Below, piece by piece: positions 1 through 64,000 of a DNA stretch of 64,000 nt. Every line of letters starts with the position of its first letter. Position 1 is the first letter of the stretch. Origin of the DNA: Saccharopolyspora endophytica (GTDB lineage: Bacteria > Actinomycetota > Actinomycetes > Mycobacteriales > Pseudonocardiaceae); the NCBI RefSeq assembly GCF_018070075.1, contig NZ_JAGPXE010000003.1:124001-188000 (forward strand), given 5' to 3'. The position numbers and the translations under genes are program-made. Below the pieces are notes generated by a model. It worked only from the letters and a program-made list of their open reading frames with translations, ran no database searches and was not told the origin of the DNA.

Positions 1-1290
1 CCCGCACAGCACCGCCGAGCTCAGCGACAGCACCGCGGCGAGCGCCAGCGCGACCGGTGCACCCCACGCCGCCAGCGCCACCCAGCCGAGCCCGATGCCG
101 ACCACGCCGCTGACGGCCTTCGCGCTGTAGACCAGCCCGTGCACCTCGATGCTGCGGTGCTGGCCGAAGCACTCCCTGGCCAGCGCGGCGAACAGCGGGT
201 AGAAGGCCCCACCACCGGCTCCGGCGACCGTCGCCCCGGCCACCAGCCACCCGGCGGAGGCCTGCTCGATGCCGATGAGCAGCAGCACCTGGCCTGCGGC
301 CTGCACGGTCACCACCCAGCGCAGCGTCCGGCGGCGGCCGAGGCGGGCGGCGATCGCCATCGCCAGCGTCCGGCCCGCGCCGTTGGTGGCCACGAACAGG
401 GCGATCGCCGCGACCGGGGACAGGGGTGCGGCCAGCAGCGCCAGGAAGGCCGCGTCGAACAGCGAGACCGCCGCCGCGCAGAACAGGCTCGCCGCCATCA
501 CCGCGAGCGCCGGGGTCCGCAGCGCCTCGGTGGCCGAGAACTCCCGCGCGGCGGGCGGGTTCGCCCGCGCCCAGCGGTGGTGGTCGACGTGCGCCGGCCA
601 CCAGTGCCGCGGCGGGTCGGCGATGAGCAGTCCGCACGCGGTGACGGCCACGAGCAGCGCGGGGGCGAAGGCGGTCAGCCCGGCCTCGACGTGCCGGGGT
701 GCCAGGGCGAGGGCGATGACGAACGGGGTGGCGCCGTAGGCGAACGCGCCGGTGACGACGCCGACGCGGGCCGGGGAGTTCTCCGGGAACCACTTCTCGG
801 TGGTGGAGGTGCAGGCGGCGTAGACCAGCCCCGCTCCGATCCCGCCGAGCACGGCGTACCCGGCGGCCACGCCCTGACCGAGGCTGAGAACGCCTGCGGC
901 GCAGAGGAAGCCGCCGGTGATGAGCATCGCCCGAGGTCCGGTCCGGTCGTGCTGGCGCAGGTGGGCGCCGGGCAGTCCGGCGCCGGCCTGCAGCACCGCC
1001 CAGGCGGCCAGGGTCCAGCAGAGTCCGGCCAGGTCGTGCCCGGCGGCGAGCAGTCCGGGGATGGCCGCGCCGAAGGCGTACTGCATGGTTCCTACCAGCA
1101 GCATCGGCAGCCAGCAGGCCCACAGCATCGCCGCGCGGGGCAGGCCGGTGAGCTCGCGCGGTCGCTCGCCGACCCGGTAGCGGCGGCCGTGGTGGTCGCG
1201 CGCCTCCAGGTTCGGCGTGTGCAGTCCGATCATCGCCCACTTCTCGCGCATCGGTGTCACCGTCCGCTCGGCTCGGGTGTTGCTGCTCAC
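1..1290 (-). CDS. OFA-type MFS carboxylate transporter (3' end beyond window)
   Basis: The frame is open from a GTG at 1290 to the left edge (430 codons), so the C-terminus lies outside. The product has repeated hydrophobic helices after a ~45-residue hydrophilic N-terminus. It carries KWFPENSPARVGVVTGAFAY, the KWFP...G loop typical of the oxalate/formate antiporter (OFA) branch of the major facilitator superfamily. Members exchange small carboxylates such as oxalate and formate across the inner membrane. The neighbours (formyl-CoA transferase, ThDP lyase, acyl-CoA ligase) fit uptake of a small acid with formate export. The start is read as GTG AGC AGC; no ATG lies nearer the operator at 1320-1332. 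Family call is fairly sure; the substrate is inferred from context only. Confidence 0.75.
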   Translation of the reverse strand, partial: MSSNTRAERTVTPMREKWAMIGLHTPNLEARDHHGRRYRVGERPRELTGLPRAAMLWACWLPMLLVGTMQYAFGAAIPGLLAAGHDLAGLCWTLAAWAVLQAGAGLPGAHLRQHDRTGPRAMLITGGFLCAAGVLSLGQGVAAGYAVLGGIGAGLVYAACTSTTEKWFPENSPARVGVVTGAFAYGATPFVIALALAPRHVEAGLTAFAPALLVAVTACGLLIADPPRHWWPAHVDHHRWARANPPAAREFSATEALRTPALAVMAASLFCAAAVSLFDAAFLALLAAPLSPVAAIALFVATNGAGRTLAMAIAARLGRRRTLRWVVTVQAAGQVLLLIGIEQASAGWLVAGATVAGAGGGAFYPLFAALARECFGQHRSIEVHGLVYSAKAVSGVVGIGLGWVALAAWGAPVALALAAVLSLSSAVLCG

Positions 1291-1319
1291 AAGGACTTCG
1301 CCAACCGGACATCCCAACG

Positions 1320-1332
1320 GCATACTGTATGC
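1320..1332. promoter_or_regulatory. GntR-type operator, perfect palindrome GCATACTGTATGC
   Basis: A perfect 13-bp palindrome lies between the divergent MFS gene (start 1290) and the small ORF at 1362. The same CATACNGTAT core recurs at 8912, 9098 and 12341. It overlaps the likely -10 region for the rightward gene, as expected of a repressor site. Assignment to the GntR protein at 11596-12282 is an inference from site distribution. Confidence 0.6.
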
Positions 1333-1361
1333 AAGGCACGAATCGGGAGGAGGTGAGCACA

Positions 1362-1550
1362 ATGCGGATCATCGGCAACATCCTGCGCCGTCTCGAACGC
1401 ATGCCGCGCGGGTTCGCGGCGGACGGGCGCATGCTGGGACTGGCCACGTCCGCCGCGATCGAATCGGCTCGTCAGGACGACCGGCGCGGTGGCGCGCGGC
1501 CCGAGCCGACGCACGTCGACGAGGGGCGACTCGTCAACGCGCGCGGCTGA
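1362..1550 (+). CDS. Small unrecognised protein (62 aa) under the shared operator
   Basis: The ATG at 1362 sits behind a strong ribosome site (GGGAGGAGG, 1345-1353) and directly downstream of the operator. The 62-residue product is basic at the N-terminus (MRIIGNILRRLERMPRG), has no clear membrane helix and ends in a polar, acidic tail. A GTG at 1353 is in frame but would overlap the ribosome site. I do not recognise the family. It is divergent from the MFS carrier and convergent with the membrane gene at 1576-1986. The good ribosome site and operator placement support expression; the lack of a known family keeps confidence moderate. Confidence 0.45.
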   Translation: MRIIGNILRRLERMPRGFAADGRMLGLATSAAIESARQDDRRGGARPEPTHVDEGRLVNARG

Positions 1551-1575
1551 TCGTCGGTGGTGGTGACCGGTGCGC

Positions 1576-1986
1576 TCATCTCCCGGCACCACCCCGGACC
1601 AGCCGTTCCTGCACCCACACGAAACCGATCGCGAACCCCACGCTGATCAGCGCCTGGTAGATCAGGAACGAAACCGGTTGCGGCGGCAGCGAGAAGCTGT
1701 CGCCCACCGCCAGCCTGGTGCCCACCTCCTGCACCAGCCGCGCCAGCGGGAACGCGATCAGCCAGTACAGCGCGACGGGTGCGAACGCGCCACCGCGCAG
1801 CACCCCGCGCAGCCGCAGCGCGCTGCACCCCGCGCCGAAGGCCGCCAGCGGCACCGCCAGCATCAGCCCGGCCGTGACCGCCCACGCCGGCGGTGCGCCG
1901 GCGACCAGCGTGAACAATGCGGTGAACAGCCCGGCGACGGAGCCGATGACCAGACCCGGGGCGGTGATCCTCGTCGTCTCGGTCAT
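1576..1986 (-). CDS. Small integral membrane protein, partner of Nramp-related transporter
   Basis: The 136-residue product has about four hydrophobic helices and a short polar N-terminus (MTETTRITAPG). I do not recognise a named family. Its ATG at 1986 is one base after the stop codon of the upstream transporter gene (stop 1988-1990), so the two are almost surely translationally coupled. That tight spacing suggests a subunit or accessory of the transporter. No soluble domain or metal-binding cluster is visible. Confidence 0.65.
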   Translation of the reverse strand: MTETTRITAPGLVIGSVAGLFTALFTLVAGAPPAWAVTAGLMLAVPLAAFGAGCSALRLRGVLRGGAFAPVALYWLIAFPLARLVQEVGTRLAVGDSFSLPPQPVSFLIYQALISVGFAIGFVWVQERLVRGGAGR

Positions 1987-1987
1987 G

Positions 1988-3484
1988 TCAGCTCACGACC
2001 ACTCCGAAGCGCACCAGGCTGTAGAACAGCATCCCGAGGTAGAACACCGCACCCGCACCGATGATGAGGTTGCTCCACCACTTCGGGCGGATCGGCTTGG
2101 GCAGCATCCTGTTGTTCACCAGCAGCAGCACCACGCAGTAGGCGCCCATCGCGAAGGTGGACAGGAACGCGAGGATGTCCAGGATCGCGCTCGGTCCGTC
2201 GGCCGGGCCGAACAGCAGGATCAGGATCCCGAAGATGATCACGCCCCACAGGAACGCGGCGTAGAGGTGCGACATCCGGAAGCGCTTGGCCCCCGGCACG
2301 AAGTTGTAGGTCATGTCGGCCTGACCCCGGGAGAACGAGTCGAACAGCCCGAGCGTCGCGTTGAGCCCGATCAGGGCGATGAACCCGAGGAACACCGTGC
2401 CCAGCATCGGAGAACCCGCCGAGGAGAAGGCGTCCGACATCGCCGACAGCGCGGCTTCCCGCTCACCGCTCTCGATCAGCGACTTCACGTCGGGGTTCTC
2501 CCGCGAGGCCGACTGCGCCAGCACCGTGAACGAGATCGTCACCAGCATCGTGACGCCCCAGAACAGCAGCAGCGCGTCGAAGGTGACCCAGCGCCGCCAG
2601 CCCTTCCACTTGGCCATCTCGGCCGGGTCCTCGGTGTCGAACATGAACCCGCGCGAGGGCATGACCTCCTCCTCGCCCGCGTGCCTGAGGCCGCGGATGC
2701 GGGGGATGTGCGCGCCCATGCCGGCGCCGGAATCGCGCAGGTGCAGCGTGTACCACATCTGCTGCATGCCCGACGGGCCCGCGAAGGCGATCGCGCCGAC
2801 CACGACCGGGAACCACTCCGGTGACATCGCCGCCTCCGGGAAGTACCCGAAGTGGAACATGCCGGCGATCGTGCTGGTCAGGTCGCCCAGGTTGCCCACC
2901 AGCGAGGCGATGACAGCCGTGCCCACCACCAGCAGGCCGATGAGGATCGACAGCACGTTCTCCAGCAGGCTGTAGATCACCTTGGCCATGGTGAAGATGA
3001 CCCCGACCAGCAGCAGCCCGACGCATCCCGAGATGTACCAGGGGATCCCGGTGATCTGCTCCAGGGCCGCGGCTCCGGCGGAGAGGTGACCGGGCCAGAT
3101 GTAGACGGCCATCGCGGTGATGAAGAAGAACCACATGAGCGGTTTGGCCACGCGAGCCGCACCGGAGAAGATGCTCTCCCCGGTGGCCATCGCGTAGCGG
3201 GCCATCTCCAGCATGACCACGGCCTGCAGCGTGACCCCGATCAGGAACAGCCACCGGATCTCCGGGCCGAAGACCAGCACCAGCCGGGGCCACATGTAGG
3301 ACTCACCCATGCCCACACCGAGCGCGACGAGGAACACGGTGGGGCCGAGCAGGTGGATGGACGGCGGCGCGTCGGGAAGCTTGCGGATGGGCATGGGTTC
3401 CAGCCCACCCGCGCTCCAGACCCGACCGCCGGTTTCTAATACCGGTTCTTGATCGTCTCTCCCAGGCGCCTTGTCAGCGTCCAC
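1988..3484 (-). CDS. Nramp-related transporter lacking the metal-binding motifs
   Basis: The ~498-residue protein has the length, about eleven hydrophobic segments and overall pattern of the Nramp fold. The TM1 region reads LGVGMGESYMWP instead of the DPGN motif, and the TM6 region reads AIAFAGPSGMQQMW instead of MPH, so classical Mn2+/Fe2+ coordination is absent. The GTG start at 3484 is chosen because GGAGG (3491-3495 on the complementary strand) lies 6 nt away. A longer reading frame extends upstream but runs into the dispersed repeat at 3525-3656. The gene is followed after 1 bp by the small membrane gene. A second non-canonical paralogue lies at 35337-36782. The substrate is unknown; the context suggests a metabolite or unusual cation. 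Confidence 0.7.
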   Translation of the reverse strand: MDADKAPGRDDQEPVLETGGRVWSAGGLEPMPIRKLPDAPPSIHLLGPTVFLVALGVGMGESYMWPRLVLVFGPEIRWLFLIGVTLQAVVMLEMARYAMATGESIFSGAARVAKPLMWFFFITAMAVYIWPGHLSAGAAALEQITGIPWYISGCVGLLLVGVIFTMAKVIYSLLENVLSILIGLLVVGTAVIASLVGNLGDLTSTIAGMFHFGYFPEAAMSPEWFPVVVGAIAFAGPSGMQQMWYTLHLRDSGAGMGAHIPRIRGLRHAGEEEVMPSRGFMFDTEDPAEMAKWKGWRRWVTFDALLLFWGVTMLVTISFTVLAQSASRENPDVKSLIESGEREAALSAMSDAFSSAGSPMLGTVFLGFIALIGLNATLGLFDSFSRGQADMTYNFVPGAKRFRMSHLYAAFLWGVIIFGILILLFGPADGPSAILDILAFLSTFAMGAYCVVLLLVNNRMLPKPIRPKWWSNLIIGAGAVFYLGMLFYSLVRFGVVVS

Positions 3485-3524
3485 ATCGGACCTCCTTGTC
3501 CTCGGGACCTTCCAGTGAGAGCTC

Positions 3525-3656
3525 TGCTTAGCGGTGCGGGTGGCGGAACCTGAGCGACTCCGTGGACTGCGGGTGCCACTCCTGATGTATGTCCAATACA
3601 CGGCGGAGTGGCCGTCCTCGCCACGAAGCCGCTCAGAACCCGCGGCGGTGCGAGTT
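3525..3656 (-). repeat. Dispersed imperfect inverted repeat, copy 1
   Basis: This is the most diverged of three copies. It shares GCGGTGCGGGTGGCGGAACC at one end and CCGCGGCGGTGCGAG at the other with the copies at 28098-28255 (opposite orientation) and 55525-55680 (same orientation). The centre contains TGATGTAT and AATACACGGCG. The halves can pair through AGCGGCTTCGTGG-like arms. It sits between the acyl-CoA ligase gene and the Nramp-related gene and creates a spurious N-terminal reading frame for the latter. Confidence 0.8.
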
Positions 3657-3709
3657 GCGAGGGTGGTGGAGGAGAAAGCGGCTGCGCCGCTTGCGTGACC
3701 GTCGGCCGA

Positions 3710-5839
3710 TCAGCCGAGGAGTCCGGCGGAGCGGGCCCAGCGGTACTTCGCGCCCAGCACCGCCACCGGCTTCTCGGTGGTGTAGGGGAAGGCGACGATG
3801 CCGTGGTCGAACAGGTAGTCCGCCGCCTTCTCCACCTCGGTGTCACCCGCCAGCGACACCACGATCGGCTTGTCGATCCCTTCCGCGCGCGCCTCCTCGG
3901 CCACGCGGGAAGCCAGTTCGGCGAACACCATCGGAGGAGTGACGATGGTGTGCCAGTACCCCAGGATCAGCGAGTGGATCCGCGGATCCCGCAACCCGAG
4001 CCGGATGGTGGCCTCGTAGGTGCTCGGCGGCTCACCACCGGTGATGTCGACCGGGTTGCCCGCCGCTCCGAACGGCGGGATGTAGCGCCGGAACTCCGCG
4101 TCGAGGTCCGGCGGGATGTCCATGAGGTCGAGACCGTTGGCCACGCAGGCGTCCGACAGCAGCACACCCGACCCGCCGGCACCGGTGATGATCACGACGT
4201 TCTCGCCCTGAGGCGTGGGCAGCACCGGGAGGCCGCGCGCGTACTCCAGCATCTCGTTGAGCCCGGGAGCCCGCACCACGCCCGAGTGGCGCAGGATGTC
4301 GTCGTAGACCTTGTCGTTGCCCGCCAGCGCCCCGGTGTGCGAACTGGCCGCTCGCGCGCCCATGTCGGTGCGACCGGCCTTGAGCACCACCACGGGCTTC
4401 TTCTTCGTGATGCTCTTGGCGGCCCGCACGAACGCCCGCCCGTCCTTGAGGTCTTCCAGGTGCATGGCCACGACATTGGTGTTGTCGTCGTGCTCGAAGA
4501 ACGTCAGCAGGTCGTCCTCGTCCACGTCGGACTTGTTGCCCAGCCCGACGATCGCCGACACACCCATCTTCGTGGTGCGCGAGAAGCCCAGGATGGCCAT
4601 CCCGATGCCGCCGCTCTGCGAGGTCAGCGCCACCCCGCCGCGCACGTCGTAGGGGGTGCAGAACGTCGCGCACAGGTTCTGCGGGGTGTAGTAGTAGCCG
4701 TAGATGTTGGGGCCCAGCAGCCGGATGCCGTGCTTGCGGGCGACCGCCACGACCTCCTCCTGCAGCTCGTGGTTGCCGGTCTCGGCGAAGCCGGAGGGGA
4801 TCAGCACCGCCGCCGCGACGCCCTTCGCGCCGCACTCCTCCAGCGCCGAGGCCACGAACTTCGCGGGCACCGTGAACACCGCGACGTCCACCTCGCCCGG
4901 CACCTCGGTGATGCTCTTGTGCGCCTTGCGGCCCATGATCTCGTCGGCCTTGGGGTTGATCGGGTGGATCTCGCCCGCGTACCCGCCGTTGATCAGGTTC
5001 TTCATCACCGAGTTGCCGATCTTGCCCTCCTCGTTGGAGGCCCCGATCACCGCGATGCTGCTCGGCGTCATCAGCCGCCGCATCGACTCCAGGATCTCCT
5101 CCTGGGAGCGCTGCGGAGCCTCGGCGGGCTCCTCGGTCTGCAGCACGATCCGCACGTCGGCCGCCGTGGCGCCCGACGGTGTCGCGAAGACCGGGTTGAG
5201 GTCCAGCTCGGCGATCTCCGGGAAGTCGCCGACCAGCTCGGAGACCCTGCGCAGCACCTCCGAGAGCGCTTCGGCGTCAACCGGGTCCGCGCCGCGCGCA
5301 CCGCGCAGCACCTCGGCCGCGGCGATGTCGTCGAGCATCGCCCTGGCCTCCCCGGCGCTCAGCGGAGCCAGCCGGAACGTGACGTCGGAGAGCACCTCCA
5401 CCAGCACCCCGCCGAGCCCGAAGGCCACGACCTTGCCGAAGGTGGGGTCGGTGGTGGCCCCGACGATGACCTCCTGGCCGCTGACCATCTGCTGCACCTG
5501 CACCCCGGCGATCGCGGGGTTCTCGACGTGGGCGTGGGCGTTGGCCAGGATCTGCCGGTAACCGGCCCGCACGTCGTCCTCGCCGCTGACGTCGACCAGC
5601 ACGCAGCCGGCGTCGGTCTTGTGCAGGATGTCCGGGGAGACGATCTTCAACGCCACCGGGCCGCCGAACTCGGCCGCCAGCGCGACCGCCTCGTCGGCGC
5701 TGGTGGCCAGGCCCTCACCGGCGGTGGGGATGCCGTAGGCGTCGCACAGCTGCTTGGCTTCGGGCGCGGTCAGCGCCGCCCGGCCCTCGGACCGCACCGC
5801 GTCGAGCACCTCCCGCACGCGGGCACCGTCGTATGCCAC
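3710..5839 (-). CDS. ADP-forming acyl-CoA (acetate--CoA) ligase, fused subunits
   Basis: The 709-residue protein carries an ATP-grasp half first (about 1-230, with SPDILHKTDAG, His73). A CoA-binding Rossmann domain follows (about 255-350, VIGASNEEGKIGNSVMKN), then the succinyl-CoA-ligase-like domain with the phosphohistidine motif SSHTGALAG (His501). Enzymes of this type make acyl-CoA from a carboxylate, CoA and ATP, releasing ADP and phosphate. The GTG start at 5839 follows the upstream stop (5841-5843) by one base, so it is coupled to the formyl-CoA transferase gene. In this operon it would supply the first acyl-CoA that primes CoA transfer. Family assignment is firm; substrate identity is not visible. 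Confidence 0.85.
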   Translation of the reverse strand: MAYDGARVREVLDAVRSEGRAALTAPEAKQLCDAYGIPTAGEGLATSADEAVALAAEFGGPVALKIVSPDILHKTDAGCVLVDVSGEDDVRAGYRQILANAHAHVENPAIAGVQVQQMVSGQEVIVGATTDPTFGKVVAFGLGGVLVEVLSDVTFRLAPLSAGEARAMLDDIAAAEVLRGARGADPVDAEALSEVLRRVSELVGDFPEIAELDLNPVFATPSGATAADVRIVLQTEEPAEAPQRSQEEILESMRRLMTPSSIAVIGASNEEGKIGNSVMKNLINGGYAGEIHPINPKADEIMGRKAHKSITEVPGEVDVAVFTVPAKFVASALEECGAKGVAAAVLIPSGFAETGNHELQEEVVAVARKHGIRLLGPNIYGYYYTPQNLCATFCTPYDVRGGVALTSQSGGIGMAILGFSRTTKMGVSAIVGLGNKSDVDEDDLLTFFEHDDNTNVVAMHLEDLKDGRAFVRAAKSITKKKPVVVLKAGRTDMGARAASSHTGALAGNDKVYDDILRHSGVVRAPGLNEMLEYARGLPVLPTPQGENVVIITGAGGSGVLLSDACVANGLDLMDIPPDLDAEFRRYIPPFGAAGNPVDITGGEPPSTYEATIRLGLRDPRIHSLILGYWHTIVTPPMVFAELASRVAEEARAEGIDKPIVVSLAGDTEVEKAADYLFDHGIVAFPYTTEKPVAVLGAKYRWARSAGLLG

Positions 5840-5840
5840 T

Positions 5841-7067
5841 TCAGATCACTCCGTTCGCCTTGAGCTCGGCCAGTTCGGACTCGTCGATGCCCAGCCGGTC
5901 CCGGAAGACCTCGGCGGTGTGCTCGCCGAGCAGGGGGGAGCGCTGGACGTCGACGGGGGAGTCGGAGAGCTTGATCGGGCAGCCGACCGTCTTGAACTCA
6001 CCGCGCTCCGGGTGATCGACGCTGACGATCATGTCGTTGTCGGCCAGCGAGGCGTCCTCGATGATCTCCTTGGTCGACAGGATCGGACCGCAGGGCACGT
6101 TGTGCTCGTTGAGCGCGGCCAGCACGGTCCACTTGTCGTGACCGAGCGTCCACTCCTCGATCAGGCTGAACATCTTGTCCAGCTTGGACAGACGAGCTTC
6201 CGGCGTGGCCCAGTCGGGATCGTCGATCAGCTCGGGCCTGCCGATGAGCTTCGCGATCGGTGCCCAGCCCTGCGGCTGCACGATGACGTAGATGTAGTCG
6301 TTGTCGCCGCCCGGCTTGCAGCGCACCGCCCAGCCCGGCTGACCGCCGCCGGAGGCGTTGCCCGAGCGCGGGACCTCGTCGCCGAAGTCGGCGTTGGGGT
6401 ACTCGCGCAGCGGGCCGTGCGCCAGCCGCTGCTGGTCGCGCAGCTTCACCCGGCACAGGTTGAGCACCGCGTGCTGCATCGCCACCGACACGCGCTGGCC
6501 GGCCCCGGTGCGCTCGCGCTGCAGCAGCGCGGCGAGGATCCCGGCCACCGTGTGGATCCCGGTCCCGGAGTCGCCGATCTGGGCTCCGGTGGCCATCGGT
6601 GGGCCGTCCTCGAAACCGGTGGTGGACATCGAACCGCCCATGGCCTGGGCGACCACCTCGTAGGCCTTGAAGTGCGTGTAAGGCCCGTCGCCGAAACCCT
6701 TGATGGAGGCGTAGATCAGCTTCGGGTTGATCTCGCGCAGCTTCTCCCAGGTGAAGCCCATGCGGTCCACGGTCCCGGGGCCGAAGTTCTCCACCAGCAC
6801 GTCGGATTCGGCGACGAGCCGGGTGAAGATCTCCTTGCCCGCGTCGGACTTCATGTTCAGCGTGATGCTGCGCTTGTTGCAGTTGAGCATCGTGAAGTAG
6901 AGGCTGTCGGCGTCGGCGACGTCGCGCAGCTGCTTGCGGGTGATGTCGCCGGTGGGTGCCTCCAGCTTGACCACGTCGGCCCCGAGCCAGGCCAGGATCT
7001 GCGTCGCGGACGGTCCGGACTGGACGTGCGTCATGTCCAGGACGCGCACGCCTTCCAATGCACTCAT
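5841..7067 (-). CDS. frc: Formyl-CoA transferase family protein (class III CoA transferase)
   Basis: The 408-residue product is a CaiB/BaiF-type CoA transferase that aligns closely by eye with Oxalobacter formyl-CoA transferase. It keeps [11 protein letters not shown] (Gln16), [14 protein letters not shown], the catalytic Asp166 in IGDSGTG, and the glycine loop [11 protein letters not shown]. Such enzymes move CoA from formyl-CoA to an incoming carboxylate, releasing formate, via aspartyl-CoA intermediates. Trp48 of the Oxalobacter enzyme is Gln46 here, so substrate choice may differ. ATG 7067 is preferred over GTG 7076 because AGAGGTG sits 6 nt before it. It lies between the lyase and the ADP-forming ligase genes in one operon. 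Confidence 0.88.
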
Positions 7068-7160
7068 GACTGGCACCTCTTTGCTCCTGAAGCGGCGAAG
7101 CCGCTCGGTCGACTCTCGCTACTGGCACCTCAACGCGAAAAAGGGCTCCGGGAAGGGGTC

Positions 7161-8861
7161 TCACTTGTACATGGTCTGGTTCATCGTTCCCGGGGCGTAG
7201 ACCTCGGGATCGACCCAGACGTTGATCAGCGACGGCTTGCCGGACTCGCGCGCGCGTTGCAGCGCGGGGGCGATGTCGGCGGGGTCGTGGACCTCTTCGC
7301 CGTAGCCGCCGAGCATCTGCGCGAACTTGCTGTAGGGGATGTCGCCGAGGGTGTTGCCGACCCGGCCGCGGTCCTCGCCGTACTTGGCGACCTGGCCGTA
7401 GCGGATCTGGTTCATCGAGGAGTTGTTGCCGACGATGCCCACGAAGGGCAGGTCGAAGCGCACCATCGTCTCGAAGTCCCAGCCGGTGAGGCTGAACGCG
7501 CCGTCGCCGAACAGGCACACCACTTCCTTGTCGGGGCAGGCCTTCTTGGCGGCCATGGCGAACGGCACGCCGACGCCGAGGGTTCCCAGCGGCCCGGGGT
7601 CCATCCAGTGGCCGGGGGCCTTGGGCTGGATGACCTGTCCGGAGAAGGTGACGATGTCGCCGCCGTCGCCGATGTAGATGGAGTCCTCGGTGAGGAACTC
7701 GTTGATCTCGTGCACCAGCCGGTAGGGGTCGATGGGGGAGGAGTCGGAGTGCTGGCGCGGGAGGCGCTTGGTCAGCGCGGCGCTCTCGACCTCGCGCAGT
7801 TCCTGCACCCACGCCCTGCGCCCGCTGGCGCCGTTGTCGGTGCGCCCGGACGCGGCCTGCGACAGGGCGGTGAGCACCGCGTCGGCGTCGCCGACGATGC
7901 CCAGGTCGACGTCGCGGTTGCGGCCGACCGTGCGGTAGTCCAGGTCGATCTGCACGACCGTCGCCTCGGGGGAGAGGCGCTTGCCGTAGCCCATCCGGAA
8001 GTCGAACGGCGTGCCGAGGATGATGATCAGGTCGGAGTTCTGGAAGGCGTAGCGGCGCGCGAGCTGGAAGTGCAGCGGGTCCCCGGGCGGGAGCGTGCCG
8101 CGTCCGGCGCCGTTGCAGAACGCGGGGACGTTGAGCTCGCGGACCAGCTTGACCGCCGAGTCGGTGGCCCGGCAGGTCCAGGTCTGGCTTCCCAGCAGGA
8201 TGCAGGGCTTCTCGGCCTTGACCAGCAGGTCGGCGAGCTTCTGCACCGCGTCGGGATCACCCGCCGAGCGGGTGGTGGCCCGGTATCCGCCGGCCTGCGG
8301 GATGCGGGCCTTGTCCACCGGGACCTTGGCGTCGAGCACGTCGCGCGGGATCTCCAGGAACGACGGGCCGGGCGAGCCGTGGAAGCACTCGCGGAAGGCC
8401 ATCGAGACCATGTCGGCGGCGCGTTCGGTGTGCGGCACGGTGGCGGCGAACTTGGTGATCGGGTTCATCATGTCCACGTGCGGCAGGTCCTGCAGCGAGC
8501 CCATCTTGTGCTGCGACAGCGCGCCCTGGCCGCCGATGAGCAGCATCGGGCTCTCCGCGCGGAAGGCGTTGGCCACGCCGGTGACCGCGTCGGTGGTGCC
8601 GGGACCCGCGGTGACCACCGCGCAGCCGGGCTTGCCGGTGATGCGGGAGTAGCCGTCGGCGGCGTGGGCGGCGACCTGCTCGTGGCGCACGTCGATGACG
8701 TCGATGCCCTCGTCGACGCAGCCGTCGTAGATGTCGATGATGTGGCCACCGCAGAGGGTGAAGATCGTGTCCACGCCTTCGGCTTTGAGCGCCTTGGCGA
8801 CGAGGTGACCGCCGGAGATCTGATCGGGTTCGCCTGCGTTGTCGGGTGCCGTCTGGGCCAT
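7161..8861 (-). CDS. ThDP-dependent lyase, probable 2-hydroxyacyl-CoA lyase (oxalyl-CoA decarboxylase relative)
   Basis: The 566-residue protein has all three ThDP-enzyme domains: a PYR domain with catalytic Glu61 (VRHEQVAAHA), a central Rossmann domain, and a PP domain with GDGAFSLT...GNN for ThDP/Mg binding. Oxalyl-CoA decarboxylases have GDYEE at the substrate loop. Here the loop is GSLQDLPHVD (Leu123, Gln124), resembling GAFQEFPQV of human HACL1. Lyases of that type split 2-hydroxyacyl-CoA into an aldehyde or ketone plus formyl-CoA; an actinobacterial one acts on 2-hydroxyisobutyryl-CoA in Actinomycetospora. The adjacent formyl-CoA transferase would use the product. Start ATG 8861 has GGGGA upstream. 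It is the first gene of the leftward operon, behind the operator at 8912. Oxalyl-CoA decarboxylase or an acetolactate-synthase-like role remain possible. Confidence 0.75.
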   Translation of the reverse strand: MAQTAPDNAGEPDQISGGHLVAKALKAEGVDTIFTLCGGHIIDIYDGCVDEGIDVIDVRHEQVAAHAADGYSRITGKPGCAVVTAGPGTTDAVTGVANAFRAESPMLLIGGQGALSQHKMGSLQDLPHVDMMNPITKFAATVPHTERAADMVSMAFRECFHGSPGPSFLEIPRDVLDAKVPVDKARIPQAGGYRATTRSAGDPDAVQKLADLLVKAEKPCILLGSQTWTCRATDSAVKLVRELNVPAFCNGAGRGTLPPGDPLHFQLARRYAFQNSDLIIILGTPFDFRMGYGKRLSPEATVVQIDLDYRTVGRNRDVDLGIVGDADAVLTALSQAASGRTDNGASGRRAWVQELREVESAALTKRLPRQHSDSSPIDPYRLVHEINEFLTEDSIYIGDGGDIVTFSGQVIQPKAPGHWMDPGPLGTLGVGVPFAMAAKKACPDKEVVCLFGDGAFSLTGWDFETMVRFDLPFVGIVGNNSSMNQIRYGQVAKYGEDRGRVGNTLGDIPYSKFAQMLGGYGEEVHDPADIAPALQRARESGKPSLINVWVDPEVYAPGTMNQTMYK

Positions 8862-8911
8862 CAGCGCTCATCCCCTTGTGTGAACACGCGTCTGCGGTCG
8901 TCTCCATACTG

Positions 8912-8922
8912 CATACCGTATG
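8912..8922. promoter_or_regulatory. GntR-type operator CATACCGTATG upstream of the lyase operon
   Basis: A perfect 11-bp palindrome sits 50 bp before the lyase start, with an overlapping extra half site CATACTGCAT at 8905-8914. It matches the core seen at 1320, 9098 and 12341. Confidence 0.6.
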
Positions 8923-9097
8923 AGGTCTGTATCAGGGATACCGCAGCGAAGCGCGGGTGTCCATAGGTCGCCGCGGGATTCGTCGCCGGCCGAAGTGCGT
9001 CCACAGTGGATGGAAGGAATGCGGATCAGCTGGCCAGCGGGTCGATCTCGGCTTTCTTCAGAAGCCCGGGAGGGCGAGAATCTTGCCCGGTGATTCA

Positions 9098-9108
9098 CAT
9101 ACTGTATA
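9098..9108. promoter_or_regulatory. GntR-type operator CATACTGTATA upstream of the reductase gene
   Basis: This near-palindrome (one mismatch) lies 52 bp before the GTG at 9161. Together with the site at 8912 it gives each side of the 299-bp divergent promoter region its own operator copy. Confidence 0.55.
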
Positions 9109-9160
9109 CTGAATGCACCGACACCTGCGCCTGGCCGCAAGACCAGAGCGGAGATCGATT

Positions 9161-10168
9161 GTGAGAGTCGCTGTTGTCGGCGCCGGTGCCATCGGCGCGT
9201 ACGTGGGTGCCTGCCTGCATCGGGCGGGAGCGGACGTGAGCCTGCTGGCTCGTGGGGACAACCTGGCCGCGCTGCGCGCCGACGGCGTGCGGGTGCTCAG
9301 CCCCCGCGGGGACTTCCAGGCCACGCCCCACGCCACCGACGATCCGGCTGAGATCGGCGCGGTCGACCACGTCGTCCTCGGCCTGAAGGCATATTCCTAC
9401 GCCACCTGCGGACCACTGGTCCACCCCCTGCTCAAGGAGGACACCACGATCATCGCCGCGCAGAACGGAATTCCGTGGTGGTACTTCCACGGACTGCGCG
9501 GCCCCTTCGAAGGCCACCGCATCGACACCGTCGACCCCGGTGGCGCCGTCAGCCGGGTCCTGCCGCCACGCCGCGCCATCGGCTGCGTGGTCTACGCCGC
9601 CACCGAACTCGACGCCCCCGGAGTGGTGCGGCACAGGGAGGGGACCCGCTTCTCCATCGGCGAACCCGACGGCACCGCTTCCGGGCGCTGCCGCGAGTTC
9701 AGCGACGCCATGATCGCCGGCGGGCTGAAGTGCCCGGTCGAGGACGACATCCGCCGCGACATCTGGATCAAGCTGATGGGCAACGTCGCCTTCAACCCGA
9801 TCAGCGCGCTCACCGGAGCCACCCTCGCCGGGATGTGCCGCCACTCGGGCGTGCGGGCGCTCGTGGCCGCGATGATGCGCGAATCGCTGGAGATCGCCGC
9901 CGCGCTCGGCTGCTCTCCTGACATCGCCATCGACCGGCGTCTGGCCGGAGCCGAACGCACCGGTGACCACAAGACCTCGACCCTGCAGGACCTGGAGAGG
10001 GGAAAACCCCTGGAACTGGAGGCGATGCTCACCGCGGTCGTCGAACTTGCCGACCTGGTGGGTGCCGAAGCCCCCACGTTGCGCACCGTCAACGCACTCG
10101 GTGACCTGCTCGGTCAGCGGCTCGCGCCCGGCGAGCCCGCGACGGCCGGGCGCATCCCACGGGAGTGA
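9161..10168 (+). CDS. Ketopantoate reductase (ApbA/PanE) family oxidoreductase
   Basis: The ~335-residue protein starts with a dinucleotide-binding Rossmann motif VAVVGAGAIGAYVGA and has the family's C-terminal helical domain with IKLMGNVAFNPISALTGAT. Family members reduce 2-oxo acids to 2-hydroxy acids with NADPH; PanE itself makes pantoate. The GTG start at 9161 has GGAG (9150-9153) 7 nt before it. The upstream in-frame ATG at 9113 lies on the operator and has no ribosome site. Divergence from a 2-hydroxyacyl-CoA lyase-like gene under the same operator suggests a catabolic role interconverting 2-oxo and 2-hydroxy acids rather than pantothenate synthesis. That role is inferred. Confidence 0.8.
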   Translation: MRVAVVGAGAIGAYVGACLHRAGADVSLLARGDNLAALRADGVRVLSPRGDFQATPHATDDPAEIGAVDHVVLGLKAYSYATCGPLVHPLLKEDTTIIAAQNGIPWWYFHGLRGPFEGHRIDTVDPGGAVSRVLPPRRAIGCVVYAATELDAPGVVRHREGTRFSIGEPDGTASGRCREFSDAMIAGGLKCPVEDDIRRDIWIKLMGNVAFNPISALTGATLAGMCRHSGVRALVAAMMRESLEIAAALGCSPDIAIDRRLAGAERTGDHKTSTLQDLERGKPLELEAMLTAVVELADLVGAEAPTLRTVNALGDLLGQRLAPGEPATAGRIPRE

Positions 10169-10170
10169 GC

Positions 10171-10242
10171 ATGTCCGACCGCAGCAGCACCCGGGCCCGC
10201 CGCGCGCTCGTCGCGGCGGGCCCGGCCAGGGGTCCGCGATGA
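10171..10242 (+). CDS. Possible 23-residue ORF coupled to the acyl-CoA dehydrogenase gene
   Basis: ATG 10171 begins 2 bp after the reductase stop and ends in a TGA overlapping the ATG at 10239 (ATGA). It fills the gap between the two genes exactly. The peptide is Arg/Ala-rich and unrecognised. It may only serve to carry ribosomes across, or be a chance frame. Confidence 0.2.
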   Translation: MSDRSSTRARRALVAAGPARGPR

Positions 10243-11357
10243 CGGCCCGCAACCACCGCGACGCGCTCGACCGCGTCCTGCGCAGGACCATCGAGCCGCG
10301 AGCTCGCGACACCGACGGTGCAGGACGGTTCCCGCGCGAGAACGTCGACGCGCTCGGTCGGTCCGGTCTGCTCGGCCTGACCCTGCCCACCCGGCACGGC
10401 GGCTGCGGCCGCGGCCTCGGCGAAGCCGTCGAGGTCACCGACCGGGTCGCCCGAGTCTGCGGATCCACCGCCGCGGTGCTGGCCGCCCACTACGCGGCCA
10501 CGGCGGTGCTGACCCGCCACGCCGATCCCGAACTGCTGCGCGCGATCGCCACCGGCCGCCACCTCAGCACCCTGGCGGTGGCCGAGACCGGGAATCCCGG
10601 ACTGGTCCCGGCAGGGCGGGCGGAATCGCGCGGGGGAGTGGTCGCCCTGTCGGCCCGCAAGAACTGGGTCGTCTCGGCCGGTGAAGCCGACAGCTACGTC
10701 TGGACCGGACCGCCCACCGGGCCGCGCAGCGGCCTGTCGCTGTGGCTGATCCCGGCCGAAGCGCCCGGCCTGTGCGTTCCCGCATCGGCCGACGCGGTGG
10801 GGCTGCGCGGCAGCGCCACCGCGACCATCACCGCGGACCCGGTCCTGGTCCCCACCTCCGCCGCGATCGGCGGCGACGGGGCCGCGCAGGAGCTGATGGA
10901 GGTGATCCTGCCCTGGCTGTGCGCCCTGCAGGCCGCGCTCGCGCTCGGCCTGATGCGGGCGGTGCTCGCTCGCGGCGTCGAGTGCGTGACCGGCCCGCAG
11001 CCGTCCTGGTCCCGCTGGCAGGCCCCGCCCGCCGAGCAACCCGAGGTCAGGGCCGATCTGGCCCGGATGCGGACGAAGGTGGACACCGCCGAGCTGGTGC
11101 TCGCCGACGCCGTCCACCACGGCTGGCACCCCGACGGTCTGCAACGACTGCTGCAGGCCCGCGCGCTCAGCGGCGAGAACGCCGTCCAGGTCGCCGAACT
11201 CGGCATCAAGGTGTGCGGTCAGCACGCGTTCCGCCAGGACTACGGCGTCGAACGCCGCTTCAGAGATGCCCACACCGCGGCCCACGGTCAGTTCGCGGTG
11301 GATCAAGCCCTGGACCACCTGGGCAGAATCGCCTGCGGGAAGCCGCTTTTGGCCTAG
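10239..11357 (+). CDS. Acyl-CoA dehydrogenase family protein
   Basis: The 372-residue protein follows the acyl-CoA dehydrogenase plan. It has an N-terminal helical domain (about 1-110, GLLGLTLPTRHGGCG), a middle beta domain with the substrate/flavin segment VAETGNPGLVPAGRAE, and a C-terminal helical domain with QVAELGIKVCGQHAF. Members oxidise acyl-CoA with FAD, while some relatives are flavin monooxygenases. It lies directly after the reductase gene and shares its promoter, then ends at a hairpin terminator. ATG 10239 fits the domain start; reading further upstream enters the previous gene. Exact substrate is not visible. It would act on an acyl-CoA made in the same pathway. Confidence 0.75.
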   Translation: MTARNHRDALDRVLRRTIEPRARDTDGAGRFPRENVDALGRSGLLGLTLPTRHGGCGRGLGEAVEVTDRVARVCGSTAAVLAAHYAATAVLTRHADPELLRAIATGRHLSTLAVAETGNPGLVPAGRAESRGGVVALSARKNWVVSAGEADSYVWTGPPTGPRSGLSLWLIPAEAPGLCVPASADAVGLRGSATATITADPVLVPTSAAIGGDGAAQELMEVILPWLCALQAALALGLMRAVLARGVECVTGPQPSWSRWQAPPAEQPEVRADLARMRTKVDTAELVLADAVHHGWHPDGLQRLLQARALSGENAVQVAELGIKVCGQHAFRQDYGVERRFRDAHTAAHGQFAVDQALDHLGRIACGKPLLA

Positions 11358-11370
11358 GAAGAGGAAAGAA

Positions 11371-11393
11371 CGGCCGCTCCCCACAAGCGGCCG
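11371..11393 (+). terminator. Hairpin terminator after the acyl-CoA dehydrogenase gene
   Basis: CGGCCGCT and AGCGGCCG form a perfect 8-bp stem with a 7-nt loop, 13 bp after the stop. The 200 bp from here to the convergent gntR stop hold nothing else I recognise. Confidence 0.65.
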
Positions 11394-11595
11394 CTCTCGG
11401 TCCCCCTCCCAGAACGGTGACGCCGGCGCCGGCGCGATGAATCCCCCATCACTCATCGAACCGGCGCCCGGCCACCCGAGCGACCGCCGATCCAACACCG
11501 GACGCCCATGTGCCCCAGGCAGGCAACACGAATGGTGCACGATTCAGCTTTCTCGGTGCTTTCACAACGGAGAAGCCGGAGCGTGTGGAGTTGAT

Positions 11596-12282
11596 CTAGT
11601 CCTCGGTGCTCTGATCGAGGTAGCTCTTGCGGGTGTGCTCGGTGTGCTCGCGCATGAGGTTCGACGCGGTGTCGCCGTCCTTCTTGGCGATGGCGTCGAT
11701 GAGCGCGGAGTGCTCGTCCCAGGCCTGCTTGCCGCGGCTCTTGGCGACGGGCGTGTGGTACCAGCGGACCCGGCGGTTGATCTGCGCGGCGAGTTCGTTG
11801 AGGACCTTGTTGCCGGACATCTCGGTGATCTTGGCGTGCAGCTCGGCGTTGGCGGCCACGACCGCTTCGACGTCGTCGGCCTTGAGCGCGGCGAGACCGG
11901 ACTTGTAGATCCGCTTGAGCTCGGCGACGCCGTCCTTGGTGGAGTTCAGCGCCGCCAGCCGGGCGGATTCGGCTTCCAGCAGGGTTCGCACACCGAGGAG
12001 CTGATCGGCCTCCTCCGGGGTGGGGCTGTGGACGAAGGCGCCGTAACCCGGGCGCAGGTCGACCCACTCGTCCTTCTGCAGCCACTGGAGGGCTTCGCGG
12101 ACGGGCTGGCGGGAGACGCCGAGCGCCTCGGCCAGTTCCTTCTCGACCAGGTGCTGGCCGGGCTTGAGCTCACCGGTGATGATCAGTTCGAGGATGGCCT
12201 CGTAGACCGTCTCGCGCAGCGGTACCGGGCGCGCCACCTGGCGGGTGGCGATGCCCTCGGACAGCTTCGAGGTCAGCGACAT
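11596..12282 (-). CDS. GntR family regulator, FCD subgroup; likely local repressor
   Basis: The 228-residue protein has an N-terminal winged helix (about 20-90, VYEAILELIITGELKPGQHL, then LAEALGVSRQPVREALQWL). A C-terminal all-helical FCD ligand domain follows, with Asp/His-type metal or acid binding residues (ELHAKITE and a later DEHSALIDAI). Regulators of this group sense carboxylates or CoA esters and usually repress. Its own promoter holds a copy of the CATACNGTAT operator (12341), as do three promoters of the neighbouring acid-catabolism genes, so autoregulation and control of the 1-11 kb genes is the simplest reading. Start ATG 12282. The effector is unknown. Confidence 0.85.
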   Translation of the reverse strand: MSLTSKLSEGIATRQVARPVPLRETVYEAILELIITGELKPGQHLVEKELAEALGVSRQPVREALQWLQKDEWVDLRPGYGAFVHSPTPEEADQLLGVRTLLEAESARLAALNSTKDGVAELKRIYKSGLAALKADDVEAVVAANAELHAKITEMSGNKVLNELAAQINRRVRWYHTPVAKSRGKQAWDEHSALIDAIAKKDGDTASNLMREHTEHTRKSYLDQSTED

Positions 12283-12315
12283 GCGGTCAGCTCCGGTTGC
12301 TCGTACCGACGGTGG

Positions 12316-12334
12316 CCACGGGCTCAGCCCGTGG
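12316..12334. promoter_or_regulatory. Leader hairpin between operator and gntR start
   Basis: CCACGGGC-tca-GCCCGTGG is a perfect 8-bp stem with a 3-nt loop, followed on the + strand by TTTT. On the gntR message it would lie in the 5' leader. On the + strand it looks like a terminator that would stop rightward readthrough. Confidence 0.4.
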
Positions 12335-12340
12335 TTTTAG

Positions 12341-12351
12341 CATACAGTATT
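12341..12351. promoter_or_regulatory. GntR-type operator CATACAGTATT upstream of gntR
   Basis: Fourth copy of the CATACNGTAT core, 59 bp before the gntR start. It implies autoregulation. Confidence 0.55.
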
Positions 12352-12540
12352 CCGGACGGTGAGCGCGGAGGCGCGAGCGGCGGAACCGATTCGTCCAGTG
12401 TGGACCAGCCGCTGGGCCGAACGGATGGATAACGGGTGTGGTCCTGGACACCATCCTCCGGCCGGACTACAACCACCGGTGCCAGGCCTCAGAGCCGAGG
12501 TCCGCGGGGAACGATCCGCTCCCCACTGCCGGAGGCGCCG

Positions 12541-13323
12541 ATGAGCGTGCCCGCGTTGCTCCCGTTCGCAGCGGTCGCCGTGCTGCTCGCAGCAGTGGCC
12601 ACCGACCTGCTCACCTGCGCCCGAGGCCGCGCCCCCACGCGGCACGACCTGACCGTGGCCGCGGCCGGAATCGCGGTCGCGCTGCTCGCCGCGGGTGGCC
12701 TGAGCATCGGTTCACCGGCGGCAGCCGGGGAGTTCCTGGCGGCGTGGGGGTCGGCGTTCGCGGTCACCGTGGACCTGGCCGTCGTGCTCGTGGTGCTGAC
12801 CCACCGGATCCCCGCCGCGAGAGGTCTGGTGGTGCTCGCCGTCGGGGCCTCCGCCCTGGCCCGGATCGTCCTGGCGGCCACCGGAGTCGCCGGGGTCGCG
12901 TGGATCTCGGCGCTGTTCGGGCTGCTGGTGCTCGTCGCCGCGTGGCGGCTGTTCCGGAGCGGCGAAACCGGCCTGCCGCGCGCCGGGTCGCTGAGCCTCG
13001 GCGCAGTTCCGGCGGCGGTGGCGTTCGGCGCCTTCGCGGTCTCGGCGACCGGCGGAGGATCGGTGGTGGTGCTGTGCGCGAACCTGCTCGCGCTGCTCGG
13101 CGCCGTCCGGCTGGTGCGGCTGACCGCCCGGCTGTGCGCGCGGGCGCCCGACGCGGCGGTCGGCTTCTCGGCGCTGCTGGTGTTCCTCGGGGTGAAATCC
13201 CTGCTCTCCGGGCTGTCCGGGCACGGGCCCGCGGACGACGCCGGGGTGATGGTGCTGTCGCTGGGGATGGCACTGCTGGTGGCGGCGCTGATGGTGATCA
13301 CCGCGGTGCGCGCCGAGCGTTGA
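12541..13323 (+). CDS. Integral membrane protein, distant TerC-like
   Basis: The 260-residue protein is almost entirely hydrophobic, with about seven to eight helices. The segment with FAVTVDLAVVLVVL, then RIPAARGLVVLAVGASALAR and a short LFRSGE loop resembles the pattern of TerC/Alx membrane proteins, though the usual DNA motif of TerC is weakened to VDLA. TerC relatives act in metal or tellurite homeostasis. ATG 12541 follows GGAGG (12531-12535). It is divergent from gntR and followed by the amidase gene, perhaps as an operon. I cannot exclude an unrelated membrane family. Confidence 0.5.
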   Translation: MSVPALLPFAAVAVLLAAVATDLLTCARGRAPTRHDLTVAAAGIAVALLAAGGLSIGSPAAAGEFLAAWGSAFAVTVDLAVVLVVLTHRIPAARGLVVLAVGASALARIVLAATGVAGVAWISALFGLLVLVAAWRLFRSGETGLPRAGSLSLGAVPAAVAFGAFAVSATGGGSVVVLCANLLALLGAVRLVRLTARLCARAPDAAVGFSALLVFLGVKSLLSGLSGHGPADDAGVMVLSLGMALLVAALMVITAVRAER

Positions 13324-13347
13324 CGGATCGTCATTCGCGAGCCGAAG

Positions 13348-14727
13348 ATGAGCCCTTCGCTGATCAGCCGGGCGGGAGGCGCCTTGAGCACCGGGACGCA
13401 GCACACGACAGGTTTCTTCCACGGCCGCACCATCGACGAGCTCGGCGAGCAGCTGCGCCGCGATGAGCTGCGCGCCGTCGACCTCGCCACCGCCGCGCTC
13501 GCCGCGGTCGACGCGCTCGACGGCGAGCTGAACGCCGTGGTCACCCTCGACCGCGACGGCGCGCTGCGCGCGGCGGAGAAGGCCGACGCCGAGCTGTCCG
13601 ACGGCCTCGACCGCGGCGCGCTGCACGGCATTCCGGTGGCGGTCAAGGACATCATCGACGTGGCCGGGTTGCGCACCACCATGGGCTCGGCGCACTTCGC
13701 CGACCACGTGTCCACATCGGACGCCGAGTGCGTGCGGCGGTTGCGGGAGGCCGGGGCGGTGATCATCGGCAAGACCACCACGCACGAGTTCGCCTTCGGC
13801 CCCACCGGGGACCGCGCCCACAACGGGCCCTCGCGCAACCCGCACGATCGCGGGCGGATGACCGGCGGCTCCAGCGGCGGTAGCGGCGCGGCGGTCGCCG
13901 CCGGGATGGTGCCGCTGGCGCTGGGCACCGACACCGGTGGTTCGGTGCGCATCCCGGCATCGCTGTGCGGGGTCGCCGGTTTCAAACCCGCCCACGGCGC
14001 GATTCCCACCGACGGCGTGTTCCCGCTGTCGCAGACCCTCGACCACGTCGGCGTGCTCGCGGGCACCACCGCCGACTGCCGGCTGGCCTACCGGGTGCTG
14101 GCCGGGCTGCGGCCGATGCCCAGCCGCGAGCGCGGTTCCGAGGTGTCCCTCGGCTGGATCCCGCCGGACCTGCTGCACCCCACCGACCCCCGGGTCACCG
14201 GCGTCGCGCGGACTGCGCTCGACGTCGACGGGATCGACGTGCGGGAAGTCCGGCCGAGCGGGCTGGAGGGGATGCTGCGAGCCTTCGGCGCGATCCAGTT
14301 CAGCGAGGCCCACGCCGTGCACGCCGAGCGCATCGCCGACGCGCCGCAGCTGTTCACCGACGACGTCCTGGCGATCCTGCGGCTGGCCGGTGAGACCGCG
14401 GGTTGGCAGTACGTGCGGGCGCTCGGTGAGCGCGACGACTGGCGCGCCGAGGTCGCCGGGCTGCTCGACGAGGTCGAGCTGCTGGCCATGCCCACCACCT
14501 GCGTCACCGCGCCCGAGATCGACCAGCGCGAGATCGAGGTCAACGGCACGGCAACGCCGGTGCGCGGCCCGCTGATCGGGCTGACCCGGCCCTGGAACCT
14601 CGCCGGAGCCCCGGCGATCTCGGTGCCCGCCGGAACGGTGGACGGGCTCCCGGTCGGCCTGCAGCTGGTCGGCCGACCGGGACAGGAGGACCGGCTGTTC
14701 GCCGTCGCCGCCCGACTCAGCCGTTGA
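13348..14727 (+). CDS. Amidase signature family hydrolase
   Basis: The 459-residue protein contains the full Ser-cisSer-Lys triad: Lys100 (PVAVKDIID), Ser175 in TGGSSGGSG and Ser199 in GTDTGGSVRIPAS. The spacing (75 and 24 residues) matches the family. Such enzymes hydrolyse amides to a carboxylate and ammonia; GatA-like roles are unlikely because no gatB or gatC is near. An alternative TTG start at 13384 has a closer GGGAGG; I keep ATG 13348. Its last 11 bp overlap the convergent dehydrogenase gene. In this setting it could release an acid that feeds the neighbouring acyl-CoA enzymes, which is speculative. Confidence 0.85.
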   Translation: MSPSLISRAGGALSTGTQHTTGFFHGRTIDELGEQLRRDELRAVDLATAALAAVDALDGELNAVVTLDRDGALRAAEKADAELSDGLDRGALHGIPVAVKDIIDVAGLRTTMGSAHFADHVSTSDAECVRRLREAGAVIIGKTTTHEFAFGPTGDRAHNGPSRNPHDRGRMTGGSSGGSGAAVAAGMVPLALGTDTGGSVRIPASLCGVAGFKPAHGAIPTDGVFPLSQTLDHVGVLAGTTADCRLAYRVLAGLRPMPSRERGSEVSLGWIPPDLLHPTDPRVTGVARTALDVDGIDVREVRPSGLEGMLRAFGAIQFSEAHAVHAERIADAPQLFTDDVLAILRLAGETAGWQYVRALGERDDWRAEVAGLLDEVELLAMPTTCVTAPEIDQREIEVNGTATPVRGPLIGLTRPWNLAGAPAISVPAGTVDGLPVGLQLVGRPGQEDRLFAVAARLSR

Positions 14728-15784
14728 TCGCCTCGGCGATCGCCTTGCCGAGGTCCTCGGTCGTGGCGGTGCCGCCCAGGTCCGGGGTGCGCGGGGCGGT
14801 GGGGTCGCCGAGCACCTGCTCGATCGCGGCCACCACGTCCGCGCCCGCCTCGGTCAGGCCCAGGTGGTCGAGCATCATGCCGACCGACCAGATCTGGCCG
14901 ATCGGGTTGGCGATGCCCTTGCCCGCGATGTCCGGCGCCGAGCCGTGCACCGGCTCGAACGTCGACGGGTAGCGACCCTCCGGGTTGATGTTGCCCGAGG
15001 GAGCGACGCCGATCGTGCCGGTCACGCCCGGACCGAGGTCGGAGAGGATGTCGCCGAAGAGGTTGCTGGCCACCACCACGTCGAAGCGCTCCGGGGTCAT
15101 CACGAACCGCGCGCACAGGATGTCGATGTGGTCCTGGTCCACGCGGATCTCCGGGTACTCCTGGGAGATCTCGGCGAACCGCTCGTCCCAGAACGGCATC
15201 GAGTAGTAGATCCCGTTGGACTTCGTCGCCGAGGTCACGTGCGGTTTCCCGAGCTTGCGGGCCAGGTCGAAGGCGTAGCGCATGATCCGGTCGGTGCCGA
15301 AGCGGGTGAACGACGCGGTCTGCAGCACCGTCTCGCGGTCGGTTCCCTCGTTCTGGCGGCCGCCGAGCTTCGAGTACTCGCCCTCGGTGTTCTCCCGCAC
15401 CACCCAGAAGTCGATGTCGCCGGGCTGCTTGTCGCGCACCGGAGGCGTCACCCCGGGCAGCAGGCGCACCGGGCGCAGGTTGACGTACTGGTCGAACACC
15501 CGGCGGATCGGGATCAGCAGCCCCCACAGCGAGATGTGGTCCGGAACGCCCGGGTAGCCGACCGCGCCCAGCAGGATCGAGTGGTGGTCGCGCAGCCGGT
15601 CGAGGCCGTCCTCGGGCATCATCCGCCCGGTCTTGCGGTAGGTCTCGCAGCTCCAGTCGAAGTGGCGGTGGTCGAACCGCACGCCGTACTTCGCGCCGAT
15701 CACGTCCAGCACGCGCAGCGCTTCGGGCATGACCTCGTTGCCGATGCCGTCGCCGGGCAACACCGCGATCTCGTACTTCTGCAT
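14717..15784 (-). CDS. Tartrate/D-malate-type beta-decarboxylating dehydrogenase
   Basis: The 355-residue protein belongs to the isocitrate/isopropylmalate dehydrogenase family (AVLPGDGIGNEV at the N-terminus; VVRENTEGEYS; SNLFGDILSDLGPGVTGTIG; TFEPVHGSAPDIAGKGIANP). The loop LLIPIRRVFDQYVNLRP and WVVRENTEGEYSKLGG resemble tartrate and D-malate dehydrogenases rather than LeuB. These enzymes oxidise and decarboxylate (hydroxy)malates with NAD+ and a divalent metal. The ATG at 15784 is used, with a GTG 6 bp upstream as an alternative. The gene diverges from the PHP gene. It adds another 2-hydroxyacid-oxidising activity to the island. Confidence 0.85.
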   Translation of the reverse strand: MQKYEIAVLPGDGIGNEVMPEALRVLDVIGAKYGVRFDHRHFDWSCETYRKTGRMMPEDGLDRLRDHHSILLGAVGYPGVPDHISLWGLLIPIRRVFDQYVNLRPVRLLPGVTPPVRDKQPGDIDFWVVRENTEGEYSKLGGRQNEGTDRETVLQTASFTRFGTDRIMRYAFDLARKLGKPHVTSATKSNGIYYSMPFWDERFAEISQEYPEIRVDQDHIDILCARFVMTPERFDVVVASNLFGDILSDLGPGVTGTIGVAPSGNINPEGRYPSTFEPVHGSAPDIAGKGIANPIGQIWSVGMMLDHLGLTEAGADVVAAIEQVLGDPTAPRTPDLGGTATTEDLGKAIAEAING

Positions 15785-15907
15785 GGGCACATCCCGTCGC
15801 AAGGTCGAGCGGACACGTTCGGGTTCATCTAACGCGTGGGGACATCGGCGGGGAAGGGTCGTGCGGCAACGGTGGCGGAGGAGCGCGTCACGGGCTACCA
15901 AGGACGG

Positions 15908-16900
15908 GTGACCGACGACGGCGCGGTCTCGGCGCTGCGCGAGATCGCCTTCTGGCTGGAACGGCAGAACGCGCCCACCTACCGGGTCCGGGCGTTCCGC
16001 CGGGCCGCCGCGGTCGTGTCCGAGACCTCCGACCTGGGCCGGCGGGTCGAGTCCGGCGGGCTCACCGACCTGGAGGGCATCGGCCGCACCACGGCCGCGG
16101 TCATCACCCAGGCCCACCGCGGTGACACCCCCGACTACCTGGTGAAGCTGCGCGACGAGGCCGAGGTCCCCGAGCACGGCGAAACCCTGCGCGCCGCGCT
16201 GCGCGGGGACTGCCACACCCACTCCGACTGGTCCGACGGCGGAAGCCCGATCGCCGAGATGGCCACCACCGCGCGAGAGCTGGGGCACGAGTGGATGGCG
16301 CTGACCGACCACTCGCCCCGGCTCACGGTCGCGCGCGGCCTGTCGGCCGAGCGGCTGCGCGAGCAGCTGGGCGTGGTCGGCGAGCTCAACCGGCGGCTGG
16401 CGCCGTTCCGGATCCTCACCGGCATCGAGGTCGACATCCTCGGTGACGGCAGCCTCGACCAGGACGACGACCTGCTCGCCGAGCTCGACGTCGTGGTGGC
16501 CAGCGTGCACTCGGACCTGCGGATGGCCTCGGGGCCGATGACCCGCCGGATGGTCGCCGCCGCCCGCAACCCGCACGTCGACGTGCTCGGGCACTGCACG
16601 GGCCGGCTCATCGGCGACCGCAAGCGGCCGCAGTCGACCTTCGACGCGCGGGAGGTGTTCACCGCCTGCCGCGACCACGAGGTCGCCGTGGAGATCAACT
16701 CCCGTCCTGACCGGCTCGACCCGCCCCGCGAGCTGCTGGAACTCGCCCGCGACCTCGGCTGCGAGTTCAGCGTCGACTCCGACGCCCACGCCCCCGGCCA
16801 ACTCGACTGGCTGTTCCACGGTTGCGCCCGCGCCGAGGAGTGCGGCATCGGCCCCGACCGCGTCATCAACACCCGCCCGGCAGCGGATGTCGCCGGCTGA
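15908..16900 (+). CDS. PHP domain phosphoesterase with N-terminal helix-hairpin-helix region
   Basis: The ~330-residue protein resembles the C-terminal half of bacterial family X DNA polymerases. An N-terminal helical/HhH part (ALREIAFWLERQNAPTYRVR, then GIGRTTAAVI) is followed by a PHP metal site: DCHTHSDWSDGG, LTDHSPR, GIEVDIL, ASVHSDL, GHCTGR and SDAHAPGQ. These residues bind three metals and hydrolyse phosphoesters. No polymerase domain is present. GTG 15908 gives the usual start about 10 residues before the conserved ALREIAF helix. In-frame GTGs at 15836 and 15872 are alternatives. The role is probably DNA repair or nucleotide phosphate hydrolysis. Confidence 0.75.
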   Translation: MTDDGAVSALREIAFWLERQNAPTYRVRAFRRAAAVVSETSDLGRRVESGGLTDLEGIGRTTAAVITQAHRGDTPDYLVKLRDEAEVPEHGETLRAALRGDCHTHSDWSDGGSPIAEMATTARELGHEWMALTDHSPRLTVARGLSAERLREQLGVVGELNRRLAPFRILTGIEVDILGDGSLDQDDDLLAELDVVVASVHSDLRMASGPMTRRMVAAARNPHVDVLGHCTGRLIGDRKRPQSTFDAREVFTACRDHEVAVEINSRPDRLDPPRELLELARDLGCEFSVDSDAHAPGQLDWLFHGCARAEECGIGPDRVINTRPAADVAG

Positions 16901-17019
16901 AAGTCCCACTTGCGGGGTTCTCGGACGGGCTGTCACCGTACGCGTGAGCCGCCGTTGCGACGAAGCAGCAGGTCCAGGCCCGGTTTTCGGGGCAACGGCA
17001 CGTCGAGAGCGAGGCGCTC

Positions 17020-17974
17020 ATGCCGGCCACCGAACACGCCACCCCCACCCGGCCAGGCCCCCACGGGCCGCAGAACCTCGAACGCTTCCGCGCGGACGTC
17101 GCGCGCATCATCGACGACTACCCGCACCAGCCGGTGTTCCCGCTGTACGTGGAGCTGCGGGACCTGCGCGACAGGGCGATGAAGGTGCTGGAACGGCGGG
17201 TGCCCGCCGACCACGCCCGCGACTGGTTCCACACCACCGGCCTGGTGTGCGCGGCGATGGCCAACGCCGCCTTCGACCTCGGGCACCCGGTGGCGGCCGA
17301 AACCCGATGCGCTGCGCTGCTGGATCCGGGGCACGCAGAGCCTGGTGGCCTACTGGGACGACCGCTGTCGAGACTCCGTCGAGCTCGCCCAGGACGGGTT
17401 GCGCCACCATCCCGAATCCGGCACCGCCATGGTGCGGCTGGCGGCCGTGGAGGCCCGCGCGCAGGCGCGGCTGGGCGACGCCCACGCCGCCGAACGCGCC
17501 CTGACCCGCGCCGAGGAAGCCCGCGAGCAGGTCGTGGAGGCCGACGACCCGGCCGGGCTGATGGAGTTCCCGGTCGCCAAGCAGTACGGCTACGCCTCCT
17601 CGACCGCGCTGTGGCTCGGTGGCCAGGTGGGCCTCGCACGCGCCGAGCGCGACGCGATCACCGCCATCGCCGGTTACGCGCAGGAACCCGCCGAGCGGCA
17701 GCGCATCGGCGAGCTGTGCCTCGCGCGGCTGGACCTGGCCGCCGCTCGGCTGCGAGGCGGGGAGCTCGACGGAGCCGTCGAGCAGGTCGACCTGGTGCTG
17801 GTCGCGGCCGCCGCGCGACGGACCGAAGCCGTGCTGCGGCGACTGCGGCGGCTCGGCAAGGCGCTGGAGCGCACGCCGCTGCAGGCGGCCCCGGCTGCGG
17901 TGGAACTGCGCGAGAAGATCGGCTCGTTCTGCGCGGCCCGAGGGGTGTCCCCACTGGTCGGGCAACCTCGTTGA
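17020..17974 (+). pseudogene. TPR-type protein interrupted by a frameshift
   Basis: Two frames make one protein. Frame 1 from ATG 17020 encodes FHTTGLVCAAMANAAFDLGH up to about 17305. Frame 2 then continues as ALRCWIRGTQSLVAYWDD and runs to the stop at 17974 through repeated helical pairs (GTAMVRLAAVEARAQARLGD). The combination matches the C-terminal TPR-like half of actinobacterial XRE-type regulators, without their N-terminal helix-turn-helix. A one-base insertion (or two-base loss) near 17300-17312, around GAAACCCGATG, would explain the break. It could be a real decay event, a sequencing error or, less likely, programmed frameshifting. Confidence 0.7.
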
Positions 17975-18002
17975 AGCTTGAAGTTCTGTTAGGCTCTGGG
18001 TC

Positions 18003-18488
18003 GTGAGTGACACGCGCTGGTTGAGCGACCACGAGCAGCGCGCCTGGCGGAAGCTGGCCGCCCTGATGGCGGTCGTGCCGGCCGCTCTGGACGCGCAGCT
18101 GCAGCGCGACGCCGGACTGACGATGTTCGGCTACTGGGTGCTGGCGATGCTCTCGGAGGCGCCCGGGCACCAGCTGCGGATGAGCCACCTCGCGCAGCAG
18201 TCCAACGCCTCGGCCTCGCGCGTCTCGCACGTGGTGTCGCGGCTGGAGAAGCAGGGCTACGTCGCCCGCCGCAAGGCCGAGGACGACGCGCGCGGCAGCA
18301 TCGCCGAGCTCACCGACGCCGGGATGGCCAAGGTCGTCGCCTCCGCCCCCGGCCACGTCGAGCAGGTCCGCTCGCTGATCATGGACGGTCTCGACGAGGA
18401 CCAGGTCCGGAGCCTCGACGAGCTCTGCAGCGCACTGCTCGCCCAGGTCGATCCGGGCGGAACCCTCTCGGTGGCCCCGCCCGGCTGA
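18003..18488 (+). CDS. MarR family regulator
   Basis: The 161-residue protein has the MarR winged helix: QLRMSHLAQQSNASASRVSH as the helix-turn-helix and GYVARRKAEDDARGSIAELT as the wing with the conserved D-R pair. Members bind small phenolic or drug-like ligands and repress nearby genes, often exporters. The GTG start follows TAGGCT (17990-17995) by only 7 nt, which would fit a leaderless transcript. It is convergent with an ABC exporter 7 bp downstream, a possible target. Confidence 0.85.
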   Translation: MSDTRWLSDHEQRAWRKLAALMAVVPAALDAQLQRDAGLTMFGYWVLAMLSEAPGHQLRMSHLAQQSNASASRVSHVVSRLEKQGYVARRKAEDDARGSIAELTDAGMAKVVASAPGHVEQVRSLIMDGLDEDQVRSLDELCSALLAQVDPGGTLSVAPPG

Positions 18489-18495
18489 CCCGGCC

Positions 18496-20373
18496 TCAGG
18501 CCGCTTCGTCGGAGTCCGACTGCGGGGCGAACTGCGTGCGGTACAGCTCCGCGTAGTGACCACCTCGGGCGAGCAGCTCCTCGTGGGTGCCCTCCTCGGC
18601 GATCGTGCCGCCGTCGATCACCAGGATCCGGTCGGCCTCCCGGATGGTCGCCAGGCGGTGGGCGATGACCAGCGCCGTGCGACCCGACAGCGCGGTGGCC
18701 AGCGCCCGCTGCACCGCCGCCTCCGACTCCGAGTCGAGGTGGGCGGTGGCCTCGTCGAGCACCACGATCGGCGGCGCCTTGAGCAGCAGCCGCGCGATCG
18801 CCAGTCGCTGCTTCTCACCTCCCGAGAGCCGGTGCCCGCGATCGCCGACCACCGTGTCCAGCCCGTCGGGCAAGCTCTCGATCAGCTCGCCCAGCTGCGC
18901 GGTCCGCAGCGCCTCGACGAGCTCGTCCTCGGTGGCCTCCGGGCGGGCGAAGGCGAGGTTCTCCCGGATCGTGTCGTGGAACAGGTGGGCGTCCTGGGTG
19001 ACCACCCCGACGTGCTCGTACAGCGACGCCAGCGACGCCTCCCGCACGTCGATCCCGCCGATGCGCACCGCGCCCGCGTTGACGTCGTAGAGCCGACCGG
19101 CCAGGTTCGTGATGGTCGTCTTGCCCGCACCGGAGTGACCGACCAGCGCGATCGTCTGACCCGGTCGAGCGCGGAAGCTGATGTCGTGCAGCACGGGGTG
19201 GGCGGGGGAGTTGTCGGCCCGCGCCACCGACTCCAGCGACGCCAGCGACACCTCGCTGGAAGCGGGGTAGCGGAACGACACCTGGTCGAACTCGACGTCG
19301 GAGGCCCCGGCGGGCAGCTCCCGGGCGTCGGGCTTCTCGGTGATCATCGGCTTGAGGTCCAGCACCTCGAAGACCCGGTCGAAGCTCACCAGCGCCGTCA
19401 TGATGTCCACGTGGACGTTCGACAGCGCGGTCAGCGGTCCGTAGAGCCGGTTGAGCAGCGTCGCCAGCGCCACCAGCGTGCCCAGCTGGAACGCCCCGGC
19501 CAGCACCAGGCCGCCGCCCAGGCCGTAGACCACGGCGGTGGCCAACGCCGCCAGCAGCGTCAGCGCCACCATGAACACCCGGCTGTACATCGCCGAGATG
19601 ATGCCCATGTCGCGGACCTTCTCGGCGCGGCGGGCGAAGCGGTCGGACTCCTCGTCCGCGCGGCCGTAGAGCTTGGCCAGCATCGCCCCGGACACCCCGA
19701 AGCGCTCGGTCATCAGCGAGCTCATCTCGGCGTCGAGCTGCATCTGCTCGCGGGTGATGCGCTGGAGCTTGCGACCCACCCAGCGCACCGGCAGCAGGAA
19801 CAGCGGCAGCATGACCAGCGAGATCACCGTGATCTGCCAGGACAGCGTGAACATGGTGGCCAGCACGAGGACCAGGCTCAGCACGTTGGACACCACCGAC
19901 GACAACGTCGAGGTCAGCGCACGCTGCGCGCCGATGACGTCGTTGTTGAGCCTGCTGACCAGAGCCCCGGTCTGGGCGCGCACGAAGAACGCCACCGGCA
20001 TCCGCTGGACGTGGTCGAAGACCTCCCGGCGCAGGTCGTAGATCAGGCCCTCGCCGAGGCGCGCGGAGTACCAGCGCTGGGCGAGGCTCATCGCCGCCTC
20101 CAGCACGGCGACCGCGGCCACCCCCAGCGCCAGCCACACCACCAGCGAGAAGTTCCGGGGCACGATGCCGTCGTCGATGATGGCCTTGAACAGCAGCGGG
20201 TTGACCACCCCGAGCACGGCGGCCAGCGCGACCAGCACCAGGAACGGCACGATGTCGCGCACGTAGGGCCGGGCGTAGCCGGCGATGCGGCGCAGCAGGC
20301 CGGCGGACAGGCGTTGCCGGGTGACGGACTTGTCGCTCGCGAACGAGCGCATCGTCGACCAGTTGGCGTTCAC
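18496..20373 (-). CDS. ABC exporter, fused membrane and ATPase domains
   Basis: The 625-residue protein has six membrane helices in the first ~330 residues, then an ATPase domain. That domain has Walker A GHSGAGKTT, signature LSGGEKQRLAIARL, Walker B IVVLDEATAHLD and switch AHRLATIREAD. It is a type IV half-transporter working as a homodimer, or with a partner not seen here, exporting lipids, drugs or peptides. The GTG start at 20373 has AAGGACC upstream. It ends 7 bp from the convergent marR gene. Confidence 0.9.
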   Translation of the reverse strand: MNANWSTMRSFASDKSVTRQRLSAGLLRRIAGYARPYVRDIVPFLVLVALAAVLGVVNPLLFKAIIDDGIVPRNFSLVVWLALGVAAVAVLEAAMSLAQRWYSARLGEGLIYDLRREVFDHVQRMPVAFFVRAQTGALVSRLNNDVIGAQRALTSTLSSVVSNVLSLVLVLATMFTLSWQITVISLVMLPLFLLPVRWVGRKLQRITREQMQLDAEMSSLMTERFGVSGAMLAKLYGRADEESDRFARRAEKVRDMGIISAMYSRVFMVALTLLAALATAVVYGLGGGLVLAGAFQLGTLVALATLLNRLYGPLTALSNVHVDIMTALVSFDRVFEVLDLKPMITEKPDARELPAGASDVEFDQVSFRYPASSEVSLASLESVARADNSPAHPVLHDISFRARPGQTIALVGHSGAGKTTITNLAGRLYDVNAGAVRIGGIDVREASLASLYEHVGVVTQDAHLFHDTIRENLAFARPEATEDELVEALRTAQLGELIESLPDGLDTVVGDRGHRLSGGEKQRLAIARLLLKAPPIVVLDEATAHLDSESEAAVQRALATALSGRTALVIAHRLATIREADRILVIDGGTIAEEGTHEELLARGGHYAELYRTQFAPQSDSDEAA

Positions 20374-20555
20374 TTGGTGGTCCTTCGTGACGTGGTGGTG
20401 CTCAGCGGTTCGGGTGACTACATCCTCGGACTTCGTGCTAGGTGGAAGTCAATGCGCCTCCCGGATGTTCCCCGCGCACCGCCAAGCGGACAGTTGGGCA
20501 CCACAACGATTCGGCCACATCCCGCGTCCGATCGATGCGCCCGGAGAGGTTGATC

Positions 20556-21383
20556 TTGAACGATGGGCGTGCACTGCGCGGAGTGCCGCCCCTGGACACC
20601 TTCCGGAGTGCGGCGAGCTCGGCGAACCCGGTCTGGCTGGTGAAGGAGAACGACCACGTGGTGAAGGGCGCGGCCAGGGACGGTCGAATCGTCGCGGAGC
20701 TCGACGGCACGCGACTTCCGCTGCGCATCGCGGACCGGTTCTTCCTCGCAGCGCACAGCGGGGAGAGTCGCATCTCCCCGCGGATCGACGGGGAACTGCT
20801 GGCGCTGGGCTGCGCCGGCGGTCTGCTGGCGGAGCTGCTCGTCGAGGAGGAGATCGCCCTGACCCCCGACGTGCGGCCCAGCGGCAACGGGCGCTGCCCG
20901 GACTTCCTGTCCTGGACGGTGCTGCGCGAGATCCGCCGCGAGTCCGGGCACGACCTGAACACCTGGCTGGAGTACCTGGCGCAGACCGCGGTGGAGAAGG
21001 TGCGGTGCAGGCTGGTCCTGGTCGACGTCCTGCGCGAGGTCCCGGTGTCGGGCGGGCTGCGCGGCGGTTCGGCCGCGGCGTGGCGCATCGCCGACGACCA
21101 CCGCGGGAACACCACCGCCGACCTCGAAGAGCTGTTCACCGGAACCGAGACCGCCACCGGCAACGGCGTGATCACCGTGCCCGAACGGCTCGCCGAGATC
21201 ACCTTCGCCCTGCTGGTCCGCGAGACCGGGGCGCTGCGGCACCTGCGTCTGTCCAAACAGGCGCAGCGCCAGGGTGATTTCCGCATGGACTCGTGGGAAT
21301 CGCTGCTGCCCGGCACGTTGCGCAGCCTGGTGCACGAGATCGCCGTCGCACGCGGGAGATCTGCCATCACCCCACGCCACTGA
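20556..21383 (+). CDS. GPP34 (GOLPH3-like) family protein
   Basis: The ~275-residue product contains the GPP34 pattern: an N-terminal ADRFFLAAHSGESR, a helical GCAGGLLAELLVEEEIALTPD, a central region with RCRLVLVDVLREVPV, and late ITVPERLAEITFALLVRETG. GPP34 proteins bind phosphoinositides in eukaryotes. In actinobacteria they are peripheral membrane proteins of uncertain role. The TTG at 20556 is chosen because GGAGAGG (20543-20549) lies 6 nt upstream; an ATG at 20535 is in frame. An extra ~50 residues precede the usual family start. It is followed 22 bp later by the APC permease gene, likely the same transcript. Confidence 0.6.
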   Translation: MNDGRALRGVPPLDTFRSAASSANPVWLVKENDHVVKGAARDGRIVAELDGTRLPLRIADRFFLAAHSGESRISPRIDGELLALGCAGGLLAELLVEEEIALTPDVRPSGNGRCPDFLSWTVLREIRRESGHDLNTWLEYLAQTAVEKVRCRLVLVDVLREVPVSGGLRGGSAAAWRIADDHRGNTTADLEELFTGTETATGNGVITVPERLAEITFALLVRETGALRHLRLSKQAQRQGDFRMDSWESLLPGTLRSLVHEIAVARGRSAITPRH

Positions 21384-21405
21384 GAAGATCCGAGGAGCGC
21401 GACAC

Positions 21406-22884
21406 TTGCCATCTTCGAACGTCTCGGCGGCACTGGCCGGATCCAGGCTGGGCGTGCTGTCGATCGTGTTCTTCACGGTGGCCGCCGGCGCCCCCGCCAC
21501 CATCGTCGGCGGTGTCTCCGTCAGCGGATTCGCCGTGGCCGGAACGCCCGGCGTGCCGCTGGGCTACCTGGCGATGGCGCTGGTCGTGGGGGCGTTCGCC
21601 ATCGGCTACGTGACCATGTCCCGGCACGTCGACAACGCGGGCGCCTTCTACGCCTACATCGCCAAGGGGCTCGGCGGTGCCACCGGAACCGGGGCCGGGG
21701 CGGTCGCCGTGGTGTCCTACCTGATGATCCTCGCCGGGCTGGTCGGCGGGTTCGGCGTCGGCGCAGCGGATTTCGCCGAGCGGCTCACCGGCCTCGCGGT
21801 GGCCTGGTGGTGGTTCTCGGCGGCCGCGATCCTGCTGGTCGCGACCCTGGGGGTGCAGCGCATCGACGTCAACGGGCGGGTGCTCGCCCTGCTGCTGCTG
21901 GCCGAGGTGACGGTGCTGCTGGTCTTCGACGTGGCGTTCGTGGCCGCACCCGCCCCCGGCGGCGTCGGGTTCGGCTCGCTCGACCCCGCGGAGCTGGTGA
22001 TCGGTTCGACCGGGTCGATCCTGCTGATCGCCTTCACCGGCTTCATCGGCTTCGCCAACCTCACCGTGCTGGCCCAGCAGGCGCGCGACCCGCGCACCGT
22101 CATCCGCGCGGCCTTCCTGTCGCTGCTGGTCATCAGCGCGCTGTTCACGGCCTCCACCTGGGCGATCACCGAGGCCGCCGGGCCGGGCGAAGTGGTGGCC
22201 GCCGCCGACCGGCACTCCACGCGCCTGCTGTTCGTCCTGGCCGCCGACCGCCTCCCGGCCGCGATCGTCGACCTGGGCAACGCCCTCTACCTGACCTCGC
22301 TGTTCGCCGCGGCTCTGGCCTTCCACCACGTGTGCGCCCGCTACCTGTTCGCCCTCGGCCGGGAGGGGATCGGCCCGGCGTGGTGGGCGCGGACGAGCAC
22401 CCGCACCGCCGCGCCGGTCGCCGGATCGCTGATCGCGACCGGAGCGGCGAGCGTCGCGGTGCTGGCCACGGGGGTGCTGGGGCTGGACCCGGCCGTGCAC
22501 CTGTTCTTCTGGGGTGCCACGACCGGTGCGCTGGGCGTGCTGCTGCTGGTGCTGCTGACCTCGATCGCCGTCGTCGGCTACTTCCGCCGCGTCGGCGGGA
22601 ACGGCTACGGCGCGTGGCCCACCACGATCGCGCCCACCGGGGCATCGGTTCTGCTGGCTGTCGTGCTGGTGCTGGCGGTCTCCTCCTACGACACCACGCT
22701 GGGCGTCGGTCCGGGACACGCGCTGGGCTGGGTGGTTCCGTCGGGCCTGGCGGTGGTCTTCACGCTCGGCCTGGTCTGGGGCGTGGTGCTCAAGCGCGCC
22801 AGACCGGAGGTCTACGCGCGCATCGGACTCGGCGCGCGGGCGACCGTGGTGCGCATCGGTCCGGAGGAGCTGGTCGGTCGTTGA
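21406..22884 (+). CDS. APC superfamily amino acid permease
   Basis: The 492-residue protein has about twelve hydrophobic helices with APC features in the first helix (SIVFFTVAAGAPATIVGG) and later GFIGFANLTVLAQQARDPRT and HHVCARYLFALGREG. It would import an amino acid or amine by proton symport. The TTG start at 21406 has GAGGAG (21392-21397) 8 nt away. The preceding gene ends 22 bp upstream. Substrate not visible. Confidence 0.85.
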   Translation: MPSSNVSAALAGSRLGVLSIVFFTVAAGAPATIVGGVSVSGFAVAGTPGVPLGYLAMALVVGAFAIGYVTMSRHVDNAGAFYAYIAKGLGGATGTGAGAVAVVSYLMILAGLVGGFGVGAADFAERLTGLAVAWWWFSAAAILLVATLGVQRIDVNGRVLALLLLAEVTVLLVFDVAFVAAPAPGGVGFGSLDPAELVIGSTGSILLIAFTGFIGFANLTVLAQQARDPRTVIRAAFLSLLVISALFTASTWAITEAAGPGEVVAAADRHSTRLLFVLAADRLPAAIVDLGNALYLTSLFAAALAFHHVCARYLFALGREGIGPAWWARTSTRTAAPVAGSLIATGAASVAVLATGVLGLDPAVHLFFWGATTGALGVLLLVLLTSIAVVGYFRRVGGNGYGAWPTTIAPTGASVLLAVVLVLAVSSYDTTLGVGPGHALGWVVPSGLAVVFTLGLVWGVVLKRARPEVYARIGLGARATVVRIGPEELVGR

Positions 22885-22937
22885 CCGGCGGTCGCGGCAG
22901 GGCACCCGGCTCCGTGCCCTGCCGTGGCGACGAGGCG

Positions 22938-23150
22938 TCAGGTTTCGGCACCCGTGTAGCGGAACTCCCAGGTTCCATCACCGTTCTTGCCCGCGCGCTC
23001 GTAGATCAGCCGCGGTGGCACGGCCTCCGGATTGCGCGCGCGAGCGGGAAGGGTGATGCGCGGGATCGGTTTGCCCGATGAATCGGCCGAAACGGTCAGC
23101 TCCTGACCGTCCTGCGGCCCACCGCGGAGCCGGACCCGGATGTCTGGCAC
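22938..23150 (-). CDS. Small hypothetical protein (70 aa)
   Basis: The 70-residue product starts with VPDIRVRLRGGPQDGQELTV and ends YERAGKNGDGTWEFRYTGAE. The GGPxDGQ opening followed by a Pro/Arg-rich middle and an aromatic YxY-like end recurs in small actinobacterial and phage hypothetical proteins of unknown role. The GTG at 23150 has GAAGGAAAGGGG upstream. No function can be given. Confidence 0.6.
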   Translation of the reverse strand: MPDIRVRLRGGPQDGQELTVSADSSGKPIPRITLPARARNPEAVPPRLIYERAGKNGDGTWEFRYTGAET

Positions 23151-23312
23151 GGCGACCCCTTTCCTTCTCCCAAAGACGCGAGGACAACGACATCGGCTAG
23201 GACCCGCGCACCCGTGGCCCGGTTCCCGCAGTCACTTGATCGTGTGGGCGAGGAGATCATCCCGTCACCAGATCCAGGAGCTCACACCGGTACATCCTGG
23301 TAGAAACGATGG

Positions 23313-24344
23313 ATGAACGTAGCACGAACGGTGCGATTGACCTTCCCCGCCGGTGCGGTCGAATCCGACACGCACGTCAACCTCTCGGCGGTCCGCACCG
23401 ACGGTGAGCACCTGTGGATCGCCGGCGACGAGACGGCCACGGTCGAACGGCTCACCTGCGACGACCCCGGCAAGCCCACCGAGTACCGGGAACACGTGAG
23501 CTTCCCGCTCGCCGACGTCGTCGACCTGCCCGGTGAGGCCGACGAGGAGGTCGACGTCGAGGGGATCTCCCGCAACGGACCGTTCCTGTGGGTGGTGGGG
23601 TCGCACAGCGCCAAGCGGCGCAAGATCAAGTCGCACCACTCCGACGCCAAGGCCGCCAAGCGCCTCGCCTCCGTCAGCGCCGAACCGAGCCGCCGGGTGC
23701 TCGCCCGCATCGCCCTGTCCGACGACGTGCCTGCCGAACGCACCCCGGAGGGCGCCCGCAGCGCCGGCCTCGGCAGGGGAGGGCTGTTCGCGCTGCTGGC
23801 CGACGACGACCACCTGGCGCCGTTCCTCACCATCCCGGGCAAGGACAACGGGCTCGACGTCGAAGGCATCGCGGTGCACGGGGAACCCGGCGAGGAGCGC
23901 GTCTACCTCGGACTGCGCGGTCCGGTGCTGCGCGGCTGGGCGGTGGTGCTGCTGCTGGAACCCCGCGAGGACGACGGGGAGCTGGAGCTGCGCAAGCTCA
24001 ACGGCCACCGCTACGCCAAGATCTTCCTCGACCTCGACGGTCTGGGCATCCGCGACATGTGCGTGCACGGCGACGACCTGCTGCTGCTGGCCGGGCCCTC
24101 GATGGATCTCGACGGCCCGGTCCGCGTCTACCGCTGGCCGGGCGCGGCCACCCTCGACGCCGCCGACGTCGTCCACCGCGGCGAACTGCACCGCGAGCTC
24201 GACCTGCCGCACGGCGAGGGCGACGACCACGCCGAGGGGATCGCGCTACTGCCCTCCGGTGAGCTCCTCGTCGTCTACGACAGCCCAGCACCGCACCGGC
24301 TGGAGGAGCCGGGCGCGGTGCTGGCCGACGTCGTCCCGCTCTGA
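23313..24344 (+). CDS. DUF3616 domain protein
   Basis: The 343-residue protein shows repeating beta-propeller-like segments (NLSAVRTDGEHLWIAGDE, VDVEGISRNGPFLWVVGSHS, GLDVEGIAVHGE, HAEGIALLPSGELLVVYD) typical of DUF3616. These proteins resemble secreted phytase- or SdiA-regulated-type propellers, but this one has no signal peptide. The repeated D-x-E-G motif may bind calcium. Start ATG 23313. It is convergent with lutC (4 bp apart). Function unknown. Confidence 0.75.
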   Translation: MNVARTVRLTFPAGAVESDTHVNLSAVRTDGEHLWIAGDETATVERLTCDDPGKPTEYREHVSFPLADVVDLPGEADEEVDVEGISRNGPFLWVVGSHSAKRRKIKSHHSDAKAAKRLASVSAEPSRRVLARIALSDDVPAERTPEGARSAGLGRGGLFALLADDDHLAPFLTIPGKDNGLDVEGIAVHGEPGEERVYLGLRGPVLRGWAVVLLLEPREDDGELELRKLNGHRYAKIFLDLDGLGIRDMCVHGDDLLLLAGPSMDLDGPVRVYRWPGAATLDAADVVHRGELHRELDLPHGEGDDHAEGIALLPSGELLVVYDSPAPHRLEEPGAVLADVVPL

Positions 24345-24348
24345 CCGG

Positions 24349-24984
24349 TCAGGCGTCCGGGTGGACCAGGACGTGGAGCGTCCTGGGGCCGTGCACGCCC
24401 TCGACGCGGTTGAGCTCGATGTCGCTGGTGGCCGAGGGACCGCTGATGAACGTCGTCGGGCGGACCGGGTCCAGGCGCGACAGCGCGGCGGGCACGTCGT
24501 CGCTGACCTGGGATTCGCCGACGACGCAGATGTGAAGGTCCGGGACCAGGGTGGCCGCCCGGCGGCCCTGGCCCGGGCCGTGGTCCAGCACGATCGTGCC
24601 GGTCGAGGCGATGCCCACCGCGGCTGTGGTGATCACCGCGTCGACCTGCTCCAACGCCGCCGTGTCGGCTGCCGGGTCGACGAGCTCGAACTCCTCGCCC
24701 AGAGCGGCCGACCACGCCTGTGGTGCCCCATCCGGGATGAGCAGCCGACGCGCTCCGGCCGCGCGCGCGGTCGCGGCGATCGCCGGTGCGACGGCGTCGG
24801 AGGCCACCCGGTCCACAGTGGCCTGGTAGTCGGCCACCGCTTCGCAGAACGACCCCACCAGATCCGCCAGCGGACGCGCCGTGCGGTAGTCGCGGGGAAC
24901 GGCCGACAGGGGAGTGCGCTCGGCATCGCGCAGCGCCCGCCGCACCTTCCCCAGCACGGCCTCGCGAGCCGAGTTCGAACTCAT
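24349..24984 (-). CDS. lutC: Lactate utilisation protein LutC
   Basis: The 211-residue protein is a LutC/YkgG family member with the DUF162 fold (AVITTAAVGIASTGTIVLDH, LVPDLHICVVGESQV). With LutA and LutB it forms the iron-sulfur L-lactate dehydrogenase complex that oxidises lactate to pyruvate and feeds electrons to the membrane. The ATG at 24984 overlaps the lutB stop by 4 bp (ATGA), so translation is coupled. It is the last gene of the leftward lutABC operon under the operator at 27246. Confidence 0.88.
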   Translation of the reverse strand: MSSNSAREAVLGKVRRALRDAERTPLSAVPRDYRTARPLADLVGSFCEAVADYQATVDRVASDAVAPAIAATARAAGARRLLIPDGAPQAWSAALGEEFELVDPAADTAALEQVDAVITTAAVGIASTGTIVLDHGPGQGRRAATLVPDLHICVVGESQVSDDVPAALSRLDPVRPTTFISGPSATSDIELNRVEGVHGPRTLHVLVHPDA

Positions 24985-26429
24985 GCCTTGCCTCCTCGGT
25001 TCCGCTCCCACCAGGACCGGAACGACTCCTGCGCGGGCGCGGGCGCATCCCGCGCGTCGGTCCACCGCGACAGCGGCGCGGGCAGCCGGCCGATCGTGCC
25101 GCGGCGGCCGATCACCTTCCGGCTCCACGACGCCAGCTTCTGCGCCACCGCCAGCCGCTTCGCATCGCCGAGCACCCACGAGGCCACGCCCATCAGCGCG
25201 TCCATCGGCTTGTCGCGGACGCCCGAGTGCTCCTCGACGACGCGAGTGCGCAGGTGCACCAGCAGGTCCGGGATGTCGATGGCCACCGGGCACACGTCGT
25301 AGCACGCACCGCACAGGGAGGACGCGTACGGCAGGGACTTGTCCACTTCGGACGCGGTCCCGCGCAGCTGCGGCGTCAGCACGGCGCCGATCGGCCCCGG
25401 GTACACCGAACCGTAGGCGTGGCCGCCGGTGCGCTCGTAGACCGGGCACACGTTCAGGCACGCCGAGCAGCGGATGCAGCGCAGGGCCTGCCTGCCGACC
25501 TCGTCGGCCAGCGCGTTGGTGCGCCCGTTGTCCAGCAGCACCACGTGGAACTCCTGCGGCCCGTCACCGGCGGCCACCCCGGTCCAGGTCGAGGTGTAGG
25601 GGTTCATCCGCTCGCCGGTGCTCGACCGCGGCAGCAGCTGCAGGAACACCTCCAGGTCCTGCCAGCTCGGCACGATCTTCTCGATGCCCACCACGCTGAT
25701 CAGCGTTTCCGGCAGGGTCAGGCACATCCGCCCGTTGCCCTCGGACTCCACGACCACCAGGGTCCCGGTGTCGGCGACCGCGAAGTTGGCACCCGAGATC
25801 GCGACCTTGGCGCGCAGGAACTTCTCCCGCAGGTGCCGGCGCGCCGCGTCGGCCAGGCGCGCGGGCTCGTCGGTCAGGTCGTCAGGAGCCGGGGTGCCGA
25901 CCTTGCCCATCTCGCTGCGGAAGATCTCCCGGATCTCCGCGCGGTTGCGGTGGATCGCCGGCACCAGGATGTGGCTGGGGGTGTCGTGTCCCAACTGGAC
26001 GATCAACTCCGCCAGGTCCGTCTCCCACGCGTCGATCCCGGCCTCGGCCAGCGCTTCGTTGAGCTCGATCTCCTGGGTGGCCATCGACTTGACCTTGACG
26101 ACCTCGCGCTCGCCGGTGGCCCGCACCAGCTCGGTGACGATCCGGTTGGCCTCCTCGGCGTCGCGGGCCCAGTGCACCGTGCCGCCGGCCTCGGTCACCG
26201 CGGTCTCGAACCGCTCCAGGTAGGTGTCCAGGTTGGACAGCGTGTGGGCCTTGATCGCCGCCCCGGATTCGCGCAGCTGCGCCCAGTCGTCGAGCTCGTC
26301 GACGACGTCGGCGCGCTTGCGGCGGATCGTGGTGGTGGCGTTGGCCAGGTTGTGCCGGAGCTGGGAATCGGCGAGCTCGCGCTTGGCCGCGTCCGGGAAC
26401 GAGGGCATGCCCAGGTGGGTCGCGCTCAC
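24981..26429 (-). CDS. lutB: Lactate utilisation iron-sulfur protein LutB
   Basis: The 482-residue protein has the N-terminal LUD domain (VVKVKSMATQEIELNEALAE; FAVADTGTLVVVESEGNG) and C-terminal 4Fe-4S clusters CIRCSACLNVCPVY and CGACYDVCPVAID. It carries electrons from lactate oxidation. GTG 26429 overlaps the lutA stop (GTGA) and has GGAGA upstream. Central gene of lutABC. Confidence 0.9.
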   Translation of the reverse strand: MSATHLGMPSFPDAAKRELADSQLRHNLANATTTIRRKRADVVDELDDWAQLRESGAAIKAHTLSNLDTYLERFETAVTEAGGTVHWARDAEEANRIVTELVRATGEREVVKVKSMATQEIELNEALAEAGIDAWETDLAELIVQLGHDTPSHILVPAIHRNRAEIREIFRSEMGKVGTPAPDDLTDEPARLADAARRHLREKFLRAKVAISGANFAVADTGTLVVVESEGNGRMCLTLPETLISVVGIEKIVPSWQDLEVFLQLLPRSSTGERMNPYTSTWTGVAAGDGPQEFHVVLLDNGRTNALADEVGRQALRCIRCSACLNVCPVYERTGGHAYGSVYPGPIGAVLTPQLRGTASEVDKSLPYASSLCGACYDVCPVAIDIPDLLVHLRTRVVEEHSGVRDKPMDALMGVASWVLGDAKRLAVAQKLASWSRKVIGRRGTIGRLPAPLSRWTDARDAPAPAQESFRSWWERNRGGKA

Positions 26430-27160
26430 AGCTGGTCTCCTTCCGTCGAAGCCAGGATCTCGGCCAGGTGCAGCACCCGGACCCCGGAGCGCTGGCGGGA
26501 CAGCAATCCGCCGATGTGCATCAGGCACGAGGAGTCCCCGGCGCACAGCACCTCCGCGCCGGTCTCGCGCACGTGGCGCGCCTTGTCCGATCCCATCGCC
26601 ACCGACACGTCGGGGTTCTTCAGCGCGAACGTGCCGCCGAAGCCGCAGCACTGGTCGGACGCGGGCAGCTCCACCAGGTCCAGCGAGCGCACCGCGCGCA
26701 GCAGCCGCACCGGGCGTTCCCCGACCCGCAGCAGCCGCGTCGAGTGGCAGGTGGGGTGGTAGGTGACGCGGTGCGGGAAGTAGGCGCCGACGTCGGTCAC
26801 GCCCAGCACGTCGACCAGGAACTCCGAGAGCTCGTGCACCTTCGGCGCCGTGCGCTCGACGGCGCTGGTCAGCGCGCGGTCGCCGTCGGCGACCATCGCG
26901 TGCTGGTGGCGGACCGAGGCCACGCACGAACCCGACGGCGCCACGATCGCGTCGTAGCCGGCGAAGGCGTCGACGAAGGTCCGCACCGAGGACTTCGCCT
27001 GCTTCCGGTACCCGGTGTTGGTGTGCATCTGACCGCAGCAGGTCTGGGCCGCGGGGAAGTCCACCTCGCAGCCCAGCCGCTCCAGGACCTGCAACGTCGC
27101 CTTCGGGGCTGACGGGAATAGCGTGTCGCCGAGACAGGTCGCGAACAGTGCCACCCTCAT
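26426..27160 (-). CDS. lutA: Lactate utilisation protein LutA
   Basis: The 244-residue protein has two CCG domains (TCCGQMHTNTGY and DQCCGFGGTFALKN, with YHPTCHSTR and GDSSCLMHIGG), as in LutA and the GlpC/heterodisulfide-reductase family. It provides iron-sulfur chemistry for L-lactate oxidation. ATG 27160 is used; the longer upstream frame would run over the operator and lacks a ribosome site. First gene of lutABC, divergent from the GntR gene at 27311. Confidence 0.88.
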   Translation of the reverse strand: MRVALFATCLGDTLFPSAPKATLQVLERLGCEVDFPAAQTCCGQMHTNTGYRKQAKSSVRTFVDAFAGYDAIVAPSGSCVASVRHQHAMVADGDRALTSAVERTAPKVHELSEFLVDVLGVTDVGAYFPHRVTYHPTCHSTRLLRVGERPVRLLRAVRSLDLVELPASDQCCGFGGTFALKNPDVSVAMGSDKARHVRETGAEVLCAGDSSCLMHIGGLLSRQRSGVRVLHLAEILASTEGDQL

Positions 27161-27245
27161 GCGCGCATCACCGGTTCCTCTCCGTCCGGGGCTCACGAGC
27201 ATCCTCGCGCACCGCGCGCCACAACACCGGACTTGCTGACCATTG

Positions 27246-27260
27246 TATGGTCCGACCATA
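27246..27260. promoter_or_regulatory. FadR/LldR-type operator TATGGTCCGACCATA
   Basis: A perfect 15-bp palindrome containing TGGTCnGACCA, the classic FadR-subfamily site, lies in the divergent promoter between lutA and the GntR gene. It would allow one protein to control both directions. Confidence 0.75.
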
Positions 27261-27310
27261 GCGGAGACTTACCCTAGGTACCGGCGACGGCGCGTGTAAA
27301 GGGGACCCGA

Positions 27311-28066
27311 GTGACCGGCTTCGAATCCGACGCGGCCGACGCCGAATGGCGTCCGGTCGCGCGCACCCGCACCTACGAGCTGGTCATCGACCGGGTCGAG
27401 GAGCAGATCGTCTCCGGCTCGCTCGAGGTCGGTGACCGGCTGCCCGCCGAACGCGACCTGGCCAAGATGCTCGGCGTCAGCCGAGCCGCGGTGCGAGAGG
27501 CCTTCCGCGCGCTGGAAGCCCAGGGAGTGCTGCGCATGAACGTCGGCACCGGGCCCGATTCGGGAACCACCGTGGCCGCCCTGCCCAGCGAGGCGCTGAC
27601 CCGGCTGCTGCGACTGCACGTGGCGCTGGCGAACTTCCCCGTCGCCGACGTGGTGCGCGCCAGGATCATGCTCGAACGCGAGAGCGCCCGGCACGCCGCC
27701 ACCCGCGCCCGGCCCGACGACCTGGCCAGGCTCGGCGAACTCCTCGACGAGATGGACTCGCCCGACTGCGACCGCGCCCGCTTCAACGACCTCGACACCG
27801 AGTTCCACGTCGGCATCGCCGAAGCCGGTGGGAACCGGCTCGTCGCGGACATGACCATCGCCATCCGGGAGTCGATGCGCCGACCGCTGCTGGCGGCGTT
27901 CGACGACCGCGGGGACGACTGGTACCCGATCGCCGAGGAACTGCGCCACGACCACCGCGCGATCCACCAGGCGCTGCGGGACGGCGACGCCGACGCCGCC
28001 GAGAAGCTCACCGAGTCCCACATCCGCGCCTCCTACCGGCACGGCTGGGCCCAGGAACTGCCCTAG
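27311..28066 (+). CDS. GntR/FadR-family regulator of lutABC (LldR-like)
   Basis: The 251-residue protein has an N-terminal winged helix (LEVGDRLPAERDLAKMLGVS, AAVREAFRALEAQGVLR) and a C-terminal FCD domain (DLDTEFHVGIAEAGGNR; HRAIHQALRDGD). The Asp/His pattern binds a metal and a small acid; in LldR the acid is lactate. It faces lutABC across a perfect FadR-type operator, so it most likely represses lutABC and itself until lactate appears. The GTG at 27311 has GGGGA upstream. The dispersed repeat copy 2 follows its stop. Confidence 0.85.
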   Translation: MTGFESDAADAEWRPVARTRTYELVIDRVEEQIVSGSLEVGDRLPAERDLAKMLGVSRAAVREAFRALEAQGVLRMNVGTGPDSGTTVAALPSEALTRLLRLHVALANFPVADVVRARIMLERESARHAATRARPDDLARLGELLDEMDSPDCDRARFNDLDTEFHVGIAEAGGNRLVADMTIAIRESMRRPLLAAFDDRGDDWYPIAEELRHDHRAIHQALRDGDADAAEKLTESHIRASYRHGWAQELP

Positions 28067-28097
28067 GTGCCGTGAGGAGCGCGGCGGAGCCGGTGTT

Positions 28098-28255
28098 TTT
28101 CAGGTGTGGGACTCAAGCTCGCACCGCCGCGGGTTCGTCAGCGGTTTCGTGGCGAGTACGCCGGGACGCCGTGCACTGGACATACATCAGGAGCGGCGCA
28201 CGGAGTCCACGAAGCCGCTCAGGTTCCGCCACCCGCACCGCTGAGCAAAGCAACC
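28098..28255 (+). repeat. Dispersed imperfect inverted repeat, copy 2
   Basis: This ~158-bp element lies between the convergent ends of the lut regulator and the IclR gene. Read on the other strand it is nearly identical to copy 3 (55525-55680): only a handful of base changes and single-base gaps by eye, including the outer ends CACACYTGAAA and GGTTGC. Copy 1 (3525-3656) is less conserved. The inner arms contain AGCGGTTTCGTGG and CCACGAAGCCGCT, which can pair around a centre with GGACATACATCAGG. No reading frame fits all copies. Confidence 0.85.
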
Positions 28256-28271
28256 GCGAAACCGCCCCAGC

Positions 28272-29072
28272 TCAGCGGACCACCGCGCGGGACTGCGGGG
28301 AGACCGCGAGGTCGGCGGCGATGCGGCGGGTGGTGTCCAGCAGGGGCGGCAGCAGGTCCTCGTGCGCGGCTTCGAGCGTGGTCCGGCTGGCGTGCGAGGA
28401 GATGTTGGCGGCGGCGACGACCCGGCCGTAGCGGTCGCGGATCGGCGCCGCGATCGAGCGCAGGCCCGCCTCCAGCTCCTGGTCGACCAGCGCCCAGCCC
28501 TGCTCCCGGATGCGCGCCAGCTCCTCGACGAGGTCGGCGCGGGTGGTGATGGTGTGCGGGCCCAGCGGCGCGAGGTCGATCTGGTCGAGGTGCGCGTGCA
28601 GCTTGTCCTCGGGCAGATCGGCCAGCATCACCCTGCCCATCGAGGTCGCGTAGGCGGGGAAGCGGGTGCCGATGTTGATCGAGACCGCCATGATCCGCGA
28701 GGTGGGCACGCGGGCGACGTAGACGACGTCGGTGCCGTCGAGCACCGACACCGACGCCGACTCGTGCACCTCGGAGACCAGCTGCTCCAGGTGGGGCTGG
28801 GCGATCTCCGGCAGCGACACGCTCGACAGGTACGAGAAGCCCAGCTCCAGCACGCGCGGGGTCAGCGCGAACACCCGCCCGTCGGTCCACACGTAGCCCA
28901 GGTGCACCAGGGTGTGCAGGAACCGGCGGGCCGCCGCGCGCGAGAGATCGGTCGCGCGGGCGACCTCCGACAACGTCATCTCCGGGTTGGCCTCGTTGAA
29001 CGCGCGGATCACCAGCAGCCCGCGCGCCAGCGACTGCACGTACCCGGTGCCCGTGTCGGACTCGGATTCCAT
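28272..29072 (-). CDS. IclR family regulator of the pca operon (PcaR/PobR-like)
   Basis: The 266-residue protein has an N-terminal helix-turn-helix (MTLSEVARATDLSRAAARRF) and the IclR effector domain (GRVMLADLPEDKLHAHLDQI, GLRSIAAPIRDRYGRVVAAA). IclR proteins named PcaR, PobR or CatR activate or repress beta-ketoadipate genes in response to aromatic intermediates. It is the last gene after pcaC (35 bp gap), on the same strand. ATG 29072 follows GGGGA. Confidence 0.85.
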   Translation of the reverse strand: MESESDTGTGYVQSLARGLLVIRAFNEANPEMTLSEVARATDLSRAAARRFLHTLVHLGYVWTDGRVFALTPRVLELGFSYLSSVSLPEIAQPHLEQLVSEVHESASVSVLDGTDVVYVARVPTSRIMAVSINIGTRFPAYATSMGRVMLADLPEDKLHAHLDQIDLAPLGPHTITTRADLVEELARIREQGWALVDQELEAGLRSIAAPIRDRYGRVVAAANISSHASRTTLEAAHEDLLPPLLDTTRRIAADLAVSPQSRAVVR

Positions 29073-29107
29073 CGATGATCCCCTCGTCGGCGCAGCTCCA
29101 GGTGAAG

Positions 29108-29491
29108 TTACTCCGTTTGCTCCTCGGCGAGGATCGTATTGGCGATGCCGAAGGCGGTGTTCGCGCGGGGCACGCCCGCGTAGATCGCCACGTGCATCAG
29201 CACCTCCTTGATCCGCTCGGGCTCCAGGCCGTTGCGGCGGGCCGCGCGCACGTGCATCGCGAACTCGTCCTCGCAGCCGGTCGCGGCCAGGATCGCCAGC
29301 GTCAGCATGCTGCGCGTCGGCCGGTCGACGCCGTCGCCGGTCCACACCTCGCCCCACGCGTAGCGGGTGATGAAGTCCTGGAAGTCCTCGGTGAACTCGG
29401 TCTTGCGCGCGTTGGCGCGGTCGACGTGCGCATCACCGAGGACCGCGCGGCGCACCTGCATCCCCGCGTCGTGGCGGGCTTCGTCGCTCAT
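29108..29491 (-). CDS. pcaC: 4-carboxymuconolactone decarboxylase
   Basis: The 127-residue protein has the carboxymuconolactone decarboxylase fold (YAWGEVWTGDGVDRPTRSML, ILAATGCEDEFAMHVRAARR, IKEVLMHVAIYAGVPRANTA). It decarboxylates gamma-carboxymuconolactone to 3-oxoadipate enol-lactone in protocatechuate breakdown. It is a stand-alone PcaC, not the PcaL fusion with the lactonase known in some actinobacteria. ATG 29491 follows GGAGGA and overlaps the pcaD stop (ATGA). Confidence 0.9.
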   Translation of the reverse strand: MSDEARHDAGMQVRRAVLGDAHVDRANARKTEFTEDFQDFITRYAWGEVWTGDGVDRPTRSMLTLAILAATGCEDEFAMHVRAARRNGLEPERIKEVLMHVAIYAGVPRANTAFGIANTILAEEQTE

Positions 29492-30246
29492 GCGGCTCCT
29501 CCGAAGTGCTCCAGCAGCAGCCGGTTGACGGCCTCGGGCTGCTCGGCGTTGGCCAGGTGCGCGGCCGGCGACAGCACTTCCACGCGCGCGCCCGCGACAC
29601 CGGCGGCGATGCGCTCGGCGTGCGACGGGGGAGTGGCGGGGTCTTCCGCACCGGCGATCACCAGGGTGAGGGCGGTGATGGCCGGCAGGTCGTCGAGGAT
29701 GTCCATCCCGGCGATCGCCTCGCAGCACGCCGCGTACCCCTCGGCGTCGGCCCTGGTGATCATGTCGCCGAACTTCGCCCGGACGTCGGGACGTTCGGCC
29801 GCGGCCGGGGTGAACCAGCGGGGCAGGGACGGCTCGACCATCGCGGCCATGCCGTGGGCGCGCACGGTCGCGGCGCGGTCGAGCCACGCGGTGCCGCCCA
29901 GGTCCGCCGAGGTGCAGATCAGCGCCAGCCGTCCGATGCGCTCCGGCGCGTGCTCGGCCAGCCACATCCCGGTCATGCCGCCCAGCGACACCCCGGCGAA
30001 GTGCGCCTCGGCGATGTCCAACCGGTCCAGCAGTTCCAGCACGTCGCCGCCCAGCTGCGCCAGCGTGTAGGGACCGGGCTTGCCCTCGGTGCCGCCGTGC
30101 CCGCGCTGGTCGTAGCGCAGCACGCGGAACCTGCCGGTCAGCGCCGGGACCTGCTCATCCCACAGGCGCATGTCGGTGCCCAGCGAGTTGGACAGCACCA
30201 CGACCGGAGCCCCCTCGGGCCCGGTCAGTTCGTGGTTGACGTTCAC
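29488..30246 (-). CDS. pcaD: 3-oxoadipate enol-lactonase
   Basis: The 252-residue alpha/beta hydrolase has the nucleophile elbow GVSLGGMTG, an early oxyanion region SNSLGTDMRLWD and a late His in SPAAHLANAEQPEAV. It opens 3-oxoadipate enol-lactone to 3-oxoadipate. GTG 30246 overlaps the pcaB stop (GTGA), and its own stop overlaps pcaC. Confidence 0.9.
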   Translation of the reverse strand: MNVNHELTGPEGAPVVVLSNSLGTDMRLWDEQVPALTGRFRVLRYDQRGHGGTEGKPGPYTLAQLGGDVLELLDRLDIAEAHFAGVSLGGMTGMWLAEHAPERIGRLALICTSADLGGTAWLDRAATVRAHGMAAMVEPSLPRWFTPAAAERPDVRAKFGDMITRADAEGYAACCEAIAGMDILDDLPAITALTLVIAGAEDPATPPSHAERIAAGVAGARVEVLSPAAHLANAEQPEAVNRLLLEHFGGAA

Positions 30247-31598
30247 CGCTTCTCCAATCCGGTGTGTGCGGCCAGTGCCCGGTCGATGAAATCCGATGCG
30301 GCGCCCAGGTAATCGCTCGCGGACGTGGCCGCGATGACGTCCTGCTCGGACAGCACGTCGCGCACTCTCGGCTCCGCGAGCAGTTCGGCCCGCAGCGTGC
30401 TGCCGCGGTCGACGGTGCGGCGGCACAGCTCGGCGACCAGTTCCTGGGCCTCGGTGCGGCCGAGCGCGCCGGCCAACCGGGCCGCGGTGTTCTCGGCGAG
30501 CACCAGGCCGTGGGTCAGTTCGAGGTTGGCGGCCATGCGCTCGGGGTGGACGCGCAGGTCCGACAGGAGTTCTCGGGTTCGGCGGGCGGCGCCGGCGGTC
30601 AGCCGCAGCAGGTCGGTCAGCGGCTCCCACTCGGACTGCCACGCCCCGGCCGCGCGCTCGTAGGCCTGCGGCATCGCCGACAGCAGCGTCGCCACCAGCC
30701 CCGGAACCCGCTGGGTCGAGGCGGTGATCAGCACAGACGTCGCCGGGTTCTGCTTGTGCGGCATGGCCGAGGAACCACCCGGCTTGCCCTCGGTGAGCTC
30801 GCCGACCTCGGTCTGGGCGTGCAGCTCCACGTCGAGGGCGATCTTGCCCAGCACCCCGGACGCCGTGCCCAGGGCTCCGGCGAGCTCGGCGATGCGGGTG
30901 CGGTCGGTGTGCCAGGGCAGCACCGGTTCGGCCAGGCCGAGCCGCTCGGCGAGCCCGGTCAGCACCGCGGTGCCCTCGGTTCCCAGTGACGCGAGAGTGC
31001 CCGCCGCGCCGCCGAACTGGACAGCCAACGGGACTCGCTCCAGCCCGGCGATCGCCTCGTCCAGGGCGGTCAGCCAGCCCGCGCAGCGCAGCCCGAACGT
31101 CGTCGGCAGCGCCTGCTGCAGCAGCGACCGGGCGACGAGCACCGTGTCCCGGTGCTCCTCGGCCAACCGCGCGCACTCCCGGGCCGCTGCCCGGAGGTCG
31201 TCGAGGACCAGATCCAGCGCGCCGCGGGTCACCAGCATCGCCGCCGTGTCGATGACGTCCTGGCTGGTGGCGCCCTTGTGCACGTGCGGCCGGGAATCCG
31301 GGCCGACCAGGGCGGTGAGGTCCTTGACCAGGGCGATCACCGGAGTCGCCGAGGACACCGCGCGCTCAGCGATGGCCGCGGCGTCGAACTCCTCGGCGCG
31401 GCAGTGCGCGGCGATGTCCGCCGCGGCCCCGGCGGGCACGATCCGGGCGTCGGACTGGGCGGCGGCCAGTGCCGACTCGAAGTCCAGCATCGCCTGCAAC
31501 CACGCGTCGTCGCCGGTGCGCGCCGTGGCCTCCGGAGTGCTGAACATCGAACCGAACAAGCCGGCCTCCCTCGATCCCGTGTGGACTCGCGGCACCAT
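30243..31598 (-). CDS. pcaB: 3-carboxy-cis,cis-muconate cycloisomerase
   Basis: The 451-residue protein belongs to the fumarase/aspartase superfamily, with the signature GGSSAMPHKQNPATS and HKGATSQDVIDTA. It forms gamma-carboxymuconolactone from 3-carboxymuconate. Its ATG at 31598 overlaps the last base of the pcaG stop (TGATG). An internal start near FGSMFSTPEA would give the more usual N-terminus, so the first ~15 residues are uncertain. Confidence 0.9.
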   Translation of the reverse strand: MVPRVHTGSREAGLFGSMFSTPEATARTGDDAWLQAMLDFESALAAAQSDARIVPAGAAADIAAHCRAEEFDAAAIAERAVSSATPVIALVKDLTALVGPDSRPHVHKGATSQDVIDTAAMLVTRGALDLVLDDLRAAARECARLAEEHRDTVLVARSLLQQALPTTFGLRCAGWLTALDEAIAGLERVPLAVQFGGAAGTLASLGTEGTAVLTGLAERLGLAEPVLPWHTDRTRIAELAGALGTASGVLGKIALDVELHAQTEVGELTEGKPGGSSAMPHKQNPATSVLITASTQRVPGLVATLLSAMPQAYERAAGAWQSEWEPLTDLLRLTAGAARRTRELLSDLRVHPERMAANLELTHGLVLAENTAARLAGALGRTEAQELVAELCRRTVDRGSTLRAELLAEPRVRDVLSEQDVIAATSASDYLGAASDFIDRALAAHTGLEKR

Positions 31599-32158
31599 CA
31601 GACCGCGAAGAACACCGTTTCGCCATCGCCCTGCAGGCGGATGTCGAACCGCAGGCCGTCAGCCTCGGCGACACCGATCAGCGTGTCCCGGCGCTGCGCG
31701 GGCACCGCCGAGAGCACCGGGTCGGTGTCGTTGGCCGCCTCGTCCGGGAAGTAGACGCGGGTCACCACGCGGTTGAGCATGCCGCGCGCCAGCACCGTCA
31801 CGTCGATGTGCGGCGCCTCGGTCTGCCCGCCCGGAGTGGGCAGCGGGCCCGGTTTGACCGTGCGGAACCAGAAGCGGCCCTCCGGGTCGGTGCCGCACCG
31901 GCCGAACCCCTGCCAGCCGGAGGACTCCGGGCGCGGGTCGTCGGGGTGGTCGAATCGGCCCTGCTCGTCGGCCTGCCAGATCTCGATCACCCCGTCCGGG
32001 ACGGGATCGCCGTTGCCGTCGCGGAGAACACCGCGCAGCACGACCGCGCCCTCGCGGTCGGCGGGGACGAGTTCGGGGCCGTCGTCCCAGAGCATGCCCT
32101 GCGGCAGCGCGAAGAACGGGCCGACCGTCTGCGACGGGGTGGTGGCGGGAGCGCTCAT
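31598..32158 (-). CDS. pcaG: Protocatechuate 3,4-dioxygenase alpha subunit
   Basis: The 186-residue protein starts TPSQTVGPFFALPQG and carries the intradiol dioxygenase fold (DGVIEIWQADEQGRF, GRCGTDPEGRFWFRTVKPG, APHIDVTVLARGMLNR). As in other alpha subunits the iron ligands are incomplete; the active iron sits in PcaH. ATG 32158 overlaps the pcaH stop by one base, so the dioxygenase subunits are coupled. Confidence 0.92.
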   Translation of the reverse strand: MSAPATTPSQTVGPFFALPQGMLWDDGPELVPADREGAVVLRGVLRDGNGDPVPDGVIEIWQADEQGRFDHPDDPRPESSGWQGFGRCGTDPEGRFWFRTVKPGPLPTPGGQTEAPHIDVTVLARGMLNRVVTRVYFPDEAANDTDPVLSAVPAQRRDTLIGVAEADGLRFDIRLQGDGETVFFAV

Positions 32159-32910
32159 CAGTCGTCGTCCTCCTCTTCCTCGTCCTCGAACACCGTGGCC
32201 TGGGGACCGCGCAGCACGATGTCCCACTTGTAGCTCAACGCCCACTCGGGTTCGGTCGAGTCCAGGTCGAACCGGGAGATCATCCGCTCCCGCGCCTTCT
32301 CGTCGCGCACCGAGTTGAAGATCGGGTCCTGGTGGAACAGCGGGTCGCCCGGGAAGTACATCTGGGTGATCAGCCGCTGCGTGAACGCCTGGCCGAACAG
32401 CGAGAAGTGGATGTGCGCGGGCCGCCAGGCGTTGTCGTGGTTGCGCCACGGGTAGGCGCCCGGCTTGATCGTGACGAACCGGTAGTTGCCCTCGGCGTCG
32501 GTCATGCAGCGGCCGGTGCCGGAGAAGTTCGGGTCCAGCGGCGCCGGGTGCCGGTCGCCCTGGTGCAGGTAGCGGCCCGCCGCGTTCGCCTGCCAGATCT
32601 CCACCAGCGTGTTCGGCACCGGCTTGCCGGAGGAGTCCAGCACCTTGCCGGAGACGATGATCCGCTCGCCCAGCGGTTCCCCGTCGTGCTGGGTGGTCAG
32701 GTCGTCGTCGTGGGCGCCGCACCGGTCCTGGCCGAGCAGTGGGCCGGTGACCTCGGTGAGGTACTGCGGCAGGTACTGCAGCGGCTGCTTGGGGTGCCGC
32801 AGCGTCGAGGACCGGTATTCGGGCGAATCCAGCGGCGCGTGCGAGGCATCGTCGGACGCGTACTCCGGCAGGATGAGACCGGACCCGGACCGCGTCTCAT
32901 GAACAGTCAT
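32158..32910 (-). CDS. pcaH: Protocatechuate 3,4-dioxygenase beta subunit
   Basis: The 250-residue protein has the full non-haem Fe(III) site: Tyr114 (AAGRYLHQG), Tyr153 (GAYPWRN), His166 and His168 (RPAHIHFSLFG), with the same 39-13-2 spacing as the Pseudomonas enzyme. It cleaves protocatechuate between the hydroxyls to 3-carboxy-cis,cis-muconate. The C-terminus ends in an unusual acidic run EDEEEEDDD. ATG 32910 has GGAG upstream. pcaJ ends 46 bp before. Confidence 0.93.
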   Translation of the reverse strand: MTVHETRSGSGLILPEYASDDASHAPLDSPEYRSSTLRHPKQPLQYLPQYLTEVTGPLLGQDRCGAHDDDLTTQHDGEPLGERIIVSGKVLDSSGKPVPNTLVEIWQANAAGRYLHQGDRHPAPLDPNFSGTGRCMTDAEGNYRFVTIKPGAYPWRNHDNAWRPAHIHFSLFGQAFTQRLITQMYFPGDPLFHQDPIFNSVRDEKARERMISRFDLDSTEPEWALSYKWDIVLRGPQATVFEDEEEEDDD

Positions 32911-32956
32911 GGGAGCTCCTTGAACAGCTTCGTTCGCAGGTCTTGTCGCAGCGGTT

Positions 32957-33712
32957 CTAGACCGTAGCTTTCAGGGCGCGCAGGACTTCCAGCTCGTTTT
33001 CACTGGGCGGATCCTGGGTCCCGAGGTCGTCGGCGACCTTGAGGTCCCAGCCGACGGCCGCCTTGGCCTGCTCGACGGTGGAGCCGGGGCTGAGCTCGGT
33101 GAGGGTGAGCTCGCAGGTCTCCGGGTCCGGGCGCAGGACGCCGAGGTCGGTGATCACCTTGACCGGGCCGCGTCCGCGCAGGCCCAGCGCCTCGCGGTCG
33201 CCCTTGCCGGTGCCGTAGCCCAGCGAGGTCACGAAGTCCACGCGGTCGACGAAGCTGCGCGGGCTCATCCGCATCACGATCAGCACCTCGCCGCACGACG
33301 CCGCGATCTCCGGGGCACCACCCGCACCGGGCAGGCGGACCTTGGGGTTGCGGTAGTCGCCGCCGATGACGGTGGTGTTGATGTTGCCGAAGCGGTCGAC
33401 CTGCGCCCCGCCGAGGAAGCCGATGTCGATGCGGCCCGGCTGCAACCAGTAGTTGAAGATCTCCGGGACGCTGATCACCGAATCCGCCGTGTCGGCCAGC
33501 ACTCCGTCGCCGATGGACAGCGGCAGCCGGTCCGGCTTGGTGCCCAGGGTGCCCGACTCGTAGATCAGCACGAGGTTCGGCGCGTGCGTGCGGCGCGCCA
33601 GGTTCGCCGCCGTGCTGGGCAATCCGATGCCCACGAAGCACTTCGCCCCGTCGTCCAGCGACCGGGCGGCACCGACGGTCATCATCTCGTCGGAGGTGAA
33701 CTCCAGGCTCAT
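32957..33712 (-). CDS. pcaJ: 3-oxoadipate CoA-transferase beta subunit
   Basis: The 251-residue class I CoA-transferase beta subunit has the catalytic-glutamate region LVLIYESGTLGTKP (Glu of YESG) and IDIGFLGGAQVDRFGNIN. With PcaI it moves CoA from succinyl-CoA to 3-oxoadipate. ATG 33712 overlaps the pcaI stop (ATGA). A thiolase (pcaF) to finish the pathway is not in the window. Confidence 0.9.
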   Translation of the reverse strand: MSLEFTSDEMMTVGAARSLDDGAKCFVGIGLPSTAANLARRTHAPNLVLIYESGTLGTKPDRLPLSIGDGVLADTADSVISVPEIFNYWLQPGRIDIGFLGGAQVDRFGNINTTVIGGDYRNPKVRLPGAGGAPEIAASCGEVLIVMRMSPRSFVDRVDFVTSLGYGTGKGDREALGLRGRGPVKVITDLGVLRPDPETCELTLTELSPGSTVEQAKAAVGWDLKVADDLGTQDPPSENELEVLRALKATV

Positions 33713-34530
33713 CGCGCGCTCCTCTCCGCACCGCGGACCTCGGTCGTCAGCCACTGCTCGAAGCGCTCGCGGTCCCGGCCGATCGGGTCCCATTCCTGGT
33801 AGTACTCGTTGTCCCGCTCGTAGTAGCCCTGCGCGTAGGAGGGGTGCGCGCCGCGCGGCACCTCGGCGACGGCGGTGACCACCCACTGCGGCAGCACGAC
33901 GGCGCCGGGCACCGGGGTGAGCTCTTCGACGATCTCCTCGACGGTCACCAGCGACCGCTTCGAGGCCAGGACGGTCTCCTTCTGCACGCCGGTGATGCCC
34001 CACATCTGCACGTTGCCCGTCTTGTCGGCGCGCTGCGCGTGGATGATGCCCACGTCCGGGTTCACCGCGGGCACGGCTGTGAGCCGCTCGCCGGTGAACG
34101 GGCACTCGATGGGCTTGATGGTGTCGGTCTGGTCGGGCAGGTCGGTCCCGGTGTAGCCGCGCAGCACGGCGAAGGGCAGCCCGGAGGCGCCGGCGGCGTA
34201 GCGGTTGGCCATGCCGGCGTGGCTGTGCTCCTCGATCTCCAGCGGCACCGGCCAGGAGTTCTGGATGGCGTCGCGGAAGCGGTGCAGCGACCCGACGCCG
34301 GGGTTGCCGCCCCAGGAGAAGACCAGCTTGCGCGCGCAGCCCGCGCCGATCATCTGGTCGTAGACGATGTCCGGCGTCATCCGGATCAGCGTCAGGTCCT
34401 TGCGGTGTTGCCGGATGATCTCGTGACCGGCGGCGACCGGGATGAGATGCGTGAAGCCCTCCAGCGCCACCGTGTCACCGTCGTGGACCAGCTCCGCGAC
34501 GGCCTCGCGAAGGCTCAGGATGCGTGCCAC
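33709..34530 (-). CDS. pcaI: 3-oxoadipate CoA-transferase alpha subunit
   Basis: The ~273-residue protein has the class I CoA-transferase alpha pattern (VALEGFTHLIPVAAGHEIIR, VFSWGGNPGVGSLHRFRDA). GTG 34530 is preferred over GTG 34539 because the AGAGGTG ribosome site would overlap the latter. First gene of the pcaIJHGBDC operon, behind the inverted repeat at 34551-34578. Confidence 0.88.
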   Translation of the reverse strand: MARILSLREAVAELVHDGDTVALEGFTHLIPVAAGHEIIRQHRKDLTLIRMTPDIVYDQMIGAGCARKLVFSWGGNPGVGSLHRFRDAIQNSWPVPLEIEEHSHAGMANRYAAGASGLPFAVLRGYTGTDLPDQTDTIKPIECPFTGERLTAVPAVNPDVGIIHAQRADKTGNVQMWGITGVQKETVLASKRSLVTVEEIVEELTPVPGAVVLPQWVVTAVAEVPRGAHPSYAQGYYERDNEYYQEWDPIGRDRERFEQWLTTEVRGAERSAR

Positions 34531-34550
34531 CCCGACCACCTCTCGTTGTG

Positions 34551-34578
34551 CGCATAGTGAACAAGTGTGCTGTATGCG
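34551..34578. promoter_or_regulatory. Candidate IclR operator upstream of pcaI
   Basis: CGCATA (34551-34556) and TATGCG (34573-34578) form an inverted repeat with flanks extending the match (GTGCGCATA against GTTCGCATA). It sits 20-48 bp before the pcaI start. Binding by the IclR protein at 28272 is inferred. Confidence 0.45.
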
Positions 34579-34644
34579 AACGATAGAGGACCCGCTGCGG
34601 CCAGGTCAAGGGCGGTTTCGCCTGGTTGAAGGGTGCGGGAGCGG

Positions 34645-35130
34645 TCAGAGCTCGCTGGCGGCCGGGAGTCCGTCGGCGGGCAGGCCGAGGATCCCGACGG
34701 CGGCCTCGGCGGCGGCCGTGGCCTGCAGGTACCCGGTCTCGCCCCAGGCCAGCAAGTCGCCGGCCTTGCTCGGGTGCACCAGCAGTCGCCGGTAGGTGCG
34801 CCCGCTGTCGGGGTCCGGCGCGGGCGGGTAGGCGCAGGAGATCAGTGCCGCCATCCGGACCTGCGCGTAGGGCGAGATGCCGTCGTTGACGCACTGGTAG
34901 CCGAGGTAGTGCGGCTCGTCGATGTCGACGGTGACCTCTTCCATGGCTTCGCGGCGCAGGATGTCGACGTAGGCGACCTCGCCCGGCTCCGGGCGTCCGC
35001 CGGGCAGCGTGTGCTTGGTGCCGTCGAGGCGGATCAGGAGCCTGCCGTCGGGGACGAAGAGGAACCCGTACACCTGCCGCACCGCCAGACCCGCCGGAAC
35101 GGGGTCGGTGTGCCAGGAGAACTTGGGCAT
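34645..35130 (-). CDS. Nudix hydrolase
   Basis: The 161-residue protein contains the Nudix box: GGRPEPGE, then RREAMEEVTVDI, with the metal-binding REAxEE core. Members hydrolyse nucleoside diphosphates linked to another group. ATG 35130. It runs in the same direction as pcaI but with 114 bp between, including the operator, so it is probably not part of the pca operon. Substrate unknown. Confidence 0.85.
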   Translation of the reverse strand: MPKFSWHTDPVPAGLAVRQVYGFLFVPDGRLLIRLDGTKHTLPGGRPEPGEVAYVDILRREAMEEVTVDIDEPHYLGYQCVNDGISPYAQVRMAALISCAYPPAPDPDSGRTYRRLLVHPSKAGDLLAWGETGYLQATAAAEAAVGILGLPADGLPAASEL

Positions 35131-35261
35131 TGGTGCGGGTCCCTTCGGCGAGGTGCGGAGAAAAGATCACTTTACCCGAGAGGGCGGTGTGAGCACCTGC
35201 GTTCGAAAGGGTGTTTCCGCTGCGCACAGATCTCAAATCGGACATTCGGGATGGATCAAGT

Positions 35262-35281
35262 TCTGTGATCTGGTTCACAGA
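35262..35281. promoter_or_regulatory. CRP/GlxR-type site (perfect inverted repeat)
   Basis: TCTGTGATCTGGTTCACAGA is a perfect 7+6+7 inverted repeat containing TGTGA-N6-TCACA, the consensus of CRP and of actinobacterial GlxR/Crp. It lies 56-75 bp upstream of the transporter start at 35337, suitable for cAMP-dependent control. Confidence 0.7.
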
Positions 35282-35336
35282 GCCGGTTCGGGTTGCTACA
35301 CCTGATCGGCCGAATCCGCTCCAGCCAGGAGGCATC

Positions 35337-36782
35337 GTGGCCATCCAGGATCGAGAGGTACCGGAGGCAGGGGCCGAAGCCCGCGAACTGCCCAGCAGAT
35401 TCCTTCCCGCGGCCAAGTACCGAGACCTGCCCGAACCCCGCACGTTCCGCCAGATCTTCGGGGCCAGCATCATCCTCACCGCCACCGCGATCGGTTCCGG
35501 CGAGTTCGTGCTGTGGCCCTACATCACCAGCCAGGTCGGGCTCGTTCTGATGTGGACGGCCGTGCTCGGCTTCTTCATGCAGTACATCCTCAACATGGAG
35601 ATCGAGCGGTACACGCTGGCCACCGGCGAGACCGCGGTCACCGGCTTCACCCGGATCTGGCCGCCCCTGGGCGTGCTGATCACCGTCATCGCGATCATCC
35701 CGAACCTGTGGCCGGGCTGGGCGACCGGTGCGGCCACCATCGTCACCTACGTGGCCGGGGCGGGGTCTCCGGTGCCCATCGCGATCGTGGCCATGGTCGC
35801 CATCGGTGCTGCCCTGACCCTGTCCAAAGTGGTCTACAAGACCGTGGAACGCGTCGAGATGGTGCTGGTCGGCGGCATCGCGGTGTTCCTCGTGGTGGCC
35901 CTGTTCGTCGGAACCGGGCTGTCCGACTGGGCCGCGTTCGGCGCGAGCTTCGCCCACGTCGGGCAACTGCCGCCGATGGAGGAGGTCGGCGGGATCGCCG
36001 CGCTGCTGGGCGCGATCGCCTTCGCCGGCGCCGGTGGCGGCAACAACCTGGTCCAGAGCAACTGGGCGCGCGACAAGCAGATGGGCATGGGGCAGTACAT
36101 GCCGCGCGTGACCTCGCCGTTCACCGGCCAGGAAGCCGCCGCCGCGGGCACCGGGCACATGTTCCTCGACAGCGACGAGAACCGGCGCCGCTGGAAGGGC
36201 TGGTGGAAGGTCGCCAACGTCGAGCAGTTCGGCACCTTCTTCCTGCTCGGCTGCGGAACGCTGGTGATCATGTCGGTGCTGGCCTACGCCACGGTGTTCG
36301 GCGTTCCGCTGCCGGAGGACGACTTCGACTTCATCCGCGCCCAGGGCGAGATCTTCGGCGAGCGCTTCGGGGGGTGGTTCCAGACCGCGTTCTGGATGGC
36401 CGGTGCGATCGCGCTGTTCTCCACCCAGCTGGGCATCATGGACTGGGTCAGCCGGTTGACCGCCGACACCGTCAAGGTCACGTTCTTCCGCGGCAGCACG
36501 AAGGTCACCGAGAGCCGCATCTACTTCGCGGTGATCTGGGTGATGATCATCGCCGGTTCGGCGATCCTGCTGTCGGGCACCGAGGAGCCGCTGGCGCTGA
36601 TCCTGATCTCCTCGTCGGCGGGCGGCGTGGTGATGTTCCTGTACTCGATGCTGCTGATCTTCACGAACCGCCGGTTCCTCCCGCGCTCGATCCGGCTGGG
36701 CGGCTGGCGGATGGTCATGATGTGCGTGGCCGTGGTGTTCTACGGCTACTTCTCCATCGCCCTGCTCGTCGACCAGTTCTAG
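35337..36782 (+). CDS. Second Nramp-related transporter without metal motifs
   Basis: The 481-residue protein has about eleven hydrophobic helices in the Nramp pattern. TM1 reads ATAIGSGEFVLWPYI, not DPGN; TM6 reads AIAFAGAGGGNNLVQ, not MPH. It is a paralogue of the gene at 1988-3484, sharing the G-x-G-E...WP and AIAFAG segments, and so likely shares a non-classical substrate. The GTG at 35337 follows AGGAGG by 4 nt. A perfect CRP/GlxR-type site lies upstream. Its last 4 bp overlap the convergent lipoprotein gene. Confidence 0.7.
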   Translation: MAIQDREVPEAGAEARELPSRFLPAAKYRDLPEPRTFRQIFGASIILTATAIGSGEFVLWPYITSQVGLVLMWTAVLGFFMQYILNMEIERYTLATGETAVTGFTRIWPPLGVLITVIAIIPNLWPGWATGAATIVTYVAGAGSPVPIAIVAMVAIGAALTLSKVVYKTVERVEMVLVGGIAVFLVVALFVGTGLSDWAAFGASFAHVGQLPPMEEVGGIAALLGAIAFAGAGGGNNLVQSNWARDKQMGMGQYMPRVTSPFTGQEAAAAGTGHMFLDSDENRRRWKGWWKVANVEQFGTFFLLGCGTLVIMSVLAYATVFGVPLPEDDFDFIRAQGEIFGERFGGWFQTAFWMAGAIALFSTQLGIMDWVSRLTADTVKVTFFRGSTKVTESRIYFAVIWVMIIAGSAILLSGTEEPLALILISSSAGGVVMFLYSMLLIFTNRRFLPRSIRLGGWRMVMMCVAVVFYGYFSIALLVDQF

Positions 36783-37732
36783 ACGGGGCTGAGCACGACC
36801 CAGACCTGACCGGTGTCCACCGTGAGCGGTGCGCCGGTCCGGTCGGTGTAGGTGGTGGGAGCTTCGGGGGAGGGCCGGTTCCAGGTGCCCTCGAAGCTCT
36901 TGCCGTCGCGCAGCATCACCATCGGACCGCTGCCGATGCTCTCGGCCACCGGCGACGGGTTGCCCGCGGCGTCGCGCACCGCCGAATCGTGCGTGCGCAC
37001 CTTCTGGACGATCACGGTCGAGACGCCGAGCCGTCCGCTGTGCACCGCCGCGTAGGGCTCGCCGTCCATCGAGACCATCCACCGCTGCGACGGGTGATTG
37101 TAGAAGAACCCGATGGTGGCGGCGGGGTAGCGGACCTCGTAGCGCTCGGTGGGCGCGCCGCCGCCGGGAACGTCGCCGATCACCGGCCTGCTCGCTCCGG
37201 GCCACGGCTGCGCCGGCGGCAGCCTGGTCGAGTCGACGAACAGGTTGTGCGGAACCGGGCGAGATTCGTCGCGGGAGTAGGCGTCGGGCGCGTTGGCGTC
37301 GGAGGCGTCGGTCAGCGGGGCGGCCGCGATGATCGGCAGCACCTCGGGAGCCGCGCCCGAGTAGGCCAGCGTGGGTCTCCCGTACTGGGGGAGGAGCTCG
37401 GCGTCGGTCTCGCGCGCGCTGCGCACCGGGCCGACGGTCTTGGGCTTGTGCGTCGCGAAGATGCCCAGGATCCGGCTCAGCCCGCCTTCGACCGGCTCGA
37501 CGTAGACCACGTCCGCCGCGTCGATGCCCACCGGTGGACGCCCCTCGGACGAGTTGTCGATCTTGACCGCCACCACCGGCGGTCCGTCAGGCGTCGCTGC
37601 GCCGCCCTGCTCGCCGGAGGTGGTGCCGCCGCCCTGCGGTGGAGGTGGAGCCGGGGTCGGCTGGCAACCCGTCAGAGCGAGGGTCGCGATCGCGATCAGC
37701 GCGGCGAAGAACGTGCGTAAGCGGGTGCGCAT
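36779..37732 (-). CDS. DUF3048 (YerB-like) lipoprotein
   Basis: The 317-residue protein starts with a lipoprotein signal peptide (MRTRLRTFFAALIAIATLAL, lipobox LTGC) followed by a Pro/Gly-rich linker, so it is anchored outside the cell. The body matches DUF3048 (VVAVKIDNSSEGRPPVGIDA, KTVGPVRSARETD, GEPYAAVHSGRLGVSTVIVQ). YerB-like proteins have unknown function. ATG 37732. Confidence 0.85.
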   Translation of the reverse strand: MRTRLRTFFAALIAIATLALTGCQPTPAPPPPQGGGTTSGEQGGAATPDGPPVVAVKIDNSSEGRPPVGIDAADVVYVEPVEGGLSRILGIFATHKPKTVGPVRSARETDAELLPQYGRPTLAYSGAAPEVLPIIAAAPLTDASDANAPDAYSRDESRPVPHNLFVDSTRLPPAQPWPGASRPVIGDVPGGGAPTERYEVRYPAATIGFFYNHPSQRWMVSMDGEPYAAVHSGRLGVSTVIVQKVRTHDSAVRDAAGNPSPVAESIGSGPMVMLRDGKSFEGTWNRPSPEAPTTYTDRTGAPLTVDTGQVWVVLSPV

Positions 37733-37836
37733 GGTGCGGCCGACTCCTTCCCCCTGCTGTCCGAGCCTACGGATCTGGAAAGAATTCGCATTTCGATCGA
37801 GGTCCTGAGCCTGGGGGAGGCGCGCGCGGAGGTAAG

Positions 37837-37849
37837 TTAGCATTGCTAA
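37837..37849. promoter_or_regulatory. Perfect palindrome TTAGCATTGCTAA, unassigned operator
   Basis: A 13-bp perfect palindrome sits in the divergent region between the DUF3048 gene and the YhgE-like gene, 49 bp before the latter's start. It resembles MarR/TetR-type sites. No regulator gene is adjacent. Confidence 0.45.
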
Positions 37850-37897
37850 TGGTTGTTCGACGCAACCGTTCTCCCGCGTCGCGAAGAAGGAGGTTCC

Positions 37898-39226
37898 TTG
37901 ACCGAGGCACAGCCGCCCTCGACGGTCCGCACGCTGGTCAGCACCCTGTGGTTCCCCGCGTTCTTCATCTGCGGGTTCATGCTCTGCTACCTGCTGCCGA
38001 TGCACGCCCCGAAACCCCACGACATGCCCGTCGTGGTCGTCGGGGACCAGGCCGCGCACCAGCTCGCCGCGACCTTCCACGCGCGCATGCCCGGCGGCTT
38101 CGACATCACCCCGGTCCCCGACGAGGCCCGCGCGCGCGACGCCATCACCCAGCGCGAGGCCGTCGCCGGTTATGACCCCGGCAGCGGCGAACTGCTCTAC
38201 GCCAAGGCCAACGGCTCGGCGCTGATGATGATCCTGCAGCAGATCTTCACCCCGGTCGCCGCAGCCACCGGACACCACCTGGTGCTCACCGACCTCGCAC
38301 CGTCGGCACCCGGTGACGTGATGGGCACCGGCCTGCTCTACTGCCTGCTGGCGATGAACATCCCGCCTTACGTCACGGTGATGATGTTGCTGCGCGCCGA
38401 ACTGCGCACCCGCCAGAAGCTCGCCGCCCTGGTCGGGGTCGGCGCGTTCGCCTCGATCGTCTGCTACACGGCGGCGCTGTCCATGGGCGTGATCTACAAC
38501 CAGCTGTCGCTGCTGCTGGTCGGTTTCCTGCTGACCCAAGCCGTGGGGTGGACGTCGTTCGGGCTCGTGCCGTTCGTCAAGCAGTTCCTGCCCGGTGTGG
38601 CGATGGGGCTGTTCGTGCTGCTGAGCATGCCGTCCTCGGGCGGTGCGATCCCGAAGGAACTGGTGCCGCCGTTCTTCCAGGCGCTGCACGGGGTTCTGCC
38701 CCTCGGGCAGGCGGTCGACTCGATGCGCGGCATCCTCTACTTCGACGGCGTCGGCGCTGCGCGCGGCATCCTCGGGCTGTGCTGCTGGTTCGCCTTCGGC
38801 ATCGCGCTGGTCGTCGGCCACCTGTGGTGGGTGCGGCGCAAGACCGGAGCCGACCCGGAGGCGGTGACGGCAGCCGGCACCTACGAGCACGAGGACGACG
38901 ACGGCGTGGTGCTGGACCCGGTGTTCGAGGCGCCGAAACCCCGCAGGCACCGCACCCTTTCCGGCGCCGTGCGCGACAGCGCGGGAACCCCGGTTCCCGG
39001 CGCGGTCCTGACCATCACCGACCAGTCCGGCCTGCAGCTGGCCCGCCTCGTCGCCTCGCCGGTGGGCGAGTACGAGGTCCACGACCTGCCGGAGGGTTTC
39101 GCGACCGTCGTGGTCTCCGCCCCGGGCAGGCGGCCCGCCGTGGATCGGGTCAGGATCCGCCCGGGACGCGTCGAGGGCCAGGACTTCGAGCTGCCGTCCG
39201 AGCGCGCCGGGGCGACCCGGAGGTAG
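37898..39226 (+). CDS. YhgE/Pip-like membrane protein with C-terminal carboxypeptidase-regulatory-like domain
   Basis: The 442-residue protein has one N-terminal helix ([20 protein letters not shown]) and an external ~150-residue domain. Five or six helices follow ([40 protein letters not shown]), the layout of YhgE/Pip and ABC-2 permease-like proteins. Unusually it ends in a cytoplasmic or surface beta domain, [20 protein letters not shown]...[14 protein letters not shown], of the carboxypeptidase-regulatory-like type. The TTG at 37898 follows AAGGAGG by 4 nt. YhgE-type proteins take part in export; the added domain's role is unknown. Confidence 0.65.
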
Positions 39227-39291
39227 CCGAGAGCGCCGACCGGCCGCGGGGGCTGATCGGCGGTCGGTCGGCGAGAGGTGACAATGAGGCC

Positions 39292-40035
39292 ATGAGCAAC
39301 ACGCGGGTCGCGGTCGTGACGGGTGCCGGTTCGGGGCTGGGGCGGGTGATCGCCCGAGCGCTGCTGGACGAGGGGTACGGGGTGGCGCTGGCCGGGCGTC
39401 GCGCCGAGCCGTTGACCGAGGCGGCCGGCGACGCCGCGGGCGCCGCGGTCGTGCCCACCGACGTCACCGATCCCGACTCGGTGGCGGCCCTGTTCGACGG
39501 CGTCCGCGAGCGGTGGGGGCGGCTGGACCTGCTGGTCAACAACGCCGGCACGTTCGGTCCCGCCGGTGACGTCGGCCAGCTGCCGGCAGCGGACTTCAAC
39601 GCCGTGGTGCAGGCGAACCTGACCGGCTCGTACCTGTGCGCCCACCACGCGTTCCGGATCATGAAGGACCAGGACCCGCGCGGCGGGCGCATCATCAACA
39701 ACGGCTCGATCTCCGCCCACGCGCCCCGGCCGCGCAGCGTCGCCTACACGACGACCAAGCACGCGATCACCGGGCTGACCAAGTCGATCTCGCTCGACGG
39801 CCGCGCGCACGACATCGCCTGCGGCCAGATCGACATCGGCAACGCCGCCACCGACATGACCTCCGGCATCGCCACCGGCGCCGCCCAGGCCGACGGATCG
39901 GTGCGTCCCGAACCCACCTTCGACCCGCAGCACGTCGCCGACGCCGTGCTCTACATGGCCGGGCTTCCGCTCAACGCCAACGTCCAGTTCATGACCATCA
40001 CCGCCACCACCATGCCCTTCATCGGCCGCGGCTAG
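39292..40035 (+). CDS. Short-chain dehydrogenase/reductase
   Basis: The 247-residue protein has the SDR cofactor motif [12 protein letters not shown], a catalytic Ser ([10 protein letters not shown]) and YTTTK. The Arg after the first Gly region (LAGRRAEPL) suggests NADP. Substrate not identifiable. ATG 39292 has GAGAGGTGA upstream. It is convergent with selD (10 bp between stops). Confidence 0.88.
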
Positions 40036-40045
40036 GAAACGTGGT

Positions 40046-41044
40046 TCAGCGGAGGGTGATTCGGATGTCGTCGGGCCGGGCGGGCAGCACGTGGCCGATC
40101 ACCGGGGAGCCGGGGACCTCGCCCACCACCAGGAGACCGCCCGAGGTTTGGGCGTCGGCGAGCAGGAAGAGGTCTTCGGCGCTGGTGCCTCCCGGGTCCA
40201 GGTGGGGCCTCACCCAGTCGAGGTTGCGGCGGGTGCCTCCGCTGACGTACCCGTCGCGCACGGCCTCCCTGGCGCCCTCCAGGTAGGGCACCGCCGCGAC
40301 GTCGAGCTCGGCCGTCGTGCCGGAGGCGCGCATCGTCTTGAATAGGTGCCCGAGGAGCCCGAAACCGGTGACGTCCGTGGCGCACACCGCGCCGGAGCGC
40401 AGCGCCGCCTTCGAGGCGTCCCGGTTGAGCTCGGTCATCGCCGCCACGGCGTGGGCGAACCGCTCGCCGGTCTGCTTGTGCCGGGTGTTGAGGACTCCGA
40501 TGCCCAGCGGTTTGGTCAGCGTCAGCGGCAGACCCGGCCGGGCCGCGTCGTTGCGCAGCATCCGGTCGGGGTCCACCAGACCGGTCACCGCCAGCCCGTA
40601 CTTGGGTTCCGGGTCGTCGACGCTGTGCCCGCCGCCCAGGTGACACCCGGCCGCGGCCGCGATCTCCGAGCCGCCGCGCAGCACCTCACCGGCCAGCTCG
40701 AACGGCAGCACGTCCCGAGGCCAGCCGAGCAGGTTCACCCCGAGCAGCGGTGTCGCGCCCATCGCGTACACATCGGACAGCGCGTTGGCCGCCGCGATCC
40801 GCCCCCAGTCGAACGCGTCGTCGACCACGGGCGTGAAGAAGTCCGTGGTCACCACGATCCCGGTGCCCTCGTCGGTGCACACCACGGCGGCGTCGTCGCC
40901 GGTGTCCAACCCGACCAGCAGCTTCGCGTTCGGCTCGGCGACCTCCGGCATTAGCCCGCCGACGACCTCCTCCAGCTCGCCCGGCGGGATCTTGCAGGCG
41001 CATCCGCCGCCGTGCGCGTACTGCGTGAGCCGGTAGCCGCCCAT
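40046..41044 (-). CDS. selD: Selenide, water dikinase
   Basis: The 332-residue protein opens with LTQYAHGGGCACKI; Cys15 and Lys18 correspond to the catalytic Cys17 and Lys20 of E. coli SelD. It also has GDDAAVVCTDEGTGIVVTTD and the AIRS-type domain. It makes selenophosphate from selenide and ATP, the selenium donor for Sec-tRNA. ATG 41044 is chosen because AGGG lies 6 nt upstream; ATG 41050 is too close. The gene follows the selenocysteine tRNA (selC) on the same strand by 28 bp. It uses Cys, so it is not itself a selenoprotein. Confidence 0.92.
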   Translation of the reverse strand: MGGYRLTQYAHGGGCACKIPPGELEEVVGGLMPEVAEPNAKLLVGLDTGDDAAVVCTDEGTGIVVTTDFFTPVVDDAFDWGRIAAANALSDVYAMGATPLLGVNLLGWPRDVLPFELAGEVLRGGSEIAAAAGCHLGGGHSVDDPEPKYGLAVTGLVDPDRMLRNDAARPGLPLTLTKPLGIGVLNTRHKQTGERFAHAVAAMTELNRDASKAALRSGAVCATDVTGFGLLGHLFKTMRASGTTAELDVAAVPYLEGAREAVRDGYVSGGTRRNLDWVRPHLDPGGTSAEDLFLLADAQTSGGLLVVGEVPGSPVIGHVLPARPDDIRITLR

Positions 41045-41072
41045 CGACATCCCTCGCGGTCGGGGAACGAGT

Positions 41073-41167
41073 TGGCGGAGACGGACGGGAATCGAACCCG
41101 CCGCGCCGAGGTGCTCGGCGCCATCGGCTTTGAAGGCCGTGGGGGCCACCAGACCCCTGACGTCTCC
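41073..41167 (-). tRNA. selC: tRNA-Sec (anticodon TCA) with encoded CCA
   Basis: On the minus strand GGAGACG pairs with CGTCTCC as acceptor stem, and GCCA follows (41076-41073). The D-arm is long (GGGGTC-TGGT-GGCCCC, 6 bp). The anticodon loop is CTTCAAA (anticodon TCA). The extra arm is an 8-bp hairpin GCGCCGAG-cac-CTCGGCGC. The T-arm is GGG-TTCGATT-CCC. The long D-stem, long variable arm and TCA anticodon identify a selenocysteine tRNA. It lies just upstream of selD. The gene decodes UGA as selenocysteine. Confidence 0.93.
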
Positions 41168-41204
41168 GGCGCCCACTGTAGGAGGTAATGCCGATCAGCA
41201 CAGA

Positions 41205-42188
41205 TCAGTCGGTCACCGACTCCGGGAGGCCGAACTTGGCGAAGTCCACGTCGAAGAAGCACACCACGTGCTCGACCCGCGTTTGGCCGAGTTCGAGCAC
41301 GTGCAGCTGAAAGGGGCGGAACACGTCGTCGTCGCCGCGGATGTAGACGCCGAAGGCCAGCTGCCCGTTGGCGCGGGTGTGGCGCAGCCGCAGCCCATCC
41401 GGCCCGGCGGGGCACTGCCTGGCGTTGAGCTGCGCGATCCGCTCGCCGCCACGCACCCACAGCCGGAAGGGAGGCATCTCCCAGACGGCCTCCGCGGTGA
41501 ACAGGTCCACGATCGTCGACACGTCCTTGGCCTCGAACGCGGCCACGTAGCGCTCCAGCAGCCGCTCCTGCTCGGCGGTCAGCGGTTGCGGCCGGTCCTC
41601 CTCGGTCGGGGAGATGTCGGCGATCTGGGCGCGGGCGCGCTGCAGCACGCTGTTGACCGCGGCGGTGGAGATCTCCAGGGCGGCGGCGACCTCCGCAGCC
41701 CGCCACTTGAGGACGTCGCGCAGGATCAGCACCGCCCGCTGCCGCGCGGGCAGGTGCTGCAGGGCGGCGATGAACGCCAGTCGCGTGCTCTCCCGAAGCC
41801 CCACGATCGAAGCCGGGTCGGTGGCGGTGTCGGCGATCATCCCGTCCGGGATCGGCTGCAGCCACGGCACTTCGCCGGACTCGACGACCTTCTCGTGCGG
41901 CACGTCGTCGGCCGGAGCGCCCAGACCGCTGGGCAGCGGACGTCGCTTGCGGCTCTCCAGCGCGGTCAGGCAGGTCGTCGTGGCGATCTTGTACAGCCAG
42001 GTGCGGACCGAACTGCGGCCCTCGAAGCGGTCGTAGGACCGCCACGCCTTGAGGTAGGTCTCCTGAACGAGGTCCTCCGCGTCCTGCAGAGATCCCAGCA
42101 TCCGGTAGCAGTGCGCGATCAGTTCCCGGCGGTAGGAGTCCGCCTGCGCGACGAAGTCGTCGGTTGGCGCGGTCGAGGTGACTGGCAT
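41205..42188 (-). CDS. ECF sigma factor with C-terminal SnoaL-like domain
   Basis: The 327-residue protein has sigma region 2 (HCYRMLGSLQDAEDLVQETY, RTWLYKIATTTCL) and region 4 (LPARQRAVLILRDVLKWRAA, ISTAAVNSVLQRAR). It then adds ~120 residues with an NTF2/SnoaL-like fold (YVAAFEAKDVSTIVDLFTAE). This matches the SigG/SigJ-type ECF group (TIGR02960-like), where the extra domain takes the place of an anti-sigma factor. No anti-sigma gene is adjacent. ATG 42188. Confidence 0.88.
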   Translation of the reverse strand: MPVTSTAPTDDFVAQADSYRRELIAHCYRMLGSLQDAEDLVQETYLKAWRSYDRFEGRSSVRTWLYKIATTTCLTALESRKRRPLPSGLGAPADDVPHEKVVESGEVPWLQPIPDGMIADTATDPASIVGLRESTRLAFIAALQHLPARQRAVLILRDVLKWRAAEVAAALEISTAAVNSVLQRARAQIADISPTEEDRPQPLTAEQERLLERYVAAFEAKDVSTIVDLFTAEAVWEMPPFRLWVRGGERIAQLNARQCPAGPDGLRLRHTRANGQLAFGVYIRGDDDVFRPFQLHVLELGQTRVEHVVCFFDVDFAKFGLPESVTD

Positions 42189-42259
42189 GGCGCTGTCCTT
42201 CGGTGTGAGGTGGCCCGACCCGATGCCGAAGACGCTAGCGCGCTAGACCGACAAAAGGG

Positions 42260-43189
42260 TCAACAACGACCTTCGCGCCAATAGCCCATGAACGCCACCG
42301 CCTGCTTGGGGACGCCGTGCTCGTCGATCAGCAATCGGCGCAGCCGCCTGATCACGCCCGCCTCACCCGCCAGGAACCCGTAGATCGAGCCGGTCGCGCC
42401 TTCCGGCACCTCCCAGAGCACCCCGGTGTCGACGTCGACGTCGTCGAGCTCGGACGCCCGCGGGGAGGTGTCGCGGACCGGGCGCAGTTCGCGCAGCGCC
42501 TCGGCCACGCCCTCGGTGAGGTGCTTGCCGTGCGGTGCTCCGGCGCGCGGGTACCAGCGGACGTCCACCCCGGCGGGGCGTGCCCACTCCTGCTGGTCGC
42601 CGCCGTCGGGGACCTCGACGCAGACCACGCCGCGCGCGTCGGCGGGCAGCGATTCCACGATGGCCGCGAGCGCGGGCACGGCGGTCTCGTCGCCGGCCAG
42701 CACCAGGCGGTCGGCGGAGGCCGGGGGAGACCACTCGCAGCCCCACATCCGGCCCGAGCCGGGCCGGTCCGGCGCGAACAGGCCGATGACCTGGCCGGGC
42801 CGCGCGGCGGCGGCGAAGGTGGAGGCGGGACCGGCGTGGCCGTCGTCGAGCCCGTGCAGCACGAAGTCGACGTCGACCTCCTGCGCGTGGGACCGGTAGT
42901 CGCGGACGGTGTAGGTCCGCAGGTCGGGCCGGACGTCGTCGGGCAGGTCCAGCCAGCGCGGGTACCAGTCGTCGCCCTCGGGGAAGTCGTCGAGCGCGCG
43001 GCCCGGCTTGGGCAGCACGATCTTGATGCGCTGATCGTGACCGCCGAACCCGAACCCGGACAGGCAGGCGCCGCCGAAGGTGATCCGCACGAAGCTGGGG
43101 CCGAGCCGCCGCACCCGGGTCACCTCGACCGGGAAGAGGCGGTATTCCGGCTTCGCGCTGGCGATACGTCCGGTTCGTGCGACTGTCAT
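42260..43189 (-). CDS. Siderophore-interacting protein (ferric-siderophore reductase)
   Basis: The 309-residue protein has the SIP fold: an N-terminal FAD-binding barrel (FVRITFGGACLSGF, LRTYTVRDYRSHAQEVDVDF) and a C-terminal NAD(P)H domain (VLAGDETAVPALAAIVESLP, ending VAFMGYWREG). It reduces iron bound to imported siderophores in the cytosol. ATG 43189 follows GGAGG. It diverges from the siderophore-binding lipoprotein across an iron box. Confidence 0.9.
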   Translation of the reverse strand: MTVARTGRIASAKPEYRLFPVEVTRVRRLGPSFVRITFGGACLSGFGFGGHDQRIKIVLPKPGRALDDFPEGDDWYPRWLDLPDDVRPDLRTYTVRDYRSHAQEVDVDFVLHGLDDGHAGPASTFAAAARPGQVIGLFAPDRPGSGRMWGCEWSPPASADRLVLAGDETAVPALAAIVESLPADARGVVCVEVPDGGDQQEWARPAGVDVRWYPRAGAPHGKHLTEGVAEALRELRPVRDTSPRASELDDVDVDTGVLWEVPEGATGSIYGFLAGEAGVIRRLRRLLIDEHGVPKQAVAFMGYWREGRC

Positions 43190-43211
43190 CCGAAACCTCC
43201 CCGTGGTGGTG

Positions 43212-43230
43212 CTAGGTTAGCCTAGCCTTA
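43212..43230. promoter_or_regulatory. IdeR/DmdR/DtxR-type iron box
   Basis: CTAGGTTAGCCTAGCCTTA matches the 19-bp consensus TTAGGTTAGCCTAACCTAA at 16 positions. It lies between the divergent siderophore reductase and binding-protein genes, so iron-replete repression of both is expected. Confidence 0.8.
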
Positions 43231-43249
43231 GAATCATGGGAGGTCGACC

Positions 43250-44257
43250 TTGCGTCACACGATCCGGGCCGCCGCGCTGACCGCGGTCTCGCTCGCCGCC
43301 ATCGGCACGCTGTCCGCGTGCGGATCATCGCAGCCCGAACAGGCCGGCGACGGCTGGTCCTACACCGATGACCGCGGCATCACGGTGACCCGCCCCGAGC
43401 CCCCGCAGCAGATCGTCGCCCAGGTCTCGGCCGGTGCCGCGCTGCAGGACTTCGGCGTCAAGATCGCCGGGACCTTCGGTCCGCTGGTGCGCGACGACGG
43501 TTCGGTCGAACCCGAGGCCGGCAGCCTCGACCCCAAAGCGGTCACCGACGTCACCGGCCCGGGCTACGGCGAGGTCAACCTGGAACGGCTCGCCTCGCTG
43601 CACCCGGACCTGCTGGTCAGCGGCAAGTACGCCGAGTACCCGGGCCTGTGGCACCTGGTCGAGGACCAGGAGCAGAAGGTCAAGCAGATCGTGCCGACCG
43701 CGGGCGTGCAGCAGTCCGGCATCGCGCTGCCCGCCGCGATCGACAAGTACAAGGAGCTCGCCCGCGCGCTGGGCGCGAACGTGGAGTCACCGAAGGTCAA
43801 GGCCGACGAGCAGGCGTTCCACGCCGCCGCGTCCCGGCTGCGCGACATCGGCGCGCGGATGAAGGCCGAGGGCAAGTCGATCCTGGCGATCGGCGGCACG
43901 AAGGAGGAGTTCTTCGTCGTCGTGCCCGCCCGCAACCCCGACCTGGACTACTACGTCCAGGAACTCGGCCTGCCGATCACCACGCCCGCCAACCCCGACC
44001 AGGCCGGCGGCGGCTACTTCGAGCGGCTGTCCTGGGAGAAGGCCAACGCCTATCCCGGCGACATCATGCTCTGGGACGCCCGGTCGGCGTCGATGACGCC
44101 CGAGCAGATGAAGCAGAACCCCGTCTTCGCCGCCACACCCGCGGCGAGCGCGGACCGGTTCGTCGAGTGGGACGCCGTCGCCCCGATGAGCCACGCGAGC
44201 TACGCCGAGATCATGAACGAGCTCGCCGACCAGCTCGAATCCCGGCTGGCCGCCTGA
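43250..44257 (+). CDS. Siderophore ABC transporter substrate-binding lipoprotein
   Basis: The 335-residue protein has a lipoprotein signal (RAAALTAVSLAAIGTLSAC GSS) and a helical-backbone binding fold of the FecB/FepB type (ITVTRPEPPQQIVAQVSAGA, VNLERLASLHPDLLVSGKYA, HASYAEIMNELADQL). It captures ferric siderophore at the cell surface. The TTG at 43250 has GGGAGG 6 nt upstream. No permease or ATPase gene follows; these must lie elsewhere. Confidence 0.85.
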   Translation: MRHTIRAAALTAVSLAAIGTLSACGSSQPEQAGDGWSYTDDRGITVTRPEPPQQIVAQVSAGAALQDFGVKIAGTFGPLVRDDGSVEPEAGSLDPKAVTDVTGPGYGEVNLERLASLHPDLLVSGKYAEYPGLWHLVEDQEQKVKQIVPTAGVQQSGIALPAAIDKYKELARALGANVESPKVKADEQAFHAAASRLRDIGARMKAEGKSILAIGGTKEEFFVVVPARNPDLDYYVQELGLPITTPANPDQAGGGYFERLSWEKANAYPGDIMLWDARSASMTPEQMKQNPVFAATPAASADRFVEWDAVAPMSHASYAEIMNELADQLESRLAA

Positions 44258-44304
44258 TCTCGTTCTCGGGTGCTCGTGGCAGGGGGTGGGCACTCGGCGG
44301 TGGT

Positions 44305-44339
44305 CCGAACCGTCCGTGATCGATGCCCGGACGGTTCGG
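44305..44339. terminator. Bidirectional hairpin terminator
   Basis: CCGAACCGTCCG and CGGACGGTTCGG form a perfect 12-bp stem with an 11-nt loop, between the convergent binding-protein and LLM oxidoreductase genes. A smaller hairpin (CGCTCCC...GGGAGCG) follows at about 44350-44380. Confidence 0.75.
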
Positions 44340-44393
44340 GCCAAAACCGCCCGCTCCCAGTGACTTCGCGACCGGGAGCGAGCCGGGGCGCTG

Positions 44394-45380
44394 TCAGTCG
44401 CCGAGGCCGCGGACGTCGGCGAGGAGCTCCAGGGAGCGCAGCCAGGCGGCCCGGTCGACGGCCGAGGAGACGACCATGAGCTCGTCGGCCTGGGCCTGCT
44501 TGGCGAACTTGTCGAGGTAGTCGTCCACCTCGGCCGGGGTGCCGACCGCGCTGTAGCGGGTCATCCCCTCGATCTGGCGGCCGGCGGGGGAGGCCAGCAG
44601 GGCGTCGATCTCCTCGGTGCTGAGGTTGCGGCCCTGGGCCAGCATCCGGCCCGCGCGGTAGCGCTTGGCCTCCAGGAGCTGCTGCTGGGCGTACTCGGTG
44701 GTGTCCGCCGCGATCACGTTGACCCCGGCGATGACGTGGGGCTCCGACAGCTGCGCCGAAGGCTGGAACTCGCGCCGGTAGTGCGAGGTCGCCGCCTCCA
44801 GCGCGTCCGGGGCGAAGTGCGAGGCGAAAGCGTAGGGGAGACCCAGCAGGGCGGCCAGCTGCGCGCCGAACATCGACGAACCCAGCACGTACAGCGGCAC
44901 CTTCGTGCCGTAGCCGGGTGTGGCGTTGACCCCGGCGATGCGGGTCTCGCCGGCCAGGTAGCCCTGCAGCTCCAGCACGTCCTGCGGGAAGGCGTCGGCC
45001 GAGGTGGGATCGCGGCGCAGCGCCCGCATCGTGCGCTGGTCGCTGCCGGGCGCGCGACCCAGACCGAGGTCGATCCGGCCCGGGAACAGGGTTTCGAGCG
45101 TGCCGAACTGCTCGGCGATGGTCAGCGGCGAGTGGTTGGGCAGCATGATCCCGCCCGCGCCCAGCCGGATCGTGCTGGTCTGGGACGCGACGTGGCCGAT
45201 CAGGACGCTCGTCGCCGAGGAGGCGATGGTCGGCATGTTGTGGTGCTCGGCGTACCAGATGCGGTGGTAGCCCCACCGCTCGGCGCGTTGGGCCATGTCG
45301 ACGCTGGCGGTGAAGCTGTCCGCGGCGGTCTCCCCCTCGCCGATGTGCGCCAGATCGAGAACGGAGAGAGCCACAGTCAC
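44394..45380 (-). CDS. LLM class flavin-dependent oxidoreductase
   Basis: The 328-residue protein is a bacterial luciferase-like oxidoreductase of the MsnO8-type group ([71 protein letters not shown]). It would use reduced FMN or F420 to oxidise an unknown substrate. GTG 45380 is used; GTG 45374 is possible. The 147 bp upstream to the LacI gene hold no feature I can name. Confidence 0.85.
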
Positions 45381-45527
45381 GACAGGATCAGCCTTTCCAC
45401 ACGCGCCACGGTCCGGGACCCGTCGTCCCGGCCACCCTGGTGGCAACGCGTCGCCGACTCCCGATATTTCCCGGAAGCCGTGTGATCTGGTCCCCGATGC
45501 GCGGTGTGCCCGGGCGGGCGCGGTGCG

Positions 45528-46550
45528 TCAGGCCTTCGGGCCGGGACCGGTGCTGGCGCGCAGGACCAGGTCGGTGGCCAGTTCGACGCGGTTGGTCTCG
45601 AAGCGCCCGGTTTCGGCGTGCCGCAGCACCATCCGCGCCGCCTCGGCCGCCATCGTCGCGACCGGCTGGTCGACCGTGGTCAGCGCGGGCGAGATCCACT
45701 GCGCCATCGGCAGGTTGTCGAAGCCGATGACGCTGATGTCGTCGGGGATGCGCAGCCCGCGCTGCTCGACGGTCCGGTAGGCGCCCAGCGCCTGCTGGTC
45801 GTTGGCGGCGAAGATCGCCGTCGGCGGCTCCGCCAGGGCCAGCAGCTCGCCCGCGGCGTCCTGGCCCCGGTCGTGGGTGAAGTCGCCGTCGGCGATCAGC
45901 TCGTCGGCGACCGGGATGCCCGCCGCCATCAGCGCGGAGCGGTAGCCGTCGAGCCGCGCGACCGAGCACTGCAACTGCGGTGGGCCGCCGATGAAACCGA
46001 TGCGCTCGTGGCCCTGCTCGATGAGGTGCTCGACGGCGGCGCGGGCGCCGCTCCAGTTCGTCGCGCCCACCGACGCCACCCGAGGGTCGGGCTGGCCGAG
46101 CGAGTCGATGATGATCACCGGGACGCCGAGGCCGTGCAGCTGCTCCGCGTGCCGCGGGCCGAGCTCGGTGACGGCCAGGATGATGCCGTCCGACCGGCGC
46201 GAGGTGAGGTTGTCCAGCCACGCGCGTTCGGTCTTGCGGCCGTCGTGCACCGCCGAGACCACCATGCCCACCCCGGCGTCGTGGGTGACGCTCTCGACGC
46301 CCCGCACTATCTCCAGCACCCACTCGTTGTCGAGGGTGTGGAAGACGAGGTCGATCAGCCCCGCGCGCCCGCTGCCGTGGTTGGCCCGCCGCGAGTAGTT
46401 GTGGCGGGTGATGAGCTTCTCGACCCGTTCCCGGGTGTGGGCGGCGACCTCCGGACGTCCGTTGAGGACCTTCGAGACCGTCGGGACCGAGACGCCGGCC
46501 TCCCGCGCGATGTCGCTGATCGTCACGCGGCTCTTCTTCGCCTCAGCCAC
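45528..46550 (-). CDS. LacI family regulator of the GH3/ABC sugar locus
   Basis: The 340-residue protein has the LacI helix-turn-helix (VTISDIAREAGVSVPTVSKV, LNGRPEVAAHTRERV) and a periplasmic-binding-like sugar domain (RIGFIGGPPQLQ, TAIFAANDQQALGAY, DISVIGFDNLPMAQWISPAL). It lies directly downstream of the GH3 gene. Sites sharing GTTTyGG occur in its own promoter and in the GH3/ABC divergent region, so it likely represses all three until a sugar binds. GTG 46550 follows AGGAGG. Confidence 0.88.
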   Translation of the reverse strand: MAEAKKSRVTISDIAREAGVSVPTVSKVLNGRPEVAAHTRERVEKLITRHNYSRRANHGSGRAGLIDLVFHTLDNEWVLEIVRGVESVTHDAGVGMVVSAVHDGRKTERAWLDNLTSRRSDGIILAVTELGPRHAEQLHGLGVPVIIIDSLGQPDPRVASVGATNWSGARAAVEHLIEQGHERIGFIGGPPQLQCSVARLDGYRSALMAAGIPVADELIADGDFTHDRGQDAAGELLALAEPPTAIFAANDQQALGAYRTVEQRGLRIPDDISVIGFDNLPMAQWISPALTTVDQPVATMAAEAARMVLRHAETGRFETNRVELATDLVLRASTGPGPKA

Positions 46551-46582
46551 CCTGCCTCCTCGCTCGACCGACGTCACCGTAC

Positions 46583-46595
46583 CTGAAAGTTTCGG
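46583..46595. promoter_or_regulatory. LacI-type operator CTGAAAGTTTCGG
   Basis: One-mismatch 13-bp palindrome, 32 bp before the LacI start. Its TGAAAGTTTyGG core recurs at 49095-49106, supporting autoregulation. Confidence 0.5.
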
Positions 46596-46619
46596 AGCAA
46601 CCGCCCGCACCCGATCACC

Positions 46620-48932
46620 TCACGACGTCACCGTCACCGGGGTGTCCAGGACGCGGTCGGCTCCGACCTCCCGCACCTCGCCGACCAGCCGGAACTCGCC
46701 GGACAGCCGGGCGTGCGCGCTGTCGCCGCCCACGTGGACCTCGATCAGCCCGGGGTCGACGATCCGCTTGCCGCGCGCGCCGGTGTAGGCGGTGCGGTCC
46801 GCGTGCAGGTGGAACGACACCGTGCGGGACTCGCCCGCGGGCACCGAAACCCGCTTGAAACCGGTCAGCTGGCGGACCGGCCGGGTCACCTGCGCGACGG
46901 GGTCGCGCAGGTAGAGCTGCACGACCTCGTCGCCATCGCGGTCGCCGGTGTTGGTGACCGAGCACGAGACGTCCACCGAGCCGTCGGTGGCGACCTCCCC
47001 GGCGCTGATCGCCAGGTCCGAGTAGGCGAAGGTCGTGTAGGACAGGCCGTGGCCGAACGGGAACAGCGCCGTCGGGTCCAGCGAGCTGACCTCGCTGGCC
47101 GCGCCCAGGGGAGCGGTCAGGTACGTGCCCGGGTTGCCGCCCGGGGTGGCCGGGATCGACACCGGCAACCGGCCCGACGGGTTGACCTCGCCGGTCAGCA
47201 CGTCGGCGAGCGCCGCAGCACCGGCCTCCCCCGGGAAGAACACCTGCACCACGGCCGCGACCCGGTCGGCGAACCTGCCCAGCGCGTACGGGCGACCGCT
47301 GGAAACCACCAGCACCACGGGTGTTCCGGTCTCCAGCAGCTGCTCCACCAGCGCTTCCTGGTCGCCGGGCAGCCGCAGGTCGGCGGCGTCGCAGCCCTCG
47401 CCTGAGGTGCCGCGTCCGAACAGGCCGGCCCGGTCGCCCACCACCGCGACGCACAGGTCCGCGTCGGCCGCGGCGGCGCGCGCCGCGTCGAAGTCGGCGC
47501 CGCCGGAGGGGAGGTCGCAGCCCTTGACGTGGTCGACATGGGTGGCGATGCGGGCGATCTCGTCGCGGAAGGTCGGCAGGTCGATGCCGTTGGGCCAGTC
47601 CGGGTAGGACACGCCGATGTGCGCCGGGAACGAGTAGCAGCCCAGCAGCGCGAACGGGTCGTCGGCCAGCGGGCCCACCAGCGCCACCCCGCCGGGTTCG
47701 CGCACCGGCAAGGTGCCGTCGTTGGCCACCAGCACCACCGATTCCTCGGCCAGTCGCCGGGCCAGGTCCCGGTTGCGCGCGGAGTCGAACTCGCGCGGTT
47801 GCGCGACCTCCGGCGACCAGTCGGGATCCAGCAGGCCCAGCTCGACCTTCTGGTCGAGCACCCGGGTCAGCGCCCGGTCCACCAGCGCCTCGTCGACCTC
47901 GCCGGAGCGCACCAGCTGCGCCAGCGGCTCGACGTAGCAGCGGGCGTTGGGCAGCTCCACGTCCACCCCGGCGCGCAGCGCGGTCGCGCCCGCCGTCCCG
48001 GGTCCGTCGGCGACGCCGTGCAGCTTGTGCAGGAACGACACGCCGAAGTAGTCGGCGACGACTGTTCCGGTGAAACCCAGTTCGTCGCGCAGCAGATCGG
48101 TCAGCAGCGCCTCGTCGGCGGCCGAGGGCATGCCGTCGACGTCGGTGTAGGAGTGCATGACCGAGCGGGCACCGCCCAGCCGCAGCGCCATCTCGAACGG
48201 CGGCAGGACGACGTCGGCGAACTCGCGCGGACCCATGCTCACCGGCGCCAGGTTGCGGCCGGCGCGGGAGGCGGAGTAGCCCGCGAAGTGCTTGAGGGTG
48301 GCCACGATTCCGCTGGACTCGAGGCCGGCGACGTAGGCGGAGCCGACCGCGCCGATCAGGTAGGGGTCCTCGCCGATGGTCTCCTCGACCCGTCCCCACC
48401 GCAGGTCCCGCACCACGTCGAGGACCGGCGCCAGGCCCTGGTGCACGCCCACCGACCGCATGTCGGCGCCGATGCTCGCGGCCATCTCGCCGACCAGGTC
48501 CGGGTCGAAGGAGGCGCCCCAGGACAGCGGAACCGGGTAGGCGGTGGCGCCCCAGGCGGTGAAACCGGCCAGGCACTCCTCGTGCGCCACGGCCGGGATG
48601 CCGAACCGGCTGGACCCGGTGATCTCGCGTTGCAGGCGGGTCAGCGCGGCGGCGCCCTCGGCCGGTTCGATGGGCGCGCTGCCGAAGACGCGGGTGAGCT
48701 GCCCCAGCCCGTTCTTGATCATCTCGTCCCAGGGCGGGGTGTCGTCGGCGAAGTCCTCCTGGTGCGGCGCGACGCGTTCCTCGGCTCCTGAGACGTAGAT
48801 CCACATCCCGACGAGCTGGTTGAGCTTCTCCTCCAGCGTCATGCGGGACACCAGGTCGGCGACCCGCTCCTCGACCGGTAGTGCGGGATCGCGGTAGGGC
48901 TGGCGGTCCTCGGTCGGGCGCGACTGCGGCAT
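46620..48932 (-). CDS. Glycoside hydrolase family 3 beta-glycosidase
   Basis: The 770-residue enzyme has the GH3 N-terminal barrel (MTLEEKLNQLVGMWI; GVHQGLAPVLDVVRDLRWGR; VATLKHFAGYSA), the nucleophile Asp294 in TVVADYFG, the second alpha/beta domain and a C-terminal fibronectin-III-like domain (VTNTGDRDGDEVVQLYLRDP). No signal peptide is seen, so it acts on imported oligosaccharides. GH3 members are beta-glucosidases, beta-xylosidases and related enzymes; the exact sugar is not visible. ATG 48932 has GGGAG upstream. It diverges from a sugar ABC importer and precedes the LacI gene. Confidence 0.9.
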   Translation of the reverse strand: MPQSRPTEDRQPYRDPALPVEERVADLVSRMTLEEKLNQLVGMWIYVSGAEERVAPHQEDFADDTPPWDEMIKNGLGQLTRVFGSAPIEPAEGAAALTRLQREITGSSRFGIPAVAHEECLAGFTAWGATAYPVPLSWGASFDPDLVGEMAASIGADMRSVGVHQGLAPVLDVVRDLRWGRVEETIGEDPYLIGAVGSAYVAGLESSGIVATLKHFAGYSASRAGRNLAPVSMGPREFADVVLPPFEMALRLGGARSVMHSYTDVDGMPSAADEALLTDLLRDELGFTGTVVADYFGVSFLHKLHGVADGPGTAGATALRAGVDVELPNARCYVEPLAQLVRSGEVDEALVDRALTRVLDQKVELGLLDPDWSPEVAQPREFDSARNRDLARRLAEESVVLVANDGTLPVREPGGVALVGPLADDPFALLGCYSFPAHIGVSYPDWPNGIDLPTFRDEIARIATHVDHVKGCDLPSGGADFDAARAAAADADLCVAVVGDRAGLFGRGTSGEGCDAADLRLPGDQEALVEQLLETGTPVVLVVSSGRPYALGRFADRVAAVVQVFFPGEAGAAALADVLTGEVNPSGRLPVSIPATPGGNPGTYLTAPLGAASEVSSLDPTALFPFGHGLSYTTFAYSDLAISAGEVATDGSVDVSCSVTNTGDRDGDEVVQLYLRDPVAQVTRPVRQLTGFKRVSVPAGESRTVSFHLHADRTAYTGARGKRIVDPGLIEVHVGGDSAHARLSGEFRLVGEVREVGADRVLDTPVTVTS

Positions 48933-48979
48933 GTGCGGCGACTCCCGTCGTGGTGGGGCGGTCGTCCGGACGAGGATTT

Positions 48980-48992
48980 CGAAACAGTTTCG
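48980..48992. promoter_or_regulatory. LacI-type operator CGAAACAGTTTCG near GH3 start
   Basis: Perfect 13-bp palindrome 48 bp before the GH3 start. It resembles CGAA-N-TTCG-type sites of actinobacterial LacI regulators of glycosidase genes. Confidence 0.55.
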
Positions 48993-49094
48993 GCCAGCGT
49001 CGCGGTCGACCAGGGGTGCAACGTTCGACAGATTGCCACATGGTTCATCGAAAGTCCTGCATTGGGGCCGATAAATCACGGATCGAGCACAGCG

Positions 49095-49111
49095 TGAAAG
49101 TTTTGGAAACT
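49095..49111. promoter_or_regulatory. LacI-type operator near the ABC importer promoter
   Basis: TGAAAGTTTTGGAAACT contains AGTTT-TGG-AAACT and shares TGAAAGTTTyGG with the site before the LacI gene. It lies about 120-140 bp before the binding-protein start. Confidence 0.5.
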
Positions 49112-49231
49112 CGGTCTTGTAGATCGCTTCGACGCTGCGGTACGGTCTCGCCGACCGGAAGCCGGGTGTGACCGCGTGCACACCGGCCCCGGGACTCCGG
49201 AAGGTCCGCAACGGTGCGACGGGAGTTGACG

Positions 49232-50530
49232 ATGCGTGGACTGCGACGTCTGTGCGCGATGGGTGCGGCGCTGGCGTTCGCGCTGACCTCCACCGGCTGC
49301 GCCGTGCTGCTGCCGCCGAGCGAGGGCAGCGCCGACGTGGTCACCACCTGGGCGATCAGCGGCGGTGGTGAGGAAGAGCTGATGCCCGCCGAGGGCGAGA
49401 AGTTCCAGCAGCGAACCGGTCGCCGCATGCAGACCCAGTTCTTCCAGAACGACCCCTACAAGAACAAGCTCTGGGTCTCGATGGGTTCCGGCACGCCGCC
49501 GGACACCTTCTTCGGCTGGGGCGGGGGCGCGCTGCAGGCGTTCATCGACGCGGGCAAGGTCGCCGACCTCGGCCCGGCGATGCGCGAACACCCCGAGTGG
49601 CGGCAGAACTTCCTGCCCAGCGTGATGAGCCCCGTCGACATCAACGGCGGCACCTACGGCATCCCCGTCGGCGGGATCCAGCCCGTCCTGCTGTACTTCA
49701 ACAAGGACGTCTTCGCCCGGGTCGGCCTGCAGCCGCCGCGCACCTGGGGCGAGCTGCTCGACCAGATCCCGCGGTTCCAGCAGGCGGGCGTCCTGCCGAT
49801 CGCGCTGGGCGGCGCGGACTCCTGGACCTACCTGATGTGGGAGGAGGCCATCGTCGACCGGGTCGCGGGGCCGGAGGCCTTCCGGGACGTGGTCGAGGGC
49901 AAGCCCGGAGCGTGGCTCAACCCCGACATCATCAAGGCCAACACCATGCTGCAGGACCTCGTGCGCAGAGGGGCGTTCGGCAACGCCTTCGCCTCCACCA
50001 GCGCCGAGCTCGGCCAGCAGCGCACGCTGGTGGCCGGCGAACGCGCGGCGATGATGGTCCACCTCGGTTCCGGCTACTCCGACCTGCTCGGCGACGACGA
50101 GAAGTGGGTCCGCGAAGGGCATCTCGGCTGGGCGCCGTTCCCCGCTGTGGAAGGCGGCAAGGGCGATCCGGCCAACCTCGTCGGCAACCCCACCACCTTC
50201 ATGTCCGCGACCGCGGGCCCCGACCAGCGGGAAGCGGTGGAGTTCCTGCGCCAGGAGCTCTCCAGCGACGCCTTCACCGAGGGCCGTCTGAAGCGCGGCG
50301 ACGTCCCGCCGGTGACCGGTATCGAGGACCAGCTGCGCGCCTCCGAGGACGCCGACTTCATGACCTTCGTCTACGACCTGGCCAAGAACGCACCGCACTT
50401 CCAGCAGTCCTGGGACCAGGCGCTGCCGCCCGGTCCCGCCCAGAACGTGCTGATCAACCTGCAGAAGCTGTTCCTCGACCAGATCAGCCCGGAAGAGTTC
50501 TCCCAGCTGATGGAGGAGTCCTCGCGATGA
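49232..50530 (+). CDS. Sugar ABC transporter substrate-binding lipoprotein
   Basis: The 432-residue protein has a lipoprotein signal (LCAMGAALAFALTSTGC) and the family 1 extracellular solute-binding fold (VVTTWAISGGGEEELMPAEG, YGIPVGGIQPVLLYFNKDVF, WVREGHLGWAPFPAVEGGKG). It binds an oligosaccharide outside the cell. ATG 49232 has CGGGAG 6 nt upstream; GTG 49214 is an alternative. It heads a three-gene operon with two permeases and lacks an ATPase gene. Confidence 0.9.
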   Translation: MRGLRRLCAMGAALAFALTSTGCAVLLPPSEGSADVVTTWAISGGGEEELMPAEGEKFQQRTGRRMQTQFFQNDPYKNKLWVSMGSGTPPDTFFGWGGGALQAFIDAGKVADLGPAMREHPEWRQNFLPSVMSPVDINGGTYGIPVGGIQPVLLYFNKDVFARVGLQPPRTWGELLDQIPRFQQAGVLPIALGGADSWTYLMWEEAIVDRVAGPEAFRDVVEGKPGAWLNPDIIKANTMLQDLVRRGAFGNAFASTSAELGQQRTLVAGERAAMMVHLGSGYSDLLGDDEKWVREGHLGWAPFPAVEGGKGDPANLVGNPTTFMSATAGPDQREAVEFLRQELSSDAFTEGRLKRGDVPPVTGIEDQLRASEDADFMTFVYDLAKNAPHFQQSWDQALPPGPAQNVLINLQKLFLDQISPEEFSQLMEESSR

Positions 50531-51462
50531 CCGCCACCGAGGCGCTGCGCCCCACGGCGCCGCCGACCACCACCGAACGACGGGGCCGCTCCGCGCGGCA
50601 CTGGACCGAACCCTCCACCTGGTTCGCCGCGCCCGCGCTGGTGTTCTTCGCGGCGTTCGTCGTCGCGCCCATCGTCGTGGTGATCGTGCTGTCCATGATG
50701 GACTGGAACGGCATCTCCGCGCCCGAGCTCAACGCCGCGGAGAACTGGGGCAAGCTCGCCTCCGACTCCGGCATGTGGCACTCGGTGTGGGTGTCGCTGC
50801 AGGTGATGATCCTGTGCTGGGTCGTGCAAACGCCCATCAGCATCCTGCTCGGCGTCTACGTCGCCGGGCAGCAGCGGCACCGGGCGGTGCTCGCCGCGCT
50901 GTTCTTCCTGCCGCTGGTGCTGTCGTCCACCGGCATCGGCATCGTGTGGCGCAACCTCGTCGACCCGGAGTTCGGCGTGCTGCCCGCGCTCGGCCTGCCT
51001 GGCCTGAACCTGCTCGGTGACGCGAACCTGGCGCTGTTCACGCTCATCTTCGTGGTGTCCTGGCAGTTCATCCCGTTCCACACGCTGATCTACCAGGCCG
51101 GCGTGCGGCAGATCCCCGCGCAGCTCTACGAAGCCGCCGAACTCGACGGAGCCGGGCCGGTGCAGCGGTTCTTCCTGATCACGCTGCCGCAGCTGCGCAA
51201 CACCATCGTCACCTCCAGCACCCTGATGCTGGTGGGCTCGCTGACCTACTTCGACCTGTTCTACGTGCTCAGCGAAGGCGGACCGGGCGACGCCACCCGG
51301 ATCCTGCCGGTGAACATGTACGTCACCGGTTTCCAGCAGTACCAGCTCGGATACGCCAGCGCGATCGCGCTGCTGCTGGTGGCGCTCGGCACCGCGCTGT
51401 CGCTGGGACTGACCAAGTACTCCGGCTTCGCCCGGATGCGCAGCGACCAGGAGGGCGCGTGA
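50527..51462 (+). CDS. Sugar ABC transporter permease (MalF-like)
   Basis: The 311-residue protein has six membrane helices and the EAA loop EAAELDGAGPVQRFFLITLP that docks the ATPase. Its ATG overlaps the binding-protein stop (ATGA), and its stop overlaps the next permease (GTGA). It forms the channel with the MalG-like partner. Confidence 0.9.
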   Translation: MTATEALRPTAPPTTTERRGRSARHWTEPSTWFAAPALVFFAAFVVAPIVVVIVLSMMDWNGISAPELNAAENWGKLASDSGMWHSVWVSLQVMILCWVVQTPISILLGVYVAGQQRHRAVLAALFFLPLVLSSTGIGIVWRNLVDPEFGVLPALGLPGLNLLGDANLALFTLIFVVSWQFIPFHTLIYQAGVRQIPAQLYEAAELDGAGPVQRFFLITLPQLRNTIVTSSTLMLVGSLTYFDLFYVLSEGGPGDATRILPVNMYVTGFQQYQLGYASAIALLLVALGTALSLGLTKYSGFARMRSDQEGA

Positions 51463-52280
51463 TGCTGCGAATCAGAGGTCTGCTGCCCAACGCCGCGGCC
51501 CTGCTGTGGGCGCTGGTGGTGGCCGTGCCGCTGTACTACGTGGTGGTCACCAGCCTGCGGGCCCAGGAGGACACCACCGGCGCGAACCCGTTGTCGCTGC
51601 CCGGTTCCCCGACGTTGGAGAACTACGGGCTGGTGTTCTCCGACGGGTTCTTGAAGTTCCTGTTCAACAGCCTGCTCACCACCGGGCTGACCGTCGTGGT
51701 GGTGCTGCTCGTCGCGCTGCCCGCCGCCTACGTCGTGGTGCGCGGAAAGCGACGCCGACACCAGTGGCTGTTCCGGATGTTCCTGGCAGGACTGGCGATC
51801 CCGCTGCAGGCCACGATCATCCCGGTGTACGTGATGATCGTGGAGGCCGGGCTCTACGACAGCCTGCTGGCGATCATCCTGCCCGCGATCGCCTTCGCGA
51901 TGCCGCTGTCGGTGCTGATCCTCAGCAACTTCCTGCGCGACATCCCCGAGGAGCTCTACGAGTCGATGTGCCTGGACGGCGCGGGGCAGATGCGGGTGCT
52001 GGTGGACCTCGTCCTGCCGCTGTCGCGTCCGGCGCTGCTGGCGGTGGGCATCTACCAGGCGCTGCAGGTGTGGAACGGGCTGCTGTTCCCGCTGATCCTC
52101 ACCCAGCGCGAGGAGACCGCGATGCTGCCCGTGATGCTGTGGCAGTTCCAGGGCCAGTACACCGTCAACGTTCCCGCCATCATGGCCGGTGTGGTGCTCT
52201 CGGCGATCCCGGTGCTGGTGCTCTACATCCTCGGCCGACGGTTCATGATCGCCGGACTCACCGCGGGCGCGGGCAAGTGA
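51459..52280 (+). CDS. Sugar ABC transporter permease (MalG-like)
   Basis: The 273-residue protein has six helices and an EAA-like loop (ELYESMCLDGAGQMRVLVDL). GTG 51459 overlaps the upstream stop; ATG 51462 is also possible. Last gene of the operon; a 16-bp hairpin terminator follows. As no ATPase gene is present, a shared MsiK-type protein is the likely energiser. Confidence 0.9.
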   Translation: MMLRIRGLLPNAAALLWALVVAVPLYYVVVTSLRAQEDTTGANPLSLPGSPTLENYGLVFSDGFLKFLFNSLLTTGLTVVVVLLVALPAAYVVVRGKRRRHQWLFRMFLAGLAIPLQATIIPVYVMIVEAGLYDSLLAIILPAIAFAMPLSVLILSNFLRDIPEELYESMCLDGAGQMRVLVDLVLPLSRPALLAVGIYQALQVWNGLLFPLILTQREETAMLPVMLWQFQGQYTVNVPAIMAGVVLSAIPVLVLYILGRRFMIAGLTAGAGK

Positions 52281-52285
52281 GAACC

Positions 52286-52324
52286 GTGCCGGTCGGCGGC
52301 CAGGGGCAGGCCGCCGACCGGCAC
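52286..52324 (+). terminator. Strong hairpin terminator after the sugar ABC operon
   Basis: GTGCCGGTCGGCGGCC and GGCCGCCGACCGGCAC form a perfect 16-bp stem with a 7-nt loop, 5 bp after the stop. From here to 52510 I see no gene or named feature. Confidence 0.85.
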
Positions 52325-52510
52325 CGTCAGCGCGGTCGGATCGGGGAGCGGTCGAGGTAGCGCAGCACCGCCGAGACCCGCCGGTCGGCGCGGTCGTCCC
52401 GCGGCAGGTCGCGGCCGCGGTGACCATCGTCGCCACCCGCGGCATGCTCGGTTACGCCCCACCGCGATCCGCCCCTCAAGGACCAGGATCCGGTGTCGGC
52501 GTGGTCCGCT

Positions 52511-52542
52511 GGGGCCGGCCGTCGGCGCAGGCGGCCGGCCCC
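52511..52542 (-). terminator. Hairpin terminator after the SMP-30 gene
   Basis: GGGGCCGGCCG and CGGCCGGCCCC form a perfect 11-bp stem with a 10-nt loop just past the stop at 52547. Confidence 0.7.
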
Positions 52543-52546
52543 GCCC

Positions 52547-53437
52547 TCACGGCAGTCCGGCGCGCGGCACCTCGACCCGCACCGCGCGCAGCTCGGCCTC
52601 GCGGGCCGGTCGGCGCTCGTGCTCGGCGAAGGACGGTGCCGTGCACAGGAACAGCGTCCGGCCGTCCTCGCCACCGAGCATGCAGGCGAAAACGCCCGCG
52701 CCCGTGCTGATCTCGTCGAGAACCTCGCCGCCCTCGCGGACCCGGAGCACCCGGGCGTGCAGCGCGTCGGCGACCCAGATCGCCCCCTCGGCGTCCGAGC
52801 AGAGGCCGTCCGGCCCGACCGCCAGCGCGCCCAGGGCCTGCTCGACGTCATCGGTGTCCGGGGCCTCGCCGAACGCGGCCCACACCCGGCGGTCGCGCAG
52901 CGACCCGTCCTCGGCGACGTCGAACGCGGTGAGACGCCCGGCGAACGTCTCCGCCACCACCAGAACACCGCCCGGCAGCAGCACCATCCCGTTCGGGAAG
53001 CGCAGGTCCTCGGCCACCGAGGTCGCCGTCCCGTCAGGGTCGACGCGGGTCAGCCCCGTGTCGCGCATCGGGGCGCCGGCCATCAGGTCGAAACCGAAGT
53101 CGCCGACGTAGGCGCGGCCGCGCTCGTCGACGAGCATGTCGTTGAGCACGCCCGGAGCGAGCCCCGAGAGGTCCGCGTGCTCGGTCAGCCGTCCGTCGGT
53201 CTCGCGCACCAGCAACCGCTTGTCCCGCATCGACGCGATCAGAGCGCGCCCGTCCGGCAGGAACCCGATTCCCGCGGGCTGCCCCGGGACCTCGGCGACC
53301 TCCTCGACCGCGCCGCGGCCGTCGGTGGCCACCACCCGGTGGGTGTAGAAGTCCGACACCCACAGCCTGCCGTCGTGCCAGCGCGGGCACTCCAGGAAGG
53401 AGAAACCGTCGGCCACCGTGCTGATGTCGCGGTCCAT
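52547..53437 (-). CDS. SMP-30/gluconolactonase family sugar lactonase
   Basis: The 296-residue protein is a six-bladed propeller of the SMP-30/gluconolactonase/LRE family (SFLECPRWHDGRLWVSDFYT, GQPAGIGFLPDGRALIAS, VLNDMLVDERGRAYVGDFGF, RFPNGMVLLPGGVLVVAETF). A Glu near the N-terminus (LECP), Asn (LNDM, FPNG) and Asp (VGPDGL) form the usual divalent-metal site. It hydrolyses sugar or other lactones in the cytosol. ATG 53437. A palindromic operator lies just upstream. It sits alone between terminators. Confidence 0.88.
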   Translation of the reverse strand: MDRDISTVADGFSFLECPRWHDGRLWVSDFYTHRVVATDGRGAVEEVAEVPGQPAGIGFLPDGRALIASMRDKRLLVRETDGRLTEHADLSGLAPGVLNDMLVDERGRAYVGDFGFDLMAGAPMRDTGLTRVDPDGTATSVAEDLRFPNGMVLLPGGVLVVAETFAGRLTAFDVAEDGSLRDRRVWAAFGEAPDTDDVEQALGALAVGPDGLCSDAEGAIWVADALHARVLRVREGGEVLDEISTGAGVFACMLGGEDGRTLFLCTAPSFAEHERRPAREAELRAVRVEVPRAGLP

Positions 53438-53454
53438 CGCTCCACCTCGTCACC

Positions 53455-53466
53455 GTTGACGTCAAC
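53455..53466. promoter_or_regulatory. Palindrome GTTGACGTCAAC, candidate operator
   Basis: A 12-bp perfect palindrome 18 bp before the SMP-30 start. The form suits LacI or GntR regulators. Which regulator binds is unknown. Confidence 0.5.
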
Positions 53467-53511
53467 CCGGAGTATGCGCGCAGGCAGGTGGGTTGTCAGC
53501 CCGCGCGAAGA

Positions 53512-53553
53512 GCGGGCGAGCCTCGGTCCCCCGAGAGGCCGAGGACCGCCCGC
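53512..53553 (-). terminator. Nested hairpin terminator after the GH5-like gene
   Basis: GCGGGCG...CGCCCGC encloses CCTCGG...CCGAGG, giving a two-part stem directly after the GH5-like stop (53560). Confidence 0.65.
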
Positions 53554-53559
53554 GGTCTG

Positions 53560-55494
53560 TCAGGACTTCAGCTCGACCACCTCGACGCCGAACGGCGCCA
53601 GCGCCACCTCCGACAGCGCCTCACCGGACAGGCTCCGCAGCGAACCCGCCGTGCGCGGAGCCACCGTCGCCGCCTCGGCGTGCTGGCTGACCAGCCACGC
53701 GAACCGGCGTCCGTCCTCGTGCACCAGGACATCGGCGAACACCTCCGGATCGTCGACCACGACCTCGCGGGCCACCCCGGCGACGTCGGCCAGCGCCGCG
53801 TAGAGCCGGTGGCTGTCGTCCGGGTTCACCCGCGTGCTGCGGGCCGCGAACAGCTCGACCGGGTACGTGCACAGCACCGCCAGGCCTCGGCCGGTCGCGC
53901 GGCGCAGCAGCGCCGGGTTGCCGTGCGCATCGGTGGCCACGACCTCGGCGCCGTCCGGGACGACGGGCAGGAACGAGCGGCTGTGCTCGTTGCCCGACAC
54001 CTGGAACCGCAGCGTCGCACCCGCCTCGATGCCGCCGAAGTCCTCGACGAAGGTGAACACCACCTCCTGGTCGGCGACCTCGTCGACCACGCCGTAGGTG
54101 ATCTGCTTGCGCACGCCGAAGGTCTCGTCGAAGTAGGGGATCCACGGCTGCCGGTGATGTCCCACCTCACCGGCGGTGTAGGACAGGTACAGCACCGCGC
54201 CCTCGGCGACCCGCTCGCGCAGCCGCTGCCACGTCGGGCCCTGGATCTGCTTCACGCACGGCAGCAGGTAGAGGTCGCAGTCGGCGTCGATGCCGTCGCG
54301 TTCCCGCGTGAACCCCACCGGCAGGTCGGCTTCCCGGGCCGCCACGTACCCCTGGTGCAGCGTGTCGAAGATCAGCGGCCGGTCGTCGTCCTGGGTGAAC
54401 GGGTACCCGCGCTCCAGGTACTCGGTCACCAGCAGGCTCGCTCGCGCGTCGCTGCGCTCGCAGCGGGCGAAGTCCACCTGCTCCAGCACCTCGGCGAACG
54501 CGGCCAGCTCGTGCAGCGGCGGCTTCGGCGCACCCGTGCGGTCGGTGATGCCGAAGTGCATCTCGAACGGGTGGTGGGAGTACGGGCCCTGGCCGATCAG
54601 GTCGTCGTAGTCGGTGTTGTTCCACGCCACCCAACCCGTCGAACCGCCCAGCAGCGAGTTGTGCAGCGTCTGGCGGTAGTAGTGGCCGGCGTTCTCCGGC
54701 GACACCTGGTCGCTGGACAGGCCGAACTCCTCCAGCACGACCGGCTTGTCGGCGACCGCCGACAGCTCGCAGATCAACGCCGCGATCAGGTGCTGGCGGA
54801 CCGGGTCGCTGTCGATCCGGTACACGTGCGGACCCACGAAGTCGACCAACGCGCCCGTCTCGCGCACCGAGAACCCGTTGTCCACGCCGGTGACCTCGAT
54901 GCCCCACGCGCCGTCGCCCAGCGACACCGGCTGGGTGCCGCCACCGGCCCGCACCGCCTGCACCATCAGCTGCGCCCACGCGCTGACCTGCTCGGTCGGC
55001 GCCTTCGGTTCGTGCCGCAACCGCCCGTAGATGGGCATCTCGTTGCTGAGCAGCCAGCCCGCCACCGCCGGGTGACCGGCGAAGCGCTCGGTCATCCGCT
55101 GGACGAACCACGCCTGCCGGGACACCAGCCACACGTCGGCGTAGAGGTCCCGGCCGCCGCGCCACTCCGGGTCCCAGTTGTCGCCGGACATGTGCCCGAC
55201 GAGGAAGGTGGGGATCGAGGTCATGCCGATCTCGGTGTGGGCGTCCAGGAAGTCCTGGTAGTGCGCGACCTTCTGCTCGTCCACGGTGTCCGGGGTGGGC
55301 ATGAAGTCGGGCCAGTAGAAGAACGACCTGGTCTGCCGCAGGCCGTGGTCGTGGAGCACCCGGAGCTCCTCGCGCACGACCTCGGGGGAGTAGTTCCGCC
55401 ACATCAGAGGGCCACCGGTGCGCGACCAGAAGTTGGCCCCGAGCCACACCTGGGGCTGTCCGGCCACCATCACCTTGGCGCTATTGCGTCGCAT
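53560..55494 (-). CDS. GH5-like (cellulase/mannosidase clan) glycoside hydrolase
   Basis: The 644-residue protein has an N-terminal TIM barrel with the acid/base pair Asn151-Glu152 (WLLSNEMPIYG) and nucleophile region PVVLEEFGLSS (Glu255/256), typical of clan GH-A family 5. A glutamine-amidotransferase-like and beta-sandwich part follows, as in GH5_18-type mannosidases or GH42 galactosidases. There is no signal peptide, so imported sugars are the likely substrate. ATG 55494 has AGGG upstream. It is the last gene of the LacI-SBP-permease-permease run, separated by repeat copy 3. Exact family and sugar need a profile search. Confidence 0.75.
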   Translation of the reverse strand: MRRNSAKVMVAGQPQVWLGANFWSRTGGPLMWRNYSPEVVREELRVLHDHGLRQTRSFFYWPDFMPTPDTVDEQKVAHYQDFLDAHTEIGMTSIPTFLVGHMSGDNWDPEWRGGRDLYADVWLVSRQAWFVQRMTERFAGHPAVAGWLLSNEMPIYGRLRHEPKAPTEQVSAWAQLMVQAVRAGGGTQPVSLGDGAWGIEVTGVDNGFSVRETGALVDFVGPHVYRIDSDPVRQHLIAALICELSAVADKPVVLEEFGLSSDQVSPENAGHYYRQTLHNSLLGGSTGWVAWNNTDYDDLIGQGPYSHHPFEMHFGITDRTGAPKPPLHELAAFAEVLEQVDFARCERSDARASLLVTEYLERGYPFTQDDDRPLIFDTLHQGYVAAREADLPVGFTRERDGIDADCDLYLLPCVKQIQGPTWQRLRERVAEGAVLYLSYTAGEVGHHRQPWIPYFDETFGVRKQITYGVVDEVADQEVVFTFVEDFGGIEAGATLRFQVSGNEHSRSFLPVVPDGAEVVATDAHGNPALLRRATGRGLAVLCTYPVELFAARSTRVNPDDSHRLYAALADVAGVAREVVVDDPEVFADVLVHEDGRRFAWLVSQHAEAATVAPRTAGSLRSLSGEALSEVALAPFGVEVVELKS

Positions 55495-55524
55495 GAAAAC
55501 CCTTCCGCTGTCTTTCTGTTCTGT

Positions 55525-55680
55525 GGTTGCCCTGCTTGGCGGTGCGGGTGGCGGAACCTGAGCGGCTTCGTGGACTCCGTGCGCCGCTCCTGATGTATGC
55601 CAATACACGGCGTCCCGGCGTACTCGCCACGAAACCGCTGGCGAACCCGCGGCGGTGCGAGCTGAGTCCCACACTTGAAA
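55525..55680 (-). repeat. Dispersed imperfect inverted repeat, copy 3
   Basis: About 156 bp, nearly identical to the reverse complement of copy 2 (28098-28255) and in the same orientation as copy 1 (3525-3656). It lies between the MalG-like permease stop and the GH5 start within a co-directional gene run. The paired arms contain AGCGGCTTCGTGG and CCACGAAACCGCT. Confidence 0.85.
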
Positions 55681-55701
55681 CGGCTGGTGCCGGAAGCTCG
55701 G

Positions 55702-56541
55702 TCACTTCACGGCACCGGCGGTCAGCCCTTGCGCGAGGTAGCGCTGCAGCGCCAGGAACCCGATGACGACCGGGATGCTGACCACCAGGGAGGCGGCCAT
55801 CACCTCGTTCCAGTACACCGAGGTCTCCGTGGAGTACTCGCGCAGCCCGACCGCCAGCGTCCGCGAATCCGAGTCGGTCATGATCGAGGCGAACAGCGTC
55901 TCGCCCCACGCCGTCATGAACGCGTAGATGCCCACCGCGGCGATGCCCGGCCGCGCGGCGGGCAGCACCACGCGCCACAGCGCGCCGATCGGGCTGGCGC
56001 CGTCGATCAGCGCGGCCTCGTCGAGATCGCGCGGAATCGTGTCGAAGTAACCGACCATCATCCAGATCGCGAACGGCAGCGAGAACGTCAGGTACGTGAC
56101 GATCAACCCGAGATGGCTGCCGTAGAGCTCGATGCCGGTGTAACGGCCGATCGTCGCGTAGATCAGGTACAGCGGCAGCAGGAACAGGATGCCCGGGAAC
56201 ATCTGGGTCGACAGCACCACGATCCGGAAACCGTTGCGCCCGCGGAACCTGTAGCGGCTGACCGCGTAGGCCGCCAGGATCGCCAGCGTCAGCGACACCA
56301 GGGCCGCGCCCAGCGCGACGATCGCGCTGTTGATGAAGTAGTCCGCGAGGTCGATCGTCGACCACATGTCGATGAACGGCTCGAAGGTGAGGTGGTCCGG
56401 GATCCACTGGAACCGGTCCCGCACATCACCCAGCGGCTTCAACGCCGAGGTCACCATCACGTACAGCGGCACCAGCGTGAACAGCGTCAGCAGCGTCAGG
56501 CCCACGACCCGCAGGACGCGGAACCACCTCGGCTCAGGCAT
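55702..56541 (-). CDS. Sugar ABC transporter permease (MalG-like)
   Basis: The 279-residue protein has six helices and the EAA loop DEAALIDGASPIGALWRVVL. ATG 56541 lies 8 bp inside the end of the MalF-like gene. Pairs with the upstream permease in the second sugar importer. Confidence 0.9.
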   Translation of the reverse strand: MPEPRWFRVLRVVGLTLLTLFTLVPLYVMVTSALKPLGDVRDRFQWIPDHLTFEPFIDMWSTIDLADYFINSAIVALGAALVSLTLAILAAYAVSRYRFRGRNGFRIVVLSTQMFPGILFLLPLYLIYATIGRYTGIELYGSHLGLIVTYLTFSLPFAIWMMVGYFDTIPRDLDEAALIDGASPIGALWRVVLPAARPGIAAVGIYAFMTAWGETLFASIMTDSDSRTLAVGLREYSTETSVYWNEVMAASLVVSIPVVIGFLALQRYLAQGLTAGAVK

Positions 56542-57505
56542 CCTTCATCCTCCGCGATGTGAAGGCCAGGTACCCGGCCGTGACGACCAGCAGGAACAGC
56601 AGCAGCAACGTCGACATCGCCGAGCCGAGGCCGAAGTTCCAGGTGATGAACGAGTTGTTGTAGATGTGGATCGACAGCAGGTTCGCCGCGTTGGGAACCG
56701 ACTTGTCGAACAGGATGTAGGGGACGTTGAAGTCGTTGAACGTCCACAGGAACAGCACCAGCACCAGGACTTGGTTCACCGGCCGCAGCATCGGCAGCGT
56801 GATCGAGCGGAACTGCTGCCACAGCCCGGCACCGTCCACAGTGGCCGACTCGTAGACGTCGTGCGGGATGGACTGCATGCCCGCCATCAGCACCAGGAAC
56901 GCGAACGGCCACAACCGCCAGGTCGCCGTGGCCACCGTCGCCAGGAACGCGTTGTCGCCCAGCAGCCAGAACGTCTGGCCGCCGGTGAGACCCAGCCCGC
57001 CCAGCGTCGCGTTGACCATGCCGTCGTCCTGGTCCAGCAGGAACTTCCAGATCATCGCCGCGGTGTAGACCGGCAGCGCGTAGGGGACCAGGAACAGGGT
57101 GCGCAGCACCGCACGTCCGCGGAAGGAGCGTTGCAGCAGCGTCGCCGCGAACACGCCCAGCAGCCAGGACAACCCCACGGTCAGGATCGAGAAGCCGGCG
57201 GTCACCGCGAAGGAGCGCAGCAGCGTGACGCCGACGGCGCTGTTGAAGTCCAGCGCGAAGCTGAAGTTCGACAGGCCCGCGAACGGAGCGTTGAGCCAGT
57301 CCCGCAGGTAGAACTGCGTCAGCTCCAGCACGCTCATGTACAGCCCGCCGAGCATCGGCAGCAGGTGCACCAGCAGCTCGAAGCACAGCGCGGGCGCCAC
57401 CAGCAGGTACGGCAGCAGCCGGCGGCTCGGCGACCACCTGCGCCTCGGTGGGGGTTCCGGCGTCGTCACCGGCCGGGCGGGGGAGGGGGCAGCGGTGCTG
57501 GTCAA
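56534..57505 (-). CDS. Sugar ABC transporter permease (MalF-like)
   Basis: The 323-residue protein has a Pro-rich cytosolic N-terminus, six helices and the EAA loop YESATVDGAGLWQQFRSITL. The TTG start at 57505 overlaps the binding-protein stop (TTGA). Confidence 0.9.
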   Translation of the reverse strand: MTSTAAPSPARPVTTPEPPPRRRWSPSRRLLPYLLVAPALCFELLVHLLPMLGGLYMSVLELTQFYLRDWLNAPFAGLSNFSFALDFNSAVGVTLLRSFAVTAGFSILTVGLSWLLGVFAATLLQRSFRGRAVLRTLFLVPYALPVYTAAMIWKFLLDQDDGMVNATLGGLGLTGGQTFWLLGDNAFLATVATATWRLWPFAFLVLMAGMQSIPHDVYESATVDGAGLWQQFRSITLPMLRPVNQVLVLVLFLWTFNDFNVPYILFDKSVPNAANLLSIHIYNNSFITWNFGLGSAMSTLLLLFLLVVTAGYLAFTSRRMKDA

Positions 57506-58809
57506 CTTCCGGTACCTCGCATCTTCTGCTCGGCGTCGGCCAGCGCGGCCCGCACGTCATCGGTGGTGACCTGGCGGCCCGTGGCGATCTCGGCGAACAG
57601 GTCCCGCATCGCCGAACCCACGGTCGTCTCGAAGTGAGCCTCGGTCGGGATCATCGGTGCCGGTTCCGAGTAGTGGGCCAGCACGTCCGAGAAGACCTCG
57701 TCCTTCTCGGTGTGGAAGGCGGGATCGTCGTAGGCGTCGGTGACCACCGGCAGCGTCCCGTACTTCTTGTTCAACGACGCCTGGACGTCCTTGCTGGTCA
57801 GGAACTCCACCAGCTTCAGCGCCTGCTCGCGCTTCGGGCTGTCGGCGAACACCGCGACGTTCGACCCGGCCACGTGGCTCAGCGCGGGCGTGCCGCCCGG
57901 TGGCAGCGGATCGGGCGCGGGCAGCCGGACCACGCCGTAGGCGTCCTCGGACATCCCGTTGTCCTCCAGCGTCGGGATGACGCTGTTCTGCGCGATGAGC
58001 ATCGCCGCGTTGCCGTCGGTGAAGTCCTCCGCGGCGCTGGAGGTGTTGCCCTCCTCGGCGTCGCCGGGGCTGACGACCTTCTGCGTCGACATCAGGTCCA
58101 GGTAGCGCTGCACGGCGGACACCGCGCCGGGCGAGTCGAACTCGGGCCCGTTGGCCGTGATGAGGTCGACGCCCTCCCAGCGGGCGAACATGAAGGCGAA
58201 GTGCGCGTTCTCGGTGTAGCTGGCGCCCGCGATGGTCAGTCCCCAGCGGTTGCGGGCGGGATCGGTCAGGCGCTGGGAGGCGGCGAGGAACTCGTCCCAG
58301 TTGCGCGGGGGAGCGAGTCCGGCCTCGGCGAAGAGCTTCTTGTTGTAGAACACGCCGTAGCTCAACCCGTAGAGCGGGAGCGACGTCGGGACCTGGCCCG
58401 CCATGCCGGTCGAGCTCATGCTGCTGTCCAGGAACCGCTCCCGGCCGCCGAAGCGCTGCATCAACCGGTCGTCGAACGGGACGAACGCGCCGGTGGCCTG
58501 CAGCGACGCGGCCCAGGTGTTGCCCAGGTTGACCACGTCGGGCCCGACCCCGGAGGTGGCCGCGCCCAAGATCCGGTTGAGCAGATCGGACCAGCCGATG
58601 ACCTCGACGTTCACCTCGATGCCCGTCTGGGCGGTGAACTGGGCGAGCTCGTCGTGCAGGATCTCCATGTCCTGCTCGGCGCTCTTGCCCTGGTTGCTGG
58701 CCCAGTAGGTGATCGTGTTGGGGTCTTCGGCCGAGCCCGCGCATCCCGTCAGCGTCCCGGCGAGCAGTGCCGCGATCAGCGACACCGCCGCGAGTGAGCG
58801 TTTGATCAC
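57502..58809 (-). CDS. Sugar ABC transporter substrate-binding lipoprotein
   Basis: The 435-residue protein has a lipoprotein signal (AAVSLIAALLAGTLTGC) and the family 1 binding fold (ITYWASNQGKSAEQDMEILH, LPLYGLSYGVFYNKKLFAEA, NAAMLIAQNSVIPTLEDNGM). First structural gene of the second importer. GTG 58809 follows AGGAG. The LacI-type operator at 58868 lies 59 bp upstream. Confidence 0.9.
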   Translation of the reverse strand: MIKRSLAAVSLIAALLAGTLTGCAGSAEDPNTITYWASNQGKSAEQDMEILHDELAQFTAQTGIEVNVEVIGWSDLLNRILGAATSGVGPDVVNLGNTWAASLQATGAFVPFDDRLMQRFGGRERFLDSSMSSTGMAGQVPTSLPLYGLSYGVFYNKKLFAEAGLAPPRNWDEFLAASQRLTDPARNRWGLTIAGASYTENAHFAFMFARWEGVDLITANGPEFDSPGAVSAVQRYLDLMSTQKVVSPGDAEEGNTSSAAEDFTDGNAAMLIAQNSVIPTLEDNGMSEDAYGVVRLPAPDPLPPGGTPALSHVAGSNVAVFADSPKREQALKLVEFLTSKDVQASLNKKYGTLPVVTDAYDDPAFHTEKDEVFSDVLAHYSEPAPMIPTEAHFETTVGSAMRDLFAEIATGRQVTTDDVRAALADAEQKMRGTGS

Positions 58810-58867
58810 GAAACGACTCCTCGGCCTCGTCGGACCCGTCGTTGGGTCCGCCGCTCAAACTAGGGAC

Positions 58868-58879
58868 TTAACCGGTTAA
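58868..58879. promoter_or_regulatory. LacI-type operator TTAACCGGTTAA
   Basis: A perfect 12-bp palindrome with the central CG typical of LacI-family sites, 59 bp before the binding-protein start and between the two genes that most likely use it. Confidence 0.75.
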
Positions 58880-58942
58880 CAAGAAGGCCGGTCCGATCTG
58901 CGTGACCGATTCGTTACCTTTGGTGCTCTCGTGCTGCTCCGG

Positions 58943-59965
58943 TCAGCCGAACGCCGGTGCCGCGCCGGTGCTCTCGCGCGTGATCAGCTCTCTGGGCTGC
59001 AACCGGGAGTCGTCGGCGACGCCCGTTTCGATCAGCTCCAGCAGCATCAGCGCCGCCCGCGCCGCGGCCGCGCCCACGTCGTGCGAGAAGGCCGTGATCG
59101 CCGGGTGCACCACCCGGCACAGCATCGAGTCGTCCCACGCCAGCACCGAAACGTCCTCGGGCACCCGCACTCCGAGTTCCGCGGCCCGCGCCACCGACGC
59201 CACCGCCATCACGTCGTTGTCGTAGATGATCGCCGTCGGTGGCCGCGCCGAAGCCAGCAGCCGCGCCGTGGCCGCCACGCCGCCGCCCTCGGTGTAGTCG
59301 CCCTGATCGCGCACCAGGGCCACACCGGGACGCTCCGCCGCCGCGCGCCGCAGCTCCCGCTCGCGACGAGCGGTGTGCCGCAGCTGACCCGGTCCCTCGA
59401 CGTGGCCGATCCTGCGGTGACCCAGGCCGGCGAGATGCGCGATCGCGCTGTCGGCGATGTCGTGCTCGTCGACCCACAGCACGGGAATCCCGGCCATCGG
59501 CTGCTCGGTCCCGAAGAACACCGCCGGTATCCGCAGTTCCCGCAACAGCGCCGGGCGCGGGTCGTCGACCCGCAGATCGGTCAGCAGCACCCCGTCGACG
59601 CGGCGCTCCGCCCACCACCGGCGGTAGGTCTCCAGCTCGGTGTCCGGATCCGACGCCAGCGCCAGCTGGAGCGAGAAGCCGTGCGCCGAGAGCGTCTGCT
59701 CCAACCCGGCGACCACCTGCATGAAGAAGGGTTCGGTCCGCAGCACCTCCGGGGACCGCGCGAGCACGACGCCGACGGTGGCGGCCCGGTCGCTCGACAA
59801 GGCCCGCGCCGCACTGCTGGCGCGCCAGCCCATGTCCGCGGCCACGTCGAGGATGCGCTCCCGCGTCTCCTGGGACACGCCCCCGCGGCCGTTGAGCGCG
59901 TAGGACACCGCGGCCTTGGACACGCCCACCGCGCGGGCGATGTCGATGATCGTCGGCCGCTTCAC
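58943..59965 (-). CDS. LacI family regulator of the second sugar importer
   Basis: The 340-residue protein has the LacI helix-turn-helix (TIIDIARAVGVSKAAVSYAL, NGRGGVSQETRERI) and a sugar-binding domain (PAVFFGTEQPMAGIPVLWVD, RRIGHVEGPGQLRHTA, PTAIIYDNDVMAVASVARAA). It is immediately upstream of the importer genes and their TTAACCGGTTAA operator. The GTG at 59965 overlaps the stop of a short upstream frame (GTGA). Confidence 0.88.
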   Translation of the reverse strand: MKRPTIIDIARAVGVSKAAVSYALNGRGGVSQETRERILDVAADMGWRASSAARALSSDRAATVGVVLARSPEVLRTEPFFMQVVAGLEQTLSAHGFSLQLALASDPDTELETYRRWWAERRVDGVLLTDLRVDDPRPALLRELRIPAVFFGTEQPMAGIPVLWVDEHDIADSAIAHLAGLGHRRIGHVEGPGQLRHTARRERELRRAAAERPGVALVRDQGDYTEGGGVAATARLLASARPPTAIIYDNDVMAVASVARAAELGVRVPEDVSVLAWDDSMLCRVVHPAITAFSHDVGAAAARAALMLLELIETGVADDSRLQPRELITRESTGAAPAFG

Positions 59966-60033
59966 GGCGCTACGGCCTGGTCGAGCCGCGACGGCAGTTC
60001 CTCGCGCAACGACCAGTCCGGAAGTCCCGCCAC
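59962..60033 (-). CDS. Possible 23-residue leader ORF coupled to lacI
   Basis: A GTG at 60033 with GAGGGGA upstream opens a 23-codon frame (VAGLPDWSLREELPSRLDQA...) whose TGA overlaps the lacI GTG. The arrangement suggests translational coupling. The peptide is unrecognised and may be a remnant. Confidence 0.3.
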   Translation of the reverse strand: MAGLPDWSLREELPSRLDQAVAP

Positions 60034-60101
60034 CGCTTTTCCCCTCGGGCGCCTGCTGTTCGAGCAGCAGAGTACTGCACGTCGGACGCCGGCGAGATCG
60101 C

Positions 60102-60743
60102 TCAGCGGTCGACGATGGCGGTGATGATCAGGCCGTTCTCGGCCAGCCAGCGGCCGGTGAAGGAGGTCAGGGGTGCGCCGCGGGGGTCGTGGCCCTGCTT
60201 GAGCAGGTGGGCGTGGAAGGTGCCGTCGGGGGAGAGGGTGAGTTCGGCTTCCTCGAAGTCGAGCCACTCGCGGGTCAACGGGAACCAGGACTTGTAGACC
60301 GATTCCTTGGCGCTGAACAGGATTCGATCCCAGTGCACCGCGCCCGGAAGCGCCGAGATCATGGCTCTTTCGGCCGGCAGCGACACCGCGTCCAGCACGC
60401 CGTCGGGCAGCGGCTCGTGGGGTTCGGCGTCGATGCCGATCGTGCGCACCGCCTTGTCCCAGGCGACCGCGGCCGCTCGGTAACCCGCGCAGTGCGTCAT
60501 GCTGCCCACCACTCCCGGTGGCCACCCCGGAACGCCGCGCTCACCAGGCAGGAGAGGGCCGACGGGCGCGCCGATCTCGGCCAGCGCGGTGCGGGCGCAG
60601 TGGCGCACGGTGGCGAACTCGCGACGTCGCTTGTCGACCGCTCGCGCGATCACCGCGGTCTCCTCGGGGAACAACCGCACCTCCGGCGGATCGGTGAACA
60701 GCTCGTGCCGCGCGAGATCGTCGGGCAGGACTCGTTCGAGCAT
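60102..60743 (-). CDS. pptT: 4'-phosphopantetheinyl transferase (PptT/EntD type)
   Basis: The 213-residue protein has the Sfp/EntD core: GVVGSMTHCAGYRAAAVA, TIGIDAEPHEPLPDG (Mg-binding Asp) and FSAKESVYKSWFPLT (WxxKES-type). It attaches phosphopantetheine from CoA to carrier proteins of fatty acid, polyketide and peptide synthases. ATG 60743 overlaps the stop of the metallophosphoesterase gene by one base. That order matches mycobacterial pptH-pptT. Confidence 0.88.
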   Translation of the reverse strand: MLERVLPDDLARHELFTDPPEVRLFPEETAVIARAVDKRRREFATVRHCARTALAEIGAPVGPLLPGERGVPGWPPGVVGSMTHCAGYRAAAVAWDKAVRTIGIDAEPHEPLPDGVLDAVSLPAERAMISALPGAVHWDRILFSAKESVYKSWFPLTREWLDFEEAELTLSPDGTFHAHLLKQGHDPRGAPLTSFTGRWLAENGLIITAIVDR

Positions 60744-61579
60744 CACGACTCCTCCGGGAACACGCGGCGCAGCGGCTCGTCGGGCAGACCCCGGCGCTTC
60801 CACTCGCGCGGGTAGCCGATCGAGACCTCCTGGAAGCGGACCCCGTCGTAGAAGGTGGTGCGCGGGATGTGCAGGTGGCCGTAGACGACGGCCGCCGCGC
60901 GGTGCCGCACGTGCCAGTCGGCGGTGCGCACGGTGCCGCACCACTGCGCGAACTCCGGGTACCAGAGCACGTCGGTGGGGTGGCGGACGAGCGGGTAGTG
61001 GTTGACCAGCACCGTCGGCAGGTCCGGATCGCAGTCGGCGAGCCGCTTCTCGCTGTGGTCCACGCGGGCTCGGCACCACGCGTCGCGGCTGGGGTAGGGG
61101 TCCGGGTGCAGCAGGAACTCGTCGGTGCACACCACCCCGGACTCGTGCGCCACGGCCAGCGCCTCGTCCTTGGTGGAGGTGCCGGCGGGTCGGAAGGTGT
61201 AGTCGTAGCCCACGAACAGCGGGGCGATCGTGACCGGTCCGCCGCGGCCGGTCCACACCGGGAACTCGTCCTCGGGCGTGACGACGCCGAGCTCACGGCA
61301 GCGCCGCACCAGTTCGAGGTAGCGCGCCTCGCCGCGCAGCTGCAGGGGATCCTGCTTCGGCGTCCACAACTCGTGGTTGCCGGGAACCCACACCACCTTC
61401 TCGAAGCGCCCGGCCAGCATCTCCAGAGCCCCTGTGATGTCGTCGGACATCTCCCCGACGTCCCCGGCGACCAGCAACCAGTCCTGATCGGAGCCGGGGC
61501 GCAGCTTCCGGGCTATGTCCTTGTTCTCCCCAGCGGCGACGTGCAGGTCGCTGATGGCGAGCAGTTCACCAGAGGCCAT
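60743..61579 (-). CDS. pptH: Metallophosphoesterase, PptH-type phosphopantetheinyl hydrolase
   Basis: The 278-residue protein has the calcineurin-like metal motifs ISDLHVAAG, LLVAGDVGEMSD, WVPGNHELWT, VNHYPLV and YGHLHIPRT. In Mycobacterium the gene next to pptT encodes PptH, which removes phosphopantetheine from carrier proteins and so opposes PptT. Linkage and the one-base overlap with pptT support the same role here. ATG 61579. Confidence 0.8.
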   Translation of the reverse strand: MASGELLAISDLHVAAGENKDIARKLRPGSDQDWLLVAGDVGEMSDDITGALEMLAGRFEKVVWVPGNHELWTPKQDPLQLRGEARYLELVRRCRELGVVTPEDEFPVWTGRGGPVTIAPLFVGYDYTFRPAGTSTKDEALAVAHESGVVCTDEFLLHPDPYPSRDAWCRARVDHSEKRLADCDPDLPTVLVNHYPLVRHPTDVLWYPEFAQWCGTVRTADWHVRHRAAAVVYGHLHIPRTTFYDGVRFQEVSIGYPREWKRRGLPDEPLRRVFPEES

Positions 61580-61653
61580 GATTCCCCGATGCTAACCGCC
61601 GAAAACCAGCGTCCCGCCAGGATTGGTGTGGTACGGGAGCTAAGGTGACGTGC

Positions 61654-62044
61654 ATGGGTGGTCATGAGGGCGGGGAGCTGCTCCGCGACTTCCGCCGGCC
61701 GGGCCCTGCCGGGCTCGCGGTCCGGTGCGACACGGTTCCGCTGCCCCGATCCGATCACCGACATCGTCGACCTGCGAGACCTGTGCGGGACGGCCGAGTG
61801 CTCGTGCGCGTCGCCCGCGTCCCCTCCCTCCACGCCCGCGACGAACGCACCGAGGAGCAGCGAGTTCCCGCCTGCGGGGAGTTCCGGAGGTTTCTCGTGG
61901 TTCGAGCGCGGGCGCGTGGTGGTCGTCGTCGAGGGCAAGGTGGCGGACTCCCGGGTGGAGGTCGAGGGGGCGGAGGCGGTTCCTTGTCGCCTGCTCGTTC
62001 GGGGTGCTAGAGCTCCGGGAGATCTCGGCGAGCGAAGGGGCTGA
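61654..62044 (+). other. Unresolved coding-like stretch before the SDR gene
   Basis: High third-position GC suggests coding, but the best-looking frame changes. MGGHEGGELLRDFRRPGPAG comes from ATG 61654, then a middle part in the same phase, then a frame ending GRVVVVVEGKVADSRVEVEG to a TGA 4 bp before the SDR start. It may be a frameshifted or decayed gene, or a chance open region. I recognise no family. Confidence 0.3.
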
Positions 62045-62047
62045 CCG

Positions 62048-62800
62048 GTGAGCGCAGGGGAGTTCGAGGGGCTGGCGGCGGTGGTCACCGGCGGCGGATC
62101 GGGAATCGGCCTGGCGGTGGCGCGGACGCTGGCCGATCGCGGGGCGAAGGTCGCGGCGCTGGACCTGGATCCGGGCGGGGTTCCGGCCGGGATGCTCGGT
62201 CTCCGGTGCGACGTCACCGACGAGGACTCGGTGCGCGCAGCGGTGCGGGAGTCCGTCGAGCACCACGGCGGCCTGGACGTGCTGGTCAACAACGCGGGCA
62301 TCGGCGCGCAGGGCACGGTCGAGACGAACTCCTACGACGAGTGGCGGCGCGTCTTCGACGTCAACGTGCTGGGCATCGTGCGCACCAGCCGCGCGGCCCT
62401 GCCGCACCTGCGCAGGTCGGCCGCCGCGTCGATCGTCAACACGTGCTCGATCGCGGCGACGGCCGGGCTTCCGGACCGCGCGGCCTACAGCGCCAGCAAG
62501 GGCGCCGTGCTGTCGCTGACCCAGGCGATGGCCGCTGATCACCTCGCCGAGGGGGTGCGCGTCAACTGCGTGAACCCGGGCACCGCCGACACGCCGTGGG
62601 TGCGTCGGCTGCTGTCGGCGGCGGACGATCCGGACGCGGAGCTGGCCGCGCTGAACGCCCGGCAGCCCTCGGGCCGCCTGGTCTCCGCCGACGAGGTGGC
62701 GGCCGCGATCGCCTACCTGGCGGGGCCCGCGGCCGGGGCCACGACGGGGACGACGCTGGCCGTCGACGGCGGCATGCAGGGCCTGCGGTTGCGGAAGTGA
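62048..62800 (+). CDS. Short-chain dehydrogenase/reductase
   Basis: The 250-residue SDR has TGGGSGIG, CDVTDEDS, NNAG, a catalytic Ser (NTCSIAATAG) and YSASK. Asp after the second strand (ALDLDPGG) points to NAD. The GTG start is at 62048. It is coupled to the aldo/keto reductase (GTGA overlap), suggesting joint oxidation of a sugar such as L-fucose, in which an SDR oxidises a 2-keto-3-deoxy acid. Confidence 0.88.
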   Translation: MSAGEFEGLAAVVTGGGSGIGLAVARTLADRGAKVAALDLDPGGVPAGMLGLRCDVTDEDSVRAAVRESVEHHGGLDVLVNNAGIGAQGTVETNSYDEWRRVFDVNVLGIVRTSRAALPHLRRSAAASIVNTCSIAATAGLPDRAAYSASKGAVLSLTQAMAADHLAEGVRVNCVNPGTADTPWVRRLLSAADDPDAELAALNARQPSGRLVSADEVAAAIAYLAGPAAGATTGTTLAVDGGMQGLRLRK

Positions 62801-63753
62801 CCGTCCTGGGCGGATCCGGGGTGCGGGTGAGCGCCCTGGGCTTCGGCGGTGCGGTGATCGGCAACCTCTACCGCGAGGTCTCGGAGGCGACGGCGGCGGA
62901 GACGGTCGCGGCGGCGTGGGACGCCGGGATCCGCTACTTCGACACCGCACCGCACTACGGACTGGGGCTGGCCGAACGCCGGCTCGGCGCGGCGCTGGCG
63001 GGACGGGCCCGGCACGAGTTCTCGGTGTCGACCAAGGTCGGCAGGATCCTCGAACCCGCCCCGAACCCCGGTCGGGCCCGCGACGTGGCGGGCGGGTTCG
63101 CGGTGCCCGCGGACTTCGCGCGGCGGTGGGACTTCAGCGCCGACGGCGTCCGCCGCTCCCTGGAATCCAGTGTGGACAGACTGGGGTTGGACCGCGTCGA
63201 CCTGGTGCTGCTGCACGATCCGGACGAGCACTGGGCGCAAGCGGTCGCCGAGGCCTACCCGGCCCTGCACGAGCTCCGCTCGCAGGGAGTGGTGGGGGCG
63301 ATCGGGGTGGGGATGAACCAGTGGCAGATGCTGCGGCGCTTCGTCACCGACACCGACGTCGACGCCGTGATGCTCGCGGGCCGCTACACGCTGCTGGACA
63401 CCTCCGGTGAGCCACTGCTGGACGAGTGCGCTCGGCGCGGCGTGTCCGTGCTGGCCGCAGGCGTGTTCAACGGTGGGGTGCTGGCCACCGACGATCCCGC
63501 CGCCCACGCCGTCTACGACTACCTCCCGGCATCACCGCAGGTGGTGGGCAGGGCCAGGCGGATGGTCGAGATCTGCCGCCGCCACGGGGTGGTCCTCCCA
63601 CAGGCGGCCATCGCGCACGCCGCGCGGCACCCGGCCGTGGCGTCGGTGGTGCTGGGAGCGCGCTCGCCGGAGGAGGTCCGGCGGAATGCCGAGCTGTTCC
63701 ACGCGCCCGTCCCCGACGAGCTGTGGGAGGAGCTGGCGGCGGCCGGGCCCTGA
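62797..63753 (+). CDS. Aldo/keto reductase (D-threo-aldose/L-fucose dehydrogenase-like)
   Basis: The 318-residue protein is a TIM-barrel aldo/keto reductase with the catalytic set Asp/Tyr (FDTAPHYGLGLAERRLG), Lys (VSTKVGRILEP) and His (LVLLHDPDEH). The STKVGR...ILEP opening and ARDVAGGF... insertion resemble L-fucose dehydrogenases. The GTG overlaps the SDR stop. Its last ~9 codons form half of a 20-bp terminator stem. Family call firm, sugar call tentative. Confidence 0.85.
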   Translation: MTVLGGSGVRVSALGFGGAVIGNLYREVSEATAAETVAAAWDAGIRYFDTAPHYGLGLAERRLGAALAGRARHEFSVSTKVGRILEPAPNPGRARDVAGGFAVPADFARRWDFSADGVRRSLESSVDRLGLDRVDLVLLHDPDEHWAQAVAEAYPALHELRSQGVVGAIGVGMNQWQMLRRFVTDTDVDAVMLAGRYTLLDTSGEPLLDECARRGVSVLAAGVFNGGVLATDDPAAHAVYDYLPASPQVVGRARRMVEICRRHGVVLPQAAIAHAARHPAVASVVLGARSPEEVRRNAELFHAPVPDELWEELAAAGP

Positions 63754-63777
63754 CCGTCCGGCCGCCGCCAGCTCCTC
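63727..63777. terminator. 20-bp perfect hairpin shared by two convergent genes
   Basis: GAGGAGCTGGCGGCGGCCGG (63727-63746) pairs perfectly with its complement at 63758-63777 around an 11-nt loop. The left arm encodes the end of the aldo/keto reductase and the right arm reaches into the stop codon of the convergent gene, so it can end both transcripts. Confidence 0.85.
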
Positions 63778-64000
63778 AGAAGCGGATGACCAACCGTCCC
63801 CGCGTGCCACCGGCTTCGAGCCGCCGGTGCGCCTCGGCGCCCTTCTCGATCGGGTAGGTGTCCGCGACGCGCAGCGTCAGCGCGCCCTCCTCGACCTGCT
63901 GCCGCAGCCGGTCGAGCTTGGCCTGCTCCAACCAGTAGTCGCGGATGAGCACCGCGTGGTACCGGATGCCGCGCTCGGCCTCGGCGGTGAACCCGCGCAC
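63776..64000 (-). CDS. Zinc-type/quinone oxidoreductase, C-terminal end (5' end beyond window)
   Basis: The 74 visible residues end in the typical medium-chain dehydrogenase tail ALTLRVADTYPIEKGAEAHR...LEAGGTRGRLVIRF, as in NADPH:quinone reductases. The gene starts right of the window, and the MRGF start inside is probably not the true one. Confidence 0.75.
   Translation of the reverse strand: MRGFTAEAERGIRYHAVLIRDYWLEQAKLDRLRQQVEEGALTLRVADTYPIEKGAEAHRRLEAGGTRGRLVIRF

Follow-up and report, generated by a model that had tools for sequence, protein, structure and literature searches.

Which acid feeds a bacterial operon in which a CoA-transferase, a thiamine (ThDP) enzyme and an acyl-CoA ligase are encoded together? 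The operon lies in a 64,000-nucleotide stretch of the Saccharopolyspora endophytica genome (the window). A sequence-only reading had proposed a CoA cycle for a 2-hydroxyacid, wherein a carbon-carbon lyase yields formyl-CoA. Our analysis makes it very probable that the locus degrades and assimilates oxalate, using formyl-CoA:oxalate CoA-transferase (Frc), a ThDP decarboxylase of separate origin, a priming ligase and a reductase under GntR control. Plain oxalate degradation, which the sequence-only reading had itself named as the outcome contrary to its proposal, is therefore favoured. The outline of its cycle is retained, with formyl-CoA recharging the next acid and the ligase providing the first CoA ester, but the 2-hydroxyacid and the carbon-carbon lyase are disfavoured.

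A conserved three-gene operon

The leftward operon consists, as described earlier, of three intact ORFs on the minus strand. These encode the ThDP enzyme (positions 7161 to 8861, 566 amino acids; hereafter the lyase), a proposed non-canonical oxalyl-CoA decarboxylase; Frc (5841 to 7067, 408 amino acids); and a fused ADP-forming acyl-CoA synthetase (3710 to 5839, 709 amino acids), a proposed oxalate- or formate-CoA ligase whose start is one base from the frc stop. A neighbourhood survey of the kind suggested with the sequence-only reading finds the three genes together, on one strand and in the order lyase-frc-ligase, in 80/80 of the closest relatives, and the set is therefore not a chance arrangement.

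The slot directly downstream of the ligase is occupied in the window by an Nramp-like membrane transporter that the earlier reading does not mention (1988 to 3394, minus strand, predicted start in an ORF open to 3601; NF037982, 469 bits, cut-off 50). Nramp-like genes hold this slot in 42 of the 80 relatives and OFA-type carriers in 32, and none of the 80 loci has both downstream of the ligase. A small membrane-like protein after the Nramp-like gene (1576 to 1986, minus strand) is also kept in 42/80 and has no match in a Pfam search.

On the plus strand, a ketopantoate-reductase-like protein with PanE/ApbA domains (9161 to 10168, predicted start; 44/80 relatives) is perhaps an oxalyl-CoA reductase of the PanE2/ApbA2 type. 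Behind it is an acyl-CoA dehydrogenase-like gene (10239 to 11357, predicted start), and a GntR-family regulator is encoded on the minus strand (11596 to 12282; 50/80 relatives). Acyl-CoA dehydrogenase, amidase and tartrate dehydrogenase genes were rejected as core members because they occur in only 3, 2 and 2 of the 80 relatives, respectively.

An 11-base operator (at most one mismatch) has four copies in the 7.17-Mb genome, all at this locus: 5' of the lyase operon (8906 to 8916, plus strand), of the reductase-like gene (9099 to 9109, plus strand), of gntR (12340 to 12350, minus strand) and of an MFS carrier gene (1322 to 1332, plus strand). The common operator proposed earlier thus holds for the operon and the reductase-like gene, and extends to gntR and the carrier. 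The dehydrogenase gene sits behind the reductase gene. The GntR regulator presumably binds all four sites, and would thereby govern the operon, the reductase, the carrier and itself.

The MFS carrier (1 to 1251, minus strand) extends beyond the window edge, and its start is predicted downstream of the operator in an ORF open to 1362. A carrier thus lies near the operon, as had been claimed, but it is only weakly OFA-like, and falls under the cut-offs of all three models that it matches: the L-lactate MFS model (113 bits, cut-off 320), TIGR00890 (101, cut-off 375) and TIGR04259 (83, cut-off 335). Its best solved relative is OxlT (8hpj, 49 bits). The corresponding S. fungicidicus carrier is likewise under the TIGR04259 cut-off, at 136 bits. 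Both carriers score equally or slightly higher with the L-lactate model than with the OFA models, always under cut-off, which is in keeping with a 2-hydroxyacid substrate, and their failure to reach OFA cut-offs was counted against the oxalate model. The OxlT in a Phyllobacterium relative of the locus is over the TIGR04259 cut-off, at 601 bits, and this favours oxalate over a 2-hydroxyacid.

The CoA-transferase and its partner enzymes

Both a curated model and the key residues identify the transferase as a formyl-CoA:oxalate CoA-transferase, in line with the earlier Frc-type assignment. It scores 663 bits with TIGR03253 (cut-off 504), and its best solved relative is YfdW. For the loop, we align the numbering to the E. 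coli Frc GGGG motif. Residues Q17, D169, G259 and G260, the key positions as given in PMC10192776 (excerpt), are kept in 83/83 sequences. An oxalate-type Frc is a point against a 2-hydroxyacid cycle.

Two overlapping surveys, a class sample of 216 genomes and a genus sample of 151, reveal the enzymes with which Frc is partnered. In the class sample, 19 genomes have Frc, of which 14 carry the lyase, 5 carry canonical Oxc, and none carries both or neither. Frc is present in 75 genomes of the genus sample, with the lyase only in 64, Oxc only in 9, both in 2 and neither in 0. Every lyase genome carries Frc (14/14 and 66/66). The lyase and canonical Oxc thus show strong mutual exclusion, co-occurring only rarely, and the lyase behaves as an Oxc replacement would; this pattern lends indirect support to decarboxylation of oxalyl-CoA by the lyase. 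The surveyed genomes are not independent, as the lyase-less state needs only two changes on the Frc tree, and this was counted against the oxalate model.

The window's genome has no Oxc over the cut-off. Fifteen frc genes of the locus type that do not adjoin a lyase lie in nine genomes lacking the lyase altogether, and canonical Oxc is found in 9/9 of these. In one of the nine, Oxc, the ligase and a locus-type frc are combined at a single locus (L120). In genome G321, a locus-type frc at a contig end (L136) has no lyase in view, though a lyase is encoded elsewhere in the genome; this case, too, was counted against the oxalate model.

The lyase's top NCBIfam score is to a model named for acetolactate synthase (500 bits, under the cut-off of 587), and it could be an acetolactate-synthase-like enzyme whose place in the operon has nothing to do with its neighbours. 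Given its unfailing association with Frc and its complementarity to Oxc, this is very improbable, and a plain acetolactate synthase was ruled out on the constant pairing with Frc.

If the oxalate model is correct, 66/75 frc-bearing genomes in the genus sample use the lyase and only 11/75 use canonical Oxc, so surveys that count oxc genes would miss most of these genomes.

Active site and ancestry of the lyase

The lyase has ThDP-enzyme domains (Pfam), but is under the cut-offs of both the canonical Oxc model TIGR03254 (246 bits, cut-off 739.4) and the 2-hydroxyacyl-CoA lyase (HACL) model NF058623 (362 bits, cut-off 600). Its best solved relatives are HACLs (276 bits), ahead of the best Oxc (218) and E. 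coli Oxc (194). Calling it HACL-type from sequence was therefore reasonable, although the NF058623 score and the absence of the catalytic glutamate described below speak against the label.

The ThDP-activating Glu (E56 in Oxc) is kept as E61 in 84/84 lyases. At the Oxc substrate-site positions Y120, E121, Y483 and S553, P0001 and nine other aligned lyases have L, Q, N and G, respectively. Oxc uses these residues to bind oxalyl-CoA, and their loss was counted against the oxalate model, as was the ranking of HACLs as best solved relatives.

An AU test rejects a clade of lyase and Oxc apart from the other five rows (one HACL1-type, AcHACL and three paralogs) with p 4.5e-5, for a group named after the first tree was inspected and with the own-genome paralogs L091, L092 and L095 left out. 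Canonical Oxc identity was rejected on the low score, the absent substrate residues and this test. The lyase appears to stand in for Oxc with a separate origin within the ThDP superfamily.

Could it nonetheless cleave a 2-hydroxyacyl-CoA to formyl-CoA and an aldehyde or ketone, with the ligase activating the acid and Frc recharging the next molecule? Trees group the lyase weakly with AcHACL, the Actinomycetospora 2-hydroxyisobutyryl-CoA lyase (support 91/87 and 84/81, long branches), and the AcHACL substrate-binding residue Q128 is kept as Q124 in 84/84 lyases. However, the catalytic acid/base residue E493 of AcHACL is Ile486 in 84/84. E493 mutants of AcHACL lose much activity, with E493A retaining about a tenth, according to PMC8760513 (excerpt). 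The large C-terminal lid is missing as well: the lyase ends 9 residues past the aligned part, and the AcHACL chain has 41 more, including a purification tag.

An AlphaFold model of the lyase (mean pLDDT 70; 22 sequences with 82-96% identity to the first one) conveys only the general fold, not residue geometry. It includes a helix, predicted with low confidence, at the position of the AcHACL catalytic helix, which would suit a 2-hydroxyacid substrate. In a structure search with the model, AcHACL comes first by E-value and M. extorquens Oxc 33rd, although their TM-scores are similar (0.82 and 0.83). With E493 absent, the HACL score low, Frc of the oxalate type, mutual exclusion between lyase and Oxc, and an OxlT over cut-off in the Phyllobacterium locus, we consider 2-hydroxyacid cleavage unlikely. 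It was rejected as the main reading and retained as a rival.

The un-Oxc-like active site also permits a more unusual proposal, in which the enzyme decarboxylates oxalyl-CoA and condenses the resulting formyl carbanion with an aldehyde, glyoxylate or some other, as a direct way of assimilating carbon from oxalate. Related ThDP enzymes, including engineered Oxc, condense formyl-CoA (PMC8760513 and PMC11271303, excerpts). No conserved next-step gene was found among the 80 relatives, tartrate dehydrogenase being as rare as noted above, and assimilation could proceed in the ordinary way through the reductase. Such carboligation is somewhat less likely still than 2-hydroxyacid cleavage. Equally improbable is its corollary, a new class of oxalyl-CoA enzyme that decarboxylates and carboligates with a non-Oxc active site, whereby soil actinomycetes would build C3 compounds directly from oxalate.

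The proposed oxalate cycle and known systems

What was observed looks most like the oxalate cycle of a soil bacterium, in a variant form that is widespread and relies on a decarboxylase of separate descent. All substrates and reaction directions that follow are those we infer for oxalate. Frc would transfer CoA from formyl-CoA to the next oxalate, and the ThDP enzyme would take the part of Oxc, completing the cycle by splitting oxalyl-CoA into formyl-CoA and CO2. The ligase would set the cycle going by making a CoA ester of oxalate or formate, and would refill thioesters drained when the reductase converts oxalyl-CoA to glyoxylate for biomass. If so, evolution would have arrived at oxalyl-CoA decarboxylation a second time, through an active site that is unlike that of Oxc and could be useful in one-carbon chemistry.

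The ligase has the four domains (ATP-grasp_5, CoA-binding, Succ_CoA_lig and Ligase_CoA_2) of a fused ADP-forming acyl-CoA synthetase, in agreement with the original assignment, and His73 and His501, which we take to be catalytic, are invariant in 81/81 sequences. Gene context suggests oxalate or formate as its substrate. A net ATP gain through the ligase was rejected on stoichiometric grounds, because every formyl-CoA used to make ATP would have to be paid for with one more activation of oxalate. E. coli equipped with oxlT, oxdC and frc left oxalate unconsumed until it was also given an oxalyl-CoA synthetase (PMC8899768, excerpt), so the idea of ligase priming still stands for oxalate. The engineered strain SYNB8802 (scaaE3-oxdC-frc plus oxlT) likewise combines ligase, decarboxylase, Frc and carrier in a working module that needs its ligase, but it is a synthetic construct whose oxalyl-CoA synthetase comes from yeast and whose decarboxylase comes from O. 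formigenes (PMC8899768, excerpt). The locus, if correctly interpreted, is a natural counterpart of the ligase-primed module that engineers had to assemble.

The Oxc-Frc-OxlT cycle of Oxalobacter formigenes, with frc and oxc also in E. coli, shares Frc, the role of the ThDP decarboxylase and conversion of oxalate to formate and CO2, and OFA-type carriers likewise occur in many relatives of the locus. The locus differs in that its proposed decarboxylase belongs to a separate branch of the ThDP superfamily and that its operon includes an ADP-forming ligase. No ligase match above 100 bits was obtained in any of 13 loci where canonical oxc adjoins a YfdW-like frc, several of these stretches being incomplete at a contig end or at the limit of the fetched span.

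As described in PMC7176365 (excerpt), the AcHACL cluster also has a distant ThDP relative, an adjoining CoA ligase, a GntR regulator and formyl-CoA as product. Unlike that cluster, the locus lacks E493, has a shorter C-terminus, includes an oxalate-type Frc and uses a 709-amino-acid ADP-forming ligase rather than a 465-amino-acid HCL (PMC7176365, excerpt).

In the annotated records examined, the lyase gene is labelled 'thiamine pyrophosphate-binding protein'. In literature searches covering titles and abstract openings, mostly outside subscription journals, no listed item names the enzyme an oxalyl-CoA decarboxylase. A search for Gcl across the 80 loci gives a match in 80/80, of which 78 are the lyase itself (25-28%); a Gcl-like gene proper (53%) is found only in L021 and L065.

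Conversion between oxalyl-CoA and glyoxylate is attributed to PanE2 of Methylobacterium extorquens and ApbA2 of Cupriavidus necator (PMC7486775, excerpt). As at this locus, the ketopantoate-reductase-like gene of those systems has frc and a decarboxylase gene close by. The locus reductase, recognised by its PanE/ApbA domains, is a candidate for the same function. Relatives of this reductase occur near oxlT and gcl in Azospirillum, and in the Phyllobacterium locus together with lyase, frc, ligase, OxlT and a BhcR-annotated regulator.

The proposed oxalate locus and its conservation

The genes for the ThDP-dependent lyase (7161-8861), the formyl-CoA:oxalate CoA-transferase Frc (5841-7067) and the fused ADP-forming acyl-CoA synthetase, or ligase (3710-5839), which the sequence-only reading had placed in one leftward operon, are all intact on the - strand, and a single base separates frc from the ligase gene. 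Judged from sequence, this locus probably encodes an oxalate cycle with a separately derived decarboxylase, the lyase, and a built-in ligase. The oxalate/formate cycle itself is well known, and the locus would be a variant of it. Past the ligase come the genes for an Nramp-like transporter (1988-3394, - strand), a small membrane-like protein and, after these, an MFS carrier. A ketopantoate-reductase-like gene (the reductase) is divergent from the lyase and is followed by an acyl-CoA dehydrogenase-like gene, with a GntR regulator farther along. The host genome (7.17 Mb, 34 contigs) is 99.5% complete, and its nearest named relatives, with lyases 98 and 96% identical, put it near Saccharopolyspora.

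Four copies of ATACTGTATAC, allowing one mismatch, occur in the window, and none in 100 shuffles. They lie ahead of the carrier (1322-1332), the lyase operon (8906-8916), the reductase (9099-9109) and gntR (12340-12350). Genome-wide there are exactly four copies, every one at this locus, and a reversed-pattern control gave one match. These four transcription units are predicted to form one regulon. A looser pattern, ATAC-N(1-4)-RTAY, for which no shuffle control was run, has a site within 300 bases before the lyase match in 9 of 13 hand-picked relatives.

A contig scan returned at least 595 stretches and at least 587 relatives, the best 80 of which, used here, are close relatives only. The neighbourhood survey that the sequence-only reading had suggested found lyase, frc and ligase in the same order and strand in all of these best 80 of at least 587 relatives, with median gaps between matched ends of 26 and 16 bases. 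Neighbours were counted anywhere in the stretch at >35% identity and half coverage, and because many stretches end at contig ends the counts are lower bounds: among the best 80 of at least 587 relatives, GntR is found in at least 50, the reductase in at least 44, the Nramp-like and small membrane proteins in at least 42 each, OFA-like carriers in at least 37, acyl-CoA dehydrogenase in at least three, and amidase and tartrate dehydrogenase in at least two each. The window's tartrate dehydrogenase (14717-15778, - strand) scores 537 bits (cut-off 470); this gene is near the operon in two close relatives only, among the best 80 of at least 587. A second ADP-forming CoA ligase, of the SucCD type (L133:6765-8791 and relatives), is also seen near the lyase, with SucC-like genes in 49 and SucD-like genes in 36 of the best 80 of at least 587 relatives, and likewise in three proteobacterial loci (L129-L131). 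An aldehyde dehydrogenase-like gene (L133:5159-6700 and relatives) that matches no assigned NCBIfam family is near the lyase in 24 of the same best 80 of at least 587.

Of 23 plasmid records matched at E <= 1e-60, five carry proteobacterial members of the lyase family, 66-68% identical, and three others are actinobacterial (81-84%); the next match falls to 37%. The loci of Cupriavidus metallidurans (L129) and Caballeronia (L131) both contain the lyase with frc, ligase and reductase, plus a gene that shares 50-59% identity with annotated OxlT. BhcR is a regulator linked to glyoxylate assimilation, and the Phyllobacterium locus (L130) carries a BhcR-annotated regulator (L130:15196-16026) together with lyase, frc, ligase, a reductase relative and OxlT (601 bits, cut-off 335).

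Relation of the lyase to known decarboxylases and lyases

The lyase falls below the curated cut-off of every one of the 25 NCBIfam models listed, of 51 matched. It scores 500 bits with an acetolactate-synthase model (PRK05858, cut-off 587) and 246 bits with that of canonical oxalyl-CoA decarboxylase, Oxc (TIGR03254, cut-off 739). Its earlier assignment as a 2-hydroxyacyl-CoA lyase (HACL) is disfavoured, since it reaches only 362 bits with the HACL model (cut-off 600) and the acid/base residue E493 is replaced. That residue of the Actinomycetospora HACL (AcHACL), whose column was located by the E493A and E493S entries that differ at that site alone, aligns with Ile486 in all 84 lyases; these 84 all conserve Q124 and the ThDP glutamate, E61, as well. 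In the window's lyase and nine others aligned, Oxc residues I34, Y120, E121, Y483, S553 and R555 correspond to G, L, Q, N, G and M/K. Roles of E493 and Q128 in HACL, and of Y120, E121, Y483 and S553 in Oxc, are taken from the available part of PMC8760513. By model score and residues, the lyase thus appears to fit neither Oxc nor HACL.

In plants, reported oxalyl-CoA decarboxylases carry Phe-Gln in place of the Oxc Tyr-Glu and keep Tyr at 483 (PMC9090294, in part), so Gln at the E121 position is no bar to this activity. The predicted active site of the lyase is unlike that of Oxc, which counts against the oxalate reading. The structure prediction for the lyase is of medium confidence.

Among solved proteins, the lyase scores highest with AcHACL (276 bits), ApbHACS (272) and benzaldehyde lyase (229), and lower with Oxc from M. 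extorquens (218), E. coli (194) and O. formigenes (178). E. coli Oxc scores 441 bits with a HACL1-type enzyme versus 177 with AcHACL, so Oxc and HACL1-type enzymes are nearer to each other than to the lyase family. In line with these scores, trees group Oxc with TbHACS (100/100) and unite the lyase family (100/100); the link between lyase and AcHACL is weak (91/87 and 84/81) and carries a long-branch warning. A single clade of lyase and Oxc apart from other rows was rejected (p-AU 4.5e-5) with 10 lyases, 7 Oxc and 5 others, one of HACL1 type, the grouping having been chosen after the first tree was seen.

Surveys, as far as their available text goes, place actinobacterial OXCs in sets that keep canonical residues almost throughout (PMC7190790, PMC10192776). 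Oxalotrophic Streptomyces have been reported, and the available part of that report does not name the gene for the decarboxylase step (PMC11347878). A search of titles and abstract beginnings, with most subscription papers outside its coverage, did not find the lyase family named as oxalyl-CoA decarboxylase.

Frc and the distribution of Oxc

The window's Frc scores 663 bits with TIGR03253 (cut-off 504), and its top solved relative is E. coli YfdW (493 bits). With glycine-loop numbering that we take to place G259 and G260 on this protein, the residue preceding G259 is Ser instead of Gly in all 83 Frc (80 relatives and three proteobacterial). Q17, D169, G259 and G260, described as key Frc residues (PMC10192776, in part), are kept in all 83.

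The lyase appears to stand in for Oxc. No protein of the window's genome exceeds the Oxc cut-off, and the one that scores best with that model is the lyase itself. Two partly overlapping genome samples were surveyed, with the best few candidates scored per genome. Among 216 genomes of the class, 19 have Frc, 9 Oxc and 14 the lyase; all 14 lyase genomes have Frc, and the remaining five Frc genomes have Oxc, leaving none with both or neither. Four genomes of the window's order in this sample (G057, G070, G149, G158) have Oxc without Frc over the cut-off. Among 151 genomes of one genus (that of G204), 75 have Frc, 11 Oxc and 66 the lyase; the Frc genomes divide into 64 with lyase only, 9 with Oxc only, two with both and none with neither. 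Fisher p values for exclusion among Frc genomes are 8.6e-5 (class) and 4.4e-10 (genus), the genomes being related and the draws non-independent. In G240 (contamination 4%) and G314, the two where both enzymes occur, each enzyme is accompanied by its own frc; G240 also has a second Oxc (L128).

Fetched loci contain two kinds of frc. The YfdW-like kind (71-75% to E. coli) is next to Oxc at 13 loci, and no ligase match at these exceeds 100 bits. The window's kind occurs without an adjacent lyase as 15 genes in nine genomes (G086, G187, G236, G252, G296, G297, G325, G340, G341); in all nine the lyase is absent and canonical Oxc is present. The ligase adjoins four of these 15 (L107, L109, L120, L121), and in L120 (G297) Oxc, ligase and window-kind frc share a single locus. 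A sixteenth such frc (67% to the window's), in G321, has a reductase relative as its neighbour where the contig ends, and a full lyase operon is present elsewhere in that genome. On an Frc tree made by a quick method (68 rows, with frc from 34 of the 80 loci), the lyase label requires three changes and lyase absence two, so independent replacements would be few. Of the three frc from Proteobacteria, those of L130 and L131 are on the YfdW side of this tree, so the lyase occurs together with frc of more than one lineage.

Transport and assimilation

An OFA-type carrier had been noted nearby; an MFS carrier is indeed present, but it misses all OFA cut-offs. It scores 113 bits with an L-lactate carrier model versus 101 with OFA, and the S. 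fungicidicus carrier, also below all OFA cut-offs, scores 171.7 versus 171.6. These scores fail to favour oxalate, and so slightly lower that reading and slightly raise the 2-hydroxyacid alternative of the sequence-only reading, which we consider improbable. The case for oxalate is founded on Frc, context, operators and the mutual exclusion with Oxc rather than on the lyase active site.

The Nramp-like gene occupies the operon slot that an OFA-type carrier has in Streptomyces and some other relatives. Within 1.5 kb past the ligase, the best 80 of at least 587 relatives have an Nramp-like gene in 42 cases, an OFA-type gene in 32, neither in two and too short a stretch in four; none of these 80 has both. 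Metal-carrying Nramps have DPGN and MPH motifs, which are replaced by GMGE (or near variants) and GPSGMQ in 43 Nramp-like sequences, so oxalate rather than metal may be the cargo. The protein has no solved relative at E <= 0.001.

The reductase is a candidate oxalyl-CoA reductase of the PanE2/ApbA2 type. A second PanE-like gene over the cut-off is present in the window's genome (C12:200603-201466), so the locus reductase need not serve pantothenate. In Azospirillum, a relative with 51% identity is separated from oxlT by one gene (~1.2 kb) and from gcl by 6 kb, and relatives lie 3.1 kb (L111) and 0.7 kb (L112) from canonical oxc-frc, in two of 13 such loci. According to the available part of PMC7486775, C. 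necator ApbA2 is 51% identical to PanE2 and lies near frc-oxc. Growth on oxalate is slower when apbA2 is deleted, from which ApbA2 is inferred there to be a CoA-acylating glyoxylate dehydrogenase; frc-oxc deletion abolishes that growth. The cycle would conserve thioesters solely while oxalate is just decarboxylated, and reduction of oxalyl-CoA to glyoxylate would drain one per molecule, so that the ligase would be needed for assimilation besides starting the cycle. Engineered E. coli carrying oxlT, oxdC and frc is reported not to have consumed oxalate before an oxalyl-CoA synthetase was supplied (PMC8899768, in part).

Candidates for later steps in the window's genome are a Gcl-like gene (L091), which groups with annotated Gcl (100/100), and molybdopterin oxidoreductases. 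One molybdopterin oxidoreductase frame on the same contig (G000:C23:391573-393270) contains one internal TGA, and possibly encodes a selenocysteine formate dehydrogenase.
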